From assembly GCF_008919445.1 (NCBI RefSeq), contig NZ_VSLG01000003.1:1-64000 (forward strand): a stretch of DNA of 64,000 nt, in the 5' to 3' direction. This stretch comes from Serinicoccus kebangsaanensis. Lineage in GTDB: Bacteria > Actinomycetota > Actinomycetes > Actinomycetales > Dermatophilaceae. This document shows, one piece after another, positions 1 to 64,000 of this stretch. The notes under the pieces were generated by a model that was not told where the DNA came from, did not search any database, and saw nothing but the letters and a program-made list of their open reading frames with translations. Every line of letters begins with the position of its first letter. The first letter of the stretch is position 1. The position numbers and the translations under genes are program-made.

Positions 1-139
1 TGACGACGTCGTGGCTGCCGCGATGATCGACCGCCTGGTCCACCACGCCGAGGTCATCAACCTGCGCGGTGACTCCTACCGGCTCAAGGATCGAGACCTC
101 GGCCGCGTCCCCGCGGCCACAAACCAGGAAGAGAACTGA
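1..139 (+). CDS. istB: IS21-family helper ATPase IstB, C-terminal end (partial)
   Basis: Read in frame from base 2, this stretch gives the last 45 residues of an IstB-like protein, containing HHAEVINLRGDSYRLK, the characteristic C-terminal block of IS21 helper ATPases, and stopping at TGA 137-139. IstB is the AAA+ partner of the IstA transposase and promotes target choice and strand transfer. The ATPase core and the upstream istA lie outside the window. The gene stops only about 60 bases before the element's right end, as is normal for IS21. Whether the element is complete cannot be judged from here. Confidence 0.88.
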   Translation, partial: DDVVAAAMIDRLVHHAEVINLRGDSYRLKDRDLGRVPAATNQEEN

Positions 140-143
140 CATG

Positions 144-193
144 CAGGGGGTCAGCTTTCACCTGCCGTCAGGGGGTCAGATTTGGCCTGCCGT
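144..193 (+). repeat. Two tandem 25-bp subterminal repeats of the IS21 right end
   Basis: Two adjacent 25-bp copies, 144-168 and 169-193, share CAGGGGGTCAG, then C or A, then TTT, two variable bases and CCTGCCGT. Such repeated blocks near the ends are the binding sites of the IS21 transposase. The copies differ at only three positions, so the end looks functional rather than decayed. Confidence 0.75.
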
Positions 194-198
194 TGACA

Positions 199-392
199 CG
201 GCTTGGCAGATACGACGCGCGCAAATCGCCTTGTACAGACTGCGCCACCACGCCCCATCCTCGCGGAACGCGGCGGTATGTCCCCACCCATGGCGATATA
301 TCGAAGGTGCGCCCTGCGGCAGGCGCATCGATGTAGGTCAGCCCGCGACTATCGCGGTGGCGCCGCCCGTCGGAAGTCTGCCCCAAGCTCAC
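199..392. other. Non-coding gap between IS end and mcrC
   Basis: This 194-base stretch between the inferred IS end and the mcrC stop holds no recognisable gene. Short open frames on both strands have no recognisable motifs. I see no clear rho-independent terminator. Confidence 0.5.
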
Positions 393-1505
393 TCACTCGG
401 GCGGTCGCGCTCGTACGGGAACTGTTGGAGCGGCACTCGGACAGGATGGAGTGATCGCCTCAAGCAGCTGGTCGGCCATGGTCGGCGCGTCGGCTGCTAG
501 GTCGACCGTCGCGAATCTGATCCGATGCCCCTGAATCACAACTTCCTCGTCAACTGGCTCGCCTACCGTTGGATGCAGCATCAACCCTTCCGACTTCGGG
601 TCGATCTCCGACGCCTCCTGGGACATCAGGTAGGCATAGATCTGGTAGACGTAGCCGCTCCTCAACTTCAGGTCGCCGAACTGGTTTGTCTTGGTTACCG
701 ACGTGAACTTGGTGTCGACGATGATTCGGCGACGACCAGGCCCCGTCGGGTGCGGCTGGACGAGCTCGATGTCGAGCTTCATGCTGGGTAGTAGTCCATC
801 CATGCCCGAGGACATGGAGGAGGCGTCCCACTTCAACCGCGAGCCGTGCTTGACCTTCCACCCTTGCGGCCGAAGGCGTAGCCGGTAAAAGCCCACGCAC
901 GCTCGCTCGAACAGGTCGCGAAGGTAGTGCTCGTTCATGTCCGGTACCGGCAAGAACTTGCTTCCATCATCGGTCGCGGGGAGCGCGAGCCCGAGCAACA
1001 GATCTGCGGCCGCGATCATCTGTCTGTCGCGTACAAGAAGCCGCTCGCGGTGCAAGCCTGGCACATGGCTGAGCGGTGGGCATGGGCCGCGGACACCTGC
1101 AGCCTCGAACTGGAGAGCAAGCGACCGCAGACGCGGCTCGCCAGGAACAAGCACTGCAGCCCGCCAGAGCGCAAACCTCACTAGGCGGTTGGCCGGGGTG
1201 TCGGTGACGACCTCATCGAAGGTGCAGTGCACCTGCCCGCGTGGCAATAACTGGTGCCGCGCAGTGGGAAGAACGTTGATCCGGCCTCGGATCCTCGTCA
1301 CCGGGCGCGAAGTCTGCCGGAATCCCACAGAGAGGCCAGTGTGCAACCTCTGCGTCACCGCATCGGCGAGAATGCCCGCGACGAGGGCGGGCAGGTCCTC
1401 GGGGTTTTCCTCGGCGGCCGCGAACTTGTGGCCGACCGCGCGGTAGAGGGAAGACGCGTAGAGCTGCAGCAGCCACACGTTCCGGATTGGGATTCTTAAA
1501 GTCAC
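393..1505 (-). CDS. mcrC: McrC-type nuclease subunit of a McrBC restriction system
   Basis: McrC is the nuclease partner of McrB; the complex cuts DNA carrying modified cytosines. The chosen start is GTG at 1505, whose bases overlap the mcrB stop (GTGA), giving a 370-residue protein beginning VTLRIPIRNVWLL; the open frame extends further upstream but only inside mcrB. The C-terminal half carries a PD-(D/E)xK nuclease core: Asp in MKLDIEL (about residue 245), then VDTKF (Asp264, Lys266) and the helical YQIYAYL motif (about 287-293). All core residues are present, so it looks active. The 4-base overlap indicates translational coupling with mcrB and a fixed stoichiometry. Base composition appears clearly less GC-rich than in the metabolic genes downstream, consistent with transfer. 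Confidence 0.9.
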   Translation of the reverse strand: MTLRIPIRNVWLLQLYASSLYRAVGHKFAAAEENPEDLPALVAGILADAVTQRLHTGLSVGFRQTSRPVTRIRGRINVLPTARHQLLPRGQVHCTFDEVVTDTPANRLVRFALWRAAVLVPGEPRLRSLALQFEAAGVRGPCPPLSHVPGLHRERLLVRDRQMIAAADLLLGLALPATDDGSKFLPVPDMNEHYLRDLFERACVGFYRLRLRPQGWKVKHGSRLKWDASSMSSGMDGLLPSMKLDIELVQPHPTGPGRRRIIVDTKFTSVTKTNQFGDLKLRSGYVYQIYAYLMSQEASEIDPKSEGLMLHPTVGEPVDEEVVIQGHRIRFATVDLAADAPTMADQLLEAITPSCPSAAPTVPVRARPPE

Positions 1506-3664
1506 GGTCCGAGCAGAGCCTGGCAGGAGGTCTCGGCAAGATCGGGCCTGTCGAACCAGTACTCCTCCAGAAGTGGACGCACGTCGGTCTCGACAACGCG
1601 CTGCCACCAGCTACGAGTGTCCAGTCCAGTTTGGACAAGGCTCACCGTCGGTGTGAAGAAACTGTGGCCGATGCAGTACTGCCGCCCGAGGGCGGAGTCC
1701 TGAGTGATGGTCTCATTGAGCGCTTCCAGTCGCTTGCCGTACACCTCCAGGCGCTCTCGGTCGTAGCCCAGCCCAGACACGTACTCCACCCAGTCATCAC
1801 CGAACTCAGGCTTGAGCTCAATGAAAGCAAACCGCCGCCTCAGCGCCATGTCCACGATAGCCAACGACCGGTCAGCGACGTTCATTGTGCCGATCAAGTG
1901 TAGATTCGGTGGAATGAAAAAGGCCTCATCCTTGCTACGGGGGTACGCCAGCCGCATTGCCTGATCGGGGAAGCGCTTGTCCGCCTCGATCAACGTGAGT
2001 AGCTCGCCGAAGATTTGAGCTGGGTTGCCACGATTGATCTCTTCGATCACCAGGACGTAGTTGTTGTCCGGGTCTGCACTCGCCTGCGTACACAGGTCCA
2101 GGAAGAAGCCATCCGTGAGCTCGAGTCCAGTCGTTGACGTCGGCCGCCATCCTCGGACGAAGTCCTCGTAAGTAAGCGATGGATGAAACTGGAGCACTTG
2201 GACCCGCTTGCTGTTCTTTTGGTTGCAGAGCGCCCAGCCGAGCCTTCGGCCCAACCAAGTCTTTCCGGTTCCGGGAGGGCCCTGCAGGATCATGTTCTTC
2301 TTGGCTCGCAGCCGCTCGAGCATCGGCTCTAGCTCCGCCTCAGGTATGAAGCACCCTTGGTCGCGGATTGATTCCAAGTCATAACTCTCGCCACGTAGGA
2401 CGTCTGCCTCTGTGTCGCTCAGATCGTCAGGAGCCGGGTTCGGTTCGGGTGCTGACAGAGCGTTCCATGCCGCTTGGGAGAATTGCGGGAACGTGTCAAA
2501 GGGCGAAGTGGAATCCGCGATCCAGGCAGCCATGGTCTCGGTGTTGGCTAGAAACTGTTCGCCGCCGAGTTTGGCGTCGAGAGAAAGGCGGCCGGCGATC
2601 GCAGGAAAGTTGGTCTTCAGGAATGCCGTGCTCGTGGAGTCATAGGATGCGAACGACCCGGGGCGGATCCAGTAGAGCGCGATGGACAACTTTCGCGCAC
2701 CAACACCCGGGCACGCATCGAAGGTTGCAACCAGCCGCTCACGCGTTGCTTCATTCGCATCAGTCGCGTAGTCGATTGCGGCACGTCCGAGGTCCCACAG
2801 CGCGTCGATGTCGTGCTCTCCACGGTCCTTCTCCCAGTGAAAGAACCACGAGTTCAAGTTGTTGAGGACAGGCACTCCAGCGAATGACGTGGGAAACGGC
2901 GGACCGAGGCTGAACTCCTCGCCGAACGCTGCGGCGATCAGAGCGCGTGCGTCGTTGCGAATGCCGCGGTTGAACGAGCCGAGCACGGTGAAGGGGTCTA
3001 TGTCGCGGACCGGACCTCTAGATCCGTCGACGCGGCGGTCACCCCGCAGGTACTTGAACAACTGGGGGCGTTGGGACGCCGTAGACGCCGCCCACAACCT
3101 TTCAAGGAGGGCTGTCCGATCTCCCCGGTACTGCATGAGTGCGTCCCCCAGTCGCGGGTAGAAGTCTGTCCATGAGTAGTCCGGCTTCGTGTCCCGCTGG
3201 GGCGTTGCCAGGAGGTGCCCTATCTCGTCTTCGCCTGTCACGATTTGAAAAAGCGTCGTCGCGGAGCTGATTTCCTCTTGGGCTGGGTACGACAGCTCGT
3301 CCCGAGGAACGCCCGTGCGAATCCACGTCACTGGCCGCCAATGCTTGTGCACGTCGCTCGTGGGATGAAGTTCGTAGGGGCCCGACACGCGGCCGATGTT
3401 GAGCGTGCTGGTCTGGCGGTCCGGACAAACAACGATGTCGCCGACCTTCACCGCGTGGACGAACCGGTACACGGTGCCTGCCTGGTAGGGGATGCTGGCA
3501 TCGTCGATCTGCGGCATCCGCTCCGACATGGCTGCCTTGAAGGCGTCGCGCGTAGCCTCCAGCTGCGCGAGGTCGCCCATCTCGTCCCAGCCGATCCGCA
3601 CGGCACCGTCCGTTACAGGATCAACGCTACTTTGATTGTTGTGGATGCCCCAGGTCGTAGCCAT
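1502..3664 (-). CDS. mcrB: McrB-type AAA+ GTPase with extended N-terminal sensor domains
   Basis: This is the motor subunit of a McrBC system, 720 residues. The C-terminal third has the McrB AAA+ signature: Walker A GPPGTGKT (462-469), Walker B YVLVIEE (536-542) and the McrB-specific MNVADRS motif (594-600). The N-terminal 150 residues, beginning WGIHNN with IGW near residue 24, resemble the PUA/EVE-like modules found in some Mrr and McrB proteins and probably read modified bases. Residues about 160-400 form a second McrB-associated region with no motif I can name. ATG 3664 is preceded by AGGAAAG at suitable spacing. E. coli McrB (about 460 residues) is much shorter and has a different N-terminus, so the recognised modification may differ. 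Confidence 0.9.
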   Translation of the reverse strand: MATTWGIHNNQSSVDPVTDGAVRIGWDEMGDLAQLEATRDAFKAAMSERMPQIDDASIPYQAGTVYRFVHAVKVGDIVVCPDRQTSTLNIGRVSGPYELHPTSDVHKHWRPVTWIRTGVPRDELSYPAQEEISSATTLFQIVTGEDEIGHLLATPQRDTKPDYSWTDFYPRLGDALMQYRGDRTALLERLWAASTASQRPQLFKYLRGDRRVDGSRGPVRDIDPFTVLGSFNRGIRNDARALIAAAFGEEFSLGPPFPTSFAGVPVLNNLNSWFFHWEKDRGEHDIDALWDLGRAAIDYATDANEATRERLVATFDACPGVGARKLSIALYWIRPGSFASYDSTSTAFLKTNFPAIAGRLSLDAKLGGEQFLANTETMAAWIADSTSPFDTFPQFSQAAWNALSAPEPNPAPDDLSDTEADVLRGESYDLESIRDQGCFIPEAELEPMLERLRAKKNMILQGPPGTGKTWLGRRLGWALCNQKNSKRVQVLQFHPSLTYEDFVRGWRPTSTTGLELTDGFFLDLCTQASADPDNNYVLVIEEINRGNPAQIFGELLTLIEADKRFPDQAMRLAYPRSKDEAFFIPPNLHLIGTMNVADRSLAIVDMALRRRFAFIELKPEFGDDWVEYVSGLGYDRERLEVYGKRLEALNETITQDSALGRQYCIGHSFFTPTVSLVQTGLDTRSWWQRVVETDVRPLLEEYWFDRPDLAETSCQALLGP

Positions 3665-4371
3665 GGTCTTATCTTTCCTGGCCCGGCGGCGATTCGGAAG
3701 GCTCGCCCTCAGATTCGGCCCACTGCCATGTCAACTTCAGCAAGCCCGGGAGGCATCGACTCTGCGCTGCTCGCGCGTCCTCGAATCGAAAGCCCACCCC
3801 CGACGCCCCAACTTCTGGATCGACGCACTCCGTCGCCGCGCTTGGGCACAGCGTGCAACCGCGTCCGTGCCAACGGCGGATCTCGTAGGGCTCTGTCCCC
3901 GGTGCATGTTCGAGCGACTGTCTGCTACGTCATATTGGGCGGAAAGACGCCCCCAACAGCCCGGAAGTCGAAACTTCACCGCTAGCGGTGCCATGCCACG
4001 CCTGGGGTGGGCGAGCGCGTACCCGCCAGTCTGGACGGCTAGCGCGTCGCCGAGTTTGCCACCTCTTCACTTCTCGACCTTTTGAGCTGGGGTTGTAGGT
4101 AGTCGACCAGGTCCGTCATCTCGCATTGCGCGTCCTGGCTCCGTGCAGCGTCGTCGTGGCCGGTGCGGAATTTCCTTACCGCCGTGCATCCGCCGGACGA
4201 CGGCCGCAATAGCTGCCAGTTCGTCGACATCTACTGGGTTCGCCTAACCTCCCTTCTCTCAGGATCGCGTCTGCGACCTAGAGTGGGTCGCGTCATACGC
4301 GGCCCGACGGGCTTCCACTCCGGACACGCCCCCACCCGCACGAGTTTCGTGCTGCCTGGGGAGTCCTGCCG
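3665..4371. other. Intergenic region between mcrB and the nuclease-helicase
   Basis: About 700 bases separate two divergent genes, so both promoters must lie here. Frames on either strand (for example 3737-3994 minus) encode arginine-rich peptides with no motifs and look spurious. I found no tRNA, repeat or hairpin. It may be the remnant of a lost island gene, but nothing recognisable remains. Confidence 0.4.
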
Positions 4372-6246
4372 GTGTTCTTGCTTCGATCGTCCGCGCAGGG
4401 GCTGTCCGTAGGCGAGGCCCAACTCGCCCAGCACATCGCGGAGCAGATGGCCATCACGACAGGTCGTTCAGCCTCCCCCTCCGAACGCCGCTCGTGGGAG
4501 CGCAGTCTCCCCCGCCTGCGCGCCGATCTCATCGACGCCGGGCTCGGCGACGTCGAGATGCTCGTCGAGTACCAGCTTCCGCTGACCAGCAAGCGCGCCG
4601 ACGTCGTCCTGGCGGGACAGCATCCGCAGACCGGACGCCCGTCATACCTCGTCGTCGAGCTGAAGCAGTGGAGCGAGGCCGAACGGTTCGAGGACAGCGA
4701 CGTCCTCGTGCGGATCGACGGCTACGGGGACCGCCCCGTGCTGCACCCGCTGGAACAGGTGCGGGGCTACTGCGACTACCTCACCGACTTCGTCGTGACC
4801 CTGGCTGAGGACGAGCACGAGCTCGCCGGCACGGCATACCTGCACAACGCGACCAACCTGGGCATCGCGGACCTGCGCGACATGGCGAGCCCTGACAGCG
4901 CGCGGCCAGCACGGATGTTCAGCGGGCAGGACCGGGGTGACTTTCTCGACTACCTGAGGAGCCGCTTCGCGCCCGGCGTGCCAGGGGCTGAGTATGCCGA
5001 CCAACTACTGGGCAGCCGCATCGCGCCCTCCAAGCAGCTCTTGGCCCTGGCGGCCGACGAGGTGCAGCGGCGGGAGCAGTTCGTGCTGCTCGACGAGCAG
5101 CGCGACGCGTACGAACTGGTCCTGCACGCGGTCGAGAGGGCGCGGCGGGGCAACACCAAGACGGCGGTCGTCGTCAGCGGCGGACCTGGCAGCGGCAAGA
5201 GCGTCATCGCGCTGTCGCTGATGGGTGAGCTGTCGCGGCAGGGGCGTGGCGTCATGCACGCGACGGGCTCACAGTCTTTCACCCAGACACTGCGAAAGGT
5301 GGCGGCTTCCCGAGCACCGCGGGTGCGCAAGCTGTTCGGCTACTTCAACGGCTTCATGGCGGCGGAGCCGAACGAGCTGGAGTGCCTGATCCTCGACGAG
5401 GCGCACCGCATCCGGGAGACGTCGGAGTCGCGGTTCACCCGCAAGGAGCACCGGACCGGGCGGCCACAGCTCGACGAGCTGCTCAGCGCTGCCCGGGTGC
5501 CGGTCTTCCTGCTCGACCAGAACCAAGTCGTGCGGCCCGGAGAGATGGGCACGGTGCTTGCGATCACCGAGTACGCCGAGTCACTGGGCATGGACGTGCA
5601 CGAAATCGACCTCGACGATCAGTTCCGGTGCGGTGGGTCGGCGCTGTATGTCGAGTGGGTCGAGCGGCTCCTCGGGCTGGCCCCGGGCGGGCCCTTCACC
5701 TGGGAGGGTGACGGGACATTCGAGCTGCACGCCGTGGACTCCCCCGAAGAGCTAGAGCACGTCTTGGCCGTGCGTCAGGACGATGGCTACACCGCGCGGA
5801 TGGCGGCAGGTTATTGCTGGCCGTGGTCGGACCCAGAGCCAGACGGGACGCTCGTGCCGGACGTGCGGATCGGTGACTGGTCGCGCCCGTGGAACCTCAA
5901 GGGCGATCGCTCGGTCGGCGGAGCGCCGGCGGCCGCGCTGTGGGCGACGGACCCTGCCGGCTTCGGGCAGGTGGGGTGCATCTACACCGCGCAGGGCTTC
6001 GAGTACGACCATGCCGGGATCATCATCGGGCCCGACCTCGTCTGGCGAGACGGTCACTGGCGCTCGGTGCGCGAAGGGAACAGGGACCCGGCCCTGCGCA
6101 ACCGCACGAAGGTGTCGGAGCACGACTTCGACCGGCTCGTGCGCAACGTCTACAAGGTGCTCCTGACGCGCGGGATGCAGACCGCCTGGATCTACTCCAC
6201 CGACCCACAGACGAGAGACTTCCTCCGAAGTCTGATGCGGAGATAG
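4372..6246 (+). CDS. PD-(D/E)xK nuclease fused to a DUF2075-type helicase
   Basis: A 624-residue two-part protein. The N-terminus has a nuclease-like core: Asp77 in KRADVVL, Glu96 and Lys98 in VVELKQW, followed by HPLEQVRGY. The rest is a superfamily 1-like DUF2075 helicase/ATPase: Walker A SGGPGSGKS (about 269-277), DEAH box (342-345), a DLDDQFRC motif, YTAQGFEYD and a C-terminal VLLTRGMQT motif. The start is GTG with GGGGAG about 10 bases upstream. Proteins of this build occur in defence islands and with restriction systems; here it lies divergently from mcrBC. It probably processes foreign or damaged nucleic acid, but its substrate is unknown. All catalytic motifs are present. GC is closer to the chromosomal value than in mcrBC, so it may have arrived separately. 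Confidence 0.8.
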   Translation: MFLLRSSAQGLSVGEAQLAQHIAEQMAITTGRSASPSERRSWERSLPRLRADLIDAGLGDVEMLVEYQLPLTSKRADVVLAGQHPQTGRPSYLVVELKQWSEAERFEDSDVLVRIDGYGDRPVLHPLEQVRGYCDYLTDFVVTLAEDEHELAGTAYLHNATNLGIADLRDMASPDSARPARMFSGQDRGDFLDYLRSRFAPGVPGAEYADQLLGSRIAPSKQLLALAADEVQRREQFVLLDEQRDAYELVLHAVERARRGNTKTAVVVSGGPGSGKSVIALSLMGELSRQGRGVMHATGSQSFTQTLRKVAASRAPRVRKLFGYFNGFMAAEPNELECLILDEAHRIRETSESRFTRKEHRTGRPQLDELLSAARVPVFLLDQNQVVRPGEMGTVLAITEYAESLGMDVHEIDLDDQFRCGGSALYVEWVERLLGLAPGGPFTWEGDGTFELHAVDSPEELEHVLAVRQDDGYTARMAAGYCWPWSDPEPDGTLVPDVRIGDWSRPWNLKGDRSVGGAPAAALWATDPAGFGQVGCIYTAQGFEYDHAGIIIGPDLVWRDGHWRSVREGNRDPALRNRTKVSEHDFDRLVRNVYKVLLTRGMQTAWIYSTDPQTRDFLRSLMRR

Positions 6247-6411
6247 CGGGCGGCGACTTGCTGCCCACGACCCACAACCACACACCGACGGATCGACAGG
6301 CTTTCGCTCATGGACACGTCGAGGGCCTGCGAGCCTCACCCTCCCGGGTGTAGCCTGACCGAACCCTGTGAACCGGCGTCACCGTGGGCGCCGCCTGGCG
6401 AGGAGCCCGTG

Positions 6412-7671
6412 ATGGCCGCTACTGCTGTCTGCTACCCCTGCACCGACACCCCTCCTGCCCCGCCGTCCTGGCGTCGGCCACGGGCGGTGCTCCCCGTCGC
6501 CGTGCTGGCGGGCCTCACCCTCACGGGCTGCGGCGGCTCGGCCGAGGCAGGCGGCTGCCCGCTCACCGAGGACACGATGAGCGCCTATCTCACGACGCTG
6601 CACGTCGAGGAACAGGTGGTGACCATCACGCCCGACGAGGAGCTGCCTGGGCTCTGCGTCTACACCGTCACCACCGCCGGGACCCCGCCGGAGGAGGGCG
6701 ACTCCGCGCGGGTGACGATCGACACGGGATGGGACGACTTCTCCACCCAGGAGGACCACGAGGCGACCCTGGCCGAGTACGCGCAGGACGACGACGACTA
6801 CACCGAGGTGCGCGAGGTCGGCGGGGTGCCGTACTTCGTCAACGTGGAGCGGGGCGCCCAGGTGGCGCTGGACGACGAGCGCTACTGGGTGACCTGGACC
6901 ATCTACGAGGACGGCGTCGTCTACCGACCCTCGCTGTCCCGCGAGACCACCGGGCTGCGCGCCGCCTGGGTGGTGGACCTGCTCATCCACACCCGGGCCG
7001 GTCAGGATCCGGACGGCTGGCGGGACGCGCAGGCTGCGGAGTCCGCCGAGCCTGCGACGGCCGAGCCCGAGGAGGACGCATCCGTCGAGGACACCGACGT
7101 GCAGGTGCAGCCCGACGACGTCGGCGCCGTGGAGCCGGGCCCCGAGGGCGGGGTCGTGGCCGCGCCGGAGACGTTGCAGGACGACAGCCTCCAGGGCGAG
7201 GGCACCGGTCCGTTCCCCGATGACGGCTCGGTCTGGCTCGGGGACGAGGGCACCGGCCCCTTCCCTGATGACGGCTCCGTCTGGCTCGGGGACGAGGAGC
7301 CTGGCACGGACCCGGGCGACGGCTCCGCTGCTGCGGATCCGGGCGACGGCACCGACCACCCCCTGGTCGGCAGCGTCCTGCCTGCCGCCGGCCCCGAGGA
7401 CGCCGCCTTCCTGCTCTGGCAGGTCTCCGGCTACCCGCCGTGCGAGGCGATGCTGCCCGGTGAGTCCTGCGTCGACGGGCCGGTGGAGGTCGGGGGCGAG
7501 GTGCTCGTCACGGCCCTGCGGGCACCGGTCCCGGACGTCCCGATCGACCCGGTGGACCCGGTCCGGGACACCGCGGTGCTGCTGCAGCCCGCCGCGGACG
7601 GCTGGACGGTCGTCCGCTACTGGGAGACCGACCAGCCGATGGTTGAGACGTTGCCCGCCTGGGCCGGCTGA
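6412..7671 (+). CDS. Predicted lipoprotein with acidic repeat linker
   Basis: The N-terminus has basic residues, a hydrophobic stretch and the lipobox LTGC followed by GGS, so the product should be exported and lipid-anchored. ATG 6412 (or the adjacent GTG 6409) is preceded by GAGGAG; an in-frame ATG at 6310 lacks a good ribosome site and would give an implausible leader. The protein has about 419 residues. The first half after the anchor is a globular region of no recognised family. A long Asp/Glu/Gly/Pro-rich linker follows, with two exact-register 16-residue repeats, and then a C-terminal globular part with a Cys pair (PPCEAML and GESCVDG). Function unknown; possibly a cell-surface sensor or binding protein. 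Confidence 0.7.
   Translation: MAATAVCYPCTDTPPAPPSWRRPRAVLPVAVLAGLTLTGCGGSAEAGGCPLTEDTMSAYLTTLHVEEQVVTITPDEELPGLCVYTVTTAGTPPEEGDSARVTIDTGWDDFSTQEDHEATLAEYAQDDDDYTEVREVGGVPYFVNVERGAQVALDDERYWVTWTIYEDGVVYRPSLSRETTGLRAAWVVDLLIHTRAGQDPDGWRDAQAAESAEPATAEPEEDASVEDTDVQVQPDDVGAVEPGPEGGVVAAPETLQDDSLQGEGTGPFPDDGSVWLGDEGTGPFPDDGSVWLGDEEPGTDPGDGSAAADPGDGTDHPLVGSVLPAAGPEDAAFLLWQVSGYPPCEAMLPGESCVDGPVEVGGEVLVTALRAPVPDVPIDPVDPVRDTAVLLQPAADGWTVVRYWETDQPMVETLPAWAG
7198..7293 (+). repeat. Two tandem 48-bp in-frame repeats in the lipoprotein gene
   Basis: Bases 7198-7245 and 7246-7293 encode identical 16-residue units, EGTGPFPDDGSVWLGD. The DNA copies differ only at third codon positions, so the duplication is old enough to have drifted silently while the peptide was kept. 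A shorter derivative, EEPGTDPGDGS, follows. Confidence 0.85.
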
Positions 7672-7680
7672 GACACCGCC

Positions 7681-9837
7681 TCAGAAGCGCAGCCAGACGC
7701 CGTCCAGGCCCTGCTGCTCCACCCCGCGGCGGCGGTAGTCGCAGACGCCCTCCGCGAAGACCTCCCGCAACCGGCTCCACTGCTCATCACTCATGGGCGG
7801 GTAGGACCGGCGCCTCGGGTCGCGCGTCTGGCACACGATGACGTCGGCGCGCACCGACTCGCCGGCGACCTCACGCGGGAAGCTCGCCGAGGGATAGAGC
7901 TGCTCGCAGGTGCCCTCCGGGTCGCGATCCAGGGTCTCGGCGACGAAGGTCGGCTCGGCGTCGCGCGTCATACATCCCTCGACCAGGTCGTGCGGCCTGG
8001 CCCGCCCGATCTCGCGCAGGCTCGGCCGCTTCCGGCCCTCCAGGTCGAGGTCGGACAGCCACGCGTCCATCTGCACCACCGCGTGCTGCAACAGCGGGCT
8101 GCCGGTGCTGAAGAGGCCGTAGCGGTTGTCCTCGACGAGGCTCACGTGGTTTGCCACGGACCCGTTGGCCGCCCGCATCCGCTCGCGCATCGAGTTGGTG
8201 TGGTAGCGCACGTGGATGTCGCCGTTGGTGACGTCGTCGTAATAGGCGCGGTAGTCGATGACCGGGGTGCTCGCCAGACCGCCGCCGCCGTTCGTGAGAC
8301 GCCCGGTCTCGTAGGCGGCCTCCACGGCGGGGAGGTCGGCCACCGACCGGCCCTCCTGGAAGCCGCCGTCCTGGTCGTAGCCGCCGATCTGCTCGTTGAG
8401 GTCGAGGAACTGGTCGACCGAGATCGCGCCCTCCCGCAGCGCCCCCAGGCCGTACTGGATCCCCACGTTGTCGAGCGGCCGCAGCGCGAAGCCGGTCTCC
8501 GGGTCCGTGCCGTAGACGTTGACGGTGTGGTCGTAGACGTCGCACCTGGCCCCGCCCGGGTTGGTGTCCGGGTCGTAGCGCAGCTCCTCCGGGAGCACGT
8601 CGGGGCAGAACACGCGCGGATCGATGCGCTGGGCGCCGTAGGCCACGTTGGTCATCGTCGCCAGGGTCTGGAAGCCGGTCACCGCGCGCTTCTGCTCCTC
8701 GCTCCACGCGGTCGCGGTGCCGCTGAAGTAGTGGTCCAGCAGACGGGCGTCGGTGATGAAGTTCACCGTGCCGAAGCCGACCTCCGGGAAGGAGCAGCCG
8801 ACGACGATCCCGTCGAAGATCCCCGGGTAGTTGTCCGCCGCCTGGTGCGCCTGGTAGCTGCCCCCGGAGCAGCCGAAGCCGATGGTGAAGTCGTCACGGC
8901 CGTAGCGCTCGATGAACTCCTCCTTCGTCATCTGCGCGGTCTCGGAGGTCAGCAGGTCCGAGCAGTTCTGCCCGAAGACGTTGAGGCTGGAGGAGGCCAG
9001 GGCATACCCCTGGCCCAGCATCCACGGGTCGGTGACGCCGCCGGTCGAGGCGCCCTGCCGGAACCAGCCGCCGGTGCACCCGCCGCCGAGGGTGTAGACG
9101 ACCTTGCCGTTCCAGCCCGCGCCCCGCTCGGTCGGTGTCGGCTCGGGCTCGGTCAGCGGGTCGTGCAGGGTAGTGTGCTGGAAGATGCCCCGGTTGGCGG
9201 TGCCCGTCTCCATCCGCACGATGAAGGGGACCTCCTCACCCTCGGTGGGCGTGGTGCGGGCCAGGTCCTCCGGGTATGCCGTCGCCCCCTCCGGCCACGC
9301 GAGGTACTGCTCGTCCACGGTCCGGTAGAAGTAGTCGACCCGGTCCTCGATGGAGCAGTCCGCGTCCAGCGGCGCGCCGAGCGTGCCCCCGACCACGGGC
9401 ACACCGAAGCTGTCCGTCTCGCAGATGAACGGCTCCTCGTGCGGACCGGAGAACAGCGGCCCCTCGTCGGGGTGGTTGATGAGCGTGAGCCGGTCGCCAC
9501 GACGGTCGCGCCAGCCGGCCGACGCGGTGAGCGTGTTCTTCCCCAGCGACAGGCCGTCCACGACGCCCACGAGCACGCGACGCTCCCGCTCCCAGGTGAA
9601 GGAGTCGGAGACGTCCTCCCGCCCGAGGCGGACCGTGACCCGCCGCGGGTCGACCTTGCGCGGTACCGAGACCTCGACGAGCGCGTCGCCCGAGGTGACG
9701 AGGTCGGGTGCGCTGGACACCGTGCGGATCTCGAGGCCGGACCCGCGGCCGTCCGCCGCGTCGCTGGTCGCCGGAGTGGTCAGCTGGGCCGTCATCAGGG
9801 CCAGGGCGGTCAGGGCCGTGCCGAGCAGGAGCTTCAT
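7681..9837 (-). CDS. Secreted DUF6351-family protein, alpha/beta-hydrolase-like
   Basis: About 718 residues from ATG 9837, which has GAGGAA just upstream; the open frame begins 12 codons earlier without a ribosome site. The N-terminus MKLLLGTALTALALMTAQ is a cleavable Sec signal, so the protein is exported. After an N-terminal Ig-like region, the central part contains GFGCSGGSYQAHQAA, a nucleophile-elbow-like GxSGGS motif, near SSSLNVFGQNC. This fits a tannase/feruloyl-esterase-like hydrolase fold, and I match the overall sequence to the DUF6351 family. Several paired cysteines suggest disulphides. Substrate unknown. It is convergent with the lipoprotein gene, and a LacI/CRE-like site lies upstream. 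Confidence 0.75.
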   Translation of the reverse strand: MKLLLGTALTALALMTAQLTTPATSDAADGRGSGLEIRTVSSAPDLVTSGDALVEVSVPRKVDPRRVTVRLGREDVSDSFTWERERRVLVGVVDGLSLGKNTLTASAGWRDRRGDRLTLINHPDEGPLFSGPHEEPFICETDSFGVPVVGGTLGAPLDADCSIEDRVDYFYRTVDEQYLAWPEGATAYPEDLARTTPTEGEEVPFIVRMETGTANRGIFQHTTLHDPLTEPEPTPTERGAGWNGKVVYTLGGGCTGGWFRQGASTGGVTDPWMLGQGYALASSSLNVFGQNCSDLLTSETAQMTKEEFIERYGRDDFTIGFGCSGGSYQAHQAADNYPGIFDGIVVGCSFPEVGFGTVNFITDARLLDHYFSGTATAWSEEQKRAVTGFQTLATMTNVAYGAQRIDPRVFCPDVLPEELRYDPDTNPGGARCDVYDHTVNVYGTDPETGFALRPLDNVGIQYGLGALREGAISVDQFLDLNEQIGGYDQDGGFQEGRSVADLPAVEAAYETGRLTNGGGGLASTPVIDYRAYYDDVTNGDIHVRYHTNSMRERMRAANGSVANHVSLVEDNRYGLFSTGSPLLQHAVVQMDAWLSDLDLEGRKRPSLREIGRARPHDLVEGCMTRDAEPTFVAETLDRDPEGTCEQLYPSASFPREVAGESVRADVIVCQTRDPRRRSYPPMSDEQWSRLREVFAEGVCDYRRRGVEQQGLDGVWLRF

Positions 9838-9919
9838 CGCTGTTCCTCGTCTGTGAGCGGGACCTCCTGGCAACGTAGCACCGGCCAGAGCCCCGGGACG
9901 GCCCTGCGGGTAAAGGTTC

Positions 9920-9933
9920 CGTAAGCGTTTTCA
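9920..9933. promoter_or_regulatory. LacI/CRE-like operator upstream of the DUF6351 gene
   Basis: On the minus strand the site reads TGAAAACGCTTACG, matching the TGNAANCGNTNNCA-type consensus bound by LacI-family regulators except at the last base. It lies about 85 bases upstream of the DUF6351 start and about 40 bases upstream of the methyltransferase start, in a 134-base divergent gap. No LacI gene occurs in the window. The regulator is an inference. Confidence 0.4.
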
Positions 9934-9971
9934 TCCCGTCCCTCGCGAGTCGGTCTGGTTCGATCGGCGGT

Positions 9972-10820
9972 ATGCCCACACCCCACCGCCCGCTGCGCGT
10001 CACCACCCGCAACGCCACCTTCCAGCGGTGGCAGTCGCTGCTGGGCAACCGCACCGCGCGGCACCGCGCGGGCGAGTTCCTCGTGCACGGGGTGCGCCCG
10101 ATCAGCCAGGCGCTCGCGCACGGCTGGCAGGTGCGCGCGCTGCTGCGTCCCCTCGGCGCCCGCCCCTCGACGTGGGCCGAGCAGGCGTGGGCGGACGCGG
10201 GCGGCGAGCGCTACGAGGTGGCCCCGCCGCTGCTCGCCGAGCTGGCCCAGCGAGAGGACGAGGGCACCGAGCTGCTGGCCGTGGTCCGGATGCCGCCGGA
10301 CGACCTGGAGCGGCTGCACCGGCCCGGCACCGTCCCCCTCGTCACGGTCTTCGACCGGCCCGGGCAACCGGGCAACATCGGCACCCTGCAGCGCTCCGTC
10401 GACGCCTTCGGCGGGACCGGCCTGGTGATCACCGGCCACGCCGCCGACCCCTACGACCCCAAGGCGGTGCGCGCCTCCACCGGCTCCTGCTTCGCGGTCC
10501 CGACCGTGCGGGTCCCGTCCGCACGGACCGTCCTGGACTGGGTCGCCGCGCAGCGGGCCCAGGGCATACCCCTCCAGATCTGGGGCACCGACGAGGGCGC
10601 CGAGACCGACCTGGGCCGGGTGCCCTGGGCCGCACCGACGGTGCTCGTCGTCGGCAACGAGACGCGCGGCATGGCGCAGGCCTGGCGGGAGGCGTGCGAC
10701 GGCGTGCTGAGCATCCCCATGGCCGGCTCGGCGAGCTCGCTCAACGCCGCGGTCGCCGCGTCGATCGTGCTGCACGCCGCGATGCGGGCGCGGCTGAGCG
10801 GGCCACCGCCGGCTGGTTAA
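9972..10820 (+). CDS. TrmH/SpoU-family RNA 2'-O-methyltransferase
   Basis: A 282-residue SPOUT methyltransferase that transfers a methyl group from SAM to a ribose 2'-OH of rRNA or tRNA. The three family motifs are visible: GNIGTLQR (134-141), VVGNETRGM near residue 220, and the C-terminal trefoil-knot motif IPMAGSASSLNAAVA. The N-terminal part (LLGNRTARHRAGEFLVHGVR) is a substrate-binding subdomain of the TrmH/RlmB-like type. The target nucleoside cannot be deduced. The gene ends 8 bases before the aldo/keto reductase gene and may be co-transcribed with it by chance. Confidence 0.9.
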   Translation: MPTPHRPLRVTTRNATFQRWQSLLGNRTARHRAGEFLVHGVRPISQALAHGWQVRALLRPLGARPSTWAEQAWADAGGERYEVAPPLLAELAQREDEGTELLAVVRMPPDDLERLHRPGTVPLVTVFDRPGQPGNIGTLQRSVDAFGGTGLVITGHAADPYDPKAVRASTGSCFAVPTVRVPSARTVLDWVAAQRAQGIPLQIWGTDEGAETDLGRVPWAAPTVLVVGNETRGMAQAWREACDGVLSIPMAGSASSLNAAVAASIVLHAAMRARLSGPPPAG

Positions 10821-10828
10821 CTGGCCCC

Positions 10829-11815
10829 ATGCCCGCTCCCCCGCCGTCCGGCCCGTCCCTGTCCACCTTCGGCCCGCTGGGACTGGGCGCGGCGAACGCC
10901 GGGAACCTCTACACCGCGATGAGCGACGAGGACGCCGCGGCCCTCTTCGAGGCCGCCTGGGAGGGAGGCGTCCGGCACTTCGACACCGCCCCGCACTACG
11001 GCCTGGGACTGAGCGAGGAGCGGCTCGGGGCGTTCCTGCGCACCAAGCCGCGCGAAGAGTTCCACCTCTCGACCAAGGTCGGCCGGCTGCTCGTCCCGAA
11101 CGAGGCCTTCGCCGGGGAGAGCGACCCCTTCGACCAGTTCGACGTGCCGGCCACGCGGCGACGGGTCGTCGACTACTCCTCCGACGGGGTGCGACGGTCG
11201 GTGGAGGACTCCCTCGACCGGATGGGGCTGGACCGCATCGACACCGTCTACGTGCACGACCCGGAGCAGCACGGCGCCGAGCGCACACTGCCCCACCTCG
11301 AGTCGGCCCTCCCCGCGGTGTGCCGGCTGCGCGAGGAAGGTGTCGTCGCCCACGCCGGCGTGGGCACCGGCTCGGTCGCAGCAGCCCGTGCCGCCGCGGC
11401 CATCGGGGGCATCGACCTGCTCATGCTGGCCGGCCGCTACACCCTGCTCGAGCAACCCGCCCACCCCGAGCTGCTCGACGAGTGCGGCTCCGCCGGGATC
11501 GGCATCGTCAACACCGCCCAGTTCAACTCCGGGCTGCTCGCCAGCCCCACCCCCGCGCGCGACGCCCACTACGAGTACGCCGAGGTCCCCGAGGACAAGC
11601 ACCGGCGGGCGGTGCGCCTGGCCGAGGTCTGCGCCGCCCACGACACCGAGCTGCCCGCCGCCGCGCTGCAGTTCGGCCTCCAGCACCCCCAGGTGGTGGC
11701 GGTCGTCATGGGGGCGGCGACGGGTGACCAGGTGCGGCAGAACGTCGCCCGGATGCGCGCTTCGGTGCCCGCTCAGCTGTGGTCGGACCTGCGAGAGGAA
11801 GGACTGATCCCGTGA
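10829..11815 (+). CDS. Aldo/keto reductase, L-fucose (D-threo-aldose) 1-dehydrogenase
   Basis: A 328-residue aldo/keto reductase with the complete catalytic tetrad: Asp52 and Tyr57 in FDTAPHYGLG, Lys83 in STKVGRL and His143 in YVHDPEQ. The FDTAPHYGLGLSEERLG block is typical of D-threo-aldose 1-dehydrogenases, which oxidise L-fucose and stereochemically similar sugars to the lactone with NAD(P)+. This would be step one of the non-phosphorylating fucose route. The gene overlaps the next one (GTGA), whose product would open the lactone. ATG 10829 is preferred because the long upstream frame runs through the methyltransferase gene. Confidence 0.85.
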   Translation: MPAPPPSGPSLSTFGPLGLGAANAGNLYTAMSDEDAAALFEAAWEGGVRHFDTAPHYGLGLSEERLGAFLRTKPREEFHLSTKVGRLLVPNEAFAGESDPFDQFDVPATRRRVVDYSSDGVRRSVEDSLDRMGLDRIDTVYVHDPEQHGAERTLPHLESALPAVCRLREEGVVAHAGVGTGSVAAARAAAAIGGIDLLMLAGRYTLLEQPAHPELLDECGSAGIGIVNTAQFNSGLLASPTPARDAHYEYAEVPEDKHRRAVRLAEVCAAHDTELPAAALQFGLQHPQVVAVVMGAATGDQVRQNVARMRASVPAQLWSDLREEGLIP

Positions 11816-12684
11816 TCATCGACAGCCACATGCACGTGTGGGACCGCACGGTCAGCGACTACGACTGGATCACCGACGACCTCGGCCCGCTGCTCGAGGT
11901 GCACACCCCCGAGCGCAACGCGGACGCGCTGGCACGGTGCGGCGTCGACCAGGTCGTCCTCGTCCAGGCCGAGGACTCGGCGACGGACACGGCATACATG
12001 CTGGACATGGCGCACGGACGCCTGCCCGGCGCGCTGGCGGCCTCCCACCCCACCCGGATCACCGGTGTCGTCGGCTGGGCGCCGCTGGACGACCCCGCAG
12101 CCACCGCGGAGCACGTGGAGGGCCTGCTGGCCGATCCCCTCGTCAAGGGGGTCCGGCACCTCATCCACCGCGACCCGCGGGCCGAGGAGTTCCTGCGCCT
12201 CGACCCCGTGCACGCGAGCCTGGACCGCCTCGCGCAGGCAGGGCTCACGCTCGACCTCCCCGACGCGTGGCCCTGGTTCGCCGCAGACATCGCCGCCACC
12301 GCGCGCCGCCACCCGGACCTCACCGTCGTGATCGACCACCTGGCCAAGCCGCCCAGCGACCCGGACGCCTGGGACGCGTGGGCCCGCTGCCTGCGCGAGA
12401 GCGCCGCGGTGCCCACCACGGTCGTCAAGCTCTCCGGCCTGCACCTGGACGGGATCCCCTACACCGCCGACGCGCTCCGCCCGTCCTTCGAGGTCGCCCT
12501 GGAGGCCTTCGGCCCGGACCGGATGATGTATGGCGGCGACTGGCCGATGACCCGGCTCACCGACGACTACGTGCCCACCTTCGAGGTGCTCGCCGAGCTC
12601 ATCGGCAGCCTCAGCGAGGCCGAGGCGGAGGCGGTCTGGTCCGGCACCGCGGCCCGGACCTACCGGCTCCCGCTCCCGGCCTGA
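11812..12684 (+). CDS. Amidohydrolase-2 family lactonase, probable L-fuconolactonase
   Basis: A 290-residue amidohydrolase beginning VIIDSHMHVWD, the metal-binding HxH motif of the COG3618 lactonase group, with VVIDHLAKP and a C-terminal MMYGGDWP carrying the other ligands. Members hydrolyse L-fucono-1,5-lactone or similar aldonolactones to the free acid. GTG 11812 overlaps the upstream stop, so translation is coupled to the dehydrogenase that makes its substrate. The gene overlaps the convergent isomerase gene tail-to-tail by 25 bases. Confidence 0.85.
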   Translation: MIIDSHMHVWDRTVSDYDWITDDLGPLLEVHTPERNADALARCGVDQVVLVQAEDSATDTAYMLDMAHGRLPGALAASHPTRITGVVGWAPLDDPAATAEHVEGLLADPLVKGVRHLIHRDPRAEEFLRLDPVHASLDRLAQAGLTLDLPDAWPWFAADIAATARRHPDLTVVIDHLAKPPSDPDAWDAWARCLRESAAVPTTVVKLSGLHLDGIPYTADALRPSFEVALEAFGPDRMMYGGDWPMTRLTDDYVPTFEVLAELIGSLSEAEAEAVWSGTAARTYRLPLPA

Positions 12685-14318
12685 GCCACCGGCACGTCGC
12701 CGCACAGGTGCACCTGCAGGCCGAGCCGGTCGAAGAGGGCCGCCTTGGCCAGCAGCGCCCGGTCGGCGCTGTCCGCGTCCTCGCCGTAGGCGATCTGGAC
12801 ATGGTTGGCCTTGTGCCGCGCCATGAACTGGTTGCGCGTGACGCCGTGCAGGACGACGTGGGCGACCGGCCACTCGGGGTTGGTCGCCTCCTTGCGCCGC
12901 GTCGACTCCTCCTCGGGCAGCTCGACCACCGAGGCCCGGCCGATGTCGACGTGCAGCGCGCCCTGCGCGACGTAGACCCGTGACCACACGATCTCGCCGG
13001 GCTTGGACACGCCGTTGATCGTCGCGCCGCCGGCGGGGAAGAAGACGTTGCCCTGGCGCCATCCCTCGGCACCGGCATACCCCTGCGCGAAGTGCGAGGG
13101 AGGCACGGACCCGGAGATCTCGTAGACCCAGACGAAGTCGCCCTCGAACTCCTCGCCCCACCGCACGTCGTGCAGCGTGGTGGCGGGGTCGAGCCCCATG
13201 GCGGTCCACACCCGGTTGGTGACCAGGGCGTCCACCGCCACCCCCTCGTCCACCTCGTTGAAGTGCGGCAGCGCGACGCCGGGATAGAGCTCGCGGGAGC
13301 CGTCCCTGCTGGTGACCGGCGGCCGCTGCACGTTGTTGAGCAGCCCCTCCACCAGGTCCGAGGCCGGCGCCAGGTCCTTCAGCCCCTGCTGGTACTGGAT
13401 GCCCACGGCGTCCAGGCCGAAGTCGTCCGAGATCCGCAGCGCCGCGACGTACATCTTGTACTGCCACAGCAGCTGCCGCTCGGTGAGCTCGGTGTCCTCG
13501 TCCTCCCCGAGCCGGAAGGTCATCCCGGCCTCCGTCAGCCAGTCGCCGACGGCCCTGGCCTCGGCGTCGTCGACGCGCTGCATCTCCGCCCAGAGGGCGC
13601 TCTGGGAGAGCCGCTCCTTGTAGATCCCGACGGGGTTGAGCAGCTCGTCGTCGATGATCGCGTTGTACATCCCCATGCAGCCCTCGTCGAAGACCCCGAT
13701 GATGGCCTTGTCGCGCAGCAGCTGCTCGGCCAGCGCGACACCCAGGTCCCGCTCGGCCGACTCGGGCAGGGCCGGCAGGTCGCGCACGTGCGCGTCGTCG
13801 TGGGTGACCTCGCCGGTCGTCAGCCACTCCCGGATCCCCTCGCGGAACCAGTCGTCGGTCCCGTCCACGGTCCACAGCGTGGAGTAGTCACGGCCCATCT
13901 TGGTGAGGCCGGCGTTGAGCCCGAGCAGGCCCACCAGCCCCGGCCACTCGCCGGCGAAGTTGGCGACGGTGAGGATCGGGCCCCGGTGGGTGCGCAGCCC
14001 GGCCAGCACGTGGTGGCTGTACTGCCAGACCGCCTCGGCCACGACGAGCGGCGCGTCCGGCGGGATGGCTTTGAAGGCCCCCAGGCCCATCCGCTGGGAG
14101 GAGATGAAGCCGTGGCCGGTGCGCGGGTCGACCTCGATCGCGCGGACCACCTCCCACCCGTGCTCGGCGAGGGCGCCGCCGACGATCCGCTCCAGCTCCT
14201 GCTGCACCGGCCAGCCGGCCGTGTTGGCGGACTCGCGCAGGTCGCCGCTGGCGATGAGGTATGCCGTGCGCTCGGGCGCCGTGGGTGTCGCCGGGGCCTC
14301 GGGGAAGAGATAGGTCAT
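12660..14318 (-). CDS. L-fucose/L-arabinose isomerase-family protein
   Basis: A 552-residue protein of the fucose/arabinose isomerase fold group, which interconverts aldoses and ketoses (L-fucose to L-fuculose, or D-arabinose to D-ribulose) using Mn2+. The C-terminal ARHKANHVQIAYG region fits the conserved metal/substrate histidine segment of that fold; DEGCMGMYN lies mid-protein. Identity to E. coli FucI looks low, so the substrate is uncertain. ATG 14318 has AGAGAGGA upstream and overlaps the stop of the upstream kinase gene (ATGA), giving a kinase-isomerase pair. It is the last gene of the minus-strand operon starting at 17480. Confidence 0.7.
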   Translation of the reverse strand: MTYLFPEAPATPTAPERTAYLIASGDLRESANTAGWPVQQELERIVGGALAEHGWEVVRAIEVDPRTGHGFISSQRMGLGAFKAIPPDAPLVVAEAVWQYSHHVLAGLRTHRGPILTVANFAGEWPGLVGLLGLNAGLTKMGRDYSTLWTVDGTDDWFREGIREWLTTGEVTHDDAHVRDLPALPESAERDLGVALAEQLLRDKAIIGVFDEGCMGMYNAIIDDELLNPVGIYKERLSQSALWAEMQRVDDAEARAVGDWLTEAGMTFRLGEDEDTELTERQLLWQYKMYVAALRISDDFGLDAVGIQYQQGLKDLAPASDLVEGLLNNVQRPPVTSRDGSRELYPGVALPHFNEVDEGVAVDALVTNRVWTAMGLDPATTLHDVRWGEEFEGDFVWVYEISGSVPPSHFAQGYAGAEGWRQGNVFFPAGGATINGVSKPGEIVWSRVYVAQGALHVDIGRASVVELPEEESTRRKEATNPEWPVAHVVLHGVTRNQFMARHKANHVQIAYGEDADSADRALLAKAALFDRLGLQVHLCGDVPVAQAGSGSR

Positions 14319-15808
14319 GAGGGGTCCTCTCTGGTCGTGGCGAGATCGTGCTGCAGGTCGGCCAGGGCGTGCGCGACCTCGGCCGTGGCGGGGTAGAGCT
14401 GCCGGTACATCGGGTACAGGTCGTCGTAGCGGCGCCGGCTCTCCGGGTCCGGCTCGGTCGTGCGGGCCGGAGGGTTCCAGCGGTCGACGTCGACGTCGCC
14501 GGTGGAGGCGGCGGCGAGACGGGCCATCCCGTAGCTGGCGCCCACCGTGGTTTCCGGAATGACCTGCTCCAGGCCGGTGACGTCCGTGACCACCTGCGGC
14601 CAGAGCGGGTGCTGCACACCCCCACCGGCAGCGACCACCCGCCGGACCTCCACCCCCTCGGCACGCAGGGCCTCGATGTTGTGCCGCACCCCGAAGGCCG
14701 TCGCCTCCAGCGCCGCGCGGTAGAGGTCGCCCCGGGTGTGCGACAGGGTCAGGCCCACCACGAGCCCTCGCGCCCGCGGGTCGGACACGGGCGTCCGCTC
14801 GCCGTCGAAGTAGGGCAGCATGAGCAGCCCGCCGGCCCCGACACCGCTGGCCTCGGCCTCGTCCAGCAGGGTGCCGAAGTCGGCGCCGCCGGTGAGCTCC
14901 CGCACCCAGGCGGTCACCGAGCCCGAGGAGGCCATCCCACCGGCGAGGTTGAAGGTCCCGGGGAACGCGCCGACGGTCCCCCACAGGACCTCGCTGGTCC
15001 GGGGCTGGTCGGCCGTGGCGATGAGGAACATCGTCGTGCCGTACATGAGCATGAGGTCGCCCGGCGTCTGCGCGCCGACGCTCACCGCCTCGGCCCAGGC
15101 GTCGATCGTCCCGGCCACGACGGGCACGCCCGCCTCGATGCCACCGACCCGGGAGGTGGTGCGGCCGACGACCTCCCCCGGCCAGGCCAGCTCGGGCAGC
15201 TCGATCCCCGGGGCGACCAGCTCGGCCCAGGGCCGGTGCCACTCCCCGGTCGAGAGGTCGAGCATCGGCTGGCACTGGCTGGCCGAGTGCCGGTCCATCC
15301 GGTAGGCACCGGTGAGCCGGTGCACCAGCCACGAGGACGGCATGAACACGCGTCGGGCGCGGGCGTAGGCCTGCGGCTCCTCGTCGCCCACCCAGGCGAT
15401 CTTGGGTCCGGCGGCCTGGCTGGAGAGCACCGACCCGCACCGGCGGCGGATCTCCTCCCGCCCGAGCTCCCCCTCCAGCCTCTCGATCTGCCGGGTGGCG
15501 CGGCTGTCCACGCCGTAGAGGATGGCCGGACGCACGGGGACGCCCTCCTCGTCCGTGAGCACCACGCACGGACCCATCCCGCTCACCCCGACGGCCGCGA
15601 TGTCGACGGCGCCGTCACCGGTGAGCTCCTCGACGAGCGACACCAGCTCCTCCCACCAGACGGAGGGGTCCATCTCCACGTGCCCGGGAGCGGGGCGCCG
15701 GACCCGGTGCTCCCGGGTCGCGGAGGACGCGACCGACCCGTCCTCGAGCACCACCACCGCCTTGGTGCTGGAGGTGCCGACGTCCAGGCCGAGGAATCCG
15801 CGAGGCAT
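14315..15808 (-). CDS. FGGY-family carbohydrate kinase, L-fuculokinase-like
   Basis: A 497-residue sugar kinase. The N-terminal phosphate-binding motif FLGLDVGTSSTKAVV, the catalytic-region GTIDAWAEAVSVG and the C-terminal VVAAGGGVQHPLW loop are all present. Coupled to the isomerase gene, it probably phosphorylates the ketose product (L-fuculose or D-ribulose type). No fuculose-phosphate (class II, AraD-like) aldolase lies in the window, so the phosphorylated product must be handled by an enzyme elsewhere or by the FSA-like aldolase at 30685. ATG 15808 is chosen because AGGATCAGG precedes it. Confidence 0.8.
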   Translation of the reverse strand: MPRGFLGLDVGTSSTKAVVVLEDGSVASSATREHRVRRPAPGHVEMDPSVWWEELVSLVEELTGDGAVDIAAVGVSGMGPCVVLTDEEGVPVRPAILYGVDSRATRQIERLEGELGREEIRRRCGSVLSSQAAGPKIAWVGDEEPQAYARARRVFMPSSWLVHRLTGAYRMDRHSASQCQPMLDLSTGEWHRPWAELVAPGIELPELAWPGEVVGRTTSRVGGIEAGVPVVAGTIDAWAEAVSVGAQTPGDLMLMYGTTMFLIATADQPRTSEVLWGTVGAFPGTFNLAGGMASSGSVTAWVRELTGGADFGTLLDEAEASGVGAGGLLMLPYFDGERTPVSDPRARGLVVGLTLSHTRGDLYRAALEATAFGVRHNIEALRAEGVEVRRVVAAGGGVQHPLWPQVVTDVTGLEQVIPETTVGASYGMARLAAASTGDVDVDRWNPPARTTEPDPESRRRYDDLYPMYRQLYPATAEVAHALADLQHDLATTREDPS

Positions 15809-15819
15809 ACCTGATCCTG

Positions 15820-16578
15820 TCAGGAGCCCACGGGGCGCAGCCGCAGCCCCTGCATGCCACCGTCCACCGCGAGGGCGGTGCCGGTGGTGGACCCGGAGCG
15901 GGGGGACGCGAGGTAGGCGATGGCCTCGGCGACCTCGTCGGCCGACACCAGGCGACCGTGCGGCTGACGGGCCTCCAGGGCGGCGCGCTCGGCGGCGGGG
16001 TCTGCCGCCGACTCGAGCAGGCGGGAGACCCACGGGGTGTCGGCGGTCCCCGGGTTGACGCAGTTGAACCGGATGCCCTCCCGCAGGTGGTCGGCGGCCA
16101 TCGCCAGGGTCATCGAGAGCACCGCCCCCTTGCTGGCGCTGTAGAGGACCCGGCTCGGCAGCCCGGCGGTGGCCGCGATGGAGCTGACGTTGACCACGGC
16201 GGCGGACGGGGACCGGCGCAGGTGCGGCAGCGCCGCGGCGACCACCCGGGCGGTGCCTGCGACGTTGATGTCCAGCACGCGGGCCCACTCCTCGTCGGGG
16301 TTGTCCGCCACCGTTCCCTGGGCCCCGACCCCGGCGCTGTTCACGACGATGTCGAGGCGACCCCACCGCTGCACGACCTCGGCCACGGCGGACTCCACCG
16401 AGGCCCGGTCGGCCACGTCCGCCTGCACCGCGAGTGCCGCCTCCGCCCCTCCCGGACTGCGGTCCAGGACCGCGACGCGGGCCCCGCGCGCGGCCAGGGC
16501 AGCGGCCGCCGCCGCACCGATGCCGGACGCTCCCCCGGTCACCAGGGCGGTCAGCCCGTCCATCTCCTGCCCACTCAT
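15820..16578 (-). CDS. SDR dehydrogenase, probable 2-keto-3-deoxy-L-fuconate dehydrogenase
   Basis: A 252-residue classical short-chain dehydrogenase: TGGASGIG cofactor motif near residue 15, NSAGVG, catalytic Ser in NVSSIA, and YSASKGA with the Tyr-x-x-x-Lys pair. In the known Xanthomonas L-fucose pathway an SDR oxidises 2-keto-3-deoxy-L-fuconate to the 2,4-diketo acid; its position between the FAH hydrolase and the divergent fuconate dehydratase supports that role here. The start has GGAGAT 5 bases upstream. Sequence alone would also allow another sugar or polyol dehydrogenase. Confidence 0.8.
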   Translation of the reverse strand: MSGQEMDGLTALVTGGASGIGAAAAAALAARGARVAVLDRSPGGAEAALAVQADVADRASVESAVAEVVQRWGRLDIVVNSAGVGAQGTVADNPDEEWARVLDINVAGTARVVAAALPHLRRSPSAAVVNVSSIAATAGLPSRVLYSASKGAVLSMTLAMAADHLREGIRFNCVNPGTADTPWVSRLLESAADPAAERAALEARQPHGRLVSADEVAEAIAYLASPRSGSTTGTALAVDGGMQGLRLRPVGS

Positions 16579-16595
16579 GTGATCTCCTTCCCCGC

Positions 16596-17480
16596 TCACC
16601 GGGTCGGTCCTGCGCCGTGCGGGTCGTCCGCCACGAGCTCCTGACGCTGCCGGCCGAGTCCCCCGATCTCCAGCTCCACCACGTCCCCGGGTCGCAGGTA
16701 GGGGAACCGCCCGGAGAGGGCGACGCCCTCCGGCGTGCCGGTGAGCACCAGGTCTCCCGGCTCGAGCCGGAGGTACTGGCTCAGGTGGTGCACGATTTGG
16801 CCCACCGAGAAGATCAGGTCGGCGGTCGAGGAGTCCTGGCGCGGCTCGCCGTTGACCCAGGACCGCAGCCGCAGGGCCGAGGGGTCGACCTCCTGCGCCG
16901 GCACCAGCCACGGGCCGAGGGGGGAGTATCCCGGTGCGCACTTGCCCTTGGACCATTGCCCGCCCGACTCCTCCAATTGCCAGGTGCGCTCCGAGAGGTC
17001 GTTGCACAGCGCATAGCCCGCGATGCACCCGAGCGCCTCCTCCGGCGAGGACAGCTGCCAGGCCGGCCGCCCCACCACCAGGGCCAGCTCGACCTCCCAG
17101 TCCGTCTTCTCGCTGCCGGGGGGCACGCGCACGGTGTCGTGCGGACCCGCCACGGTGTTGGGCGTCTTGAGGAAGAGCACCGGCCGCTCGGGGGGCGCGG
17201 CACCGGACTCGGCGGCGTGGGCGGCGTAGTTCATCCCGATGCAGAGCACCGCGCCGGGCCGGGCGATCGGGGCGCCGATCCGCAGCCCCTCGATGTCCAG
17301 CCGCGGCAGCGACCCCTCACCCGCGGCCCGGGCCGCCCGGGCCAGTCCGTCCCCCTCGAGGAACGGCCCGTCGATCGCGTCCGTCAGGGGCGACAGGTCG
17401 AAGGTCGACACCTCCCCCGCCTCCTCGACCTGGACGACGGGTGTCTCCGCGCCGGGCTCACCCACCTGAAGAAATCGCAC
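16596..17480 (-). CDS. FAH-family hydrolase, probable 2,4-diketo-3-deoxy-L-fuconate hydrolase
   Basis: A 294-residue fumarylacetoacetate-hydrolase-family enzyme. CIGMNYAAHAAESG, the metal-binding EVELALVVG, the GYALCNDLSER block and VLTGTPEGVAL are all in place. In L-fucose oxidation this family cleaves the 2,4-diketo acid to pyruvate and L-lactate. GTG 17480 (VRFLQVGEPG) is preferred because GAGAGG lies at the right distance; the ATG at 17588 would overlap the divergent promoter and operator. It is the first gene of the minus operon FAH-SDR-kinase-isomerase. Confidence 0.82.
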   Translation of the reverse strand: MRFLQVGEPGAETPVVQVEEAGEVSTFDLSPLTDAIDGPFLEGDGLARAARAAGEGSLPRLDIEGLRIGAPIARPGAVLCIGMNYAAHAAESGAAPPERPVLFLKTPNTVAGPHDTVRVPPGSEKTDWEVELALVVGRPAWQLSSPEEALGCIAGYALCNDLSERTWQLEESGGQWSKGKCAPGYSPLGPWLVPAQEVDPSALRLRSWVNGEPRQDSSTADLIFSVGQIVHHLSQYLRLEPGDLVLTGTPEGVALSGRFPYLRPGDVVELEIGGLGRQRQELVADDPHGAGPTR

Positions 17481-17577
17481 CGACTGGCCTCTCTGTCGTG
17501 TCCCGGACGCCGGGGCCTCCGGGTGGCGCGATCCCGCGCCGGATCGGGTGGTCGTCCGATGATCGTGCACCGGCCCA

Positions 17578-17606
17578 TTGACCGTCAAACATCGGATGTC
17601 TAATCT
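17578..17606 (+). promoter_or_regulatory. fucD promoter with GntR-type operator in the spacer
   Basis: A near-consensus promoter is visible: -35 TTGACC (17578-17583), a 17-base spacer and -10 TAATCT (17601-17606), 38 bases before the dehydratase start. The spacer is occupied by the palindrome ACATCGGATGT (17589-17599), so a bound repressor would block RNA polymerase directly. Related palindromes lie at two other sugar-gene promoters in the window. It sits in the divergent gap, so it may also control the FAH operon. Confidence 0.7.
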
Positions 17607-17643
17607 TGAGCGACACTATCACCCAGCTGAGGAGCGCCCCGAC

Positions 17644-18996
17644 ATGAGCACCATCGCGTCCGCCGAGAGCCTGGACATCCGCTTCCCCACCTCGCGGACG
17701 CACGACGGCTCGGATGCCATGAACCCCGATCCCGACTACTCCGCGGCCTACGTGGTCCTGGAGACCGACGCCGCCGACGGGCTCAGCGGCCATGGCTTCG
17801 TCTTCACCATCGGGCGGGGCAACGAGGTGGTCCGGGCTGCGCTCGAGGCGCTGCGGCCGCTCTTGGTCGGCCAGCCGGTCGAGCCCCTCCTCGACGACAT
17901 GGGTGGGACCTGGCGGCGCCTCGTGCACGACTCGCAGCTGCGCTGGCTCGGGCCGGAGAAGGGCGTCATGCACATGGCGATCGGGGCGGTGGTGAACGCC
18001 CTCTGGGACCTCAAGGCCAAGCGGGCGGGCCTGCCGCTGTGGCAGCTGCTGGCGGGGATGGCTCCCGAGGAGCTGGTCGACCTGGTCGACTTCCGCTACC
18101 TCACCGACGCGCTCACCCGTGAGGAGGCGCTCGAACTGCTGCGTCGTGCCGAGCCCGGCCGCGCCGAGCGCCAGGAGCAGCTGCTCCGAGACGGGTACCC
18201 GGCCTACACCACCACCCCGGGGTGGCTCGGCTACGACGACGAGAAGCTGCGGCGGCTGTGCGAGGAGGCGGTGGCCGACGGCTTCACCCAGATCAAGCTC
18301 AAGGTCGGGACCGACCTGGCCGACGACGTGCGGCGACTGCGCATCGCCCGGGACGCGGTCGGGCCGGACGTGGCGATCGCCGTCGACGCCAACCAGCGCT
18401 GGGACGTTCAGGAGGCGGTCGACTGGATCCGCGGGCTCGGCGACGAGCACCTCGCCTGGGTCGAGGAGCCCACCAGCCCGGACGACGTCCTGGGCCATGC
18501 CGCGATCGCGCGGGCCATCGCCCCGATCCCGGTCGCCACCGGCGAGCACGCCGCCAACCGGGTGATCTTCAAGCAGATGCTCCAGGCCGGCTCCCTGGAG
18601 GTGCTGCAGCTGGACGCGACGCGGGTGGCCGGCGTCAACGAGAACATCGCCATCCTGCTGCTCGCCGCCAAGTTCGGCGTCCGGGTCTGCCCGCACGCCG
18701 GCGGAGTCGGACTCTGCGAGGCCGTGCAGCACCTCAGCATGTTCGACCTCGTCTCGGTGTCCGGGTCTGCCGACGGCCGGTTCGTCGAGTACGTCGACCA
18801 CCTGCACGAGCACTTCGTGACCCCCACGGTGCTGGACGGGGGGCGCTACCGCGCTCCCCTCGCGCCCGGCGCCGGCACCGAGATGAGGCAGGACAGCCGG
18901 GAGCGGTATGCCTTCCCCTCCGGCGCCGCGTGGTCGGGGACCGAGCGCACGGACGCCACTCCCGTCCTCGGCCGGCCGGAGCCCGTCGAGGTGTGA
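17644..18996 (+). CDS. fucD: L-fuconate dehydratase (enolase superfamily)
   Basis: A 450-residue mandelate-racemase/enolase-type enzyme that dehydrates L-fuconate to 2-keto-3-deoxy-L-fuconate. The catalytic set can be read directly: Lys218-x-Lys220 in QIKLKVG, metal ligands Asp248 (VDANQRW), Glu274 (WVEEP) and Glu301 (TGEH), and the Asp324-His351 dyad ([16 protein letters not shown]). From memory, these numbers coincide with those described for Xanthomonas fuconate dehydratase, including Lys220 and His351, and TTTPGWLGY is typical of the subgroup. ATG 17644 has GAGGAG at proper spacing; an upstream ATG overlaps the operator. The product feeds the divergent SDR and FAH enzymes. Confidence 0.93.
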
Positions 18997-19021
18997 CGCG
19001 ACCGGCTCCGGCCGGTCGCGT
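18996..19021 (+). terminator. Rho-independent-type hairpin after fucD
   Basis: A perfect 11-bp stem, ACGCGACCGGC (18996-19006) pairing with GCCGGTCGCGT (19011-19021), closes a TCCG loop. It begins at the last base of the fucD stop codon. No U-run follows, as is common in high-GC actinobacteria. Confidence 0.7.
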
Positions 19022-19044
19022 CCGGGCCTGCGGGTCACGGCGAC

Positions 19045-19070
19045 GGGGGCCCGGCCGAAGCCAGGCCCCC
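19045..19070 (-). terminator. Hairpin after the substrate-binding protein gene
   Basis: GGGGGCC (19045-19051) pairs with GGCCCCC (19064-19070); after one C/A mismatch, a GGC/GCC inner stem closes a CGAA loop. It lies 33 bases beyond the stop of the convergent sugar-binding protein gene and forms a back-to-back pair with the fucD hairpin. Confidence 0.6.
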
Positions 19071-19102
19071 GCGCGGGACAGCGACGAGACGTCGGGTGTC
19101 TG

Positions 19103-20134
19103 TCACTGGTAGAGCATCGCCTGGATCTCTTCGTCCTCGATGTTGGACTGGTCCACCCAGAAGGACCCGGTGTCGATGATCTCCTCGACGTCCTCGCCCT
19201 CGATGACCTGCACCGCGGACTCCACGGTGAAGCGACCGATGCCCTGCGGGTCCTGCGTGATCAGACCGGCCATCACACCGCTGTTGATCGCGTCGATCTG
19301 CGCCTGACCGGAGTCGAAGCCGATGATCGTGACCTCGCCGGGCTCCATGCCCAGCTCGTTGACCGCGTTGACGATGCCGATGGCCGAGCCCTCGTTGGTG
19401 CCGTAGAGGCCGGCCATGTCCGAGTTCGCGGCGAGCATGGTCTTGGCGATGTCGGCGGACTTCAGGTGGTCCCCGTCGCCGTACTGGATGTCGACCACCT
19501 CGATGTCGGGGTAGTCCGCCTCGATCTTGTCGACGAAGCCGTCCCGCCGCTCGACGCCGGTGCTGTTGATCTGGCTGTGCGCGACGACACCGACCTTGCC
19601 CTCACCGCCGATGAGCTCGGCCATGTGCTCGGCGGCCAGGGCACCGGCCACCATCGAGTCGGTCTTGGAGATGTTGACCGGGACCTCGGAGTCGCAGCCC
19701 GCGTCGAACTCGACCACGGGGATGCCCGCCTGCTCGGCCTCCTCGTAGAGCGGCACGCAGGCCTCCGGGTCGAGGGCGGCGAAGCCGATCGCGTCCGGCC
19801 CGCGCTCGATGGCGCTGCGCAGCATCTGGAGCTGGGCGTCGATCTCGGTCTCGGAGGCGGGGCCGTCGAAGGTGACGCTCACCCCGAGCTCCTCGGCCTT
19901 CTCCTCCGCGCCGGACTGCACGGCCTGCCAGAACTGGTGCTGGAATCCCTTGGAGACGAGGGCGATGTCGTACTCACCGTCCTCGGCGCCGCCCTCCTCG
20001 CCACCGCTGCCGCCCTCGGCCTCGGCCTCGGCGCCGGGGTCCTCGACGAGCTCGCCCGAGCTGCCGCCGCAGGCGGACAGGGTGAAGGCGGCGGTGGCCG
20101 CCACGGCCAGGAAGGTCGCTCTGCTGTGCTTCAT
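19103..20134 (-). CDS. CUT2 sugar ABC transporter, substrate-binding lipoprotein
   Basis: A 343-residue periplasmic-binding-protein-like lipoprotein: signal with lipobox SACGGSS, then an acidic Gly-rich tether and a type I binding fold (YDIALVSKGFQHQFWQAVQ, GIPVVEFDAGCD, LYGTNEGSAIGIVNA, IIGFDSG). This resembles the ribose/galactose-binding group of the CUT2 family. Placement between the fucose enzymes and permease/ATPase genes suggests L-fucose or a similar 6-deoxy or pentose sugar. It is the last gene of the ATPase-permease-binding protein operon; a 99-base gap before it may allow separate or enhanced expression, as binding proteins are often made in excess. Confidence 0.88.
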   Translation of the reverse strand: MKHSRATFLAVAATAAFTLSACGGSSGELVEDPGAEAEAEGGSGGEEGGAEDGEYDIALVSKGFQHQFWQAVQSGAEEKAEELGVSVTFDGPASETEIDAQLQMLRSAIERGPDAIGFAALDPEACVPLYEEAEQAGIPVVEFDAGCDSEVPVNISKTDSMVAGALAAEHMAELIGGEGKVGVVAHSQINSTGVERRDGFVDKIEADYPDIEVVDIQYGDGDHLKSADIAKTMLAANSDMAGLYGTNEGSAIGIVNAVNELGMEPGEVTIIGFDSGQAQIDAINSGVMAGLITQDPQGIGRFTVESAVQVIEGEDVEEIIDTGSFWVDQSNIEDEEIQAMLYQ

Positions 20135-20233
20135 GTGGTCTGCTCCTTTGCAGGATGGGTGTCCGATCAGGACGTCAGGGGGTGGTGGAACGGGTCGGCA
20201 CGGGTGTCCGTGCGGATCGACGGACGGGAGGGG

Positions 20234-21283
20234 CTAGGCGCGGCCACCCCCTTCGGCCCGGCGCTTGCGGAGGTTGTCGGCGAAGACGGCGACGAGCACG
20301 ACGATGCCGACCACGACCGTCTGCCACTCGGACTGGACGGCCATGATGCGCAGGCCGTTGATGAGCACGCTCATGATGAGCGCCCCGATCAGGGTGCCCA
20401 GGATGCTGCCCCGGCCGCCGAGCAGGGAGGTGCCGCCGATGATGACCGCGGCGATGGCCTGCAGCTCGTAGCCCATGCCCAGCTGGGGCTGGGCCGAGCT
20501 CAGCCGCGACGCCAGGACGACGCCCGCGAGCCCGGTGCACGCGCCGGCGAGGGCATAGATCCCGAGCAGCCACCGGCGGGTGTTGATGCCGGACAGCCGG
20601 GTGGCCTCCTCGTTGCTGCCGATGGCGTAGGTCATCCGGCCCAGCACGGTCTTGGTGAGGACCACCCCGAGCACCAGGGCCAGGGCGAAGAGGATGAGGA
20701 CGGCGTTGGGGATGCGGGGCACCAGCTGACCCAGCGCGATCTGCTGGAAGCCCGGCACCCCGCTGAGGTAGATCGGTCGCACGCCCGAGAGGACGAGCGC
20801 CAGGCCCTGGGCGACCATCATCATCGCCAGGGTGGCGATGAAGGGCGGCAGCCCCAGGACGGCGACGTTGAAGCCGTTGATGAAGCCCACGAGCGCACCG
20901 AAGGCGATGCCACCCAGGACCCCGACGATCAGCGGCAGCCCCATGTCCGTGAGCAGCAGACCGGTGACGACCGAGCACAACGTCATACCGGTGCCGATCG
21001 ACAGGTCGATCCCGCCGGTGATGATGACGAAGGTCGTGCCGACGGCGAGGATGCCGATGACCGCGGTCGCCAGCAGGATCGAGGTCAGGTTGCTCACGGT
21101 GAAGAAGTTCGGGCTGGCCACGGCGAAGAAGAGCATCAGCGCCATGAGCGTGCCGAAGGCGAGGAGCTGCTGCAGCCCCTGCCCGAGGCGGCCGCGCCAG
21201 CCGCCGGTCGACTGCTCCGGAGGGGCCTCGGCACCCTCGTCCGAGGTCTGCCTCTCCTTCGCCGGTGCCTGAGATTCAGTCAT
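20234..21283 (-). CDS. CUT2 sugar ABC transporter permease (RbsC-like)
   Basis: A 349-residue integral membrane protein of the RbsC/BPD_transp_2 type, with a charged cytoplasmic N-tail of about 40 residues and then roughly eight to ten hydrophobic segments. The family landmark GGIDLSIGTGMTL is present, as is the EAA-like coupling region LSGINTRRWLLG. It forms the channel of the importer. Its ATG overlaps the stop of the ATPase gene (ATGA), so the two are translationally coupled. Confidence 0.9.
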   Translation of the reverse strand: MTESQAPAKERQTSDEGAEAPPEQSTGGWRGRLGQGLQQLLAFGTLMALMLFFAVASPNFFTVSNLTSILLATAVIGILAVGTTFVIITGGIDLSIGTGMTLCSVVTGLLLTDMGLPLIVGVLGGIAFGALVGFINGFNVAVLGLPPFIATLAMMMVAQGLALVLSGVRPIYLSGVPGFQQIALGQLVPRIPNAVLILFALALVLGVVLTKTVLGRMTYAIGSNEEATRLSGINTRRWLLGIYALAGACTGLAGVVLASRLSSAQPQLGMGYELQAIAAVIIGGTSLLGGRGSILGTLIGALIMSVLINGLRIMAVQSEWQTVVVGIVVLVAVFADNLRKRRAEGGGRA

Positions 21284-22797
21284 GCCACATCTCCCTCGTC
21301 GATGTTCTTGGTGGCGAGCGCCATCACCTTCTCCTGGTCCGCCTCGTCGTTGGCGAGCTCACCGGTGACCCGGCCCTCGGACATGACCACGATCCGGTGG
21401 GCGAGCCGCAGCACCTCGGGCAGCTCGGAGCTGATCACCATCACCGCCTTGCCCCGGCCCGCCAGGTCGTGGAGCAGCCGGTAGATCTCCTCCTTGGCGC
21501 CGACGTCGATGCCGCGCGTCGGCTCGTCGAAGATCAGCACGTCGCAGTCCCGCGCCAACCACTTGGCGATGACGATCTTCTGCTGGTTGCCCCCCGAGAG
21601 GTTCTTGACCATCGCCCGCGTCGACGGCGTCTTGATCCGCAGCGCATCGACGAAGGAGGAGGCGAGCTGACGGGCCTTGCCTCCGCGGAGGACACCGAGG
21701 GGACCCCGGACCTGGGCCAGCGAGGACATGGTCACGTTGAAGGCGACGTCCTGCTCCAGCATCAGCCCGTGCCGCTTGCGGTCCTCGGGCAGGTAGCCGA
21801 TCCCCCGGCGGACCGCCTGGTCCGGCCGCGAGATCCGGACTTCCTCCCCGCGGACGTAGATCGTGCCGGCGCTGATCGGGTCGGCGCCGATGATCGCCCT
21901 CGCGGTCTCGGTGCGACCGGCGCCCATGAGCCCGGCGAAGCCGAGGATCTCCCCCCGGTGGAGGTCGAAGGAGACGTCCGACAGCAGTCCCCTGGTCGAC
22001 AGTCCTCGGACCGAGAGCACGACCTCCGCGTCGCCGCCCTGCCGTTCCGGCCGGTCCTCGTGGTGCGCGGAGAGCTCGCGGCCGACCATCATCGCGATGA
22101 TCTCCTCGTCGGTGACCTCGCCGATGTCGCGCGTGTCGACATACCGGCCGTCCCGGAGCACCGTCACCCGGTCCGCGATCTCGCGCAGCTCCTCCATCCG
22201 GTGGGAGATGTAGACGATGCCCACCCCGCGCTCACGCAGCGAGGCGATGAGGCGGAAGAGCACCTCCGTCTCGGAGATGCTGATGGCCGAGGTGGGCTCG
22301 TCCATCACCAAGATCTTGGTCGACTCGAAGGACAGCGCCTTGGCGATCTCCACCATCTGCTGCTGCGCCACGGTCAGGTCACCGACCACCGCGGTGGGCC
22401 GCAGCCGGATGCCGATCTCGTCCAGCAGCGCCTGCGTCTGCCGACGCAGCGCGCGCTCCTGGAGCATGGGTCCGACCCGTGGCTCACGACCGATGTAGAT
22501 GTTCTGCGCCACGGTGAGGTGCGGCAGCAGGTTCATCTCCTGGTGGATGATGCTGATCCCGAGCTCCTGGGCGGCGCGGGGCCCGGCGATCTCCACCTGC
22601 TCCCCGTCGATGCTGATCGTCCCGGTGTCCCTGGCGTAGATGCCGGAGAGGATCTTCATCAGGGTGGACTTGCCCGCACCGTTCTCCCCCACCAGGGCGA
22701 GCACCTCGCCCCGGTCGAGGACGAGGTCGACGTCCTGCAACGCCTGCACCCCCGGGAATCCCTTGGAGACGTCCCGGATCTCAAGGAGTGCACTCAT
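21280..22797 (-). CDS. CUT2 sugar ABC transporter ATPase (RbsA-like, duplicated)
   Basis: A 505-residue protein with two ABC domains, as in RbsA/MglA. Domain one has Walker A GENGAGKST, signature LTVAQQQMVEIAKAL and Walker B ILVMDEPT. Domain two has the expected degenerate Walker A (GLMGAGRTE), an intact LSGGNQQK signature and VLIFDEPTRGID. It energises uptake of the sugar. It is the first gene of the operon, preceded by a palindromic ACATCCTATGT operator about 65 bases upstream. Confidence 0.92.
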   Translation of the reverse strand: MSALLEIRDVSKGFPGVQALQDVDLVLDRGEVLALVGENGAGKSTLMKILSGIYARDTGTISIDGEQVEIAGPRAAQELGISIIHQEMNLLPHLTVAQNIYIGREPRVGPMLQERALRRQTQALLDEIGIRLRPTAVVGDLTVAQQQMVEIAKALSFESTKILVMDEPTSAISISETEVLFRLIASLRERGVGIVYISHRMEELREIADRVTVLRDGRYVDTRDIGEVTDEEIIAMMVGRELSAHHEDRPERQGGDAEVVLSVRGLSTRGLLSDVSFDLHRGEILGFAGLMGAGRTETARAIIGADPISAGTIYVRGEEVRISRPDQAVRRGIGYLPEDRKRHGLMLEQDVAFNVTMSSLAQVRGPLGVLRGGKARQLASSFVDALRIKTPSTRAMVKNLSGGNQQKIVIAKWLARDCDVLIFDEPTRGIDVGAKEEIYRLLHDLAGRGKAVMVISSELPEVLRLAHRIVVMSEGRVTGELANDEADQEKVMALATKNIDEGDVA

Positions 22798-22860
22798 TCG
22801 TCACCTTCTCCATCGAAGTCAGATCCTCGTCGGTCGGTGGGAGGGACCTCTCACCGACTA

Positions 22861-22873
22861 GACATCCTATGTC
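22861..22873. promoter_or_regulatory. GntR-type operator upstream of the sugar ABC operon
   Basis: GACATCCTATGTC is palindromic apart from its centre and differs from the fucD site ACATCGGATGT only there. It lies 64 bases upstream of the ATPase start. A second imperfect dyad, GATAC-N6-GTATC, follows at 22880-22895. I could not place convincing -35 and -10 boxes. Confidence 0.6.
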
Positions 22874-22898
22874 TGGCCGATACTACGACGTATCTCGG

Positions 22899-23324
22899 TC
22901 AGACGACACCCTTGCGCAGCAGATAGCACGAGTAGGGGATGGTCTCCCCGGTCTGGACGAAGGCCATCGCCCCCTCCGCGAGGTCGTAGAAGTCGAACCG
23001 GGCCACCGGCTCGACCCGGATCTCGCCCTCCCCGGCGCCTGCAGCCGCGGCGACCAGCGCGGTGGTCGCGTCCGTGATGCGCTCCGGGTCGTCGTCGATC
23101 TCCATCCGCTGGACCGGGGCCTCGACGAAGCCGTCGAGGGGCAGGACGCTCAGCAGCGCCCGCGCGGCCGCGGCGGTGTCCGCGCCACGCAGGTCGATCA
23201 CCGGCACGGAGTAGCGGTAGGCGGGGAAGTTGCGGTCGACCAGACCGATGACGTCCCCGTGTCCCATCTCGTCGAGCAGCCGCAGCAGCGATCCGGTGAG
23301 CAGGGGGTCGGTGTTCTTCAGCAC
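22899..23324 (-). CDS. fucU: RbsD/FucU-family mutarotase, probable L-fucose mutarotase
   Basis: A 141-residue protein matching FucU/RbsD: MLKNTDPLLTGSLL start, the active-site MGHGD motif (His near residue 22) and FDFYDLAEGAMAFVQTGE with a C-terminal YLLRKGV. It interconverts anomers of fucose or a related sugar so that the form made by the importer can enter the enzymes. The start is GTG 23324 with GGAGGAA six bases upstream, overlapping the end of the cupin gene by 7 bases. It is co-transcribed with that gene rather than with the ABC operon, so it may serve the second sugar pathway. Confidence 0.88.
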   Translation of the reverse strand: MLKNTDPLLTGSLLRLLDEMGHGDVIGLVDRNFPAYRYSVPVIDLRGADTAAAARALLSVLPLDGFVEAPVQRMEIDDDPERITDATTALVAAAAGAGEGEIRVEPVARFDFYDLAEGAMAFVQTGETIPYSCYLLRKGVV

Positions 23325-23929
23325 GGGCTTCCTCCGTCGTATCCGCGGTGGTCGGGGTTGGGGCGTGTGGTCCAGCCACCCGCACCGTCGTCGACCACCA
23401 GGGACGCCATGCCCTCCGCGGCCTCGATGAGGGCGTAGTTCTGCCCGGAGTCAGCGGGATAGCAGAACATCGTCACGAAGGGCTCGGTGCCGGTGTTGAC
23501 GCTGCGGTGCACCCAGTGGCCGGGCACGTGGACCGCCTCGCCGGGCGACAGCGGCAGCGCCTTCGTCCTCCCGTCGACGGTGTCCACCAGCATGACCCCG
23601 GTGCCGCTGAGGCAGTAGTACAGCTCGGCACGGTTCGGGCGGGCGTGCAGGTGCCCGCGGGTCACCGCGAACTCGTCGCCGTAGCGGCCGGGCAGCAGGG
23701 TGCTGGTGCCGACGATCAGCGCGCCGTCGTCCTCCACGTCACGCTGCTCCTGGACCGTGTAGACCACCGCGTCAGCACCCCGGGCGGCGAGCTGCTCGGC
23801 GTAGGCCGTGCGGTCGCGGTAGACCCCGTCCATGTCCCCGAGACGCTTGGTGTAGCGCCCGGTGGCCCCGGTCAGGCGACCGTCGGTGGCCACGGCCAGA
23901 CGGGCCGGGTCAGGGGGCGGGCTCGGCAC
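23318..23929 (-). CDS. Cupin-type glucose-6-phosphate-isomerase-family protein
   Basis: A 203-residue protein of the archaeal-type phosphoglucose isomerase (cupin) family. The metal-site motif TRGHLHARPNRAELYYCLSG supplies two His and a Glu, and GHWVHRSVN supplies the last His. The family isomerises phosphorylated aldose/ketose pairs. Its pairing with a mutarotase and its divergence from an FGGY kinase operon suggest that it acts on a sugar phosphate other than glucose 6-phosphate. The start is ATG 23929; the tandem operator lies 65-98 bases upstream. Confidence 0.8.
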   Translation of the reverse strand: MPSPPPDPARLAVATDGRLTGATGRYTKRLGDMDGVYRDRTAYAEQLAARGADAVVYTVQEQRDVEDDGALIVGTSTLLPGRYGDEFAVTRGHLHARPNRAELYYCLSGTGVMLVDTVDGRTKALPLSPGEAVHVPGHWVHRSVNTGTEPFVTMFCYPADSGQNYALIEAAEGMASLVVDDGAGGWTTRPNPDHRGYDGGSPC

Positions 23930-23993
23930 GGTGGATCTCCTCGGTCGCGGTGGTCGGCGATGACGACAGAGCCGACGATAAGCCGTGACGACC

Positions 23994-24037
23994 TGTCATG
24001 ACAAGAGGTTGACAACTTGTCATGACATCGGCAGTCT
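23994..24037 (+). promoter_or_regulatory. Promoter of the kinase operon with tandem TGTCATGACA operators
   Basis: Two identical perfect palindromes TGTCATGACA occupy 23994-24003 and 24018-24027, 24 bases centre to centre, in the divergent gap between the cupin and kinase genes. A -35 TTGACA lies at 24009-24014 between them, and a weak -10 CAGTCT at 24032-24037 (17-base spacer), so the second operator sits inside the promoter. TGT-N4-ACA-type palindromes suit GntR/HutC regulators; the UTRA-type regulator at 29048, at the end of this operon, is the likely ligand-responsive repressor. Confidence 0.75.
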
Positions 24038-24079
24038 CTGGGAGACGGATCAGGCCCCCGGCTCGCAGGAGAGACAACG

Positions 24080-25573
24080 ATGATCGTGGCGCACGACCTC
24101 GGCACGACGGGGGACAAGGCCTCGCTCCACGACGACGCCGGGCACACCCTGGCCACCTTCACCGCCGAGTACCCCACCCGCTTCGACGCGCACGGCGTCG
24201 CCGAGCAGGACCCGGAGCAGTGGTGGCAGGCCGTCGGCACCGCCACCCGGGGCCTGCTGGAGCAGACCGGCACCCCGAGCAGCGAGGTCCGGGGGGTCGG
24301 GCTCTCCGGGCAGATGATGGGTGCCGTCTTCCTGGACGGGGCCCATCACGTCACCCGACCCGCCATCATCTGGGCAGACCACCGCAGCGCGCCGCAGGCC
24401 GACCGGCTGCTGGCCGAGGTCGGGCAGGACACGGCATACCGCGAGCTGGGGCACCGGATCCACCCGACCTACACGCTGGCCAAGATGATGTGGGTGCGGG
24501 AGAACGAGCCCGAGGTGTGGGGGCGCACCCGCCACGTCTGCCTGGCCAAGGACTTCGTCGTCCATCGACTCACCGGGGTGCTCGTCACCGACCCCTCGGA
24601 CGCCTCCGGGACCGACGCCTTCGACCAGGTGGCCGGCCGGTGGTCGGCGCGGATGCTGGACGCGGCCGGTGTCGACGAGGGACTGCTCCCCGAGGTGGTG
24701 CCGTCGACGACGGTGGTCGGCGGGCTCACCCCGGAGGCCGCCGCGGCGACCGGTCTGGATGCCGGCACCCCCGTGGTCCTGGGCGGTGGCGACGGGCCGA
24801 TGGCGGCCGTGGGCGCGGGGGTCCTCACCGCCGACGACGCGGCCTACGCCTGCCTCGGCTCGTCGTCGTGGATCTCCTGCTCCTCGACCCGCCCGCTGCA
24901 CGACCCGGAGCTGCGGTCGATGACCTTCAACCACGTCGTCCCGGACCACTACGTGCCGACCGCCACGATGCAGGCCGGTGGCGCGAGCCTGAGCTGGGTG
25001 ATCGACCTGCTCGGCGGTGCCGGCGCCTACGACCGGCTGCTCTCGGAGGCCGCGCACGTGGCCGCCGCCGACGAGGGGTTGTTCTTCCTGCCCTACCTGC
25101 TCGGCGAGCGCTCGCCGAACTGGAACGCGGACGCCGCCGGCACCTTCGCCGGGCTGCAGCGCCACCACGGCCCGGCGCACCTGGTCCGCGCGGTGCTCGA
25201 GGGTGTCGCCTTCAACCTGAGGACCTGCATGGACGCCTTCACCGAGAACGGCGTGGGCATGGAGGCCGTGGACGTCATCGGTGGCGGCGCGCAGAGCGCG
25301 GTCTGGATGCAGGTGCTCGCCGACGTGTGGCAGGTCCCGGTGCGGCAACGCACCATCGTCGCCGACGCCAACAGCCTCGGTGCCGCGGTCACGGCCGCGG
25401 TCGGTCTCGACCTCGTCGACGGCTTCGACGTCGCCCGGACCCTGTCCTCCCTCACCGACGAGTTCACGCCCGACGCCACGCGTCGTGACCTGGCGGCGGC
25501 CCAGCACGAGGTCTTCCTGGGCGCCTACGACCGGCTCGAGCCCTGGTTCAGCACCCGGACGGTCACCCGGTGA
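24080..25573 (+). CDS. FGGY-family carbohydrate kinase, xylulokinase-like
   Basis: A 497-residue FGGY kinase with N-terminal HDLGTTGDKASLH, SGQMMGAVF and IIWADHRS motifs, the GGGDGPMAAVGAG loop and C-terminal VIGGGAQSAVW. It resembles the xylulokinase branch and would phosphorylate a ketose or a sugar acid. ATG 24080 follows AGGAGAGA. It is the first gene of a five-gene enzyme operon in which almost every junction overlaps, so the pathway begins with phosphorylation. The position HDLGTTGDK, where many relatives have GTS/GTxxxK, retains the needed Gly-Thr and Lys. Confidence 0.82.
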   Translation: MIVAHDLGTTGDKASLHDDAGHTLATFTAEYPTRFDAHGVAEQDPEQWWQAVGTATRGLLEQTGTPSSEVRGVGLSGQMMGAVFLDGAHHVTRPAIIWADHRSAPQADRLLAEVGQDTAYRELGHRIHPTYTLAKMMWVRENEPEVWGRTRHVCLAKDFVVHRLTGVLVTDPSDASGTDAFDQVAGRWSARMLDAAGVDEGLLPEVVPSTTVVGGLTPEAAAATGLDAGTPVVLGGGDGPMAAVGAGVLTADDAAYACLGSSSWISCSSTRPLHDPELRSMTFNHVVPDHYVPTATMQAGGASLSWVIDLLGGAGAYDRLLSEAAHVAAADEGLFFLPYLLGERSPNWNADAAGTFAGLQRHHGPAHLVRAVLEGVAFNLRTCMDAFTENGVGMEAVDVIGGGAQSAVWMQVLADVWQVPVRQRTIVADANSLGAAVTAAVGLDLVDGFDVARTLSSLTDEFTPDATRRDLAAAQHEVFLGAYDRLEPWFSTRTVTR

Positions 25574-26541
25574 GCGCCACCGTCCTCGTCACCTCGCGGT
25601 CCTTCTCCTCCGGCTCCCTCGACCTCGTCGGCCGCCTGGAGGAGGCCGGCCTCCGGGTGGTGCGGGGTCCGGCGGACCACGACCTCGCCTCGCTCGGGGC
25701 CTACCTCGTGGACGCGACCGCCTGGATCGCCGGCACCGGCCCGGTCACCGACCAGCACCTGGAGCGGGCCCCCGGGCTGCGCGTGCTCGCGCGCTACGGC
25801 GTCGGGGTGGACGCGGTCGACCTCGCCGCCGCCGCCCGCCGCGGGGTCACCGTCACCAACACGCCCGGGGCGAACACCGAGGCGGTGGCCGAGCACGCGC
25901 TCGCCCTGCTCCTCGCGGTGCTGCGCTCCGTGCCCGCGGGAGACCGTCGGGTCCGGGACGCCGACTGGAGCGTCACGAGGGGACGGCAGCTGGCGGGGTC
26001 CACCGCCGGCGTGGTGGGGCTGGGTCGCATCGGGCGCGCGGTCGCCGCGCGGCTGGCCGCGCTGGGCTGCACCGTCCTCGCCCACGACCCCTGGCTGTCC
26101 GACGATGAGGTGCGCTCGGCCGGGCCGGAGCCCACGACGCTGGACGAGCTGGTGCAGGAGTGCGACGTCGTGTCGCTGCACGCACCCGGCGGACGGACGC
26201 TCGTGGACCCGACCTGGACCGGCGCCAGCCGCCCCGGTCAGGTGCTGGTCAACACCGCCCGCGCCGACCTGGTCGACGAGGCCGCCGTCGCCGCCGGGTT
26301 GGCCTCCGGTCGGCTGGGTGGGTATGCCGCGGACACGCTGGTCTCCGAGTCCGGCAGCGCGACCTCCCCGCTCCTGGAGGCCGCCCTGGCCGACCGCGTG
26401 GTCCTCACCCCGCACCTGGGCGCCCAGACCACCGAGGCGGTCGACCTCATGGGCTCGATGGCCGTCGCAGCCGTCCTCGACGTCCTGCAGGGACGCGAAC
26501 CCGCGCACCCGGTGCCCACCCGGGCGGGGAACACCCGATGA
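25570..26541 (+). CDS. D-isomer-specific 2-hydroxyacid dehydrogenase
   Basis: A 323-residue NAD-dependent dehydrogenase. The cofactor fold shows GVVGLGRIGRAVAARL with a downstream Asp in HDPW; catalytic Arg lies in NTARADLVDE and His in LTPHLGAQTTE. YGVGVDAVDL and NTPGANTEAVAEHAL are family landmarks of the phosphoglycerate-dehydrogenase group. GTG 25570 overlaps the kinase stop (GTGA). It probably oxidises or reduces a phosphorylated 2-hydroxy acid in this pathway; the substrate is unknown. Confidence 0.85.
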   Translation: MSATVLVTSRSFSSGSLDLVGRLEEAGLRVVRGPADHDLASLGAYLVDATAWIAGTGPVTDQHLERAPGLRVLARYGVGVDAVDLAAAARRGVTVTNTPGANTEAVAEHALALLLAVLRSVPAGDRRVRDADWSVTRGRQLAGSTAGVVGLGRIGRAVAARLAALGCTVLAHDPWLSDDEVRSAGPEPTTLDELVQECDVVSLHAPGGRTLVDPTWTGASRPGQVLVNTARADLVDEAAVAAGLASGRLGGYAADTLVSESGSATSPLLEAALADRVVLTPHLGAQTTEAVDLMGSMAVAAVLDVLQGREPAHPVPTRAGNTR

Positions 26542-27440
26542 CCGCGCGGATGAGGTTCGTCGGCGTCACCACGGGCTCCTCGTCGATCATGCGCCTCTTC
26601 CCGGTCTGGTCCGAGCTGCTCGGCCTGGACGCCGAGCTGGTCGGGCTGGACATCCCGCTCGACGCACCGGCCGCCTCCTACCGCGCCGCGATGCGCGAGA
26701 TGCAGGAGGACCCGGACTGCGTCGGCGCCCTGGTGACCACCCACAAGATCGCGCTGCTGGACGCGACCCGCGACATGTTCGACGACCTCGACCCGTTCGC
26801 CGCGGCCGTCGGGGAGGTGTCGTCGATCGCCTTCGGTCCGGCCGGGACCCGGGGCGCCGCCAAGGACCCGGTGACCGCCGGCCTGGCGCTCGAGGAGTTC
26901 CTCGACCCGGGCCACTTCGCGGCCGGCGGGCACGTCCTGTGCCTCGGCGCCGGCGGCGCGGGCACCGCCCTGGGGTGGTACCTCGCGCAGCGCACGGACC
27001 GCACCGGCCCGCTCACCTTCGTCGACCCCGCCCCGGAGCGGCTGGAGCACCTCCGGGCCACCCTGACCGCCCGCTGGCCGGACCTCGACCTGCGCACGAG
27101 GCTCCTGGACGAGACCGACGTGTCCGACCTGCTGCGCTCGCTGCCGCCGGCCAGCCTGGTCGTCAACGCCACCGGGCTGGGCAAGGACCGTCCGGGCAGC
27201 CCGGTGCCGGACGGCGCCACCTTCCCCCGGGGCGCGGTGGTGTGGGAGCTGAACTACCGCGGCAGCCTGGAGTTCCTGCACCAGGCACGCGCCCAGCAGG
27301 CCGGGCAGGGCCTCACCGTCGTGGACGGCTGGCGCTACTTCATCCACGGGTGGACCCAGGTGATCTCCGAGGTGTTCGGGGTCGACATGCCCCCCGAGAC
27401 GGTCCAGACGCTGGCGCAGGCCGCGAGGACCTCACCGTGA
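26538..27440 (+). CDS. Shikimate/quinate-dehydrogenase-like oxidoreductase
   Basis: A 300-residue protein of the shikimate dehydrogenase fold, but divergent. SSSIMRLFP replaces the usual substrate motif SxSxxxHN, while the catalytic Lys in VTTHKIAL and Asp in AKDPVTAG are kept. The nucleotide-binding loop is CLGAGGAGTALGWYL. Its location in a sugar operon, away from aromatic-biosynthesis genes, argues that it oxidises a sugar-derived polyhydroxy substrate instead of shikimate. ATG 26538 overlaps the previous stop (ATGA). I know no characterised member with this context. Confidence 0.72.
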   Translation: MTARMRFVGVTTGSSSIMRLFPVWSELLGLDAELVGLDIPLDAPAASYRAAMREMQEDPDCVGALVTTHKIALLDATRDMFDDLDPFAAAVGEVSSIAFGPAGTRGAAKDPVTAGLALEEFLDPGHFAAGGHVLCLGAGGAGTALGWYLAQRTDRTGPLTFVDPAPERLEHLRATLTARWPDLDLRTRLLDETDVSDLLRSLPPASLVVNATGLGKDRPGSPVPDGATFPRGAVVWELNYRGSLEFLHQARAQQAGQGLTVVDGWRYFIHGWTQVISEVFGVDMPPETVQTLAQAARTSP

Positions 27441-28411
27441 CCGGCGTCGTCCGCACGGTGCTCGGCGACATCGCTCCGGACGCGCTCGGGCCCACCGACT
27501 ACCACGAGCACCTCTTCCAGGTGACCCCGCTGCTGCCCGGTGAGGACCTCGACGACGAGGACGCCAGCCGCGCCGAGGCGGCCGCACTGCTCGCCTCGGG
27601 CGCGAGCGCGATGGTCGAGGCGACGCCCACGGGTCTGGGCCGGCGCCCGCAGGCGGTCGCCCGCATCTCCAGGGACACCGGCCTGCACGTCGTCCACACC
27701 ACCGGGCTGCACCGGCACGCCCACTACCCGGGGCCGCACCAGCCCACCGAGCTGTCCCGGTCGGACCTGCTGTCCCGCTTCCGCGCCGACCTGCTCGTCG
27801 GGATGGACGACACCGCCGTCCGAGCGGGTCTGCTCAAGGCCGGGGTCGGCTACTGGTCCGCGGACGAGGTGGAGCGCACGGTGCTGGACGCGGTGGGGCA
27901 GCTGGCGGCCGAGACGGGGGCACCGGTGATGGTCCACCTGGAGCACGGCAGCGCCGCCCACAAGGTCCTGGACCTGCTCGACGAGAGCGGCTGCCCGCCC
28001 GACCGCGTCGCGCTCGCGCACGTGGACCGCAACCCCGACCCCGGGCTGCATCTCGAGCTGGCGGCGCGGGGCGCCTACCTGGGGTACGACGGGGCGGCCC
28101 GGCACCAGCGCTGGCCCGACTCGATGCTCCTCGACTGCCTGGCCGAGGTCGTCGCCGGCGGAGGCGGGCGGCGGCTGCTGCTCGGCGGGGACGTCGCCCG
28201 GCGATCCCGCTACGTCTCCTACGGTGGTATGCCCGGCCTCGCCTACCTCTTCGACCGCTTCGTCCCGCGGGTCCGGGCCCGGGTGGGCGACGAGGCGACC
28301 GACCAGATCCTCACCGAGAACCCGGCCCGCTGGCTGAGCTGGGAACCCGGACCCGCCCCCCGGCACCGTCCAGAGAAAGGCTCCGTGGTCCATGACCAGC
28401 ACCGAGGTTGA
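27437..28411 (+). CDS. Phosphotriesterase-related lactonase
   Basis: A 324-residue TIM-barrel metal hydrolase of the phosphotriesterase family. The binuclear site is readable: HxH in DYHEHLF, a bridging Glu in AMVEATP (Glu instead of carboxylated Lys), His in VHLEHG, His in ALAHVDRNPD and Asp in LLGGDVARRS. Related bacterial enzymes hydrolyse aldonolactones or phosphorylated lactones. Downstream of a kinase and two dehydrogenases it would open a phospho-lactone. GTG 27437 overlaps the upstream stop, and its 3' end overlaps the aldolase gene by 20 bases. Confidence 0.82.
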   Translation: MTGVVRTVLGDIAPDALGPTDYHEHLFQVTPLLPGEDLDDEDASRAEAAALLASGASAMVEATPTGLGRRPQAVARISRDTGLHVVHTTGLHRHAHYPGPHQPTELSRSDLLSRFRADLLVGMDDTAVRAGLLKAGVGYWSADEVERTVLDAVGQLAAETGAPVMVHLEHGSAAHKVLDLLDESGCPPDRVALAHVDRNPDPGLHLELAARGAYLGYDGAARHQRWPDSMLLDCLAEVVAGGGGRRLLLGGDVARRSRYVSYGGMPGLAYLFDRFVPRVRARVGDEATDQILTENPARWLSWEPGPAPRHRPEKGSVVHDQHRG

Positions 28412-29042
28412 CGCCCCGTCCGCGATGGTGGACCTGATGCACCGCGGACCGGTGATCCCGGTCGTGGTGATCGACGACGCCGCCACGGCGGTCCCGTTGG
28501 CACGCGCCCTCGCCCGCGGCGGTGTGCAGGTCGTCGAGATCACGCTGCGGACCAGCGCGGCGCTGGACGCGATCCGACGGATCTCCCACGAGGTCACGGA
28601 CGTGGTGGTCGGCGCGGGGACGGTCACCTCGCCCTGGCAGGCGGAGGAGGCCGCACGCGCCGGAGCCGAGTTCCTCGTCACGCCCGGCGGCCCTGCCGGG
28701 CTGGTCGACGCCGCACTGGGCACCGGGCTGCCGGTGCTCCCCGGAGCGACCTCGCTCACCGAGATGATGACGCTGCTGGACCGCGGCCTGCGGGCGCTCA
28801 AGTTCTTCCCCGCGGTCCCGGCCGGGGGCGCCCCCTACCTCGCGGCGGTGCACGGTCCCCTCCCCCAGGCCGTCTTCTGCCCCACCGGTGGCATCACCGC
28901 CGACACGGCGGGCACCTTCCTGACGCTGCCGAACGTCGCCTGCGTCGGCGGGTCCTGGCTGACCCCCGCGACGGCGCTGGCCGAGCGCGACTGGGACCGG
29001 GTGACCGCCCTCGCCACCACCGCCGCCTCGCTCCGGAGCTGA
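28392..29042 (+). CDS. KDPG/KHG-family aldolase (2-keto-3-deoxy acid cleavage)
   Basis: A 216-residue class I aldolase of the Eda family: IPVVVIDDAATAVPLARAL, EITLRTSAALDAIR with the catalytic-site Glu, VGAGTVTS, and Schiff-base Lys in LKFFPAVPAGG. It would split a 2-keto-3-deoxy (phospho)aldonate into pyruvate and an aldehyde, a logical last step of the operon. AGAAAGG precedes the ATG. No dehydratase is evident between lactonase and aldolase, so either an enzyme elsewhere supplies it or the chemistry differs. Confidence 0.86.
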   Translation: MTSTEVDAPSAMVDLMHRGPVIPVVVIDDAATAVPLARALARGGVQVVEITLRTSAALDAIRRISHEVTDVVVGAGTVTSPWQAEEAARAGAEFLVTPGGPAGLVDAALGTGLPVLPGATSLTEMMTLLDRGLRALKFFPAVPAGGAPYLAAVHGPLPQAVFCPTGGITADTAGTFLTLPNVACVGGSWLTPATALAERDWDRVTALATTAASLRS

Positions 29043-29047
29043 TCGCC

Positions 29048-29851
29048 ATGACCGCCGAGCCCGAGACCCCGCCGAGCGGCACGATCGACCGCAGCGCGTC
29101 GACGCCGTACTACCTGCAGCTCAAGCACATCCTGCAGGACCAGGTGAGCAGTGGGCTGCTGCGCCCGGGTGACCAGCTGGAGGGGGAGCACGACCTCGGC
29201 CGGCGGTACGGCGTGTCCCGTCCCGTCGTGCGCCAGGCGCTGGCGGAGCTGCACCGCGAGAACGTGCTCGAACGGGTCCGGGGCCGCGGCACCTTCGTCG
29301 CCGAGCCACGGACCTCCCAGAGCCTGGTCCAGTTCGTCCACGGGCTCTACGACGACGTCGCGGCCCTCGGCAGGACGCTGCGCAGCGAGGTCCGCCGGTT
29401 CACCGTCGAGCCCGCCGACCACGACCTCGGGCTCCGTCTCGGGGTGGACCTCGACACACCGGTCATCGCCCTGGAGAGACTCCGCTTCGTCGACGACGAG
29501 CCCTGGGTCTACACCATCAGCCACGTCCCGTTCGCCCTCGCCCCCGACCTGCTCACGCACGACCTCACCCGGCTCTCGCTCTACCACCTGCTGCAGGAGG
29601 TCTACGGCCTGCAGATCGAGCGCAGCGACCGCGTCGTGGAGGCCCAGGCCGCCGACACCGAGCTGGCCAAGGACCTGCGCATCCCACCCGGCGGACCGGT
29701 GCTCAAGCTGACCAGCGTGAGCTTCACCACCGACGGGACGCCCCTGGAGACCTTCGTGGCCTACCACCGGGCCGACCGGTCCCGGTTCGAGGTGAGCCTC
29801 ACCCGCTCGGAGCAGGGTGGACCCTCTCACCCGGTCGTGCGGATCGTCTGA
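29048..29851 (+). CDS. GntR-family regulator, HutC/UTRA type
   Basis: A 267-residue transcription factor: N-terminal winged helix (about residues 20-85, YYLQLKHILQDQVSSGLL and RRYGVSRPVVRQALAEL) and a C-terminal UTRA ligand-binding domain (about 100-260). It lies 5 bases after the aldolase gene as the last gene of the operon, so it is probably autoregulated. UTRA regulators sense sugars or sugar phosphates and bind short palindromes; the TGTCATGACA pair upstream of the operon is the likely target. Confidence 0.88.
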   Translation: MTAEPETPPSGTIDRSASTPYYLQLKHILQDQVSSGLLRPGDQLEGEHDLGRRYGVSRPVVRQALAELHRENVLERVRGRGTFVAEPRTSQSLVQFVHGLYDDVAALGRTLRSEVRRFTVEPADHDLGLRLGVDLDTPVIALERLRFVDDEPWVYTISHVPFALAPDLLTHDLTRLSLYHLLQEVYGLQIERSDRVVEAQAADTELAKDLRIPPGGPVLKLTSVSFTTDGTPLETFVAYHRADRSRFEVSLTRSEQGGPSHPVVRIV

Positions 29852-29922
29852 CCCCACGCCGCGGACCCCCGCTGCGGCACGACCTGCACCACGGCGACGG
29901 GCGACATACCTAGGATGCCGTC

Positions 29923-30669
29923 ATGTCCCTGACCGACCAGGCGATCCTCAGGATCAAGGAGATGATCATCTCCGGCGAGCTGGGACCGGGCGACCGGTTG
30001 CCGCCGGAGCAGGAGCTCAGCGAGCGGCTCGGGCTCTCCCGCAACTCCCTGCGGGAGGCGGTCAAGGCGCTGTCCATGTTCCGCGTCGTCGACGTGCGCC
30101 GCGGCGACGGCACCTATGTGACGAGCCTGCGCCCCTCGCTGCTCACGGACGCCCTGGGGTTCGTGGTGGACCTGCACCAGGACAGCAGCGTCCTGGAGCT
30201 GATGGAGGTCCGCCGGGTGCTGGAGGCGGCCGCGGTCCGCCGCGCCGCCGCACGCATCAGCGACGCGCAGCTGCAGGAGCTGTGGGCCTCCATCCCGGAC
30301 GCCGAGGGCCTGGACCCCGAGGACCTGGTGAGCGCCGACCTCACCTTCCACCGGCTGCTCGCGGTGGCGTCCGGCAACGACTACCTCGTGGGGATGCTGG
30401 ACGGACTGTCGGCGAGCACCGTCCGAGCCCGGGTGTGGCGCAGCCTCACCGAGGAGGGCGCGGTGGAGCGGACGATCCGGGAGCACGAGGCGATCCTGCG
30501 CGCGCTCGAGGCGCACGACAGCGAGCTGGCGGAGGCGAGCCTGGTCGCCCACATCGGCGGGGTCGAGGCGTGGCTGAGGCACACCCTCGCCACCGAGGAA
30601 CGCGCGTCCCAGGCGGCGCTGCTGGACGGCGACGGCGACGAGCAGCCGCTCCCCGAAGGACCGGGCTGA
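29923..30669 (+). CDS. GntR-family regulator, FadR/FCD type
   Basis: A 248-residue regulator with an N-terminal winged helix (ILRIKEMIISGELGPGDRLP, LGLSRNSLREAVKAL) and an all-helical FCD domain. Metal/ligand residues are plausible in ADLTFHRLLA and REHEAILRALEAHD. FCD regulators of sugar-acid pathways sense small carboxylates. It is a good candidate for the factor that binds the ACATCSGATGT-like sites at 17589, 22862 and 32408, though this is only inferred from proximity. It ends 15 bases before the convergent aldolase gene. Confidence 0.88.
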   Translation: MSLTDQAILRIKEMIISGELGPGDRLPPEQELSERLGLSRNSLREAVKALSMFRVVDVRRGDGTYVTSLRPSLLTDALGFVVDLHQDSSVLELMEVRRVLEAAAVRRAAARISDAQLQELWASIPDAEGLDPEDLVSADLTFHRLLAVASGNDYLVGMLDGLSASTVRARVWRSLTEEGAVERTIREHEAILRALEAHDSELAEASLVAHIGGVEAWLRHTLATEERASQAALLDGDGDEQPLPEGPG

Positions 30670-30684
30670 CCGCGGGCCGTCGCG

Positions 30685-31332
30685 TCAGCGGGAGGCGGCT
30701 GCCCGCGCGTCGCTCTCGAAGTCGGCGACCGCCCGCGCGGTGAGCTCGTCCTCCACCACCGCGCGGGCCACGGCCTCACCCAGGGTGAAGTCCGGCACCC
30801 CGGCCGCGGCCAGCCGCGCCACGTCGTCGGCCGAGCGCAGCGATGCCGCCAGGATCCGGGTGGGCTCGGACCCGATCGCCTGCTGCATCTGGATCACCGC
30901 CTCCACGCCCGGGCGGCCCGCGTCGGTCATCCGGCCGACGTAGGGGGCGACCCCGGCGAGCCCCAGGTCCCGCGCCAGCACGGCCTGGACCGGGTGGTAC
31001 ACCGCCGTGAGGAGGATCGGCACGCCGTCCCGCGCGAGGGTGGACGCGGCCGCGAGCCCCGCTGCCGAGGCCGGGACCTTGACCGTCACCGGGCCGAGCT
31101 CGAGCAGCCGCTGCGCCGACGCGAGCATCTGCGCCGTCTCCGTGCCGAGCACCTGGGCGTAGATCGACCCCACGCCCAGATCCCGCAGGGAGCGGTAGAG
31201 CTCGGGCAGGTCGTCCTGGGCCAGTCCCGCCCGGGACAGGATGGTGGGGTTGGTCGTCACCCCGCGGAAGACCCCGGTGGGCCACAGCTCCTCGACGAGG
31301 GCGAGGTCGGCGGAGTCGATGTACAGGCCCAT
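30685..31332 (-). CDS. Transaldolase-like / fructose-6-phosphate aldolase family protein
   Basis: A 215-residue protein matching the short FSA/TalC branch in length. The motif GVTTNPTIL and the Schiff-base Lys85 in PVTVKVPAS are present; Lys85 is the catalytic residue number known for E. coli FSA. Such enzymes cleave or form C3-C4 bonds of ketose phosphates, or use dihydroxyacetone. It follows the Gfo/Idh dehydrogenase gene in a two-gene operon under the 32408 operator and could cleave a fuculose-type product. Confidence 0.85.
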   Translation of the reverse strand: MGLYIDSADLALVEELWPTGVFRGVTTNPTILSRAGLAQDDLPELYRSLRDLGVGSIYAQVLGTETAQMLASAQRLLELGPVTVKVPASAAGLAAASTLARDGVPILLTAVYHPVQAVLARDLGLAGVAPYVGRMTDAGRPGVEAVIQMQQAIGSEPTRILAASLRSADDVARLAAAGVPDFTLGEAVARAVVEDELTARAVADFESDARAAASR

Positions 31333-31379
31333 GGGCGCTCCTAGGGTCGTGGTCGTCGCGGGACGGGTCGGGTCGGCGG

Positions 31380-32363
31380 TCAGGTCGGTGCGATGGTCGC
31401 GGCGAGCCGGGAGACGGTGCGGACGGTCCGCCCGGTGAGCTCCCAGGACGGCTCGTCCCGCTCCCCCCGCGCCACCTGACGGGCGAAGGCGCGCACCTGC
31501 TCGGCGTACTGGTCGCCCTCGCAGGACAGCTCCCGCCGACCGCGCTCGTCCTCGACCACGAGGGTCGCGACGCCGCCGTGGCGGTCCGCGCGGAAGACGT
31601 CGGTCAGCGTGACCGCACCCCGGGTGCCGATGACGGTGGCCGAGTTGCGGAACGGGGCATCGAAGCTGCAGTCGAAGGTCGCCAGGACCGGGCCGTACCG
31701 CAGCGCTGCCGCGAGCCGGGTCTCCACCCCGTCCGGACGGTCACGGGAGGACACGGTCGAGACCTCGTCGGGCTCGGCGCCGGTCAGCATCCCGAACAGG
31801 TCGACGCAGTAGCAGCCCAGGTCCCGGAGGCTGCCGCCCCCCAGCGACGGGTCGAGCCTGATGTCGTCGGCGCCGTCGCGCCGGTCCAGGTCGAAGTGCA
31901 GGCGCGCCTCGAGGGCGACGAGGTCACCGAGACCGCCCTCGGAGCAGAGTCCGCGCAACGTCTCCAGCTGCGGGTGGTGGCGATACATGAAGGCCTCGGC
32001 CACGACGACCCCGGCGGCCTCGGCGGCCCGCTCGACGCCCTCCAGCTGCGCCGGCCCCATGACCATCGGCTTCTCGCACAGCACGTGCTTGCCGGCGGCG
32101 GCGGCACGCTCCACCCACGCCGCGTGCTCGGTGTTCGGCAGCGCGACGTAGACGGCGTCGACCCCGGCGTCGGCGAGGAGCTCCTCGTGCGAGTCGTAGG
32201 CCCGACCGATCCCCAGCCGCCGGGCATACCCGGGTGCGCGCCCGCTGGCGCTGCTCACGGCGACGACGTCGCCCGCACCGGACCGACGGATCGCCGGGAT
32301 CACCTGCTCCTCGGCGATGCGCGCCGCTCCCAGGACACCCCAGGCCAGGTGGCTGTCGGACAT
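31380..32363 (-). CDS. Gfo/Idh/MocA-family sugar dehydrogenase
   Basis: A 327-residue NAD(P)-dependent oxidoreductase: N-terminal Rossmann motif GVLGAARIAEEQVIPA, the family signature HVLCEKPMV with the catalytic Lys, and a C-terminal alpha/beta substrate domain containing GGGSLRDLGCYCVD. It oxidises a hydroxyl of a sugar, inositol or related substrate. ATG 32363 is chosen over the ATG at 32411 because GGAGGAG lies directly upstream, and the longer frame would run into the operator. Confidence 0.87.
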   Translation of the reverse strand: MSDSHLAWGVLGAARIAEEQVIPAIRRSGAGDVVAVSSASGRAPGYARRLGIGRAYDSHEELLADAGVDAVYVALPNTEHAAWVERAAAAGKHVLCEKPMVMGPAQLEGVERAAEAAGVVVAEAFMYRHHPQLETLRGLCSEGGLGDLVALEARLHFDLDRRDGADDIRLDPSLGGGSLRDLGCYCVDLFGMLTGAEPDEVSTVSSRDRPDGVETRLAAALRYGPVLATFDCSFDAPFRNSATVIGTRGAVTLTDVFRADRHGGVATLVVEDERGRRELSCEGDQYAEQVRAFARQVARGERDEPSWELTGRTVRTVSRLAATIAPT

Positions 32364-32407
32364 GATCTCCTCCACGGGCCGGGGCATGGCCGACCTGACG
32401 GAGGCAG

Positions 32408-32423
32408 CCATCGGATGTTTGAC
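32408..32423. promoter_or_regulatory. Operator in the divergent gap of the dehydrogenase and kinase genes
   Basis: CCATCGGATGTTTGAC contains the same core as the fucD site (one mismatch in ACATCGGATGT), and its ATGTTTGAC is the exact reverse complement of GTCAAACAT at 17584-17592. It lies 45 bases upstream of the minus-strand dehydrogenase start and 78 bases upstream of the plus-strand kinase start, so it may control both. Confidence 0.55.
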
Positions 32424-32500
32424 TACAGTCTAGCGAGAGGCGTGATCGACATCGCCAGGCGCCCGAGGGCCGGCAGGCCCGCTCGATGAGGAGGAAACCC

Positions 32501-33322
32501 GTGGGCAAAGTCGTCGTCTTCGGCTCGCTGAGCCAGGACCTGCACCTGCCGATGGAGCGGCACCCGAGCACCGGCGAGACGGTGATGTCGGGCGACATCG
32601 AGTACCGCTTCGGCGGCAAGGGCGCCAACCAGGCGGTGGCGGCCGCCCGTGCCGGGGTCACCTCCGTCTTCGTCGGGAAGGTCGGCGACGACCCGCAGGG
32701 CCACGAGTACGTCCGGCGGCTGGGTGCGCACGGGGTGGACACCTCCAGGATGGAGATCGTCGAGGGTGCGCCGACGGGCACGGCGATCATCTACAACGAC
32801 GCGAGCGGGGAGAACATGATCGTCGTCGCGCCGGGGGCCAACCACCACGTGCAGCTCTCCGACGTGGACCGGCTGGACGACCTGACCTCGGACGACGTGC
32901 TGCTCATGCCGCTCGAGCTGCAGCACGACGTGGTGGCCGCCGCGGCCCGCCGCGGCAGCGAGCTGGGCGCGCGGGTGGTGCTCAACCTCGCGCCCTTCGC
33001 CGAGCTCCCCGACGACGTGCTCGCCCTCTGCGACCCGGTCGTCGTCAACGAGCACGAGGCCGGCCTGCTCTCCCGTGCCGGCATCACCCCGCGGTCGTTG
33101 CTGACCACCCTGGGGGCGGAGGGGTCGCGGTGGGGAGACCTCCAGGTCCCCGCCGTCCCCGTCACGCCGGTGGACACGACCGGGGCCGGTGACGCCTTCT
33201 GCGGCACCCTCGCCGCGGCGCTGTGCCGGGGCGAGGGGCGCGAGGCCGCGATGTCGCTGGCCGCCGAGGCTGCCTCGGCGTGCGTGCTGCACCACGGCGC
33301 GCAGCCTCCCCTGGAGACCTGA
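32501..33322 (+). CDS. PfkB/ribokinase-family sugar kinase
   Basis: A 273-residue kinase. The FGGKGANQAVAAARAG substrate motif and the C-terminal anion-hole signature DTTGAGDAFCG with catalytic Asp identify the ribokinase family. GTG 32501 is preferred because GAGGAGGAAA lies just upstream; an ATG at 32486 would place that site inside the gene. It is shorter than ribokinase (about 305 residues). It is followed by an epimerase gene, so the pair probably handles a ketose. Confidence 0.86.
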   Translation: MGKVVVFGSLSQDLHLPMERHPSTGETVMSGDIEYRFGGKGANQAVAAARAGVTSVFVGKVGDDPQGHEYVRRLGAHGVDTSRMEIVEGAPTGTAIIYNDASGENMIVVAPGANHHVQLSDVDRLDDLTSDDVLLMPLELQHDVVAAAARRGSELGARVVLNLAPFAELPDDVLALCDPVVVNEHEAGLLSRAGITPRSLLTTLGAEGSRWGDLQVPAVPVTPVDTTGAGDAFCGTLAAALCRGEGREAAMSLAAEAASACVLHHGAQPPLET

Positions 33323-33370
33323 CCCGAGATCCACGGCGCACGAGCGCCAGACGTCCGAGGAGGACCCCCT

Positions 33371-34237
33371 GTGAAGATCGGCTGCCACGGCCTGGTGTGG
33401 ACCGGCACGTATGACGCCCGCGGCATCCGGCACGCGGTCGAACGCACCCGCACGGCCGGGTTCGACCTCGTCGAGTTCCCCCTCATGGACCTCGAGACCT
33501 TCGACGTCCGAGCCGCCCGCGAGGCGCTGGACGAGCACGGGCTGGTGGCGACCGGCAGCCTCGGGCTGACCGCCGGCACCGACATCAGCAGCGAGGACCC
33601 GGAGGCGGTGCGGGCGGGTGAGACGCTCCTGCTCCGTGCGGTGGACCTGCTCGCCGAGCTGGGGTCGCGGCACCTGTGCGGGGTGATCTACAGCGCGATG
33701 CAGAAGTATGCCGGGCCGACGACCGCCCAGGGCGTGGAGAACAGCCGCGCGGTGGTCCGGCGGGTGGCCGAGCACGCCGCGGCCGCCGGCATCCAGGTCA
33801 GTGTCGAGGTGACGAACAGGTATGAGTCGAACGTCCTCAACACCGCTCGTCAGGCCCGCGACTTCGTCGCCGGCCTGGAGCCGGGGGTGGGGGTGCACCT
33901 GGACACCTACCACATGAACATCGAGGAGGCGGGGATGTCCGCCCCGGTGCTGGAGACCGCCGACCAGCTCAGCTACGTGCACATCGGCGAGAGCCACCGC
34001 GGCTACCTGGGCACCGGCACCGTCGACTTCGCCGGCTTCTTCGCCGCGCTGCGGCAGATCGACTACGACGGACCCGTGGTCTTCGAGTCCTTCTCCTCGG
34101 CCGTCGTGTCCGCGGAGCTCAGCAACGCGCTGGGCATCTGGCGCAACCTCTGGGAGTCGGGGGACGACCTCGGCGAGCACGCCCACCGGTTCATCCGCGA
34201 CCACCTCGCCGGGGAGGCATCTCCGCCCGGGCGCTGA
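33371..34237 (+). CDS. Sugar phosphate isomerase/epimerase (ketose 3-epimerase-like)
   Basis: A 288-residue xylose-isomerase-like TIM barrel. Four metal ligands can be read in order: Glu in SVEVTNRYESN, Asp in HLDTYHMN, His in HIGESHRG and Glu in VVFESFSS, the pattern of D-tagatose/D-psicose 3-epimerases. GTG 33371 follows GGAGGA. It probably epimerises a free or phosphorylated ketose alongside the upstream kinase. The exact sugar is unknown. Confidence 0.82.
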   Translation: MKIGCHGLVWTGTYDARGIRHAVERTRTAGFDLVEFPLMDLETFDVRAAREALDEHGLVATGSLGLTAGTDISSEDPEAVRAGETLLLRAVDLLAELGSRHLCGVIYSAMQKYAGPTTAQGVENSRAVVRRVAEHAAAAGIQVSVEVTNRYESNVLNTARQARDFVAGLEPGVGVHLDTYHMNIEEAGMSAPVLETADQLSYVHIGESHRGYLGTGTVDFAGFFAALRQIDYDGPVVFESFSSAVVSAELSNALGIWRNLWESGDDLGEHAHRFIRDHLAGEASPPGR

Positions 34238-34276
34238 GCACGGACCGGACGCGCCCCGGTGCACGCCCGAGGGGCC

Positions 34277-35935
34277 TCAGCCGTTGACCCGGATGATCTC
34301 CTCCTGGTAGGGCGCGACCACGTCCCCGGAGATGCGGCAGTCCAGCACCAGGAAGCGTCGCTGCTCGGGAGGCTCGGCGGCCCAGCTCGCGAGCCGGTCC
34401 AGGTCCTCCACGCGACGCACCGCCACCCCTTCGGCGCCCACGCCCTCGGCGAGCGCGGCGAAGTCCACCTCGGGGATGAGCATCGGGTCCCGGGCCAGGC
34501 CCTGCAGACCGTAGAGGTTCACCTCCGCCCCGTAGGCGGCGTCGTTCCACACCACGGCGATCCCGCTCCCGCCGGCGACCCGGACCGCCGACTCCAGGTC
34601 CGCGAGCGCCATCAGCCCTCCCCCGTCCCCGGTGGTGAGGACGACGGTGGCTCCCGGCCGGGCCAGCGCGGCGCCGAGGACGGACGGCCAGCCCAGCCCG
34701 ATGGACTGGAAGGCGGTGCCGATCATCATCATCCGGTCCGGCGAGGCGACCGGCCAGTACATGTTCGCCCACCCGATGAAGTGGCCGCCGTCGGAGACGA
34801 CGACCCGGTCCTCGGGCAGCAGCTCGCCGAGGCGGGCCGCCACGGTGCGCGGGTCCAGACGCCCGTCCTCGGCCACGCCGACACCCGGGTCGTAGCCGCG
34901 CAGGGAGGCGACGTCCACCGACTCGCGCCACCCGCCCGGTCCGTCATCGCGTGGGAGGCGCGCCAGGTGCTCCGTGAGCGCCCGGGCGACGACGGCGGCG
35001 TCGCCGCGCACGAACCCCCCGACGTGCGGGTGGGTCGCCGCCGGGGCGACGTCCACCTGGAAGACCCTCGTGCCCGGGGAGAACAGCTCCCCGAAGCGCA
35101 TCGTGAACTGGTTGAGCGAGGCACCGAAGACGACGGCGACGTCCGCCTCACGGACCAGCTCCATGGCTCCCGCGGCACCGAAGCCGCCGGTCACGCCGAG
35201 GTCGAACTCGGGCCGCGGGAAGATCCCCCGGCCCAGTGCGGTCGACGCCGTCACGGCACCGGTGGCGTCCGCCAGGTCGCCCAGCGCCGCACCGGCGTCC
35301 GCGAGCCAGGCACCGCGCCCCGCGAGCAGCAGCGGCCGTCGCGCGGACGCGAGCGCCTCGGCCATGTCCCTGATCGTCCCGTCCGCGAAGTCGCCCGCCG
35401 GTCGCTGCACGTCGGGCGGCCGGGGCGAGGGCACCTCGGGCACCGGACCGACCTCGAGACGTGCGACGTCGTAGGGGATGGCCAGGACGGTCGGCACCCG
35501 GTAGGTCAGCGCGTGCTCGATCGCGATGACCGTGGTCGCGGTGGCGTCGGCCCGGCCGACGGTATAGGTGCGCGCCCCCACCGCGGAGGCGATCGCGATC
35601 TGGTCGACGTCCCACGGCCTCGGCCCGGACGTGGGTCCGTCACCGACGACGAGCAGGAGGGGCACCTGGGCCTGCACCGCCTCGGCGAGGGCGGTCAGGG
35701 TGTTGGTGAAGCCTGCGCCGTAGGTCGAGGTGGCGGCCGCCAGCCGGCCCGAGGCCCGGTGGAAGGCGTCGGCGGCCACGACGCCACCGGCCTCGTGCCG
35801 GACCGCGGTGTAGACGACGTCGGTGGCGCGCTCGAGGGCGTCCAGCAGGTAGGCGTTGCCGTTGCCCATGACCCCGAAGACGTGGTCGACGTGCTGGGCG
35901 AGGGCGAGGGCGACGTGCGTGGAGACGGTGGGCAC
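34277..35935 (-). CDS. Thiamine-diphosphate-dependent enzyme, acetolactate-synthase-like
   Basis: A 552-residue ThDP enzyme with the three-domain layout of the acetolactate synthase/benzoylformate decarboxylase group: the Pyr domain with catalytic Glu in RHEAGGVVAAD, a central domain (LLAGRGAWLADAGAAL) and the PP domain with the ThDP motif GDGGGLMALADLE ending in WNDAAYG. The FAD-binding features of true acetolactate synthase are not obvious, so a 2-keto-acid decarboxylase or lyase is more likely. It is convergent with the epimerase gene and separated by about 175 bases from hpaH, so its pathway is uncertain. Confidence 0.8.
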   Translation of the reverse strand: MPTVSTHVALALAQHVDHVFGVMGNGNAYLLDALERATDVVYTAVRHEAGGVVAADAFHRASGRLAAATSTYGAGFTNTLTALAEAVQAQVPLLLVVGDGPTSGPRPWDVDQIAIASAVGARTYTVGRADATATTVIAIEHALTYRVPTVLAIPYDVARLEVGPVPEVPSPRPPDVQRPAGDFADGTIRDMAEALASARRPLLLAGRGAWLADAGAALGDLADATGAVTASTALGRGIFPRPEFDLGVTGGFGAAGAMELVREADVAVVFGASLNQFTMRFGELFSPGTRVFQVDVAPAATHPHVGGFVRGDAAVVARALTEHLARLPRDDGPGGWRESVDVASLRGYDPGVGVAEDGRLDPRTVAARLGELLPEDRVVVSDGGHFIGWANMYWPVASPDRMMMIGTAFQSIGLGWPSVLGAALARPGATVVLTTGDGGGLMALADLESAVRVAGGSGIAVVWNDAAYGAEVNLYGLQGLARDPMLIPEVDFAALAEGVGAEGVAVRRVEDLDRLASWAAEPPEQRRFLVLDCRISGDVVAPYQEEIIRVNG

Positions 35936-36110
35936 AGGCAGGGTCCTTCACGAGACGGGACGGGGGTGAGTCCGTATGTGTCCCGCGCGCCGTCGCGGCG
36001 GTGTGCCCCTTTTTCGAGCACCGACGCGCACCGCGCGCCGGACCCGTCGATGATAGAGGAGGTGTCCGGGGACCGCCGCGGACGTGGCGAGGTCCTCGCG
36101 GACATCGGCC

Positions 36111-36896
36111 TCAGACGAAGCTGCAGGTGATGCTGCCCATCTCGCGGTAGTCGCAGTGGACGACGTCTCCGCGGGAGACCCACATCGGGCGGGTGAACGA
36201 CCCGGCGAGAATGATCTCGCCCGCCTCCAGCCGGGCACCGTGCTGGTGGAACTTGTTGGCGAGCCAGGCCACACCGGTGGCCGGGTGGCCGAGCACCCCG
36301 GCCGCGACCCCGGTCTCCTCGATCTCGCCGTTGCGCGCGAGCACCCCTGGCACCCACCGCAGGTCGATCTCGTCCGGCCGCCGCTGCACGTCGCCGAGGA
36401 CCATCGCGCCGTAGGCGGCGTTGTCGCTGATGGTGTCCACGATGGTCCGGCCCTCCATCTCGATGTGCGAGTTGAGGACCTCCAGCGCGGGCACGGCGTG
36501 GTCGATCGCCGCCAGCGCGTCCTCCAGGGTGGCGTCCGGCCCCTCCAGCGGCTCGCCGAGCACGAAGGCCAGCTCGACCTCGATCCGGACGTTGGAGAAG
36601 TGGTCGACCGGGATCTGCACCCCGGAGCGGTGGACGGTGTCGTCGAACATCACGCCGTAGTCCGGCTCGGTGATGCCGGTCGCCTGCTGCATCGCCTTGG
36701 AGGTCAGCCCGATCTTGCGGCCCACCAGCCGTCGCCCCGCGGCGAGGTTCGCGTCCCGCCACAGGCCCTGGATGGCGTAGGAGTCCTCGACCGTGGCGTC
36801 CGGGTAGCGGGCCGAGATGCGCGGGATCACGCCGTGCGTGCGCCCCGCCTCGGCGAGCTCGTCGGCGATCTGCCTGATCTGCTCCGGTGTCAGCAT
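36111..36896 (-). CDS. hpaH: 2-oxo-hept-3-ene-1,7-dioate hydratase
   Basis: A 261-residue hydratase of the HpaH/MhpD family, which share the FAH-like fold. [20 protein letters not shown], the metal-binding [19 protein letters not shown] and [10 protein letters not shown] are family blocks. In homoprotocatechuate catabolism it adds water to 2-oxohept-3-enedioate before aldol cleavage. It lies 10 bases after hpaD in the same minus operon. A close vinylpyruvate hydratase (MhpD) would look similar, but the hpaD-hpaE context decides the call. Confidence 0.87.
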
Positions 36897-36906
36897 CGGC
36901 GCCTCC

Positions 36907-38070
36907 TCAGAGCTGGTGGCCCAGCTTGTACTCGCCCTGCTTCCAGGTGGGCATCTCCTCCTGCTCCCCCGGCCGGGTGTAGGAGAACCCGTCCGCGCCG
37001 ATGGTGACGCCCATCTCCGAGTCGTCGGTCCGCTCCACCACCGGCTGCGGGTTGCCGTCGAGGTCCAGCACCAGCGAGGCCTCGGTGTACCACGACGGCA
37101 CCACCGGGTTGCCCCACCAGTCGCGGCGCTGGTTGTCGTGCACGTCCCACGTCACCACGGGGTTGTCCGGGTCACCGGTGTAGTAGTCCTGCGTGTAGAT
37201 CTCCACGCGGTGCCCGTCCGGGTCCCGCAGGTAGAGGTAGAACGCGTTGGAGACGCCGTGCCGCCCCGGGCCCCGCTCGATGGCGTCCGAGCGGCGCAGC
37301 GCCCCGAGCTTGTCGCAGATCGCCAGGATGTTGTGCTTCTCGTGGGTCGAGAAGGCGACGTGGTGCATCCGGGGACCGTCGCCGCCGGTCATCGCGGTGT
37401 CGTGCACCGTCGGCTTGCGCCGCATCCACGCGGCATACACCGTGCCCGCGTCGTCCTGGATGTCCTCGGTGACCCGGAAGCCCAGGTCCTGCATGAACTT
37501 CGTCGCCCGGGGCACGTCCGGGGTGACCTGGTTGAAGTGGTCCAGGCGCACCAGCGCACCCGGCGTGTAGAGGTCGTAGCGCCAGGCGAGCCGCTCGACG
37601 TGCGCGACGTCGTAGAAGAACTCGTAGGGGAAGCCGAGCGGGTCGGTGACCCGCACCGAGTCGCCGATCCCCTTCGTGAAGCCGTCCGCCCGGCGCTCGA
37701 CCCGGCAGCCCAGCTCGGTGTAGAAGGCGACCGCCGCGTCCAGCTCCTGGGGCGAGCGCACCCGGTAGGAGAAGGCCGCCACGGCCGCCACCGGGCCCTG
37801 GCGCAGCACCAGGTTGTGGTGGATGAACTCCTCGATGGAGCGCAGGTAGACGCACGCCTCGTCCTCCTCGGTCACGGTGAGCCCGAGGACGTCGACGTAG
37901 AACTGGCGCGAGGCGGCCAGGTCGGTGACGACGATCTCCATGTAGGCGCAGCGCAAGATGTCCGGCGGCGGCGCCGACGGCGTGGGGATCGGGTCGTCGG
38001 TCTGGATCGGTGCTTCCTGCGAGACGTAGTAGCCCGAGGAGGTGAGGGTCTTGTCGGTGTGCCTGCTCAT
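36907..38070 (-). CDS. hpaD: 3,4-dihydroxyphenylacetate 2,3-dioxygenase (extradiol)
   Basis: A 387-residue type I extradiol dioxygenase of the vicinal-oxygen-chelate fold that opens the homoprotocatechuate ring. Metal ligands are His178 (LDHFN), His237 (MHHVAF) and Glu290 (HRVEIY); the second-sphere His223 is in TVHDTA. From memory these correspond, with a constant offset of 23, to His155, His214, Glu267 and His200 of the Brevibacterium fuscum enzyme, which supports homoprotocatechuate specificity. ATG 38070 overlaps the hpaE stop (ATGA). The N-terminus is about 20 residues longer than usual. Confidence 0.93.
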   Translation of the reverse strand: MSRHTDKTLTSSGYYVSQEAPIQTDDPIPTPSAPPPDILRCAYMEIVVTDLAASRQFYVDVLGLTVTEEDEACVYLRSIEEFIHHNLVLRQGPVAAVAAFSYRVRSPQELDAAVAFYTELGCRVERRADGFTKGIGDSVRVTDPLGFPYEFFYDVAHVERLAWRYDLYTPGALVRLDHFNQVTPDVPRATKFMQDLGFRVTEDIQDDAGTVYAAWMRRKPTVHDTAMTGGDGPRMHHVAFSTHEKHNILAICDKLGALRRSDAIERGPGRHGVSNAFYLYLRDPDGHRVEIYTQDYYTGDPDNPVVTWDVHDNQRRDWWGNPVVPSWYTEASLVLDLDGNPQPVVERTDDSEMGVTIGADGFSYTRPGEQEEMPTWKQGEYKLGHQL

Positions 38071-39587
38071 CGGTCGCCCTTCCCGAAGGTGGGGTTGTGG
38101 ACCGCGCCCAAGGTGATGTGCACGGCCTGCTGGTCGGTGTAGAAGTCGATCGAGCGGTAGCCGCCCTCGTGGCCGAGACCGGAGGCCTTCACCCCGCCGA
38201 ACGGCGTGCGCAGGTCGCGCACGTTGTTGGAGTTGAGCCAGACCATCCCGGCCTCGACCGCCTGGGCGACGTTGTGCGCCCGCTTGAGGTCGTTGGTCCA
38301 GATGTAGGCGGCCAGGCCGTAGCGCACACCGTTGGCGAGCTCGAGCGCCTCCTCCTCGGTGTCGAAGGGGGTGATGGCCACGACCGGACCGAAGATCTCC
38401 TCCTGGAAGATCCGAGCGTCGGGCGGCACGTCGGCGAAGACCGTCGGCGCGACGAAGTTGCCGGTGTCGAAGCCGTCCGGCCGCCCACCCCCGGCGACCA
38501 GCCGACCTTCGGTCTTGCCCAGCTCGATGTAGCTCATCACCTTGTCGTAGTGCTCCGGGTGCACGAGGGCACCGACCTCCGTCCGCTCCTCGTGCGGATA
38601 GCCCACGACCACCCGCTCCGCCTGCGCGGCATACCGCTCCACGAACTCGTCGTAGACCTCGCGCTGGACCAGGATCCGGCTGCCTGCCGTGCACCGCTCG
38701 CCGTTGAGGGAGAAGACGCCGAAGATCGTCGCGTCGATCGCGGCGTCCAGGTCGGCGTCCGCGAAGACGACGGCCGGCGACTTGCCGCCGAGCTCCATCG
38801 ACAGCCCCTTGAGGTAGGGCGCCGCGTTGCCGAAGATGAGCTCCCCGGTGCTGCTCTCGCCGGTGAAGGAGATGAGCGGGACGTCCGGATGCTTCACCAG
38901 CGCGTCACCGGCGTCCTCCCCCAACCCGTTGACCAGGTTGAACACGCCCGGCGGCAGGCCCGCCTCCTCGAAGATGCCGGCCCAGAGGGAGGCGGACAGC
39001 GGGGTGAACTCCGCGGGCTTCAGCACGACGGTGTTGCCGGTGGCCAGCGCCGGCCCCAGCTTCCACGACTCGAGCATGAACGGCGTGTTCCACGGCGTGA
39101 TGAGGCCGGCGACCCCGATCGGCTTGCGGTTGACGTAGTTGACCTGCCGGCCGGGCACCTTGTAGGTGTCGTCCGCCTGGGCGACGATCAGGTCGGCGAA
39201 GAAGCGGAAGTTCTCCGCCGCGCGGCGCGCCTGGCCCAGGGCCTGGGTGATCGGCAGGCCGGAGTCGAAGGACTCCAGCTCGGCCAGGCGGGTGTCCCGG
39301 GACTCGACGATGTCCGCGATCTTGTGCAGGACCCGGCTGCGCTCGCGCGGCAGCATCCGCGGCCAGGGGCCGTCGGTGAAGGCGCGACGGGCGGCCGCGA
39401 CGGCCGCGTCGACGTCCGCCTTCTTGCCGGCCGCCGCCCGCAGGTAGGTCTCGTTGGACACGGGGTCGAGCACCTCGAAGGTGTCACCGTCGACGGAGTC
39501 GACGAAGCTGCCGTCGATGTAGTGCTGGATCTGCTCCGGCAGGTCGGCCGGCAGGTGACGCCCCTGAGCGGCGGCGGTGTCGGTCAT
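38067..39587 (-). CDS. hpaE: 5-carboxymethyl-2-hydroxymuconate semialdehyde dehydrogenase
   Basis: A 506-residue aldehyde dehydrogenase. The catalytic Glu lies in MELGGKSPAVVFAD and Cys in FSLNGERCTAGSRI; ITPWNTPFMLESWK is the cofactor-site block. Length and context identify HpaE, which oxidises the ring-cleavage semialdehyde to 5-carboxymethyl-2-hydroxymuconate with NAD+. It sits between the FAH-RraA fusion gene (3-base gap) and hpaD (4-base overlap). Confidence 0.92.
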   Translation of the reverse strand: MTDTAAAQGRHLPADLPEQIQHYIDGSFVDSVDGDTFEVLDPVSNETYLRAAAGKKADVDAAVAAARRAFTDGPWPRMLPRERSRVLHKIADIVESRDTRLAELESFDSGLPITQALGQARRAAENFRFFADLIVAQADDTYKVPGRQVNYVNRKPIGVAGLITPWNTPFMLESWKLGPALATGNTVVLKPAEFTPLSASLWAGIFEEAGLPPGVFNLVNGLGEDAGDALVKHPDVPLISFTGESSTGELIFGNAAPYLKGLSMELGGKSPAVVFADADLDAAIDATIFGVFSLNGERCTAGSRILVQREVYDEFVERYAAQAERVVVGYPHEERTEVGALVHPEHYDKVMSYIELGKTEGRLVAGGGRPDGFDTGNFVAPTVFADVPPDARIFQEEIFGPVVAITPFDTEEEALELANGVRYGLAAYIWTNDLKRAHNVAQAVEAGMVWLNSNNVRDLRTPFGGVKASGLGHEGGYRSIDFYTDQQAVHITLGAVHNPTFGKGDR

Positions 39588-39590
39588 CGG

Positions 39591-41132
39591 TCAGTCCTCC
39601 TGGGTGGGGGTCCGGGTGCGGAGCCAGTCGTCGTACCTGGTCCGCCATTCCTTGTTCATCGGGAAGAGCCCGTGGACCGGATGGCCCTCGGCGACCCGGT
39701 CGGCGACCCAGGCGTCCTCCCTCTCCTTGGCGAGGGCCGCGTCGGCCACCTCCTCCGCCAGGCCCGGCGGGATGACCACGACGCCGTCGGCGTCGCCGAC
39801 AAGGACGTCACCCGGCTGGACGGCGGTGCCCCCGCAGGCGATGGTCAGGTCCACGTCCCAGGGCACGTGCCGTCGGCCCAGCACGGCGGGATGGGCGCCG
39901 GAGCTGTAGACCGGGATCCCGACGGCTGCGACGGCGTCGTGGTCACGGACGCCACCGTCGGTGACGATGCCCGCGGCCCCGCCGGCCCGCGCCCGGATCG
40001 CCAGGATGTCCCCCAGGGTGCCCGAGCCGGTCTCACCACGCGCCTCGATGACGATGACCTCCCCCTCGGAGACGGCGTCGAAGGCCCGCTTCTGCGCGTT
40101 GTAGCCCCCGCCGTGGCTGGCGAACAGGTCCTCCCGGTGCGGGATGAAGCGCAGCGTCCGGGCCAGCCCGACCAGCTTGACCCCCGGGTGCATGGGGCGG
40201 ACCCCGTCGATGGTCACGTTGTCGAGGCCGCGCTGGCGCAGCTGCTGGGACAGGCCGGCGGTCGGCGCCTCCAGCAGCTTGGCCCGCAGCTGCGGGTCCA
40301 GGCCGGTCGAGCCCTGCTGCGGGAGACCGGCCGCCTCGCGCGAGCCCCAGGCCTCGGCCCGCTGGGTGTCATCGACCGAGGGCAGCGAGCCGAGCTCGGC
40401 GTCGAAGTCCTGGTCGCCGGCGACGACCGTGGTGACCAGGCGTCCGCTCGTCGGGGTGTCGGGCGACGAGGGGGCGTCGACCTCGACCTCGACCACGTCC
40501 CCGGGCTCGATCACCGAGGAGCCGGCGGGGGTCCCGGTGAGGATGACGTCGCCGCGCTCGAGGGTCAGGTGCTGGGCCAGGTCGGCGACGATCTGGGTGA
40601 GCGGGAAGATCAGCCCGGCCGTCGTGTCGACCTGCACCAGGTCACCGTTGACCCAGGTCCGCACCCGGAGAGCCTCGGGGTGCACCGCGGCGGCGTCGAT
40701 GAGCTCGGGGCCGACCGGGGTATACCCGTCACGCCCCTTGGAGCGCACGTTGGAGCCCTTGTCGTTGGCGCGCAGGTCATAGACCCCGAGGTCGTTGGCG
40801 GCCGTCACCCAGCCGACGTGCGCCCACGCCTCGTCGGCGGAGACCTGGTGCGCGGGGGTGCCGATGACCAGCGCGATCTCGCCCTCGAAGGCCAGCAGCT
40901 CGGTGCCGGCCGGGCGCTCGACGGTGCTGCCCGAAGCGGTGACGGAGCTGGCCGGCTTGAGGAAGTAGGACGGGTGCGCCGGCCGTCGACCGCGCTGGTC
41001 GGCGCGTGAGCCGTAGCTGAGGTGGACGGCTATGATCTTGCCGGGTCGGCACGGCAGGCTGGCGAAGCGCGGATCCTTCGCGACCCCCTCCCGGCGCTCA
41101 GGGTTCTCGTGAGCCTCGTCGCTCGTCATCAT
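39591..41132 (-). CDS. Fusion of HpaG-like FAH decarboxylase/isomerase and RraA-type aldolase
   Basis: A 513-residue two-domain protein. Residues about 30-260 are a fumarylacetoacetate-hydrolase-fold domain like HpaG (IIAVHLSYGSRADQRG, metal-binding FEGEIALVIG, GWVTAANDLG, VILTGTPAG). A linker of about 50 residues leads to an RraA/HMG-aldolase-like domain (about 310-490) with GGGYNAQKRAF, GTLGDILAIRARAGG and GIVTDGGVRDHDAV, retaining the Arg-Asp pair used by class II pyruvate aldolases of this family. The likely roles are decarboxylation/isomerisation of the carboxymethyl-muconate and final retro-aldol cleavage to pyruvate and succinate semialdehyde, replacing HpaI. ATG 41132 has no ribosome site; a TACGAT box nearby suggests a leaderless message. 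Confidence 0.82.
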   Translation of the reverse strand: MMTSDEAHENPERREGVAKDPRFASLPCRPGKIIAVHLSYGSRADQRGRRPAHPSYFLKPASSVTASGSTVERPAGTELLAFEGEIALVIGTPAHQVSADEAWAHVGWVTAANDLGVYDLRANDKGSNVRSKGRDGYTPVGPELIDAAAVHPEALRVRTWVNGDLVQVDTTAGLIFPLTQIVADLAQHLTLERGDVILTGTPAGSSVIEPGDVVEVEVDAPSSPDTPTSGRLVTTVVAGDQDFDAELGSLPSVDDTQRAEAWGSREAAGLPQQGSTGLDPQLRAKLLEAPTAGLSQQLRQRGLDNVTIDGVRPMHPGVKLVGLARTLRFIPHREDLFASHGGGYNAQKRAFDAVSEGEVIVIEARGETGSGTLGDILAIRARAGGAAGIVTDGGVRDHDAVAAVGIPVYSSGAHPAVLGRRHVPWDVDLTIACGGTAVQPGDVLVGDADGVVVIPPGLAEEVADAALAKEREDAWVADRVAEGHPVHGLFPMNKEWRTRYDDWLRTRTPTQED

Positions 41133-41166
41133 GTCCAGAATCGTATGACGAAGGAGTCATCGCCCG
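41133..41166. promoter_or_regulatory. Compact divergent promoter region of the hpa operon and flavin hydroxylase
   Basis: Only 34 bases separate the two start codons. A -10-like TACGAT (minus strand, 41138-41143) stands close to the hpa start, compatible with leaderless transcription, while AAGGAG (41151-41156) serves the hydroxylase gene. The dyad ATGAC-N6-GTCAT (41145-41160) spans the gap and could be an operator controlling both directions; no regulator gene is adjacent. Confidence 0.4.
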
Positions 41167-43059
41167 ATGCAGTACCACCACCACGGCTACGTCTCCGGCG
41201 ATCCCCGCGTGCAGGACGCCGCGGGCACCGGCGTCGACCGCCCCGCCGAGCTCCCCGGCCAGACGGACGTGCTCATCGTCGGCTCCGGCCCCGCGGGGAT
41301 GCTGCTGGCCGCCCAGATGTCCCAGTTCCCGCAAGTGAGCACCCGGATCATCGAGCGGCGCGAGGGACGGCTCGAGCTGGGGCAGGCGGACGGGATCCAG
41401 CCGCGCAGCGTCGAGACCTTCCAGGCCTTCGGCTTCGCCGAGCGGATCGTCGCCGAGGCCTACAACATCGCCTACATGAACTTCTGGGGCCCCGACCCCG
41501 ACAACCCGCAGCACATCGTCCGGACGGCGCGCACCGAGGACTACGGCTTCAAGATCAGTGAGTTCCCGCACCTCATCGTCAACCAGGCCCGGGTCCTGGA
41601 CTACTTCGCCGAGGCCGCCCGGCGCGGACCGGGTCGGATCGTGCCGGACTACGGCATCGAGTTCCTCGGCCTCACCGTCCACGACGACGGCGACCACCCG
41701 GTGGAGGTGCGGGTGCGCCACCTGGGTGGGGAGCGCGCGGGCGAGGAGCGCACGATCCGGGCCAGGTATGTCGCGGGGTGCGACGGGGCACGCAGCCGGG
41801 TGCGCGAGGCCATCGGGCGGCGCCACGTGGGGCAGCTCGCCGCGCACGCCTGGGGCGTGATGGACGTCCTGGTCAACACCGACTTCCCCGACTGGCGGAC
41901 CAAGTGCGCCATCAACGCGGAGGCCGGCAACATCCTGCACATCCCCCGCGAGGGCGGCTACCTGTCCCGGATGTACATCGACCTCGGCGAGTCGCCCGAG
42001 GACCCCGACCACGCCATCCGCAGGACGCCGATCGAGGAGATCATCCGCCGGGCCAACGAGATCCTGCACCCCTACTCGATCGACGTGAAGCAGGTCGCCT
42101 GGCACAGCGTCTACGAGGTCGGCCACCGGGTCACCGACAAGTTCGACGACGTGCCCGAGGGTGAGCACCACGCGCCCCGGGTCTTCCTCACCGGCGACGC
42201 CTGCCACACGCACAGCGCCAAGGCGGGACAGGGGATGAACGTCTCCATGCAGGACGGCTTCAACCTGGGGTGGAAGCTCGGCCACGTCCTCACCGGTCTC
42301 AGCCCCGCCTCGTTGCTGGCGACCTACTCCGCGGAGCGGCAGCCGGTCGCCCAGCAGCTCATCGACTTCGACCGCGAGTGGTCCTCGCTCATGGCGCGCA
42401 AGCCGCAGGACATCACCGACCCCTCCGAGCTGGCCACGTTCTACCTCGGCACGGCCGAGTTCCCCTCCGGCTTCATGACCGAGTATGCCGCCTCCGACCT
42501 GGTCGCGGACGCGGAGCACCAGGGGCTCGCCGCCGGCTTCCCGCTCGGCAAACGGTTCAAGTCGGTCGAGGTGGTCCGCGTCTGCGACGGCAACGCCGTG
42601 CACCTCGGGCACCACGCACGCGCCGACGGACGCTGGCGGATCTACGCCTTCTCGGACGCGCCCCCACCGGGCGAGACCTCCGTGATGGCGGACTGGGCGC
42701 GGTGGGTGACCTCCCCCGAGTCCCCCGTCACCCGGTTCACCCCCGCCGGGGCCGACGTCGACGCCGTCTTCGACGTCAAGGCGGTCTACCAGCAGGCCTA
42801 CGAGGACGTCGACCTCGCCCGGGTGCCGGACGTCTTCCTCCCGCGCACCGGACCGCTGGGGCTCACCGACTGGGAGAAGGTCTTCGCCGCCGCGCCGAAC
42901 ACGTGGACCGACGTCGACATCTTCGACGAGCGCGAGCTGTCCCGCGACGGCGTCGTCGTGGTGGTCCGCCCGGACCAGTACGTGTCGGCGATCTTTCCGC
43001 TCACCGCCACCGAGGAGCTCGCGGCCTGGTTCGGCGGCCTCATGCTCGACCCTGCGTAG
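41167..43059 (+). CDS. FAD-dependent aromatic hydroxylase (phenol 2-/3-hydroxybenzoate 4-monooxygenase type)
   Basis: A 630-residue class A flavoprotein monooxygenase. The FAD fingerprints are VLIVGSGPAGMLLA, the DG motif in VAGCDGARSRVREA and the GD motif in FLTGDACHTHSAKAGQGMN; the C-terminal 170 residues are the thioredoxin-like domain seen in phenol hydroxylase and 3-hydroxybenzoate 4-hydroxylase (MobA). It adds a ring hydroxyl using NAD(P)H and O2. Divergent from the hpa operon, it probably produces the catechol that HpaD cleaves, perhaps from 3- or 4-hydroxyphenylacetate, in place of the two-component HpaBC. Its end overlaps the helicase gene tail-to-tail by 20 bases. Confidence 0.85.
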   Translation: MQYHHHGYVSGDPRVQDAAGTGVDRPAELPGQTDVLIVGSGPAGMLLAAQMSQFPQVSTRIIERREGRLELGQADGIQPRSVETFQAFGFAERIVAEAYNIAYMNFWGPDPDNPQHIVRTARTEDYGFKISEFPHLIVNQARVLDYFAEAARRGPGRIVPDYGIEFLGLTVHDDGDHPVEVRVRHLGGERAGEERTIRARYVAGCDGARSRVREAIGRRHVGQLAAHAWGVMDVLVNTDFPDWRTKCAINAEAGNILHIPREGGYLSRMYIDLGESPEDPDHAIRRTPIEEIIRRANEILHPYSIDVKQVAWHSVYEVGHRVTDKFDDVPEGEHHAPRVFLTGDACHTHSAKAGQGMNVSMQDGFNLGWKLGHVLTGLSPASLLATYSAERQPVAQQLIDFDREWSSLMARKPQDITDPSELATFYLGTAEFPSGFMTEYAASDLVADAEHQGLAAGFPLGKRFKSVEVVRVCDGNAVHLGHHARADGRWRIYAFSDAPPPGETSVMADWARWVTSPESPVTRFTPAGADVDAVFDVKAVYQQAYEDVDLARVPDVFLPRTGPLGLTDWEKVFAAAPNTWTDVDIFDERELSRDGVVVVVRPDQYVSAIFPLTATEELAAWFGGLMLDPA

Positions 43060-45679
43060 AAACGTCCTCGGGGAACAGCCGCGACCGCTCGGCGGCGATC
43101 ACCTGCCGGGCGAGGTCGCCCTCGCTGAGGTCGAACGCCTCCGGCGCGCTGTGCGCCGTCTCGCTGACCCTGGCGTAGTCCTCGAAGGTGCTGGTCTTGG
43201 TGGACAGCAGCTCGACCAGGCGCTCGTCCACGCTGTCCTCGGTGAGCAACCGGTGCACCTGGACCGAGTGCAGCTGACCCATCCGCCGCGCCCGCGCGAT
43301 CGCCTGCCACTCGGTGGTCGGCTTCAGCTGCGGCTCGCAGATCACCACGACCGAGGCGGCCTGGATGTTCAGCCCTACGCCGACCGCCTGGATCTGCGCG
43401 ACCAGCGCGGCCCCGCCCGGCGCGGTCGAGAAGTCGTCGACCGTGGCCTGCCGCTCCACCGGCGGCACCGAGCCGGTCAACGGCCCGAAGACCCGCCCCG
43501 GGAGCGACGCGGCCACCTGGTCCAGGACGTCGCGGAAGTAGGAGAAGACGAGCACCCGCCGGCCGTTCGCCTCGGCCTCCGCCACGATCTCGACCAGGTG
43601 CGCCATCTTGGCCGACGCCATACCCGCCTCGAACGCGGCACGGCGCATCGCCATGAAGTTGCCGGACGCCACCGCGTCCCGGTAGGCCTGCTGGTCCGCC
43701 GCGGTGAGCTCGAGCCACTCCTCGACCTCGACCAGCTCAGGCAGCTCGAGCAGGACGTCCTCGGTGTTGCGGCGCAGGTAGACCGGGGCCACGCGGCGGC
43801 GGAACTCCAGCGGCGAGTCACCCATACCCTGCAGCAGCTCGGGCTGCAGGTAGTCGATGAGGGTGGTGAAGTCGCCCACCGTGTTCTCCAGCGGGGTGCC
43901 CGTGAGCAGCATGACGTGCTGGGTCCGGCGGACGAGCGCCTCGACCCGCCGGGACCGCTGGGCCGCGGGGTTCTTGACGTAGTGGGCCTCGTCGACGACC
44001 AGGCTGTCGATCTCGAAGCCGTCCAGCCCGTCCCACACCGAGCCCAGCGTGCCGTAGGTCGTCACCGCCACTCCCCCGTGCGCCCGCCAGCGCGACAGCT
44101 CACCGTCGCGCCGCTCGCCATGGAGCCGCCGGGGCTCCAGGTCGGTCTTGCCGTCGATCTCGCGCACCCAGTTGCTCAGGACGGCGGCCGGGCACACGAC
44201 GAGGAACCAGCGCGCCCCCTCGCTCGCCCGGTGCGCCAGCACGGCCAGCGCCTCGATCGTCTTGCCCAGGCCCATCTCGTCGCCGATCACCACCTTGCGC
44301 TGCACCAGCGCGAACCGCGCGGCGAAGCTCTGGTAGCCCCGCAGCGAGACGTGCAGCCGGGTGTCGTCGAGGTGCTGCTCCCGGACGGCCTGCACCACGT
44401 CGTCCGGAACGTCGCCGTAGGTGCCGGTCTCCTCGATCAGCCCGAGCTCGGAGAGCAGGGCAAAAGAGTGGGCCGGGCGCGCGGCGAAGTCCGGCCAAGG
44501 ATCTGCGGTGGCGGCCCGCTCGACCGCGTCGCCCAGCTGGGTGGCGTGCTCCAGGACCGCGTCCACGACCTCGCGCAGCTCGCCGGTGCCGGTGTCGCCG
44601 AGCACCGCGAGGTGGGTGGTGCCCGTCGTCAGGCTCGCGGCGAGCGGCGACAGCGCCTGCGCCTGCGCGACGACGTCGGTCGCCTTGGCGGCCTGCCGCA
44701 GCACCTCCCAGGTATGCAGTCGGCGCAGCAGGTCGGTGGCCTCGGGACTGCGATCGTCGGGGTCGAGACGCAGCGGGGTGTCCTCCAGCGCGAGCGAGCG
44801 CAACGTCTGCGCGGCACCGCGCATCCGGGCGGCGGTGACGGCGCCCACACCGGGGACGTCGGCCAGGTCCCCACCGCGGTCGAGCACCTGCTGGACGCTG
44901 CGCACCCCTGCCTCCTGGAGCGCGGAGATGCGCAGCCGCTCGCCGGTGGCCTCCCTGAGGCGGTCCACCGGCATCTGCTCCAGGAGCCGGCCCACCGCCG
45001 CCTCACGGACCTGCTCCCCGGCCCGGAACGCGGCCTCCCGGGCCAGCTCGGCGTCGGTGATGACCGACGCCAGCGGCGGCACCCGGTCAGAGAGGTGGCG
45101 CATCGCCCCGAGCGGCAGCACGGCGTGCTGCCGGCTCCGCGGTGCGAGCGCCTCCCGGAGCCCGACTCCCTCGTGCAGGGCGGAGGTGCGCGGGAGCGGC
45201 AGGCCGGGCTCGCGCGTCTGGGCGTCGAGGCGGCGGAGCCAGGACACCGAACCCGCCGACCCCCACCGCGCGTGACCCTCGAGCAGCCGACCGGCCGCCC
45301 GTCCGGCCTCCTGGCGCCGCCCGCCGAAGGTGAGGAACCGTCGCAGGCCGAGCAGCCCCGCGGCCGCGTCCGCCTGGCCGGGCACGTCCTCGGCCAGCGT
45401 CCGGAGCAGACCCTCGCCGGTCGGGTCGACGGGGTGCAGGGCAGACCAGGCCGCCAGCTGCCCCACCAGCTGGTCGTCGCCGGTCCCGAGCGGCAGCACC
45501 GCCCACGACCCGGTCGCCGGCAGACGAACGGTCACCAGCCGCCCGCGCAGGGTGTCGAGGGCCTGCTCGGCGGCGCGGCGGGTGGTGGCGCGGTGCGTGA
45601 GCACCCGGCCGGCGACGGGCGACCAGCGCCGTCCCGCCTCGATCACGGACCGCAACCGGTCCCGCTCGCGCCTGTCCAT
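43040..45679 (-). CDS. SNF2-family DEAD/DEAH helicase with helix-hairpin-helix region
   Basis: An 879-residue Swi2/Snf2-type ATPase. The C-terminal half has all motor motifs: GDEMGLGKTIEAL (Walker A), VVDEAHYVKN (DEAH), LLTGTPLENTV and motif VI-like AIARARRMGQ. The N-terminal 450 residues contain a helix-hairpin-helix-like DVPGVGAVTAARM, suggesting DNA binding. Many actinobacteria carry this gene as a chromosomal locus; roles in DNA repair or transcription remodelling are likely but unproven. It is a single gene, not coupled to neighbours. Confidence 0.85.
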   Translation of the reverse strand: MDRRERDRLRSVIEAGRRWSPVAGRVLTHRATTRRAAEQALDTLRGRLVTVRLPATGSWAVLPLGTGDDQLVGQLAAWSALHPVDPTGEGLLRTLAEDVPGQADAAAGLLGLRRFLTFGGRRQEAGRAAGRLLEGHARWGSAGSVSWLRRLDAQTREPGLPLPRTSALHEGVGLREALAPRSRQHAVLPLGAMRHLSDRVPPLASVITDAELAREAAFRAGEQVREAAVGRLLEQMPVDRLREATGERLRISALQEAGVRSVQQVLDRGGDLADVPGVGAVTAARMRGAAQTLRSLALEDTPLRLDPDDRSPEATDLLRRLHTWEVLRQAAKATDVVAQAQALSPLAASLTTGTTHLAVLGDTGTGELREVVDAVLEHATQLGDAVERAATADPWPDFAARPAHSFALLSELGLIEETGTYGDVPDDVVQAVREQHLDDTRLHVSLRGYQSFAARFALVQRKVVIGDEMGLGKTIEALAVLAHRASEGARWFLVVCPAAVLSNWVREIDGKTDLEPRRLHGERRDGELSRWRAHGGVAVTTYGTLGSVWDGLDGFEIDSLVVDEAHYVKNPAAQRSRRVEALVRRTQHVMLLTGTPLENTVGDFTTLIDYLQPELLQGMGDSPLEFRRRVAPVYLRRNTEDVLLELPELVEVEEWLELTAADQQAYRDAVASGNFMAMRRAAFEAGMASAKMAHLVEIVAEAEANGRRVLVFSYFRDVLDQVAASLPGRVFGPLTGSVPPVERQATVDDFSTAPGGAALVAQIQAVGVGLNIQAASVVVICEPQLKPTTEWQAIARARRMGQLHSVQVHRLLTEDSVDERLVELLSTKTSTFEDYARVSETAHSAPEAFDLSEGDLARQVIAAERSRLFPEDVSTQGRA

Positions 45680-45742
45680 CGTGAGGAGGGTAGAGCACCC
45701 AGGGACGCCACTATGGGCCTCGTCGTCATGCGCTATCCATAC

Positions 45743-45758
45743 TTAGGGTAGCCTCACC
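45743..45758 (+). promoter_or_regulatory. DtxR/IdeR-like iron box
   Basis: TTAGGGTAGCCTCACC matches 13 of 16 positions of the actinobacterial iron box TTAGGTTAGGCTAACC. It ends two bases before the ATG of the decayed DUF2470 gene, as in leaderless iron-repressed genes, and so supports the identity of that remnant. Confidence 0.6.
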
Positions 45759-45760
45759 AC

Positions 45761-46081
45761 ATGACCTCGACGGCTCCCACGAGGACGACCCTGGCCCGAG
45801 CGTGCCCGCACCGTCATCGGCACCTGCAGCCCGCTGCGCGTCGGCGTCCTGGGCGAGATGGCCCCGCTGGACCGGCACCTCGTCGAGACCGACGGCAGCA
45901 TCCTCGGCCGCGCCGCCGTGCTGGCCGGGCCGTGCGTCGAGCGTGCCGCACGGGGGGACCGATCACCGCTGCTCCAGGTGCTGGCGACCGACATCACCCC
46001 GGTGCCCCAGCCCGACCGGCAACGCCGCACCCTGGAGCTGAGCGGGCACGTGAGGATCGTGCCCGAGGGAGTCCCCGATAG
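45761..46081 (+). pseudogene. DUF2470-type haem/iron-utilisation gene, frameshifted and truncated
   Basis: The reading starts at ATG 45761 (MTSTAPTRTTLA) but an extra C in the CCC at 45795-45797 shifts the frame; from 45798 the other frame continues ERARTVIGTCSPLRVGVLGE and on through DRHLVETDGSIL, VLQVLATDITPVPQ-like and LELSGHVRIVPEG blocks. These are the conserved start of DUF2470/HugZ-related proteins. Similarity fades after about 46081, where the 3' part of the gene is missing and the remnant runs into an oppositely oriented ligase fragment. The upstream iron box fits the original function. A sequencing error could explain the frameshift but not the truncation. Confidence 0.65.
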
Positions 46082-46106
46082 GTACCGCGAGATCCTGCGG
46101 GCCGCG

Positions 46107-46256
46107 CCCGACGAGGACATCGCCGTGCCGGAGCGCATCCCCGTGCGGGTCGCGCTGCACCCGGTCCGCCCAGGCCGAGGCGAGGTCACGATGCCCCGGC
46201 GGGAGCGTGCTCGGCACAGCGTCGGGATAGTGCTGCAGCCACGGTCGTGTCGTCAT
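46107..46256 (-). pseudogene. 5' fragment of an AMP-binding acyl-CoA ligase gene
   Basis: From ATG 46256, which has a strong GGAGGTG ribosome site, about 50 residues (MTTRPWLQHYPDAVPSTLPP, then ASAWADRVQRDPHGDALRHG) match the N-terminus of long-chain-fatty-acid or acyl-CoA ligases. After about 46107 the similarity ends and the frame continues as nonsense through the DUF2470 remnant. The catalytic ATP-binding and adenylation motifs are all missing, so this is a deletion relic. It is divergent from the TetR gene, whose operator covers its promoter, the normal arrangement for such ligases. Confidence 0.6.
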
Positions 46257-46268
46257 CGTCACCTCCGT

Positions 46269-46290
46269 CGACCGAGCGATCGCTCGGTCG
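46269..46290. promoter_or_regulatory. Perfect 22-bp palindromic TetR operator
   Basis: The core ACCGAGCGATCGCTCGGT with CG on both sides is a perfect 22-base palindrome lying 13 bases upstream of the ligase-fragment start and about 93 bases upstream of the TetR gene. ACCG-N-CGGT dyads of this type are reported for TetR regulators of fatty-acid and phenylacetate catabolism. Confidence 0.75.
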
Positions 46291-46292
46291 GC

Positions 46293-46309
46293 GGTGCTAG
46301 CGTAGCACC
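46293..46309. promoter_or_regulatory. Second inverted repeat beside the TetR operator
   Basis: GGTGCTAGCGTAGCACC is a perfect 7-bp inverted repeat with a 3-base centre, two bases beyond the main palindrome. It may be a second operator or overlap the promoter -10 of the TetR gene. Confidence 0.45.
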
Positions 46310-46382
46310 TGCACCCCGCGCGCGGCTGGCACCACCCACCTCGCGCGGGGTGCCTGACCACCGACGAGGACGAGGGATCTGT

Positions 46383-46991
46383 GTGAGCGCCCAGGACTGG
46401 CGGACCCACGACACGGACGAGCTGCCCACCATCCTGGCCGCGGCCCTGGAGTGCTTCGTGGAGCAGGGCTACCACGGCACGTCGATCCGCGAGGTCGCGT
46501 CCCGCGCCGGCCTGTCGGTGCCAGGGGTCTACCACCACTACCCCTCGAAGCAGGCCATCCTGGTCGCGATCATGGAGCACGCCATGGCGGATCTGTGGTG
46601 GCGCAGCGAGGCAGCCGCCGCGGAGGCCGCCGACGACCCCTGGTCGCAGCTGCGCGCCCAGGTCGAGTGCCTGGTGCTGTTCCACTCCCGCAAGCAGGAT
46701 CTGGCCTTCATCGCCTGGAGCGAGATCCGCAGCCTCTCGCCCGAGCACCGCGTCGAGCACATCTCCCGGCGCGACCGCCAGCAGCGGGTCCTGGATCGGA
46801 TCGTCGAGCAGGGTGTCGCCGACGGGGTGCTGCAGAGTCGCCGGCCCCGTGAGGCGAGCCGGGCGGTGACCACGATGTGCACGGCCGTCGCGCAGTGGTA
46901 CCGCACCGGCGGACCCCTCTCGCCGGACGAGCTGGCCCTGGAGTACGTCGCGCTGGTCGCGGCGATGCTCGGTCGTCCAGATCCCGGCTGA
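46383..46991 (+). CDS. TetR/AcrR-family transcriptional regulator
   Basis: A 202-residue regulator. The N-terminal helix-turn-helix reads ILAAALECFVEQGYHGTSI, EVASRAGLSVPGVYHHYPSK; the C-terminal domain (WSEIRSLSPEHR, DRIVEQGVADGVL) resembles fatty-acid-responsive KstR2-type regulators. GTG 46383 is the start; the open frame extends far upstream only by running through the decayed region. It very probably binds the palindrome at 46269 and once controlled the divergent acyl-CoA ligase, now deleted, so it may regulate only itself or genes elsewhere. Confidence 0.85.
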   Translation: MSAQDWRTHDTDELPTILAAALECFVEQGYHGTSIREVASRAGLSVPGVYHHYPSKQAILVAIMEHAMADLWWRSEAAAAEAADDPWSQLRAQVECLVLFHSRKQDLAFIAWSEIRSLSPEHRVEHISRRDRQQRVLDRIVEQGVADGVLQSRRPREASRAVTTMCTAVAQWYRTGGPLSPDELALEYVALVAAMLGRPDPG

Positions 46992-47058
46992 CCCCCGAGG
47001 TCGCACCGCGCCTGGGCATGCCGGACGCCCCGGCGGTTTGTGGCCGGGGTGCGGGGCG

Positions 47059-48303
47059 TCACGGTCGCAGTCTCCACCGGACGCCGTGGGCGTCCACGTC
47101 GGCCGACGGCTCGTGCTGGTGCACCCAGGTGTGGTGCCTCGGGCAGAGCAGGGCGTAGTTGCCCAGGTCCGATCGCCCGCCGTGGGCCCAGTGCACGACG
47201 TGATGGGCGTCGCACCACGTCGCGGGCACGCTGCACCCCGGGAAGGTGCACCCGTCGTCGCGGTGCGCCAGCGCCACCCGCTGCCCCGGGGTCACCAACC
47301 GACGGGCGCGGCCCAGGTCCAGGATCTCGCCGCGGCTGCCTAGCACGGCCGGGATCAGATCCGCCTCGCAGGCCAGCCGCCGCACCTCCTCGGCCGACAG
47401 CGCACCCCCGTGCACCGTCCGCCCTGCATCCGCACCGCTGCCGACTCCGGCGAGCTCCTCCCGCAGCGCGTCCAGGGTCACGGTCACCATCACCTGCGCC
47501 TTCGGCGTCGTCGGCTGCCCCCGGGTCCCGGCAACACCGCGGCGCAGCACCGTCATGAAGGCGTCGTACCGCCGCTGGCCGGCGGTGCGCGAGTCCACCT
47601 CGCCGGTCGCCTCCTGCTCCTCCCGGCTCGCCGGCGCGGCCAGCGGAGACATCAGCACCGCCCTGATCGTCTCGCAGTCCGCGTCATCCCCGACGGTCAG
47701 CACGAAGCGGCGCACCGACCCATCCCCCAGCGAGGTCTCGTGCAGGTCCCGCAGCCCGTGCATGGCTCGCGCTCGCTCGTCCTGCTCCCGCCGGGAGGTG
47801 CACGCCGCCACCAGCCGGCGGCACACCCGGTCCAGGTCCTTCTCGGTGAACCTCTCCTGGGCCGCGGCCCCGGCCAGCAGCGTGACCGCCGAGGCATACT
47901 CCTCGCGCTCGACCCCGCCACGCACCCGCTCCAACGCCCGCACCACCCGCGCCGCCCGCGCCAGCGGCACCCTCCCGTCCTCCACCGCCTCCACCAGCGC
48001 ACGGTGCACCGGGTCCTGCCCCGCCCGCGCCACCACCGCGACCTCCGTCGCATCCCGCACCGACAACCCCGGGCACAGCAACCGCACCCAGTCCGGGACC
48101 GAGAAGCCCGCCTCCACGTGCAACCCCCGACCCACACCCTCACGCACCAGGGCCACCAGCGACGCCCTGGACGAGGCGATCACCTCACCCAGCCGCTCCA
48201 CCCGCGACACCAGCTCGGCCTGCTGCACCCACCCCAGATCCCCACCGGGCGCACCACCCGACGGATCGCTCGAGCCCCCGAAGGCCCCCGTCCTCCCCTT
48301 CAT
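47059..48303 (-). CDS. DUF222/13E12-repeat protein with HNH nuclease domain
   Basis: A 414-residue protein: a DUF222 region (about 30-300, rich in Arg/Ala/Val helices) and a C-terminal HNH motif with zinc-binding cysteines, CTFPGCSVPATWCDAHHVVH then LCPRHHTWVHQH. This family is present in many copies in actinobacterial genomes and resembles the REP13E12 element proteins of mycobacteria. It is often thought to be a selfish or homing-type element, but the function is not established. All HNH residues are intact. Confidence 0.88.
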   Translation of the reverse strand: MKGRTGAFGGSSDPSGGAPGGDLGWVQQAELVSRVERLGEVIASSRASLVALVREGVGRGLHVEAGFSVPDWVRLLCPGLSVRDATEVAVVARAGQDPVHRALVEAVEDGRVPLARAARVVRALERVRGGVEREEYASAVTLLAGAAAQERFTEKDLDRVCRRLVAACTSRREQDERARAMHGLRDLHETSLGDGSVRRFVLTVGDDADCETIRAVLMSPLAAPASREEQEATGEVDSRTAGQRRYDAFMTVLRRGVAGTRGQPTTPKAQVMVTVTLDALREELAGVGSGADAGRTVHGGALSAEEVRRLACEADLIPAVLGSRGEILDLGRARRLVTPGQRVALAHRDDGCTFPGCSVPATWCDAHHVVHWAHGGRSDLGNYALLCPRHHTWVHQHEPSADVDAHGVRWRLRP

Positions 48304-48361
48304 GCGAACAACTGTACGACCACCCTCCGACAGACCCCTTGACCTGCACAGACAGCGCAGA

Positions 48362-49045
48362 TCAGGCCCCGCCGGCGCCCAGCTGCCGCGCGAGGTCGCC
48401 GAGGCCCGTCGCCGTCACGTCGGGTGCCGCCATGTGATCGGGATACCGACCACCGGCCCGGTCGATCCATGCCGTCGCCACCCCGGCCGCCCGCGCCCCG
48501 TGCAGGTCCCACGGATGGACCGCGACGAGCATCGCCTCGGACGCCGGCACCCCGCAGACCTCCAGCGCGTAGGCATAGGCCTCCGGCGCAGGCTTCCAGC
48601 GCGGCGCCTGCTCCACCGAGAGCAGACGCTCGAAGCAGTCCAGCACCCCGGCCCGGTCGAGCAGCCCGCGCGCCACGTCGGCCGAGCCGTTGCTCAGCGT
48701 CACCAGCCTGACACCGGCGGCACCGAGCGCGCGCACGCCGTCGACGACGTCAGGGTGGACGTCGAGCTGACCGAAGCCGGACAGCACGTGCTCCACCGCG
48801 TCGTCGAGCTCGCCCCGGCCCACGTGCTCCGTGAGCTGCGACCCCAGCACGCCGCGGGCGACCTGGGCGAAAGCAGGGTTCTCGCCCGTCACCGTCAGCG
48901 CGAAGCCGTCCCGGAGCAGCGAGGCGAACCAGGTCGCCGCGAGAGACGTCGGCGCACCGACGTCGGCGAAGCGCCCGGCCATCGGCGCCATGTCGGACAG
49001 CGTCTCGTTGACGTCGAAGAGCAGGACGGAGGGCGAGGGGGTCAT
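48362..49045 (-). CDS. HAD-superfamily hydrolase, haloacid dehalogenase type II-like
   Basis: A 227-residue HAD protein. Motif I is FDVNETLSD with the nucleophilic Asp, motif II TLSNGS and motif III RWKPAPEAYAYALE. FDVNETL and SNG are typical of L-2-haloacid dehalogenases, though many relatives are phosphatases. The motif IV acidic residues are less clear (VAVHPWDLHGA has His-Pro-Trp-Asp), as in type II dehalogenases. ATG 49045 gives the shortest sensible start; the longer frame is arginine-rich filler. Confidence 0.82.
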   Translation of the reverse strand: MTPSPSVLLFDVNETLSDMAPMAGRFADVGAPTSLAATWFASLLRDGFALTVTGENPAFAQVARGVLGSQLTEHVGRGELDDAVEHVLSGFGQLDVHPDVVDGVRALGAAGVRLVTLSNGSADVARGLLDRAGVLDCFERLLSVEQAPRWKPAPEAYAYALEVCGVPASEAMLVAVHPWDLHGARAAGVATAWIDRAGGRYPDHMAAPDVTATGLGDLARQLGAGGA

Positions 49046-49086
49046 CGGTCCATCATCGGCCACGCGGCGGGCCGGGGAAAGGGCTG

Positions 49087-49689
49087 TCAGTCCCGCGGAC
49101 CGCGGAGCAGCCGGGCCTTGGCCGCGGCGAACTCGCCGTCGGTGAGTGCCCCGCGCCGGTGCAGGTCGGCGAGCGACTCCAGCTCCGCGACGAGCGGGTG
49201 CCGCCCGCCCGAAGGACCCACGGGGGCGTCCTCCGGCGGGGGCTCGGCACCTGGCCGCCCGAGCGTCGGGATCACTGGGAGCCGCGGTCCGCCACCCCGG
49301 GCCCACACCTCGTCGAGCCCCAGGAAGGTCTCCGGGCCGTAGTCGAGGGTGCCGAGGTTCACCGCGTCGGCGTCCGTGACGGCGGTGACCCGACCCATGC
49401 TGAAGGTCTTGACCCGCTCGACGTGCAGCTCGGTGACCTCGCTCCGCGGCACGTCGTCGACGACGGGGAGCCCGGCGCTGGGGTCCCCCAGGGTCAGCAG
49501 CCGACGGTCGGTGATGACGAGCAGGCTGATGCTGCGGCGGATGCGCCAGCTCACGAAGAGCCCCTCCACCTGCTCACCCGGCTGCAGCGTGACCGCGAGC
49601 GAGCGACGCAGCGCGCGCAACGTCCGTCTGCCGACCTTCTTGTCGCGGTATGCCGTGTCCTCGCCGGGCAGTGGCGCGGGCACGCTCAC
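49087..49689 (-). CDS. PH-like domain protein with C-terminal SHOCT motif
   Basis: A 200-residue protein. The N-terminal 115 residues (LAVTLQPGEQVEGLFVSW, LLVITDRRLLTL) look like a bacterial PH/YokE-like domain. After a Pro-rich linker, the C-terminus ELESLADLHRRGALTDGEFA, AAKARLL is a SHOCT oligomerisation motif. Such proteins are widespread and uncharacterised, probably scaffolds. No membrane segment is visible. Confidence 0.75.
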   Translation of the reverse strand: MSVPAPLPGEDTAYRDKKVGRRTLRALRRSLAVTLQPGEQVEGLFVSWRIRRSISLLVITDRRLLTLGDPSAGLPVVDDVPRSEVTELHVERVKTFSMGRVTAVTDADAVNLGTLDYGPETFLGLDEVWARGGGPRLPVIPTLGRPGAEPPPEDAPVGPSGGRHPLVAELESLADLHRRGALTDGEFAAAKARLLRGPRD

Positions 49690-49729
49690 GGCGTCCTCCC
49701 CCGGCCGCCGCGACCCGTCGCGCCGCGCA

Positions 49730-50071
49730 TCAGGAGCGGAGCACCTTCTCCATCGGTCGGCCCTTGGCGAGCTCGTCGACCAGCTTGTCGAGGTAGCGGA
49801 TCTGCCGCATCAACGGGTCCTCCACCTCCTGCACCTTCACCCCGCATACCGATCCGGTGATCTGGTCGACGTGGTCGTTGAGGTCGGCGGCGGCGAAGAA
49901 CTCCTCGAACGTCGTCCCGTCGTCCAGGTGCCGGGTGAGCGCGGCGTCGTCGAACCCGGTCAGCCACTCGATGACCTCGCGCACCTCACCCTCGGTGCGA
50001 CCCTTGCGCTCCGCCTTGGTGACGTAGTGCGGGTAGACCGACGCGACGCTGGTGGTGAAGATGCGGCTCAT
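49730..50071 (-). CDS. DUF2200-family protein
   Basis: A 113-residue cytosolic protein matching DUF2200 in length and motifs: MSRIFTTSVASVYPHYVTKA, EVIEWLTGFDDAAL, ITGSVCGVKVQEVEDPLMRQ (in two blocks) and a C-terminal IRYLDKLVDELAKGR. The family is common in bacteria but has no assigned role. It lies 40 bases after the start of the SHOCT gene, on the same strand. Confidence 0.85.
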   Translation of the reverse strand: MSRIFTTSVASVYPHYVTKAERKGRTEGEVREVIEWLTGFDDAALTRHLDDGTTFEEFFAAADLNDHVDQITGSVCGVKVQEVEDPLMRQIRYLDKLVDELAKGRPMEKVLRS

Positions 50072-50084
50072 GGCCCGATCGTAG

Positions 50085-50279
50085 TCAGTGCCGGGTGCCG
50101 TCCGCCTCGTCCTCGGCCGAGGGGTCCCCGGCAGACGAGTCCTCGGCGGAGGCGTCGTCGGGGCCCGTGTCGTTGGTGTCGGGGGTCTCCGGCACGGCGT
50201 CGGCCCCGCCGTGGGCGGTCTCGCTGTTGAGCGCGCCGGACCCGCCCTCGGAGACGGTGCCGTCGTTGCTGTCGGTCAT
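50085..50279 (-). CDS. Small acidic hypothetical protein
   Basis: A 64-residue, strongly acidic, Ser/Gly/Asp-rich protein (MTDSNDGTVSEGGSGALNSE). ATG 50279 is preceded by a GGGGGG stretch. It has no hydrophobic segment and is likely disordered. It sits immediately upstream of the DUF2200 gene on the same strand, with a 13-base gap. Short acidic proteins like this are common actinobacterial hypotheticals; no function is proposed. Confidence 0.5.
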   Translation of the reverse strand: MTDSNDGTVSEGGSGALNSETAHGGADAVPETPDTNDTGPDDASAEDSSAGDPSAEDEADGTRH

Positions 50280-50424
50280 CCCCCCAATGTAGGCGACGGC
50301 CATCGGCTCGGCGCGGCACGACGTCGCCGCGAGGCCTAGCCGCGTCTGCGCCCCGCGGTGTAGCCTCCTCGCCATCCCCGTGACTCGACCCGGGCCCGTG
50401 AGCCCGGGGCGCGAAAGGCTCGAC

Positions 50425-51189
50425 ATGGCCAAGCAGGCGTCCATCGGTGAGTGGTACTGCCCCGGATGCGGTGGGTCGGGCAGACCCGTCGGCGACACCC
50501 ACGAGCAGTGGTGCATGGTCTGCGGCGGACGCGGCACGGTGAACTGGGACCCCGACAAGCAGCAATCCGGCGAGATCAACCCGCTCGACATCGCCACGGA
50601 CGGCCGGCTCTGGGCCATCGGCGTGCGCAACATGGCTGCGGCAGCCGTCCTCCTGGTGATCGTCGGGGGTCTGGGACTGGCCGTGATGATCACCTCCACC
50701 TGGCTGCAGGTGGGCTCCGGGCCGCTGCGCGGTCTCGCCGAGATCCTGCCGGAGTCCCTGGTCGCGCGGACGCCCGAGGGTCAGGGCCGCCCCTGGGTGG
50801 TGGGCCTGCTGGTCTTCGCGCCGTTCCTGGTGGCCGCGGTCGTCGCGACCGTCGCCGCGCGTCGGGAGGCACGGACGGGGCGGGGTATGCAGACGCTCGC
50901 CTGGACCCTCGGCCGCGCCACCGCCGTCGTGATCGGTCTGGCGACGGCGGTCACCCTCGCCGCGATCGCGACCGGGGCGGACCTCACACCGCCGGGGGAC
51001 GCCGACAGCTACGTCGGGGTCGGGTCCGGCGTGCCGGAAGGATTCGCCGGGCCGGTGCTGCGCACCGACACCTGGTGGGCCTTCGCGGTGGTCGCCGGCG
51101 TGGTCGTGGTGTGGGCGTGGTGGAGCCAGTGGCGGCTGGGGCGCCGTGCGAGGCGTGCCGGCCTCGCGGCAGGGACCGAGGCACCATGA
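50425..51189 (+). CDS. Membrane protein with N-terminal DnaJ-type zinc-ribbon repeats
   Basis: A 254-residue protein. The N-terminus has two CxxCxGxG-type knuckles, CPGCGGSG (about 12-19) and CMVCGGRG (about 30-37), like half of a DnaJ zinc finger. Four hydrophobic segments follow (starting near AAAAVLLVIVGGLGLAVMIT, VVGLLVFAPFLVAAVVATVA, AVVIGLATAVTLAAIATGA and WWAFAVVAGVVVVWAWW). The zinc part should face the cytoplasm. ATG 50425 follows GAAAGG. Function unknown. Confidence 0.75.
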   Translation: MAKQASIGEWYCPGCGGSGRPVGDTHEQWCMVCGGRGTVNWDPDKQQSGEINPLDIATDGRLWAIGVRNMAAAAVLLVIVGGLGLAVMITSTWLQVGSGPLRGLAEILPESLVARTPEGQGRPWVVGLLVFAPFLVAAVVATVAARREARTGRGMQTLAWTLGRATAVVIGLATAVTLAAIATGADLTPPGDADSYVGVGSGVPEGFAGPVLRTDTWWAFAVVAGVVVVWAWWSQWRLGRRARRAGLAAGTEAP

Positions 51190-51193
51190 CACG

Positions 51194-51985
51194 ATGCCCG
51201 ACATGTTCGTCGGCATCGACCTGGCCTGGAACGACCGGGCACGGACCGGACTCGCCGCCGTGGACGCCGACGGCCGGCTCGTGGGCTCGGCGACCTTCCG
51301 CTCGGACGAGGAGATCGACGCCTGGCTGCGGGCATACCCCGGCCCTGAGGTCGTCGCGGTCGACGCGCCGCTGATCGTCACCAACCCGACCGGCCAGCGA
51401 CCGTGCGAGCGGCTGGTCACCTCCGCCTACGGCCGCTACGACGCCGGTTGTCACGCCAGCAACACCAGCAAGGCCTACATGGACCCGCCCAGGGCGGCGC
51501 GGCTCGCCGGACGGCACGGCTGGGTCACCGACCCCTCCGCGTCAGGGCCAGGGGTGTGCCTGGAGGTCTACCCGCACCCGGCGATGGTGGGGCTCTTCGG
51601 GCTCGGTCGGATCCTGCCCTACAAGGGCAAGCGGGGGCGCAGCGTCGAGGCTCGCCGCACCGCCACGGTGGATCTGCTGGACCGGATCGACGGGCTGAGC
51701 GATCTCGACGTGAGCGGGAGCGACCGGTGGCGCGAGATCAGGTATGCCGTCGAGCACGCCTCCCGGCCGATGCACCTGGAGCACGTCGAGGACGAGATCG
51801 ACGCCGTCTTCTGCGCCCACCTCGCGTGGCTGTGGCGGCACTCCCCCGGCGCGCTGCGGGTGTACGGCGACGTCGGGACCGGCTACATCGTCGCCCCGCC
51901 AGCACCGACGCACGAGACGACGCCACGGGCTGCGCACTCGGGGGAGATCCGGCGGAAGGCGAGCTCGCCGACCTGCTCGGCGTAG
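51194..51985 (+). CDS. DUF429-family protein (RNase H-like fold)
   Basis: A 263-residue protein of the DUF429 group: FVGIDLAWNDRARTGLAAVD with an acidic core, VVAVDAPLIVTNPTGQRPCE, GCHASNTSKAYM and CLEVYPHPAMVGLFGL are the family blocks; DEIDAVFCAHLAWLW closes the fold. These proteins are predicted nuclease-like, with unknown role. The natural end of the family is near GTGYIVAP; the last 25 residues here are extra and overlap an opposite small membrane ORF, so the 3' end may have been altered by an insertion or deletion. Confidence 0.82.
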   Translation: MPDMFVGIDLAWNDRARTGLAAVDADGRLVGSATFRSDEEIDAWLRAYPGPEVVAVDAPLIVTNPTGQRPCERLVTSAYGRYDAGCHASNTSKAYMDPPRAARLAGRHGWVTDPSASGPGVCLEVYPHPAMVGLFGLGRILPYKGKRGRSVEARRTATVDLLDRIDGLSDLDVSGSDRWREIRYAVEHASRPMHLEHVEDEIDAVFCAHLAWLWRHSPGALRVYGDVGTGYIVAPPAPTHETTPRAAHSGEIRRKASSPTCSA

Positions 51986-52077
51986 CCGACCGTGACCTGG
52001 TAGGTGAGCAGCAGCGCTGACGCGGCGCCGATGACGATGGCGACGGCGATCTCCGGGGTGGTCAGGAGGTGGTGCAT
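51883..52077 (-). CDS. Possible small membrane protein or gene fragment
   Basis: From ATG 52077 a 64-residue frame begins MHHLLTTPEIAVAIVIGAAS and contains one clear hydrophobic helix ending in LLLTYQ, then an amphipathic tail. The ribosome site is weak and the frame overlaps the DUF429 3' end by about 100 bases on the opposite strand. It could be a genuine small protein, the N-terminus of a truncated membrane protein, or chance. Confidence 0.3.
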   Translation of the reverse strand: MHHLLTTPEIAVAIVIGAASALLLTYQVTVGYAEQVGELAFRRISPECAARGVVSCVGAGGATM

Positions 52078-52385
52078 GTTCTGCTCGGGCGGGCTGTGTG
52101 AGCACCACCCTGCACATCCGCTCGGTCGACGCATCGCTGGCGCCCAGAATTCGCCCTCTCGAATCGTCGCCATGGCAGACAAAGGCACAGTCGAATTCCG
52201 GCAGGCGCAGGGTCAGCAGGAGTTCGACCTCTCGAATGTTCGCCATGGCGACGATTCGAGAGGTCGAATTCGGGTCGGAGGTGACGTCGGTGTCCAGGTC
52301 GACTCCCCCCAACCGACACGTCGCCCGCACCAGCTCCAGGATCACTACTGTGGTGAGGTCCGCGCCCCTCGAGAACGGAGCCCCC
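52078..52385. other. Intergenic region with palindromic repeats
   Basis: This 308-base gap before the SQR-like gene contains the repeat element described separately and a short segment (52290-52370) that should hold the promoter of the oxidoreductase gene. The long open frames that cross it encode no recognisable domain. No tRNA or riboswitch is evident. Confidence 0.5.
52147..52271. repeat. REP-like palindromic repeat element, one full and one partial copy
   Basis: The full copy has 15-base arms TTCGACCTCTCGAAT (52223-52237) and ATTCGAGAGGTCGAA (52254-52268), perfectly complementary, around a 16-base centre that is itself almost palindromic (CGCCATGGCG, 52241-52250). A partial copy in the opposite orientation occupies 52147-52176 and matches 29 of 30 bases of the reverse complement (GAATTCGCCCTCTCGAATCG followed by TCGCCATGGC). 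GTCGAATTC also appears at 52190. The dense AT-containing dyads contrast with the GC-rich surroundings. Confidence 0.8.
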
Positions 52386-53570
52386 ATGGCACGACACGAC
52401 GTGCTCATCGTCGGTGGCGGCAACGCCGGGATCTCCTTGGCTGCGCGCCTGCGACGCCTCGGGGCACGGGACGTGGCCGTGGTCTCACCCGACCGCCCGC
52501 ACCTGTTCCGCCCGACGCTGAACTACGTCGCCGGCGGACAGGCCACCATGAGCGAGCTGACGCGCAGCGCCGCCTCGGTGGTCCCCCGCGGGTGCACCTG
52601 GGTCGACGACCGCGCCGTCGCCGTGCACACCCACGAGAGGGAGCTGGAGCTCGCCGGAGGTGCACGGGTCGGCTACCGCGACCTGGTCCTGGCGCCCGGC
52701 CTGGAGGAGGACCTCGACGCGGTCACCGGCCTGGCCGAGGCGATGGAGGCGGGGTGGGCGCGTTCGGCCCACGTGCACACCCAGGCGTCCGCCGTGTGGG
52801 AGGCGGTCGACGGTATGTCGCGTGGCCGGGTCGTCTTCACCCTGCCTCCCGAGCCCTCACCGTGCGGTGGCACGGCGCTCAAGCCGCTGTTCCTCGCCGC
52901 GGACCTGTGGCAGCAGCGTGGGGTGCTCACCCACATCGACGTCCACCTCGTCACGCCCTACGCCGACGTGCTCGGCCTCCCCTTCGTCGACCACCGTCTG
53001 CGCGCGCAGCTGCAGCGTCTGGGCGTCACCGTCCACCACGGGGCGAGGGTGACGGCGGTGGACCACGGGGCGCGCACCGTCACCCTGGGCGGTGCGACCG
53101 AGACCACCGTCCTCGACCAGGTGGACCACGCCTTCGTGGTCCCGCCCTACCGCGGGCCCGGGTGGCTGGGTCCCCTCTCGGCGGACGACGGCACCGGCCA
53201 GGTGGACGTCGACCCCGGCACCATGGCGCACAAGGACGTCGCGGGAGTCTGGAGCCTCGGTGACGTCGCGGCGCTGGGCACCCGCCCCTCCGGCGGTGCG
53301 CTCCGGCGACAGGTCGAGGTGCTCGCCGACAACATCCGGCGCTCACGGCTCGGGGAGCCGCTGCGCGCCTACGACGGCTACACCATCATCCCGGTGACCG
53401 TCGACCGTCGACGGCTGCTGCTCGCCGAGTTCGACCGCAACGGCAGCCAGGCCCCGACGACGAGCCTGGTCGACCTGGCCGTGCCACGACGGGCGCTCTG
53501 GCTCTTCGACCGCTATCTCGAGCCGCAGATCTACTTCCGGGCGCTGCTCAGGGGGCGCCTCGTGCCCTGA
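52386..53570 (+). CDS. NAD(P)/FAD-dependent oxidoreductase, sulfide:quinone oxidoreductase-like
   Basis: A 394-residue flavoprotein. FAD-binding VLIVGGGNAGISLAARLRR opens the protein, HLFRPTLNYVAGG is the SQR-type substrate-loop block, and VWSLGDVAALGTRPSGGALR is the second FAD motif. The redox cysteines of classical SQR are not all present: PSPCGGTALKP keeps one. It may therefore be a type III SQR or an NDH-2-like dehydrogenase. ATG 52386 is preceded by GAACGGAG; the longer upstream frame runs through the palindromic repeats. Confidence 0.78.
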   Translation: MARHDVLIVGGGNAGISLAARLRRLGARDVAVVSPDRPHLFRPTLNYVAGGQATMSELTRSAASVVPRGCTWVDDRAVAVHTHERELELAGGARVGYRDLVLAPGLEEDLDAVTGLAEAMEAGWARSAHVHTQASAVWEAVDGMSRGRVVFTLPPEPSPCGGTALKPLFLAADLWQQRGVLTHIDVHLVTPYADVLGLPFVDHRLRAQLQRLGVTVHHGARVTAVDHGARTVTLGGATETTVLDQVDHAFVVPPYRGPGWLGPLSADDGTGQVDVDPGTMAHKDVAGVWSLGDVAALGTRPSGGALRRQVEVLADNIRRSRLGEPLRAYDGYTIIPVTVDRRRLLLAEFDRNGSQAPTTSLVDLAVPRRALWLFDRYLEPQIYFRALLRGRLVP

Positions 53571-53664
53571 CCGGCACCATGCCCGCACCGCCCGGGACGC
53601 GTGCCGCCGGCCCCACCTGACGCGTCGGCGTGCGCCCCTCGCCGCCAGGCTCGACGATGTGGGG

Positions 53665-54246
53665 ATGGACGAGACCCACACCACGCCCGCGCTCGTGCGG
53701 TGGACCCAGCGCCTGGAGGAGACCGAGGCACTGGACGGACCGGTCAGTGCGATCGAGCCCACCATCACCTCCGTCTTCGGCTCCGGAACGCGCGGCGCGC
53801 TCCTGCGCGGCGAGCAGCTCGGTCACGCGCTGCACCCCGTGCTCACCGACCTCACCCTGGGGTCGTGGACCTCGGCGACGGTGCTCGACCTGGTCGGTGG
53901 CCCCGACTCCGCGGCGGCCGCACGCCGGCTCGTCGGCCTGGGCCTGCTCACCGCCGGCCCGACGGCGTGGTCCGGGTGGGCAGAGTGGGCCGAGACCGGC
54001 CCGCGGGACAAGCGCGTCGGCCTGGTCCATGCGATCAGCAACGGCGTCGCGGCCGGTGCCTACGCCGCATCCTGGATCGCCCGCCGCCAGGGCCACCACC
54101 GCCTCGGCGCGGTGCTCGCGCTCGGCGGTGCCGGCGCCTCCGGCGTCGGGGCATACCTCGGCGGGCACCTCGCCATCGCGCGGGACGTGGGCAGCCGCGA
54201 CCCGGCCTTCGGCACGGACGCCCGGGTGGGGACCCTGGAGGCGTAA
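53665..54246 (+). CDS. DUF2231-family membrane protein
   Basis: About 193 residues. GEQLGHALHPVLTDLTLGSW matches the DUF2231 block with its conserved His and Pro, and three to four hydrophobic segments follow (ATVLDLVGG, RLVGLGLLTAGPTAWSGW, GLVHAISNGVAAGAYAASW, LGAVLALGGAGASGVGAYLG). The family resembles haem- or quinone-associated membrane proteins of unknown role. A GTG two codons upstream (53659) is an alternative start. Confidence 0.75.
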   Translation: MDETHTTPALVRWTQRLEETEALDGPVSAIEPTITSVFGSGTRGALLRGEQLGHALHPVLTDLTLGSWTSATVLDLVGGPDSAAAARRLVGLGLLTAGPTAWSGWAEWAETGPRDKRVGLVHAISNGVAAGAYAASWIARRQGHHRLGAVLALGGAGASGVGAYLGGHLAIARDVGSRDPAFGTDARVGTLEA

Positions 54247-54284
54247 CCGGGGACGATCCCGACCCGCCCGTATGTCGTGAGGGT

Positions 54285-54305
54285 GCTGCGAGGGAGACTC
54301 GCAGC
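54285..54305 (+). terminator. Hairpin between DUF2231 and AI-2E-family genes
   Basis: GCTGCGAG (54285-54292) pairs perfectly with CTCGCAGC (54298-54305) around a GGAGA loop, 39 bases after the DUF2231 stop and 50 bases before the next ATG. It can act as a terminator or attenuator. Confidence 0.55.
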
Positions 54306-54354
54306 AGGACGGACGGCACACCCCGCGGCCACCGTCACGGACGACAGGAGCACC

Positions 54355-55743
54355 ATGCCCACCCACGACCTTCCGGACGAGGCCCGCGCGATCGCGTCCT
54401 TCGGCGTCCGCGCCGAGGATCCCGCCGAGCGACCCGGGCACCGGCCCCCGACCGTCCCCGGCACGAGCACCCACCCCACCGACACCCCGGAGCCGACGAC
54501 CAACGTCGGCACCGACCGGATGCGGGTCATCGGTGACGGCTTCACCTTCATCACGGCGTGGACCCTCCGAGCGATCGTCGTCGCGGGCGGCCTGTGGCTG
54601 CTGTGGTGGGTGCTGGACCGCGTCTGGTTCGGCGTGCTGCCCATCCTGCTCGCGCTCATCGTGGCGACCCTGCTGTCCCCGGTGGTCGCCCTCGGCCGAC
54701 GCTGGGGGCTGCACGGCACCCTGGCGACCATCCTCACGCTGCTGCTCTCCCTGGGGCTGGTGGTGGGGGTCTTCGCGGCGCTCGCCCCCTCGATCACGTC
54801 CCAGTCGCGGGAGATCTTCGAGCAGGCCTCCGGCGGGGTGGACGAGGTCCGCGAGTGGATCGGCGGGCCCCCGCTCAACCTCGACAACGCCCAGATCGAC
54901 GAATACCTGGGCACCGCCATCTCCTGGCTGCAGGAGCGCAGCAGCGTCGCGGCCGGTGCGGTCGCCTCCGGCCTGGGCGCCGTCGGATCTGCCCTGGTGA
55001 CCCTGGGTCTCATGGTCGTCCTGCTGTTCTTCTTCCTCAAGGACGGGCCACGCTTCCTCCCGTGGCTGCGGCGCACCACCGGACGCACCGTGGGACGCCA
55101 CCTCACCGAGGCCCTGACCCGGATGTGGACCACCCTCGGCGGCTTCATCCGCACCCAGGCGATCGTCAGCGCGGTGGACGCCGTGCTCATCGGCATCGGC
55201 CTGCTCGTCCTGCAGGTCCCGCTCGCCCTGACCCTGGCGGTCCTCACCTTCTTCGGCGGCTTCATCCCCATCGTCGGCGCGGTCGTCGCCGGTGGCCTGG
55301 CGGTCCTGGTGGCGCTGGTCACCCAGGGCTTCACCACCGCCCTGTGGGTCCTGGCCATCGTCCTCGCCGTCCAGCAGATCGAGGGCAACGTGCTGCAGCC
55401 CGCCCTGCAGGGCCGCAGCATGCAGATGCACCCGGGCATCGTGCTCCTCGCCGTCGCCGGGGGCAGCACCCTCTTCGGCATCATCGGCGCCTTCCTCGCC
55501 GTCCCGTTCGCCGCCACCTTCGTCGTGCTGCTGCGCTACCTCAGCGAGCTGGTGGACCTGCGCAGCGGGGACGTCGAGGTGCAGGACATCGCCTTCGCCA
55601 CGCCCGAGGGACGGGTGGCCGGGGCACGGACCCAGCACGCCGGCGAGGACGAGCGGGCGGCGCGGGCCACGGCCACGCCCTCCGAGGGCAGGCAGCCGCA
55701 GGCCCGGACCGGCTTCCTCGCCTGGCTCTGCGGTCGCCACTGA
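54355..55743 (+). CDS. AI-2E family transporter (PF01594-type membrane protein)
   Basis: A 462-residue membrane protein. After a cytoplasmic Pro/Thr-rich tail of about 65 residues, it has the family pattern of seven to eight membrane spans: two at the N-terminus (AIVVAGGLWLLWWVL, FGVLPILLALIVATLL), a periplasmic insert (about 145-200), and a C-terminal block with LKDGPRFLPWL, FFGGFIPIVGAVVAGGLAVL and QQIEGNVLQPALQGR. The family exports AI-2 or other solutes, or acts as antiporters. ATG 54355 follows ACAGGAGC. Confidence 0.85.
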   Translation: MPTHDLPDEARAIASFGVRAEDPAERPGHRPPTVPGTSTHPTDTPEPTTNVGTDRMRVIGDGFTFITAWTLRAIVVAGGLWLLWWVLDRVWFGVLPILLALIVATLLSPVVALGRRWGLHGTLATILTLLLSLGLVVGVFAALAPSITSQSREIFEQASGGVDEVREWIGGPPLNLDNAQIDEYLGTAISWLQERSSVAAGAVASGLGAVGSALVTLGLMVVLLFFFLKDGPRFLPWLRRTTGRTVGRHLTEALTRMWTTLGGFIRTQAIVSAVDAVLIGIGLLVLQVPLALTLAVLTFFGGFIPIVGAVVAGGLAVLVALVTQGFTTALWVLAIVLAVQQIEGNVLQPALQGRSMQMHPGIVLLAVAGGSTLFGIIGAFLAVPFAATFVVLLRYLSELVDLRSGDVEVQDIAFATPEGRVAGARTQHAGEDERAARATATPSEGRQPQARTGFLAWLCGRH

Positions 55744-55763
55744 GCAGGCGGCGGTGTCCCGCC

Positions 55764-55782
55764 CGGCCCGTCCGACGGGCCG
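55764..55782. terminator. Bidirectional hairpin between convergent genes
   Basis: CGGCCCGT (55764-55771) pairs with ACGGGCCG (55775-55782) across a CCG loop in the 45-base gap between the AI-2E-family gene and the end of the GH2 gene. It probably terminates both transcripts. Confidence 0.6.
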
Positions 55783-55788
55783 TCCGCC

Positions 55789-57648
55789 TCACTCCTCGTA
55801 GGCCGCGGCACCCCCGAAGACCCCGCGGATCCGCGCCATGTCGAACTTCTCGCTCCGGTCGAAGCCGTAGATGCCATTCTTCTCCTGGAAGACGTCGGTG
55901 AGCTGGGTGTAGCAGTAGCCGAACATCATCGGGTCCCGGTCGAGCACCCGGGTCAGCCCCTCGGCACGGGCGTAGAACTCCTCCTCGTCCCGCACCCGGT
56001 CGCCGTAGCCCCACGACTCGCCCGCGTCGTGAGCGGCGTCGGCTTCGGAGCGCTGCGCCTCCGGCACCCACCAGATCCCGCCGTACTCGCTGCAGAAGTA
56101 GGGCTGGCCGGCATACGGCAGCGAGTAGCCCGGCGCCCCGTCGACGCAGGCGCCGGTGTTGGACCCGGTGTTCTCGTGCGGTCTGCCGTCCGCGAGCCCG
56201 GCCATGTGGGCGGCGAACCGCTCCGGGTCCTGGGTGTAGTCGTGGCTGTCCCACACGTCGGTCGTCGGCACCCGGTGGCTGTAGCCCGAGGCGTCGATGA
56301 CCGGCCGCGTCCGGTCGATGCCCTTGGTCGCCCAGTACATCGCGAGGGTCACGTCGTCGAGCACCGTGAACCGGTCGTGCAGGAACTGGTGCGTCTCGTT
56401 GAGGGGGCACCAGCCGACGATCGCCGGGTGCGAGTAGTCGCGCTCGACCGCCTCGACCCACTGCGCGACGAAGGTCGGTCCCGGCTTCTGGTTCTGCCCG
56501 GCGGCGCCCTGCCCCGAGACGCCCCAGTCGGGGAACTCGCCCCACACCAGGTAGCCCAGCCGGTCGCAGTGGTGCAGGAAGCGCTCCTCGGCGATCTTCT
56601 GGTGGATCCGGGCGCCGTTGAACCCGGCCGCCAGGCCCAGCTCGATGTCCGCCACCAGGGCGGCCTCGCTCGGCGCGGTCATCAGCGACTGCGGCCAGTA
56701 GCCCTGGTCCAGCACCAGCCGCTGGAAGACCGGCTCCCCGTTGAGCAGGATCCGGTGCCCGTCGATCGCGATGGTGCGCAGGCCGGCATACGACTCCAGG
56801 GTGTCCAGCGTCGTGCCTGCCTCGTCCAGCAGCTCCAGCCGCAGGTCGTAGAGGTGCGGGTCACCCGGCCCCCACCAGCGCTGCCGGTCCTGCGGCACCT
56901 CCAGCCGCACCCGTGGCACCAGCTGCCGTCCGACGGCGCACTCGGTGACGGTGATCTCGCCCCGGTCGTCGCCGAGGGTGGCGCGCACCCGCTGACCCGG
57001 TATGCCGTGGCGCACCGGGATCTCCACGTCGAAGGCACCGGCGGCGTCCGGGGTGATCCGCGCCCGGTCGAGGTAGGCCCGGGGCACCGACTCCAGCCAC
57101 ACGGGTTGCCAGATGCCGGTGGTCCGGGGGTACTGCGCGTGGGTGCCGTGGAACCAGGTCGCCTGCTTGCCCCGCGGCAGCAGCTCGTGCCGCGGGTCAC
57201 GGGCGCGCACGACGAGCGTCACCGCCGGTCGCCCGGCCACGGCATCGGTCAGGTCCAGCGAGAAGCTGGTGTGCCCGCCGCGGTGCCGCCCCACCTCGAC
57301 GCCGTCGACCCAGACCGTCGCGTCGTGGTCGATCGCCTGGCAGTGCAGCAGCACCCGGTCCTCCTCCGGCCAGTCCGGGGGCAGCTCGACGCGGCGGCGG
57401 TACCACACCGCCTCGTGGAAGTCCGGGTCGCCGATCCCGGACAGCTCCGACTCGGGTGCGAAGGGCACCACGATCGACCCGGACAGCTCGGCCTGCACCA
57501 GGCCCCGCTCGAGCCCCGAGTCACCCGGGTCCCGCTCGAAGCCCCACGCCCCGTTGAGACTGAGCCACCGCCCGTCCGGCCGCACGAACTGGGGGCGGGG
57601 ATGCTCCGGCCTGGGAATCTCCTCGGTCAGACCGCCGTCCACGCTCAC
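55789..57648 (-). CDS. Glycoside hydrolase family 2 enzyme
   Basis: A 619-residue GH2 protein with sugar-binding N-terminal domain (RWLSLNGAWGFERDPGDSGL, AVWYRRRVELP), an Ig-like domain and the TIM barrel. The acid/base Glu418 lies in CPLNETHQF and the nucleophile Glu521 in YFCSEYGGIWW. No signal peptide is visible, so it is cytoplasmic and should split imported oligosaccharides. Specificity could be beta-galactosidase, beta-glucuronidase or arabinosidase-like; the GH43 neighbours favour plant arabino-polysaccharides. GTG 57648 overlaps the upstream stop (GTGA) and follows a GGAGG site. Confidence 0.86.
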   Translation of the reverse strand: MSVDGGLTEEIPRPEHPRPQFVRPDGRWLSLNGAWGFERDPGDSGLERGLVQAELSGSIVVPFAPESELSGIGDPDFHEAVWYRRRVELPPDWPEEDRVLLHCQAIDHDATVWVDGVEVGRHRGGHTSFSLDLTDAVAGRPAVTLVVRARDPRHELLPRGKQATWFHGTHAQYPRTTGIWQPVWLESVPRAYLDRARITPDAAGAFDVEIPVRHGIPGQRVRATLGDDRGEITVTECAVGRQLVPRVRLEVPQDRQRWWGPGDPHLYDLRLELLDEAGTTLDTLESYAGLRTIAIDGHRILLNGEPVFQRLVLDQGYWPQSLMTAPSEAALVADIELGLAAGFNGARIHQKIAEERFLHHCDRLGYLVWGEFPDWGVSGQGAAGQNQKPGPTFVAQWVEAVERDYSHPAIVGWCPLNETHQFLHDRFTVLDDVTLAMYWATKGIDRTRPVIDASGYSHRVPTTDVWDSHDYTQDPERFAAHMAGLADGRPHENTGSNTGACVDGAPGYSLPYAGQPYFCSEYGGIWWVPEAQRSEADAAHDAGESWGYGDRVRDEEEFYARAEGLTRVLDRDPMMFGYCYTQLTDVFQEKNGIYGFDRSEKFDMARIRGVFGGAAAYEE

Positions 57649-58697
57649 TCCCCCGCCTCCGGCGCCACCGGGTGGTCCACCGTCGGCTGCTCCACCTCGA
57701 CGCCGCCGTCCTCGGTGAAGTCGACCCGGGAGAGCCACATCTGCCGCCCGGTCACCTCGTCGCCGACCGCCCCGGGAACCCAGGCGTGGTAGACCATCCA
57801 GAGCTGCCCACCGACCTCGATCAGCGAGTTGTGCCCCGGCCCGGCGGCGACGTCATTGGTCACCAGCACCGGCTCCTCGTCCTTGACGAAGGGTCCGGTC
57901 GGGCTGTCCGAGGTCGCGTGCCCCACGGCATACCGGTCGGTCCAGAAGCCGTTGCCGGAGTAGAACAGGTGGAACACCCCGTCGCGCTCCCACATCGAGG
58001 GACCCTCGACCAGCATGTCCTCCCACGGCAGGTCCTGCTGCAGCACGTCCACGGTCTCCCCCTCGACGCTCAGGCCGTCCTCGGACAGCCTCGCGGCCCG
58101 CAGGAAGGTGTCGACCCCGATGTGGTTGCCGTCGTTCTTCCAGTAGAGCCAGGCGGTGCCGTCCGCGGCGACGAAGGGGCTGGTGTCGATCGACCCGCCC
58201 TCGTCGATCTCGCACAGCAGCGGCTCGCTCGACTCGTCGACGTAGGGACCCTCCGGCGTGTCGGCGACCGCGACCGAGATGCACTGGCGGTCCTCGCCGG
58301 CGAGCGCGGTCGTGTAGTACATCCGGTAGGTCCCGTCGGACCAGGCGATCGTCTCCGGTGCCCAGACCTTGCCCGGCGTCGACCAGCCCGGCAGCTGCGG
58401 GAGGGCGTCGCTGCCCTGCTGCCAGGTCACCATGTCCTCGCTGGTCGCGGTCTGCACGTTCATCGCGTTGCCGTTCGTCGCGAACGCGAGGTAGCCGCCC
58501 TGCCCATCGGTCAGGATGTGCGGGTCGGGGAAGTTGGTGGGGTAGACCGGGTTGGTGAACCCGGAGGTGGAGCTCACGGCGGCGTCCTCGCTCTCGGTGG
58601 TGGGTGACTGGCTCGCGGTGCCTACCTCGCCCCCGCCGGCGCACCCGGCGAGGGCGAGGAGGATCAGGGGTATGCCGACCGCCCGGCGACCGGTCAC
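57645..58697 (-). CDS. GH43-family lipoprotein glycosidase
   Basis: A 350-residue five-bladed propeller enzyme anchored by a lipobox LAGC (16-19). The catalytic base is Asp58 in NFPDPHI; the pKa-modulating Asp is in GSIDTSPFV and the acid Glu in MLVEGPSMW. Family members are arabinofuranosidases, arabinanases or xylosidases, and export fits action on polymer outside the cell. GTG 58697 overlaps the stop of the larger GH43 gene. Confidence 0.86.
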   Translation of the reverse strand: MTGRRAVGIPLILLALAGCAGGGEVGTASQSPTTESEDAAVSSTSGFTNPVYPTNFPDPHILTDGQGGYLAFATNGNAMNVQTATSEDMVTWQQGSDALPQLPGWSTPGKVWAPETIAWSDGTYRMYYTTALAGEDRQCISVAVADTPEGPYVDESSEPLLCEIDEGGSIDTSPFVAADGTAWLYWKNDGNHIGVDTFLRAARLSEDGLSVEGETVDVLQQDLPWEDMLVEGPSMWERDGVFHLFYSGNGFWTDRYAVGHATSDSPTGPFVKDEEPVLVTNDVAAGPGHNSLIEVGGQLWMVYHAWVPGAVGDEVTGRQMWLSRVDFTEDGGVEVEQPTVDHPVAPEAGE

Positions 58698-60958
58698 GGC
58701 GCGGTCTCGTAGACGGTGACCTCGTGGAAGCGCGCCTCGGTCGGCGGCTCGGCGCCGCCACCGGCATACAGTCCGAGCCGCGGCTCGGCGTCGGCGGGGA
58801 AGGTCCAGGCCGCACCCCAGACCCAGGACTCGCCGTCGCGGCTGATGCCAGCACGGTAGACGTGCTCTCCCTCCTCGTTCGTCGAGTGCGCGATCCGCAT
58901 CGACATCGTCGGTGCGGGGGCGCCGATGATCGCCCCGCCGTAGATCGTCCGCTCGTCGGCCGGGTCGGTGCTGGCGGCCAGCTCGCGGCCGTACTCGACG
59001 GTCCGGGTCGGCCAGATCGCGACCGTCCCCAGCCGGGCGAAGTCGTCGTCGCTCTCGTGCACCACGAGGCCGGCCTGCTGGTAGTTGCGGACCGTCGTCT
59101 CACCCAGGTCGAGGGTCAGCTCGGTCTCGGCGATCCACTCCCCCGCGGGCATGTCGCGCAGCAGCAACGCCCCGGTGTTCGCCTCGCCCACGAGGTCGAC
59201 CGAGCGCAGCGGCCAGACCAGGTCGCCCTCGCTGACCTGCACGTCCTGCTGCGGGCGGACCCACGACCACGAGTCGTCCACCGTCCCGTCGAAGGTGTCG
59301 GTGAAGAGCACCTCGCCCGGCTCCGGCACGGGCGCCGCGTCGGTGACCGGCTCGGCCGGGCGCTGGAGCCCGACGTTGTCCACGCGCGCCCCCTCGCCGG
59401 TCAGCTCCACCGGCGCGGCGGCCAGGGAGAACCCCGGGAAGGTGCTGCCCGCCACGGCCATCGGGTCGCCGAGGTCGTCGGCGGAGACCTGCGCGGTCAC
59501 CGTGCGGCGGCCCGCCTCGACGACGAGGGTGCGCCAGCCGGCGCCACGCGGGAGGCTGCTCACCTGCTCACCCTTGGGCTTCCCGCGCCCCATGAGGACG
59601 GCCGTCCGCAGCTCCCCCGCGGAGCCGTCGTAGGTGACGCGGACCCTCTTGGGGTGCTCGCCCAGGACCACCGTGACGGTGTCCTCGGCCCGCACGTCCA
59701 GACGGAGGCGGGCGGCGTCGCGGGGCGCGTCCGTGGCGCTCCTCGTCGTGCCGTCGACCACGCCGATCGCACCCCCCTGCGCGTCCGAGCCGGCCGCCAG
59801 CCCGGGGAACGCACCCGTCGGGTCGGCGGGGTCGCCGGGGAGCAGCGAGTCGGTGACCGGCAGCGGCATCGGCCCGTCCGAGGGTCCGGCGCCGGCGTTG
59901 GTCACCGGCCACCCGTCGATCCAGTCGAGCCGGTCGATGAGCATCGGGCGGCGGTTGATCCCGAACGGATCGGTCAACCAGGGCTCGTCCTTGTCCAGGG
60001 CGTGGTAGACGATCCAGTCCTGGCCGGCGGCGTCGGTCATGACCGCGTGGTGCCCGGCACCGATCCAGTCGTTGCCGTTCTGCGTCAGCACGGTGGTGCC
60101 CCCGGTCACGGAGGCGTTGAGGTCCAGCCCGTCGGCGTCCAGGAACGGCCCGCGCGGGTCGCGGGACCGCCCGGCGAAGACGGAGTACCCGGTGGCGGGC
60201 CCGGCGCAGCAGTTCGCCGAGGACCCCATGAGGTAGTACCAGCCGTCGTGCTCCACGACGTAGGGCGCCTCGTACCGGTCGAAGCTGCCGACCTGGGTGA
60301 GATCGCTGATCGAGGTCAGCCCGTCGGCGCTGAGCTCCACCGCGTGCACGCCACCGAAGTAGTTGCCGAAGTAGAGCCACTGCCGCCCGTCGGTGCTGGT
60401 GAAGCCGGCCGGGTCGATGGTCCAGTACCACCGGCCGTCGCCGCTGGGCCGGGGCGCCACGATCGGCTCGTCCGTCGGCACCCATGGCCCGGCCGGGTCC
60501 GGCGAGGTCGCCACGCCGATCGCCGAGTCCTGACCCTCGTTGAGCGTGGTGTCGGTGACGGTGAAGTAGAGGACGTACTGCCCGTCGACGTAGCGGATGT
60601 CCGGGGCCCACAGCCCGGCGGACTCCTCCGCCCAGCCCGGCCGGTTGGTCTCGTCGAAGATGGTGCCGACGTACTCCCACGTGGACCAGTCCTTGGTCCG
60701 GGCGATGTGCCCGATCCCCGGCTCGTCCCCGGCACGGAGCGGGTCCGCGGTGGCGTAGGCGTACCACCACCCGTCCTTGGCCTGGATCACCGCCGGGTCG
60801 GCATAGGTGTCGGCGAAGGAGTCGGACACCGCGTTGGTATACGTCGGCTCCGCTCCGGCCCCGGGCTCGGCGAGGGCCAGCCCGGGAGTCATCAGCGCCG
60901 CTCCCACGGCGAGCGCGGAGACGGCGGCGAGCAGGGGACGGCGGGCTCGAGCGGACAT
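58694..60958 (-). CDS. Secreted GH43 enzyme with C-terminal beta-sandwich domain
   Basis: A 754-residue exported protein: signal peptide with RARRPLLAAVSALAVGAALM and an ALA cleavage motif, a GH43 propeller (about 35-330; Asp in TYADPAVIQ, Asp in TIDPAGFT, Glu in RYEAPYVVE) and a C-terminal region with two beta-sandwich modules (around 340-520 and 540-754), the last like the GH43-associated C2/concanavalin-type domain. A Cys pair SANCCAGP occurs near the active site. ATG 60958 has GAGGAG upstream. It probably trims arabinose or xylose from plant polymers. Confidence 0.85.
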   Translation of the reverse strand: MSARARRPLLAAVSALAVGAALMTPGLALAEPGAGAEPTYTNAVSDSFADTYADPAVIQAKDGWWYAYATADPLRAGDEPGIGHIARTKDWSTWEYVGTIFDETNRPGWAEESAGLWAPDIRYVDGQYVLYFTVTDTTLNEGQDSAIGVATSPDPAGPWVPTDEPIVAPRPSGDGRWYWTIDPAGFTSTDGRQWLYFGNYFGGVHAVELSADGLTSISDLTQVGSFDRYEAPYVVEHDGWYYLMGSSANCCAGPATGYSVFAGRSRDPRGPFLDADGLDLNASVTGGTTVLTQNGNDWIGAGHHAVMTDAAGQDWIVYHALDKDEPWLTDPFGINRRPMLIDRLDWIDGWPVTNAGAGPSDGPMPLPVTDSLLPGDPADPTGAFPGLAAGSDAQGGAIGVVDGTTRSATDAPRDAARLRLDVRAEDTVTVVLGEHPKRVRVTYDGSAGELRTAVLMGRGKPKGEQVSSLPRGAGWRTLVVEAGRRTVTAQVSADDLGDPMAVAGSTFPGFSLAAAPVELTGEGARVDNVGLQRPAEPVTDAAPVPEPGEVLFTDTFDGTVDDSWSWVRPQQDVQVSEGDLVWPLRSVDLVGEANTGALLLRDMPAGEWIAETELTLDLGETTVRNYQQAGLVVHESDDDFARLGTVAIWPTRTVEYGRELAASTDPADERTIYGGAIIGAPAPTMSMRIAHSTNEEGEHVYRAGISRDGESWVWGAAWTFPADAEPRLGLYAGGGAEPPTEARFHEVTVYETAP

Positions 60959-60983
60959 CGGGTTCTCCTCGTGGGTGGTGGGG

Positions 60984-61811
60984 TCAGCCCTTGACGCCCG
61001 AGCTCGCGACGCCGTCGATGACGTAGCGCTGGACGAAGGCATACAGCAGCAGGACCGGCAGCGAGGCGATGACGGCGCCGGCCATGATGATCGGGTAGTC
61101 GATGGTGTAGGCCCCCTGGAGCTTGGTCAGACCGATCGGCAGGGTCAGGCTGGTGTCGTTGAACAGCACGTAGAGCGGCCAGACGAAGTCGTTCCAGTTC
61201 GTCAGGAAGCTCAGCACCAGCAGGGTCACCATGGCCGGCATCGCGTTGGGCAGCACGACCCGGAAGAACGTCGTGAACGGCCCGGCCCCGTCGATCCGCG
61301 CGCTCTCCTCGTACTCCTTCGGCAGGGAGAGGAAGAACTGCCGCATGAAGAACACCCCGAACGCCCCGGCGGCCCCCGGCACGACGATCGCGAGCAGCGT
61401 GTCCAGCCAGCCGAAGCTGTCCAGGATGAGGAAGTTCGGCATGAGGAAGATGAAGCCCGGGACGAACATGGTCGAGAGCACCACGGCGAAGAGTGCCCCT
61501 TTGCCCTTGAACTCCATCCGGGCGAAGGCATACCCGGCCATCGAGGCGACCAGGACGACCAGCAGCGCGTGCGCCGTCGCGGCGATCATCGAGTTGGCGA
61601 ACCAGCGCAGCACCGGGTTGTCCGGGCTGGACAGGAGCACGTCGTAGGCCCGGCTGGTCCACTCCCCCGGCCAGATCGTCGGGGGCACCGCCTGCGACTC
61701 CCCGGTCGTCTTGAACGACGTCAGGGTCATGACGACCAGCGGGCCGAGGAAGACCACGGACAGCAGGAGCAGCAGCAGCCACAGGAAGGGGTTGCGGGCG
61801 GCCCGGTTCAT
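60984..61811 (-). CDS. Carbohydrate ABC transporter permease (MalG-like)
   Basis: A 275-residue permease of the CUT1 type with six membrane spans and the EAA coupling loop YEESARIDGAGPFTTFFRVVLP. ATG 61811 overlaps the stop of the first permease gene (ATGA). With that permease it forms the channel for oligosaccharides released by the GH43 enzymes. No ATPase gene occurs in this cluster, so a shared MsiK-type ATPase elsewhere is expected. Confidence 0.9.
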   Translation of the reverse strand: MNRAARNPFLWLLLLLLSVVFLGPLVVMTLTSFKTTGESQAVPPTIWPGEWTSRAYDVLLSSPDNPVLRWFANSMIAATAHALLVVLVASMAGYAFARMEFKGKGALFAVVLSTMFVPGFIFLMPNFLILDSFGWLDTLLAIVVPGAAGAFGVFFMRQFFLSLPKEYEESARIDGAGPFTTFFRVVLPNAMPAMVTLLVLSFLTNWNDFVWPLYVLFNDTSLTLPIGLTKLQGAYTIDYPIIMAGAVIASLPVLLLYAFVQRYVIDGVASSGVKG

Positions 61812-62776
61812 CGCGCCACCACCTCGGGCTGCTCCCGCACCGTCCGGCGCTGGTCGCGCACCAGTCGGCGCTGGGCCGCGGCGTCCCGGTCGCGCATCAG
61901 CCAGAAGTTGAGGATCGAGACCACGGCGAGGAAGAGCGCCAGCAGATAGCTCTCGGCCGCCGCCGCGCCCATCTGGAAGCGGGACAGGCCCAGCTCGGTG
62001 ATGACCATGATGGCCGTCTGGGTCGACTGGGTGGGCCCGCCCTGGGTGATGATGTAGGACTGGCCGAGCATGTTGGCGCTGGCCAGGACGGTGATGACGA
62101 CGATGAAGACGAGCACCGGCCGCAGGCCCGGGAGCGTGACGTAGACGAACTTCTGCCACCAGTTGGCGCCGTCCAGCGAGGCCGCCTCGTAGTGCTCCAC
62201 CGGGATGTCCCCCAGGCCGGCGAGGTAGATGATGGCGTTGAACCCCATGGTCCACCAGACCGTGACCGCCACCAGGCCGACCCAGGCCCACGGCTGCGAG
62301 GTGGTCCACGCGATCTCGGTGCCGAGAGCTGAGTTCACCAGACCGAAGTTGGCGTCCAGCAGGTAGCGCCACATCAGGCCGATGACCGCCACCCCGAGGA
62401 CGTAGGGGGCGAAGAACATCGCCCGGAAGAACGTCCGGCCAGGGAACTTCTGGTGCAGCAGCATGGCCAGCAGCAGGGGCAGCACGACGAGGAAGGGGAC
62501 GCTGGCGAGGGTGAAGATCAGCGTGTTCTGCATCCCGTTCCAGAAGTCGGGATAGATCACCGACGTGGAGTCGAACAGGTCGGCGTAGTTCCCCAGGCCG
62601 ACGAAGATCTGGGAGTCCAGCATGTAGTCCCAGTCGTGCAGGCTGATCCACAGGCCGAAGACGGCCGGCACGGCGACGAAGGTGACGAACAGCACCAGGT
62701 AGGGCGCCAGGAAGAGGTAGGGCACGAGGGGCGAACCGGTGCGCCGGTCCGCCCCTCGTGGGGCACCACGCGGCAT
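61808..62776 (-). CDS. Carbohydrate ABC transporter permease (MalF-like)
   Basis: A 322-residue CUT1 permease with six spans, starting after a short basic N-tail. The EAA loop reads EHYEAASLDGANWWQKFVYV, followed by TLPGLRP. It lies 4 bases after the substrate-binding protein gene and overlaps the MalG-like gene. A hydrophilic C-tail of about 35 residues (RDRDAAAQRR) is longer than usual. Confidence 0.9.
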   Translation of the reverse strand: MPRGAPRGADRRTGSPLVPYLFLAPYLVLFVTFVAVPAVFGLWISLHDWDYMLDSQIFVGLGNYADLFDSTSVIYPDFWNGMQNTLIFTLASVPFLVVLPLLLAMLLHQKFPGRTFFRAMFFAPYVLGVAVIGLMWRYLLDANFGLVNSALGTEIAWTTSQPWAWVGLVAVTVWWTMGFNAIIYLAGLGDIPVEHYEAASLDGANWWQKFVYVTLPGLRPVLVFIVVITVLASANMLGQSYIITQGGPTQSTQTAIMVITELGLSRFQMGAAAAESYLLALFLAVVSILNFWLMRDRDAAAQRRLVRDQRRTVREQPEVVAR

Positions 62777-62780
62777 CGAC

Positions 62781-64000
62781 TCAGCCGCCGTACTTCTTCG
62801 CGTTGTCGTCCAGGATCTTCTGCGCCCGGCCGGCGGAGTCCGCGAGCGCCGTGGCGGGGTCGGTGCCGCCCAGCGTGGCCGCGTTGAGGGCCTTGTCGAA
62901 CTCGCTCATCGAGTCGGCGATACCCGGCACGGTCGGCGGGAAGCGCAGCACGTCGATCTGCGCGGCCAGCGCCGACTGCTCCTCCAACGCGGTGAACTCC
63001 TCGGACTCGCGGGCGCTGTTGCGCGCCGGCACCTGGCCCGCCTCGGCCCAGGACTGGGACTGCTCGCTGATCCAGTTGAGGAAGACGCGGGACGCCTGCG
63101 CCTTGTTCTCGTCCGCCGACTTCTGCACTGGGAGCACGAACTGGTGCGAGCCGGCCCACGCCGCCGCGGAGCCGCCGATGTTCGGCAGCGGCGCCACGCC
63201 CCAGCCGATGTCGGTCTGCTTGAGGTCGTTGATCTGCCAGATGCCGTTCCAGTTGAAGGCCGACTTGCCGTTCTTCAGCGCGATGTAGTCCGCGTCCTGG
63301 TCGACCTTGGCCGGCGAGTACCCCTCGTTGATGAGGTCCACCCACCAGGTGAGGGCCTGCACCGCCGGGTCCTCACCCCAGGTGACGGAGGTGCCGTCCT
63401 CGTTGAACAGGCTCCCGCCGAACTGGTAGATCAGGCTCTGCAGCGAGAGCCCGCCGGTGAACGGGAAGGGACTGGCCCAGTGGCCCTCCACGCCGGCGCT
63501 CTTGAGGCTCTCCAGCGCGTCCATGTAGGACGCGGCGTCGGTCGGCGGGGCCTCCGGGTCCAGCCCGGCGCTCTCCATGACGTCCTTGTTGTAGTAGAAG
63601 CCGAGCGGGTGGACGTCCAGCGGGATCGCGAACCGCTTGCCGTCGTAGATGCCGGCCTGCCACGGGACGGGGGCGAAGTCGCCCTCGGCCAGCTCGAGGG
63701 CGGTCGCGACGTCGTCCAGCGGCTGGATGACGTTGCGGGCGGCGTTGGTGGCGACCGAGTCGACGTGCATGATCCCCACGTCGGGCCCGTTGCCGGAGGT
63801 GACGGCGGTCGGCAGCTTGGAGTAGTAGTCCGCCCACTGCATCGTCGTCATGGTGACCGCGATGTTGGCGTGCTCGGAGTTGAACTGGTCGACCAGGGCC
63901 TTCATCGTCGGGCCGTCGCCGCCGGTGAAGCCGTTCCAGAATTTCAGGTCGACCTCCGGCCCGTCGTAGCCGCCGGCACCCCCGTCGCCGGTCGCGGCCG
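62781..64000 (-). CDS. Extracellular sugar-binding protein of the ABC importer (5' end cut)
   Basis: The frame is open to the window edge, so the signal peptide and true start lie beyond 64000. About 406 residues are visible, beginning AATGDGGAGGYDGPEVDLKF, a tether followed by the first strand of a CUT1-type binding protein (LKFWNGFTGGDGPTMKALVD). Later blocks GNGPDVGIMHVD, IPLDVHPLGFYYNKDVM and FNWNGIWQIND are typical of SBP family 1. It is the first visible gene of the permease/GH43/GH2 operon and probably binds arabino- or xylo-oligosaccharides. Confidence 0.88.
   Translation of the reverse strand, partial: AATGDGGAGGYDGPEVDLKFWNGFTGGDGPTMKALVDQFNSEHANIAVTMTTMQWADYYSKLPTAVTSGNGPDVGIMHVDSVATNAARNVIQPLDDVATALELAEGDFAPVPWQAGIYDGKRFAIPLDVHPLGFYYNKDVMESAGLDPEAPPTDAASYMDALESLKSAGVEGHWASPFPFTGGLSLQSLIYQFGGSLFNEDGTSVTWGEDPAVQALTWWVDLINEGYSPAKVDQDADYIALKNGKSAFNWNGIWQINDLKQTDIGWGVAPLPNIGGSAAAWAGSHQFVLPVQKSADENKAQASRVFLNWISEQSQSWAEAGQVPARNSARESEEFTALEEQSALAAQIDVLRFPPTVPGIADSMSEFDKALNAATLGGTDPATALADSAGRAQKILDDNAKKYGG

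Follow-up and report, generated by a model that had tools for sequence, protein, structure and literature searches.

Among described systems, the Entner–Doudoroff pathway (Zwf–Pgl–Edd–Eda) is close to the route that we propose here, in that both would pass through a phosphorylated sugar, a lactone phosphate, an aldonate phosphate and a keto acid that is cleaved by Eda. The Pseudomonas 2-ketogluconate (kgu) pathway is alike in its redox chemistry at C2 of a phosphorylated hexonate, and its enzyme KguD is an earlier example of redox catalysis at C2 of a 6-phospho-aldonate. For single enzymes, the nearest known systems are the 5-ketofructose reductase of Gluconobacter, a sugar enzyme by its name that shares its fold with our shikimate-dehydrogenase-like (SDH-like) protein; the shikimate/quinate dehydrogenases, which are 16–26% identical to the SDH-like protein; and the phospho-furanose lactonases (3pnz, 3msr), the closest solved relatives of our phosphotriesterase-family (PTE) hydrolase, with shared metal ligands and mostly changed phosphate contacts. 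We know of no linkage of the 5-ketofructose reductase to a kinase, lactonase or aldolase.

The window (the whole 64,000-nucleotide stretch of Serinicoccus kebangsaanensis DNA that was analysed) contains a divergent unit in which a ribose-type ABC transporter (19103–22797), a mutarotase and a cupin on one strand face a set running from a kinase to a UTRA regulator on the other (Table 1). The gene for the sugar-binding protein (SBP) is close to the core genes in many relatives. An earlier note on this DNA had described a coupled sugar-acid operon here, and its coordinates, family assignments and gene overlaps (4, 4, 4 and 20 bases) are right.

Table 1. Features of the divergent unit, with positions in the window
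Feature	Position	Strand	Basis
CUT2 (ribose-type) sugar-binding protein	19103..20134	-	open reading frame; 4wut is the closest solved sequence (146 bits)
ABC permease	20234..21283	-	PF02653 155 bits
ABC ATPase, RbsA-like	21280..22797	-	family profile matches
FucU/RbsD mutarotase	22899..23324	-	PF05025 97 bits; 7-base overlap with cupin gene
Cupin, archaeal phosphoglucose isomerase family; proposed sugar-phosphate isomerase	23318..23929	-	PF06560 118.8 bits; 1j3p 129 bits
Doubled operator-like palindrome CCTGTCATGACAAG, CTTGTCATGACATC	23992..24029	no strand	palindrome search
FGGY kinase, XylB type	24080..25573	+	TIGR01312 415 bits, cut-off 380.25
2-hydroxyacid dehydrogenase (2HADH); proposed C2 oxidation of aldonate phosphate	25570..26541	+	profile matches
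SDH-like dehydrogenase, shikimate dehydrogenase fold; proposed sugar-phosphate 1-dehydrogenase	26538..27440	+	K70/D110; predicted model
PTE-family hydrolase; proposed phospho-sugar lactonase	27437..28411	+	PF02126 140.6 bits; 3pnz 144.7 bits, 3msr 115.6 bits
Eda-type aldolase	28392..29042	+	TIGR01182 231 bits, cut-off 156
GntR-UTRA regulator, presumed palindrome binder	29048..29851	+	profile match; UTRA-Eda fusions in two relatives

We propose, with a probability of roughly 0.45, that the unit is a self-contained catabolic operon leading from a sugar phosphate by way of a lactone phosphate to an Eda aldolase. The linked ABC transporter would import a monosaccharide, the FGGY kinase would phosphorylate its ketose form, and the cupin, a phosphoglucose-isomerase relative, would convert the ketose phosphate to an aldose phosphate. 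The SDH-like enzyme would then oxidise the ring hydroxyl of the aldose phosphate to give a lactone phosphate, which PTE would open to an aldonate phosphate. Finally, 2HADH would oxidise the aldonate phosphate at C2, and Eda would split the resulting 2-keto acid into pyruvate and a phosphorylated aldehyde. We infer this order of steps.

The gene set is common to bacteria of three phyla and is tightly linked. Of 154 relatives, 80 were kept. The examination covered 115 loci (L027–L141), 114 of which had an SDH match; the 95 with enough flank were counted, 92 of them distinct, since three locus pairs have SDH-like proteins at least 99% identical. Within 10 kb of the SDH-like gene, the cupin was found in 91, the kinase in 90 and 2HADH in 92 of the 95 loci, as against 0, 2 and 0 of 40 control windows, which were picked by position rather than at random from three genomes that all hold the cluster. 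Because the loci were gathered by SDH similarity, SDH presence is built into these counts. When SDH was thinned at 80% identity, the respective counts were 47, 46 and 48 of 51. The earlier note had called for such a genome-neighbourhood search, with lack of co-conservation as the outcome that would speak against it, and the set is co-conserved. As for departures from the pattern, an SDR replaces 2HADH in one locus (L131), another (L118) lacks a linked PGI-type cupin, kinase and 2HADH, and genome G321 has no Eda match, while its locus (L116) lacks the lactonase. DeoC-like genes occur in five loci, two of these near-identical. PrpB- and PrpD-like genes beside the Microbacterium loci were taken as local synteny and left out of the argument.

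The predicted model of the SDH-like protein has the shikimate dehydrogenase superfamily fold and matches both the shikimate/quinate dehydrogenases and the 5-ketofructose reductase (7cok, 7col), the sole sugar enzyme of this fold among the structure matches listed. Residues K70 and D110, presumably equivalent to K65 and D102 of AroE, are invariant in 35 sequences and in 9 of 9 across phyla. Its sugar-catabolic setting and its K216, R241 and H270, conserved in 9 of 9, set it apart from the shikimate/quinate dehydrogenases, and it falls below the curated cut-offs of the AroE NCBIfam models (best 39.5 of 235 bits). We infer that it oxidises a sugar phosphate at C1.

An overlap of 4 bases or 1 base joins the SDH gene to the PTE gene in 66 of 78 cases. 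Near the SDH gene, 73 of the 95 loci have PTE only, 16 have a metallo-beta-lactamase fold (MBL) protein only, one has both and five have neither, with one of the five (L044) so scored even though gene calls give a PTE start directly after its SDH gene. The single locus with both (L090) has two SDH genes, each adjoining its own lactonase. PTE and MBL lactonases are nearly exclusive of each other, that is, one displaces the other. That an SDH comes paired with a lactonase of its own agrees with SDH being the source of the lactone.

PTE residues H23, H25, K134, H167, H195 and D252, the ligands of the binuclear metal site, are at least 90% conserved in 76 sequences. We take 3pnz and 3msr to be phospho-furanose lactonases; PTE itself is far under the cut-off of the phospho-furanose lactonase model NF045706 (117.1 of 630 bits). 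At the positions that we assume to be the phosphate contacts of 3ovg (K217, K244, Y245, R275 and Y278), PTE has R198, Q224, R225, R255 and R258. Only R255 is identical; R198 and R258 differ yet are conserved in the family, and Q224 and R225 are not conserved. Three MBL proteins of relatives are under the cut-off of the UlaG model (48, 20 and 44 of 306 bits) and match a generic hydrolase model better, still below its cut-off. We propose that PTE is a phospho-sugar lactonase, with the phosphate on its lactone a prediction.

At the entry to the pathway, the kinase passes the xylulokinase cut-off, and two proteobacterial counterparts stay below it (324 and 326 bits), so the name xylulokinase need not mean xylulose. 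Its GQMMG motif (in place of GQMHG) was considered as a sign of a 3-deoxy substrate and dropped, as rhizobial kinases (L127, L130, L132) keep GQMHG; the accessible part of an FGGY kinase paper reports no contact for the histidine of GQMHG. The cupin is a PF06560 member with the expected metal ligands: H81, H83, E90 and H129 (numbered on the 191-aa gene call) are conserved in 90% or more of 69 sequences. T78, G80 and Y145, which we take to be the phosphate site of archaeal PGI, are also kept. The isomerase role given to the cupin by the earlier note is retained, and the cupin more likely acts on a sugar phosphate, downstream of the kinase.

At the other end, 2HADH has R231 and H282 in 75 of 75 sequences, and D or E at position 260 in all 75; KguD is presumably a member of the same family. 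The Eda-type aldolase is the sole match of its family in the genome. It passes the Eda subfamily model and misses the cut-off of the KDPG-specific model NF004673 (246 of 320 bits). The VGG[ST]WL motif, presumably part of the Eda phosphate site, is present in 7 of 30 sequences. An Eda gene lies within 10 kb of SDH in 42 of the 95 loci and is absent there in 53, and this absence counts against the proposed route. Within the order, all 13 SDH-positive genomes have an Eda match (E 0.001), compared with 162 of 284 others (Fisher p 0.001, uncorrected for phylogeny).

In a set of 59 cluster genomes that holds at least one duplicate (G227, G717), 57 are over the Eda cut-off and 6 over the Edd cut-off. 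No Edd was recognised in the Serinicoccus genome, whose one IlvD/Edd-family gene scores 239 of 708 bits. As other sources of a keto-deoxy acid, this genome has no UxuA, no GD_AH and five MR_MLE_C matches, and the MR_MLE members are possible candidates. An IlvD/Edd-type gene is near 1 of the 115 loci; FUCD, an enolase-family dehydratase, is in the window and in 43 of the 115, and is undetected in 72, some of them short. Regular linkage to a dehydratase, among loci checked for the IlvD/Edd type and FUCD, is absent. The substrate may thus already be without its 3-hydroxyl. The simplest such substrate would be a 3-deoxyhexulose, for example 3-deoxyfructose, the reduction product of 3-deoxyglucosone, itself a glycation product. 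That would make KDPG the keto acid and leave no enzyme without a function. Taken by itself, a 3-deoxy substrate is a possible but doubtful choice. That the operon is a dedicated phosphorylative 3-deoxyhexulose pathway, in which KDPG arises through oxidation rather than through loss of water and in which an SDH-fold sugar-phosphate 1-dehydrogenase is partnered by two unrelated, interchangeable lactonases, we consider unlikely. The existence of a sugar enzyme of the SDH fold and the variable Eda motif lowered our rating both of this pathway and of the main reading.

TGTCATGACA has 2 copies in the whole 3.5 Mb genome, both inside the divergent promoter, and the 10-base palindrome core is found in the genome only there. 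The doubled palindrome can be aligned, with variants, in six relatives. A search of the window allowing 3 mismatches gave 2 matches against a mean of 1.36, which is not significant by itself. The UTRA regulator presumably binds these palindromes; its fusions to Eda are in loci L117 and L118.

The same order of steps could serve an ordinary ketohexose, such as tagatose or psicose from a hexitol, with the 3-hydroxyl kept and hydroxypyruvate freed by the aldolase. The rhizobial versions of the set look polyol-related: they contain SDR and glycerol-dehydrogenase-like genes, two also have a galactitol-phosphate-dehydrogenase-like gene, and the SBP of locus L132 is nearest to 4ry9 (388 bits), whose title we take to name D-talitol. 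A psicose-3-epimerase-like gene in the window (33371–34237, 160 of 300 bits) and the variable Eda motif point the same way. However, Eda passes its subfamily cut-off, none of the core genes could be recognised from its annotation as one that handles hydroxypyruvate, and ordinary hexuloses have shorter catabolic routes; we give this version a small chance. The 5-ketofructose reductase by name acts on the ketone of a ketose, so the SDH-like enzyme may not act at C1; it could oxidise or reduce an inner hydroxyl, with the lactone coming from the keto sugar or another enzyme. The match is not specific for that activity, since the scores of shikimate/quinate dehydrogenases are equal or higher, and the one-to-one association of SDH and lactonase speaks against such a role, which we regard as decidedly unlikely.

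An arrangement in which 2HADH is a reductase like KguD and forms with SDH an epimerising pair that takes a phospho-sugar acid towards 6-phosphogluconate, with Eda as an accessory, would draw on the KguD precedent and on the 53 loci without a nearby Eda. It is improbable, as lactone opening already gives a 2-hydroxy acid and UTRA–Eda fusions exist. A pentose scheme, from a pentulose 5-phosphate through pentono-1,4-lactone 5-phosphate to pyruvate and glycolaldehyde phosphate, would suit the XylB-like kinase and the solved PTE relatives, which we take to act on pentonolactone 5-phosphates. With a cupin from a hexose-6-phosphate isomerase family and glycolaldehyde phosphate as a poor end product, its chances are slimmer still. 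The operon could also be a branch of the adjacent L-fucose-type genes (11812–18996), with PTE as fuconolactonase and FUCD as a neighbour in 43 of the 115 loci. The fucose-type genes, however, themselves encode an L-fuconolactonase-like protein (153 of 400 bits), fuconate dehydratase is not part of the unit given the loci in which FUCD was undetected (some short), and the operator core is confined to the divergent promoter, so a branch is very improbable.

Co-conservation, PTE/MBL displacement, UTRA–Eda fusions and a dedicated operator thus support a co-regulated phospho-lactone pathway. The part of the earlier route that stands is one co-regulated path from a phosphorylated sugar through a phospho-lactone to Eda; its cupin step has been modified, and the order of steps, the substrate and each single activity are predictions. 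The earlier note also knew of no described route with this combination, and our searches of the open-licence literature for it gave no paper, though they drew a blank even for phospho-furanose lactonase. No paper listed there on related topics was recognised as describing the gene set, and the sulfoquinovose, apiose, inositol and ascorbate routes were weighed as alternatives. If the main reading is true, this would be an undescribed cross-phylum sugar oxidation route with an SDH-fold enzyme and two exchangeable lactonases; with a 3-deoxy substrate, it would mean enzymatic bacterial use of sugar-browning products. The compact gene set makes the identity of the sugar directly testable.

Compared with the Entner–Doudoroff pathway, an SDH-fold enzyme would stand in for Zwf, PTE or MBL for Pgl, and oxidation by 2HADH for Edd dehydration, with entry through a ketose kinase and a cupin isomerase. 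The kgu pathway, in contrast, begins with an imported keto acid, and its redox step runs opposite to that proposed for 2HADH.

The operon is a real and widespread catabolic unit, apparently undescribed. Every gene listed in the earlier note was found where it had been placed, family-model matches confirmed each assignment, and the claimed plus-strand overlaps are present (4, 4, 4 and 20 bases); the GntR-UTRA regulator gene follows the preceding plus-strand gene after a 5-base gap, while on the minus strand 7 bases are shared between the cupin gene and the FucU gene. Among 297 genomes of the order, 13 carry a relative of the shikimate-dehydrogenase-like protein (SDH), as do 10 of the 396 genomes in a phylum sample, own genome counted in both; such relatives also lie at 154 places in genome contigs (80 retained for analysis) and on 15 plasmids. 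The hosts are Actinomycetota, Trueperaceae (Deinococcota), rhizobia, Marinovum, Lichenicola and a Paraburkholderia.

Among 95 loci with enough flank, the neighbours within 10 kb of SDH were the PGI-type cupin (91), FGGY kinase (90), 2-hydroxyacid dehydrogenase (2HADH; 92), phosphotriesterase-family putative lactonase (PTE; 74), metallo-beta-lactamase-fold hydrolase (MBL; 17) and Eda aldolase (42). Thinning SDH at 80% identity left 51 loci, with cupin, kinase and 2HADH in 47, 46 and 48. Forty control windows, 20 kb each and picked by position in three cluster-bearing genomes, contained two kinases and no cupin, 2HADH, PTE, MBL or Eda. Distance correlations among kinase, 2HADH, SDH and PTE were 0.89-0.91 (69 sequences), which shared ancestry alone could give.

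Two palindromes, spaced 24 bases from each other, lie in the 150-base region between the divergent genes. Searching the window with 3 mismatches gave 2 palindromes versus a mean of 1.36, not significant by itself. The exact core TGTCATGACA is found in the 3.5 Mb genome at these two sites only (reversed control, 1 place); allowing 2 mismatches added one place on another contig, which is the control level. Seven of 80 related loci (1.49 Mb) carry 8 core sites. Each of these lies outside genes or at a gene edge, with the cupin, FGGY or UTRA gene as its neighbour, and none occurs in 0.8 Mb of control sequence.

Coordinates of features in the window and in related loci (L numbers)
Feature	Location	Strand	Remarks
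L-fucose-type oxidation genes	11812-18996		fuconolactonase-like, L-fucose-isomerase-C domain protein, second FGGY kinase, SDR, FAH-type hydrolase, enolase-family dehydratase
Ribose-type ABC transporter	19103-22797	minus	next after FucU gene
Further genes	29923-34237		GntR-FCD regulator, fructose-6-phosphate-aldolase-like, Gfo/Idh/MocA, ribokinase-like, psicose-3-epimerase-like; types also close to the operon's core genes in many relatives
Looks like an aromatic meta-cleavage cluster	36111-43059		FAA-hydrolase-type protein, glyoxalase/dioxygenase-superfamily protein, aldehyde dehydrogenase, FAD monooxygenase with phenol-hydroxylase C-domain
Single 513-aa protein	39591-41132		FAA-hydrolase domain plus RraA-like aldolase domain
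UTRA-Eda fusion	L117:6774-8231		directly upstream of 2HADH-SDH-PTE
UTRA-Eda fusion	L118:7718-9250		directly upstream of SDH-PTE
440-449 aa protein	L107:9984-11333		
440-449 aa protein	L110:9893-11236		no Pfam match
440-449 aa protein	L121:4420-5742		weak match to sulfoquinovose isomerase SftI, 25.5 of 700 bits

The earlier outline, running from a sugar phosphate through a phospho-lactone and a second redox step to pyruvate, appears largely right. FGGY would phosphorylate a ketose, the cupin would convert the ketose phosphate to an aldose phosphate, and SDH would oxidize this to a lactone phosphate; PTE or MBL would open it to an aldonate phosphate, from which 2HADH would form a 2-keto acid phosphate for cleavage by Eda to pyruvate and an aldehyde phosphate.

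The operon Eda is the sole match of its family in the genome. An Eda match was present in 58 of 59 cluster genomes (above cut-off in 57), and 6 of the 59 passed the Edd cut-off. Within the order, all 13 SDH-positive genomes had an Eda match versus 162 of 284 others (Fisher p 0.001, uncorrected for phylogeny). In two distant relatives (L117 and L118) the GntR-UTRA regulator and a KDPG/KHG-type aldolase (Eda) form one naturally fused protein, as though the regulator's function were linked to a compound that the aldolase uses or makes.

Two dehydratase families were looked for in the 115 loci: an IlvD/Edd-type gene lies near one, and FUCD (enolase family) is in 43, as part of an L-fucose-type set. 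If Eda yields pyruvate without a dehydratase, carbon 3 of the substrate must be deoxy beforehand; a 3-deoxyhexulose would lead to KDPG. 3-Deoxyfructose, which is reduced 3-deoxyglucosone, is a natural candidate. DeoC-like aldolases adjoining the core genes in five loci (L103, L119, L128, L138 and L140, two near-identical) hint at deoxy sugars. Counting against a 3-deoxy substrate are the rhizobial polyol-type dehydrogenases and one sugar-binding protein (SBP), whose nearest solved relative is one with D-talitol.

Substrates may also vary, given the extra dehydrogenases and the 440-449 aa family of the distant versions. Gfo/Idh/MocA and zinc-type dehydrogenases are added in L107, L110, L121, L123 and L124 (assigned by models for L110, by resemblance for the other four), and L124 has no SDH match. 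The 440-449 aa proteins, 38-69% identical, are possibly an unrecognised sugar isomerase. Elsewhere, SDH stands alone in L105, its core partners missing; no kinase or cupin was found near it in L101, and L118 has no linked PGI-type cupin, kinase or 2HADH. At L131 an SDR sits between SDH and MBL, with no match to 2HADH. L116 lacks a lactonase in the neighbourhood of SDH, and Eda had no match in the genome it comes from; the two Trueperaceae loci likewise showed no lactonase.

On rhizobial and related plasmids one frequent arrangement is cupin-Eda-SDH-2HADH-MBL-RpiR, in many cases with SBP-ATPase-permease-kinase and polyol-type dehydrogenases running divergently from it; some plasmid loci deviate in layout and some are without Eda. 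All 15 plasmid loci and L119 have MBL and no PTE. Overall, 73 of the 95 loci have PTE only, 16 MBL only, 5 neither and one both; this last, L090, has two SDH genes, one adjoining PTE and the other MBL. In 66 of 78 loci the SDH and PTE genes share 4 bases or 1 base, and MBL usually lies one gene off SDH (immediately adjacent in L119 and L090). That two unrelated proteins replace each other points to the same single reaction. The best NCBIfam model for PTE is phospho-furanose lactonase and the second for MBL is UlaG, the ascorbate-6-phosphate lactonase, both scoring far below cut-off. Together, we take the swap and these likenesses to phospho-lactonases as the best evidence for a phospho-lactone, which is inferred.
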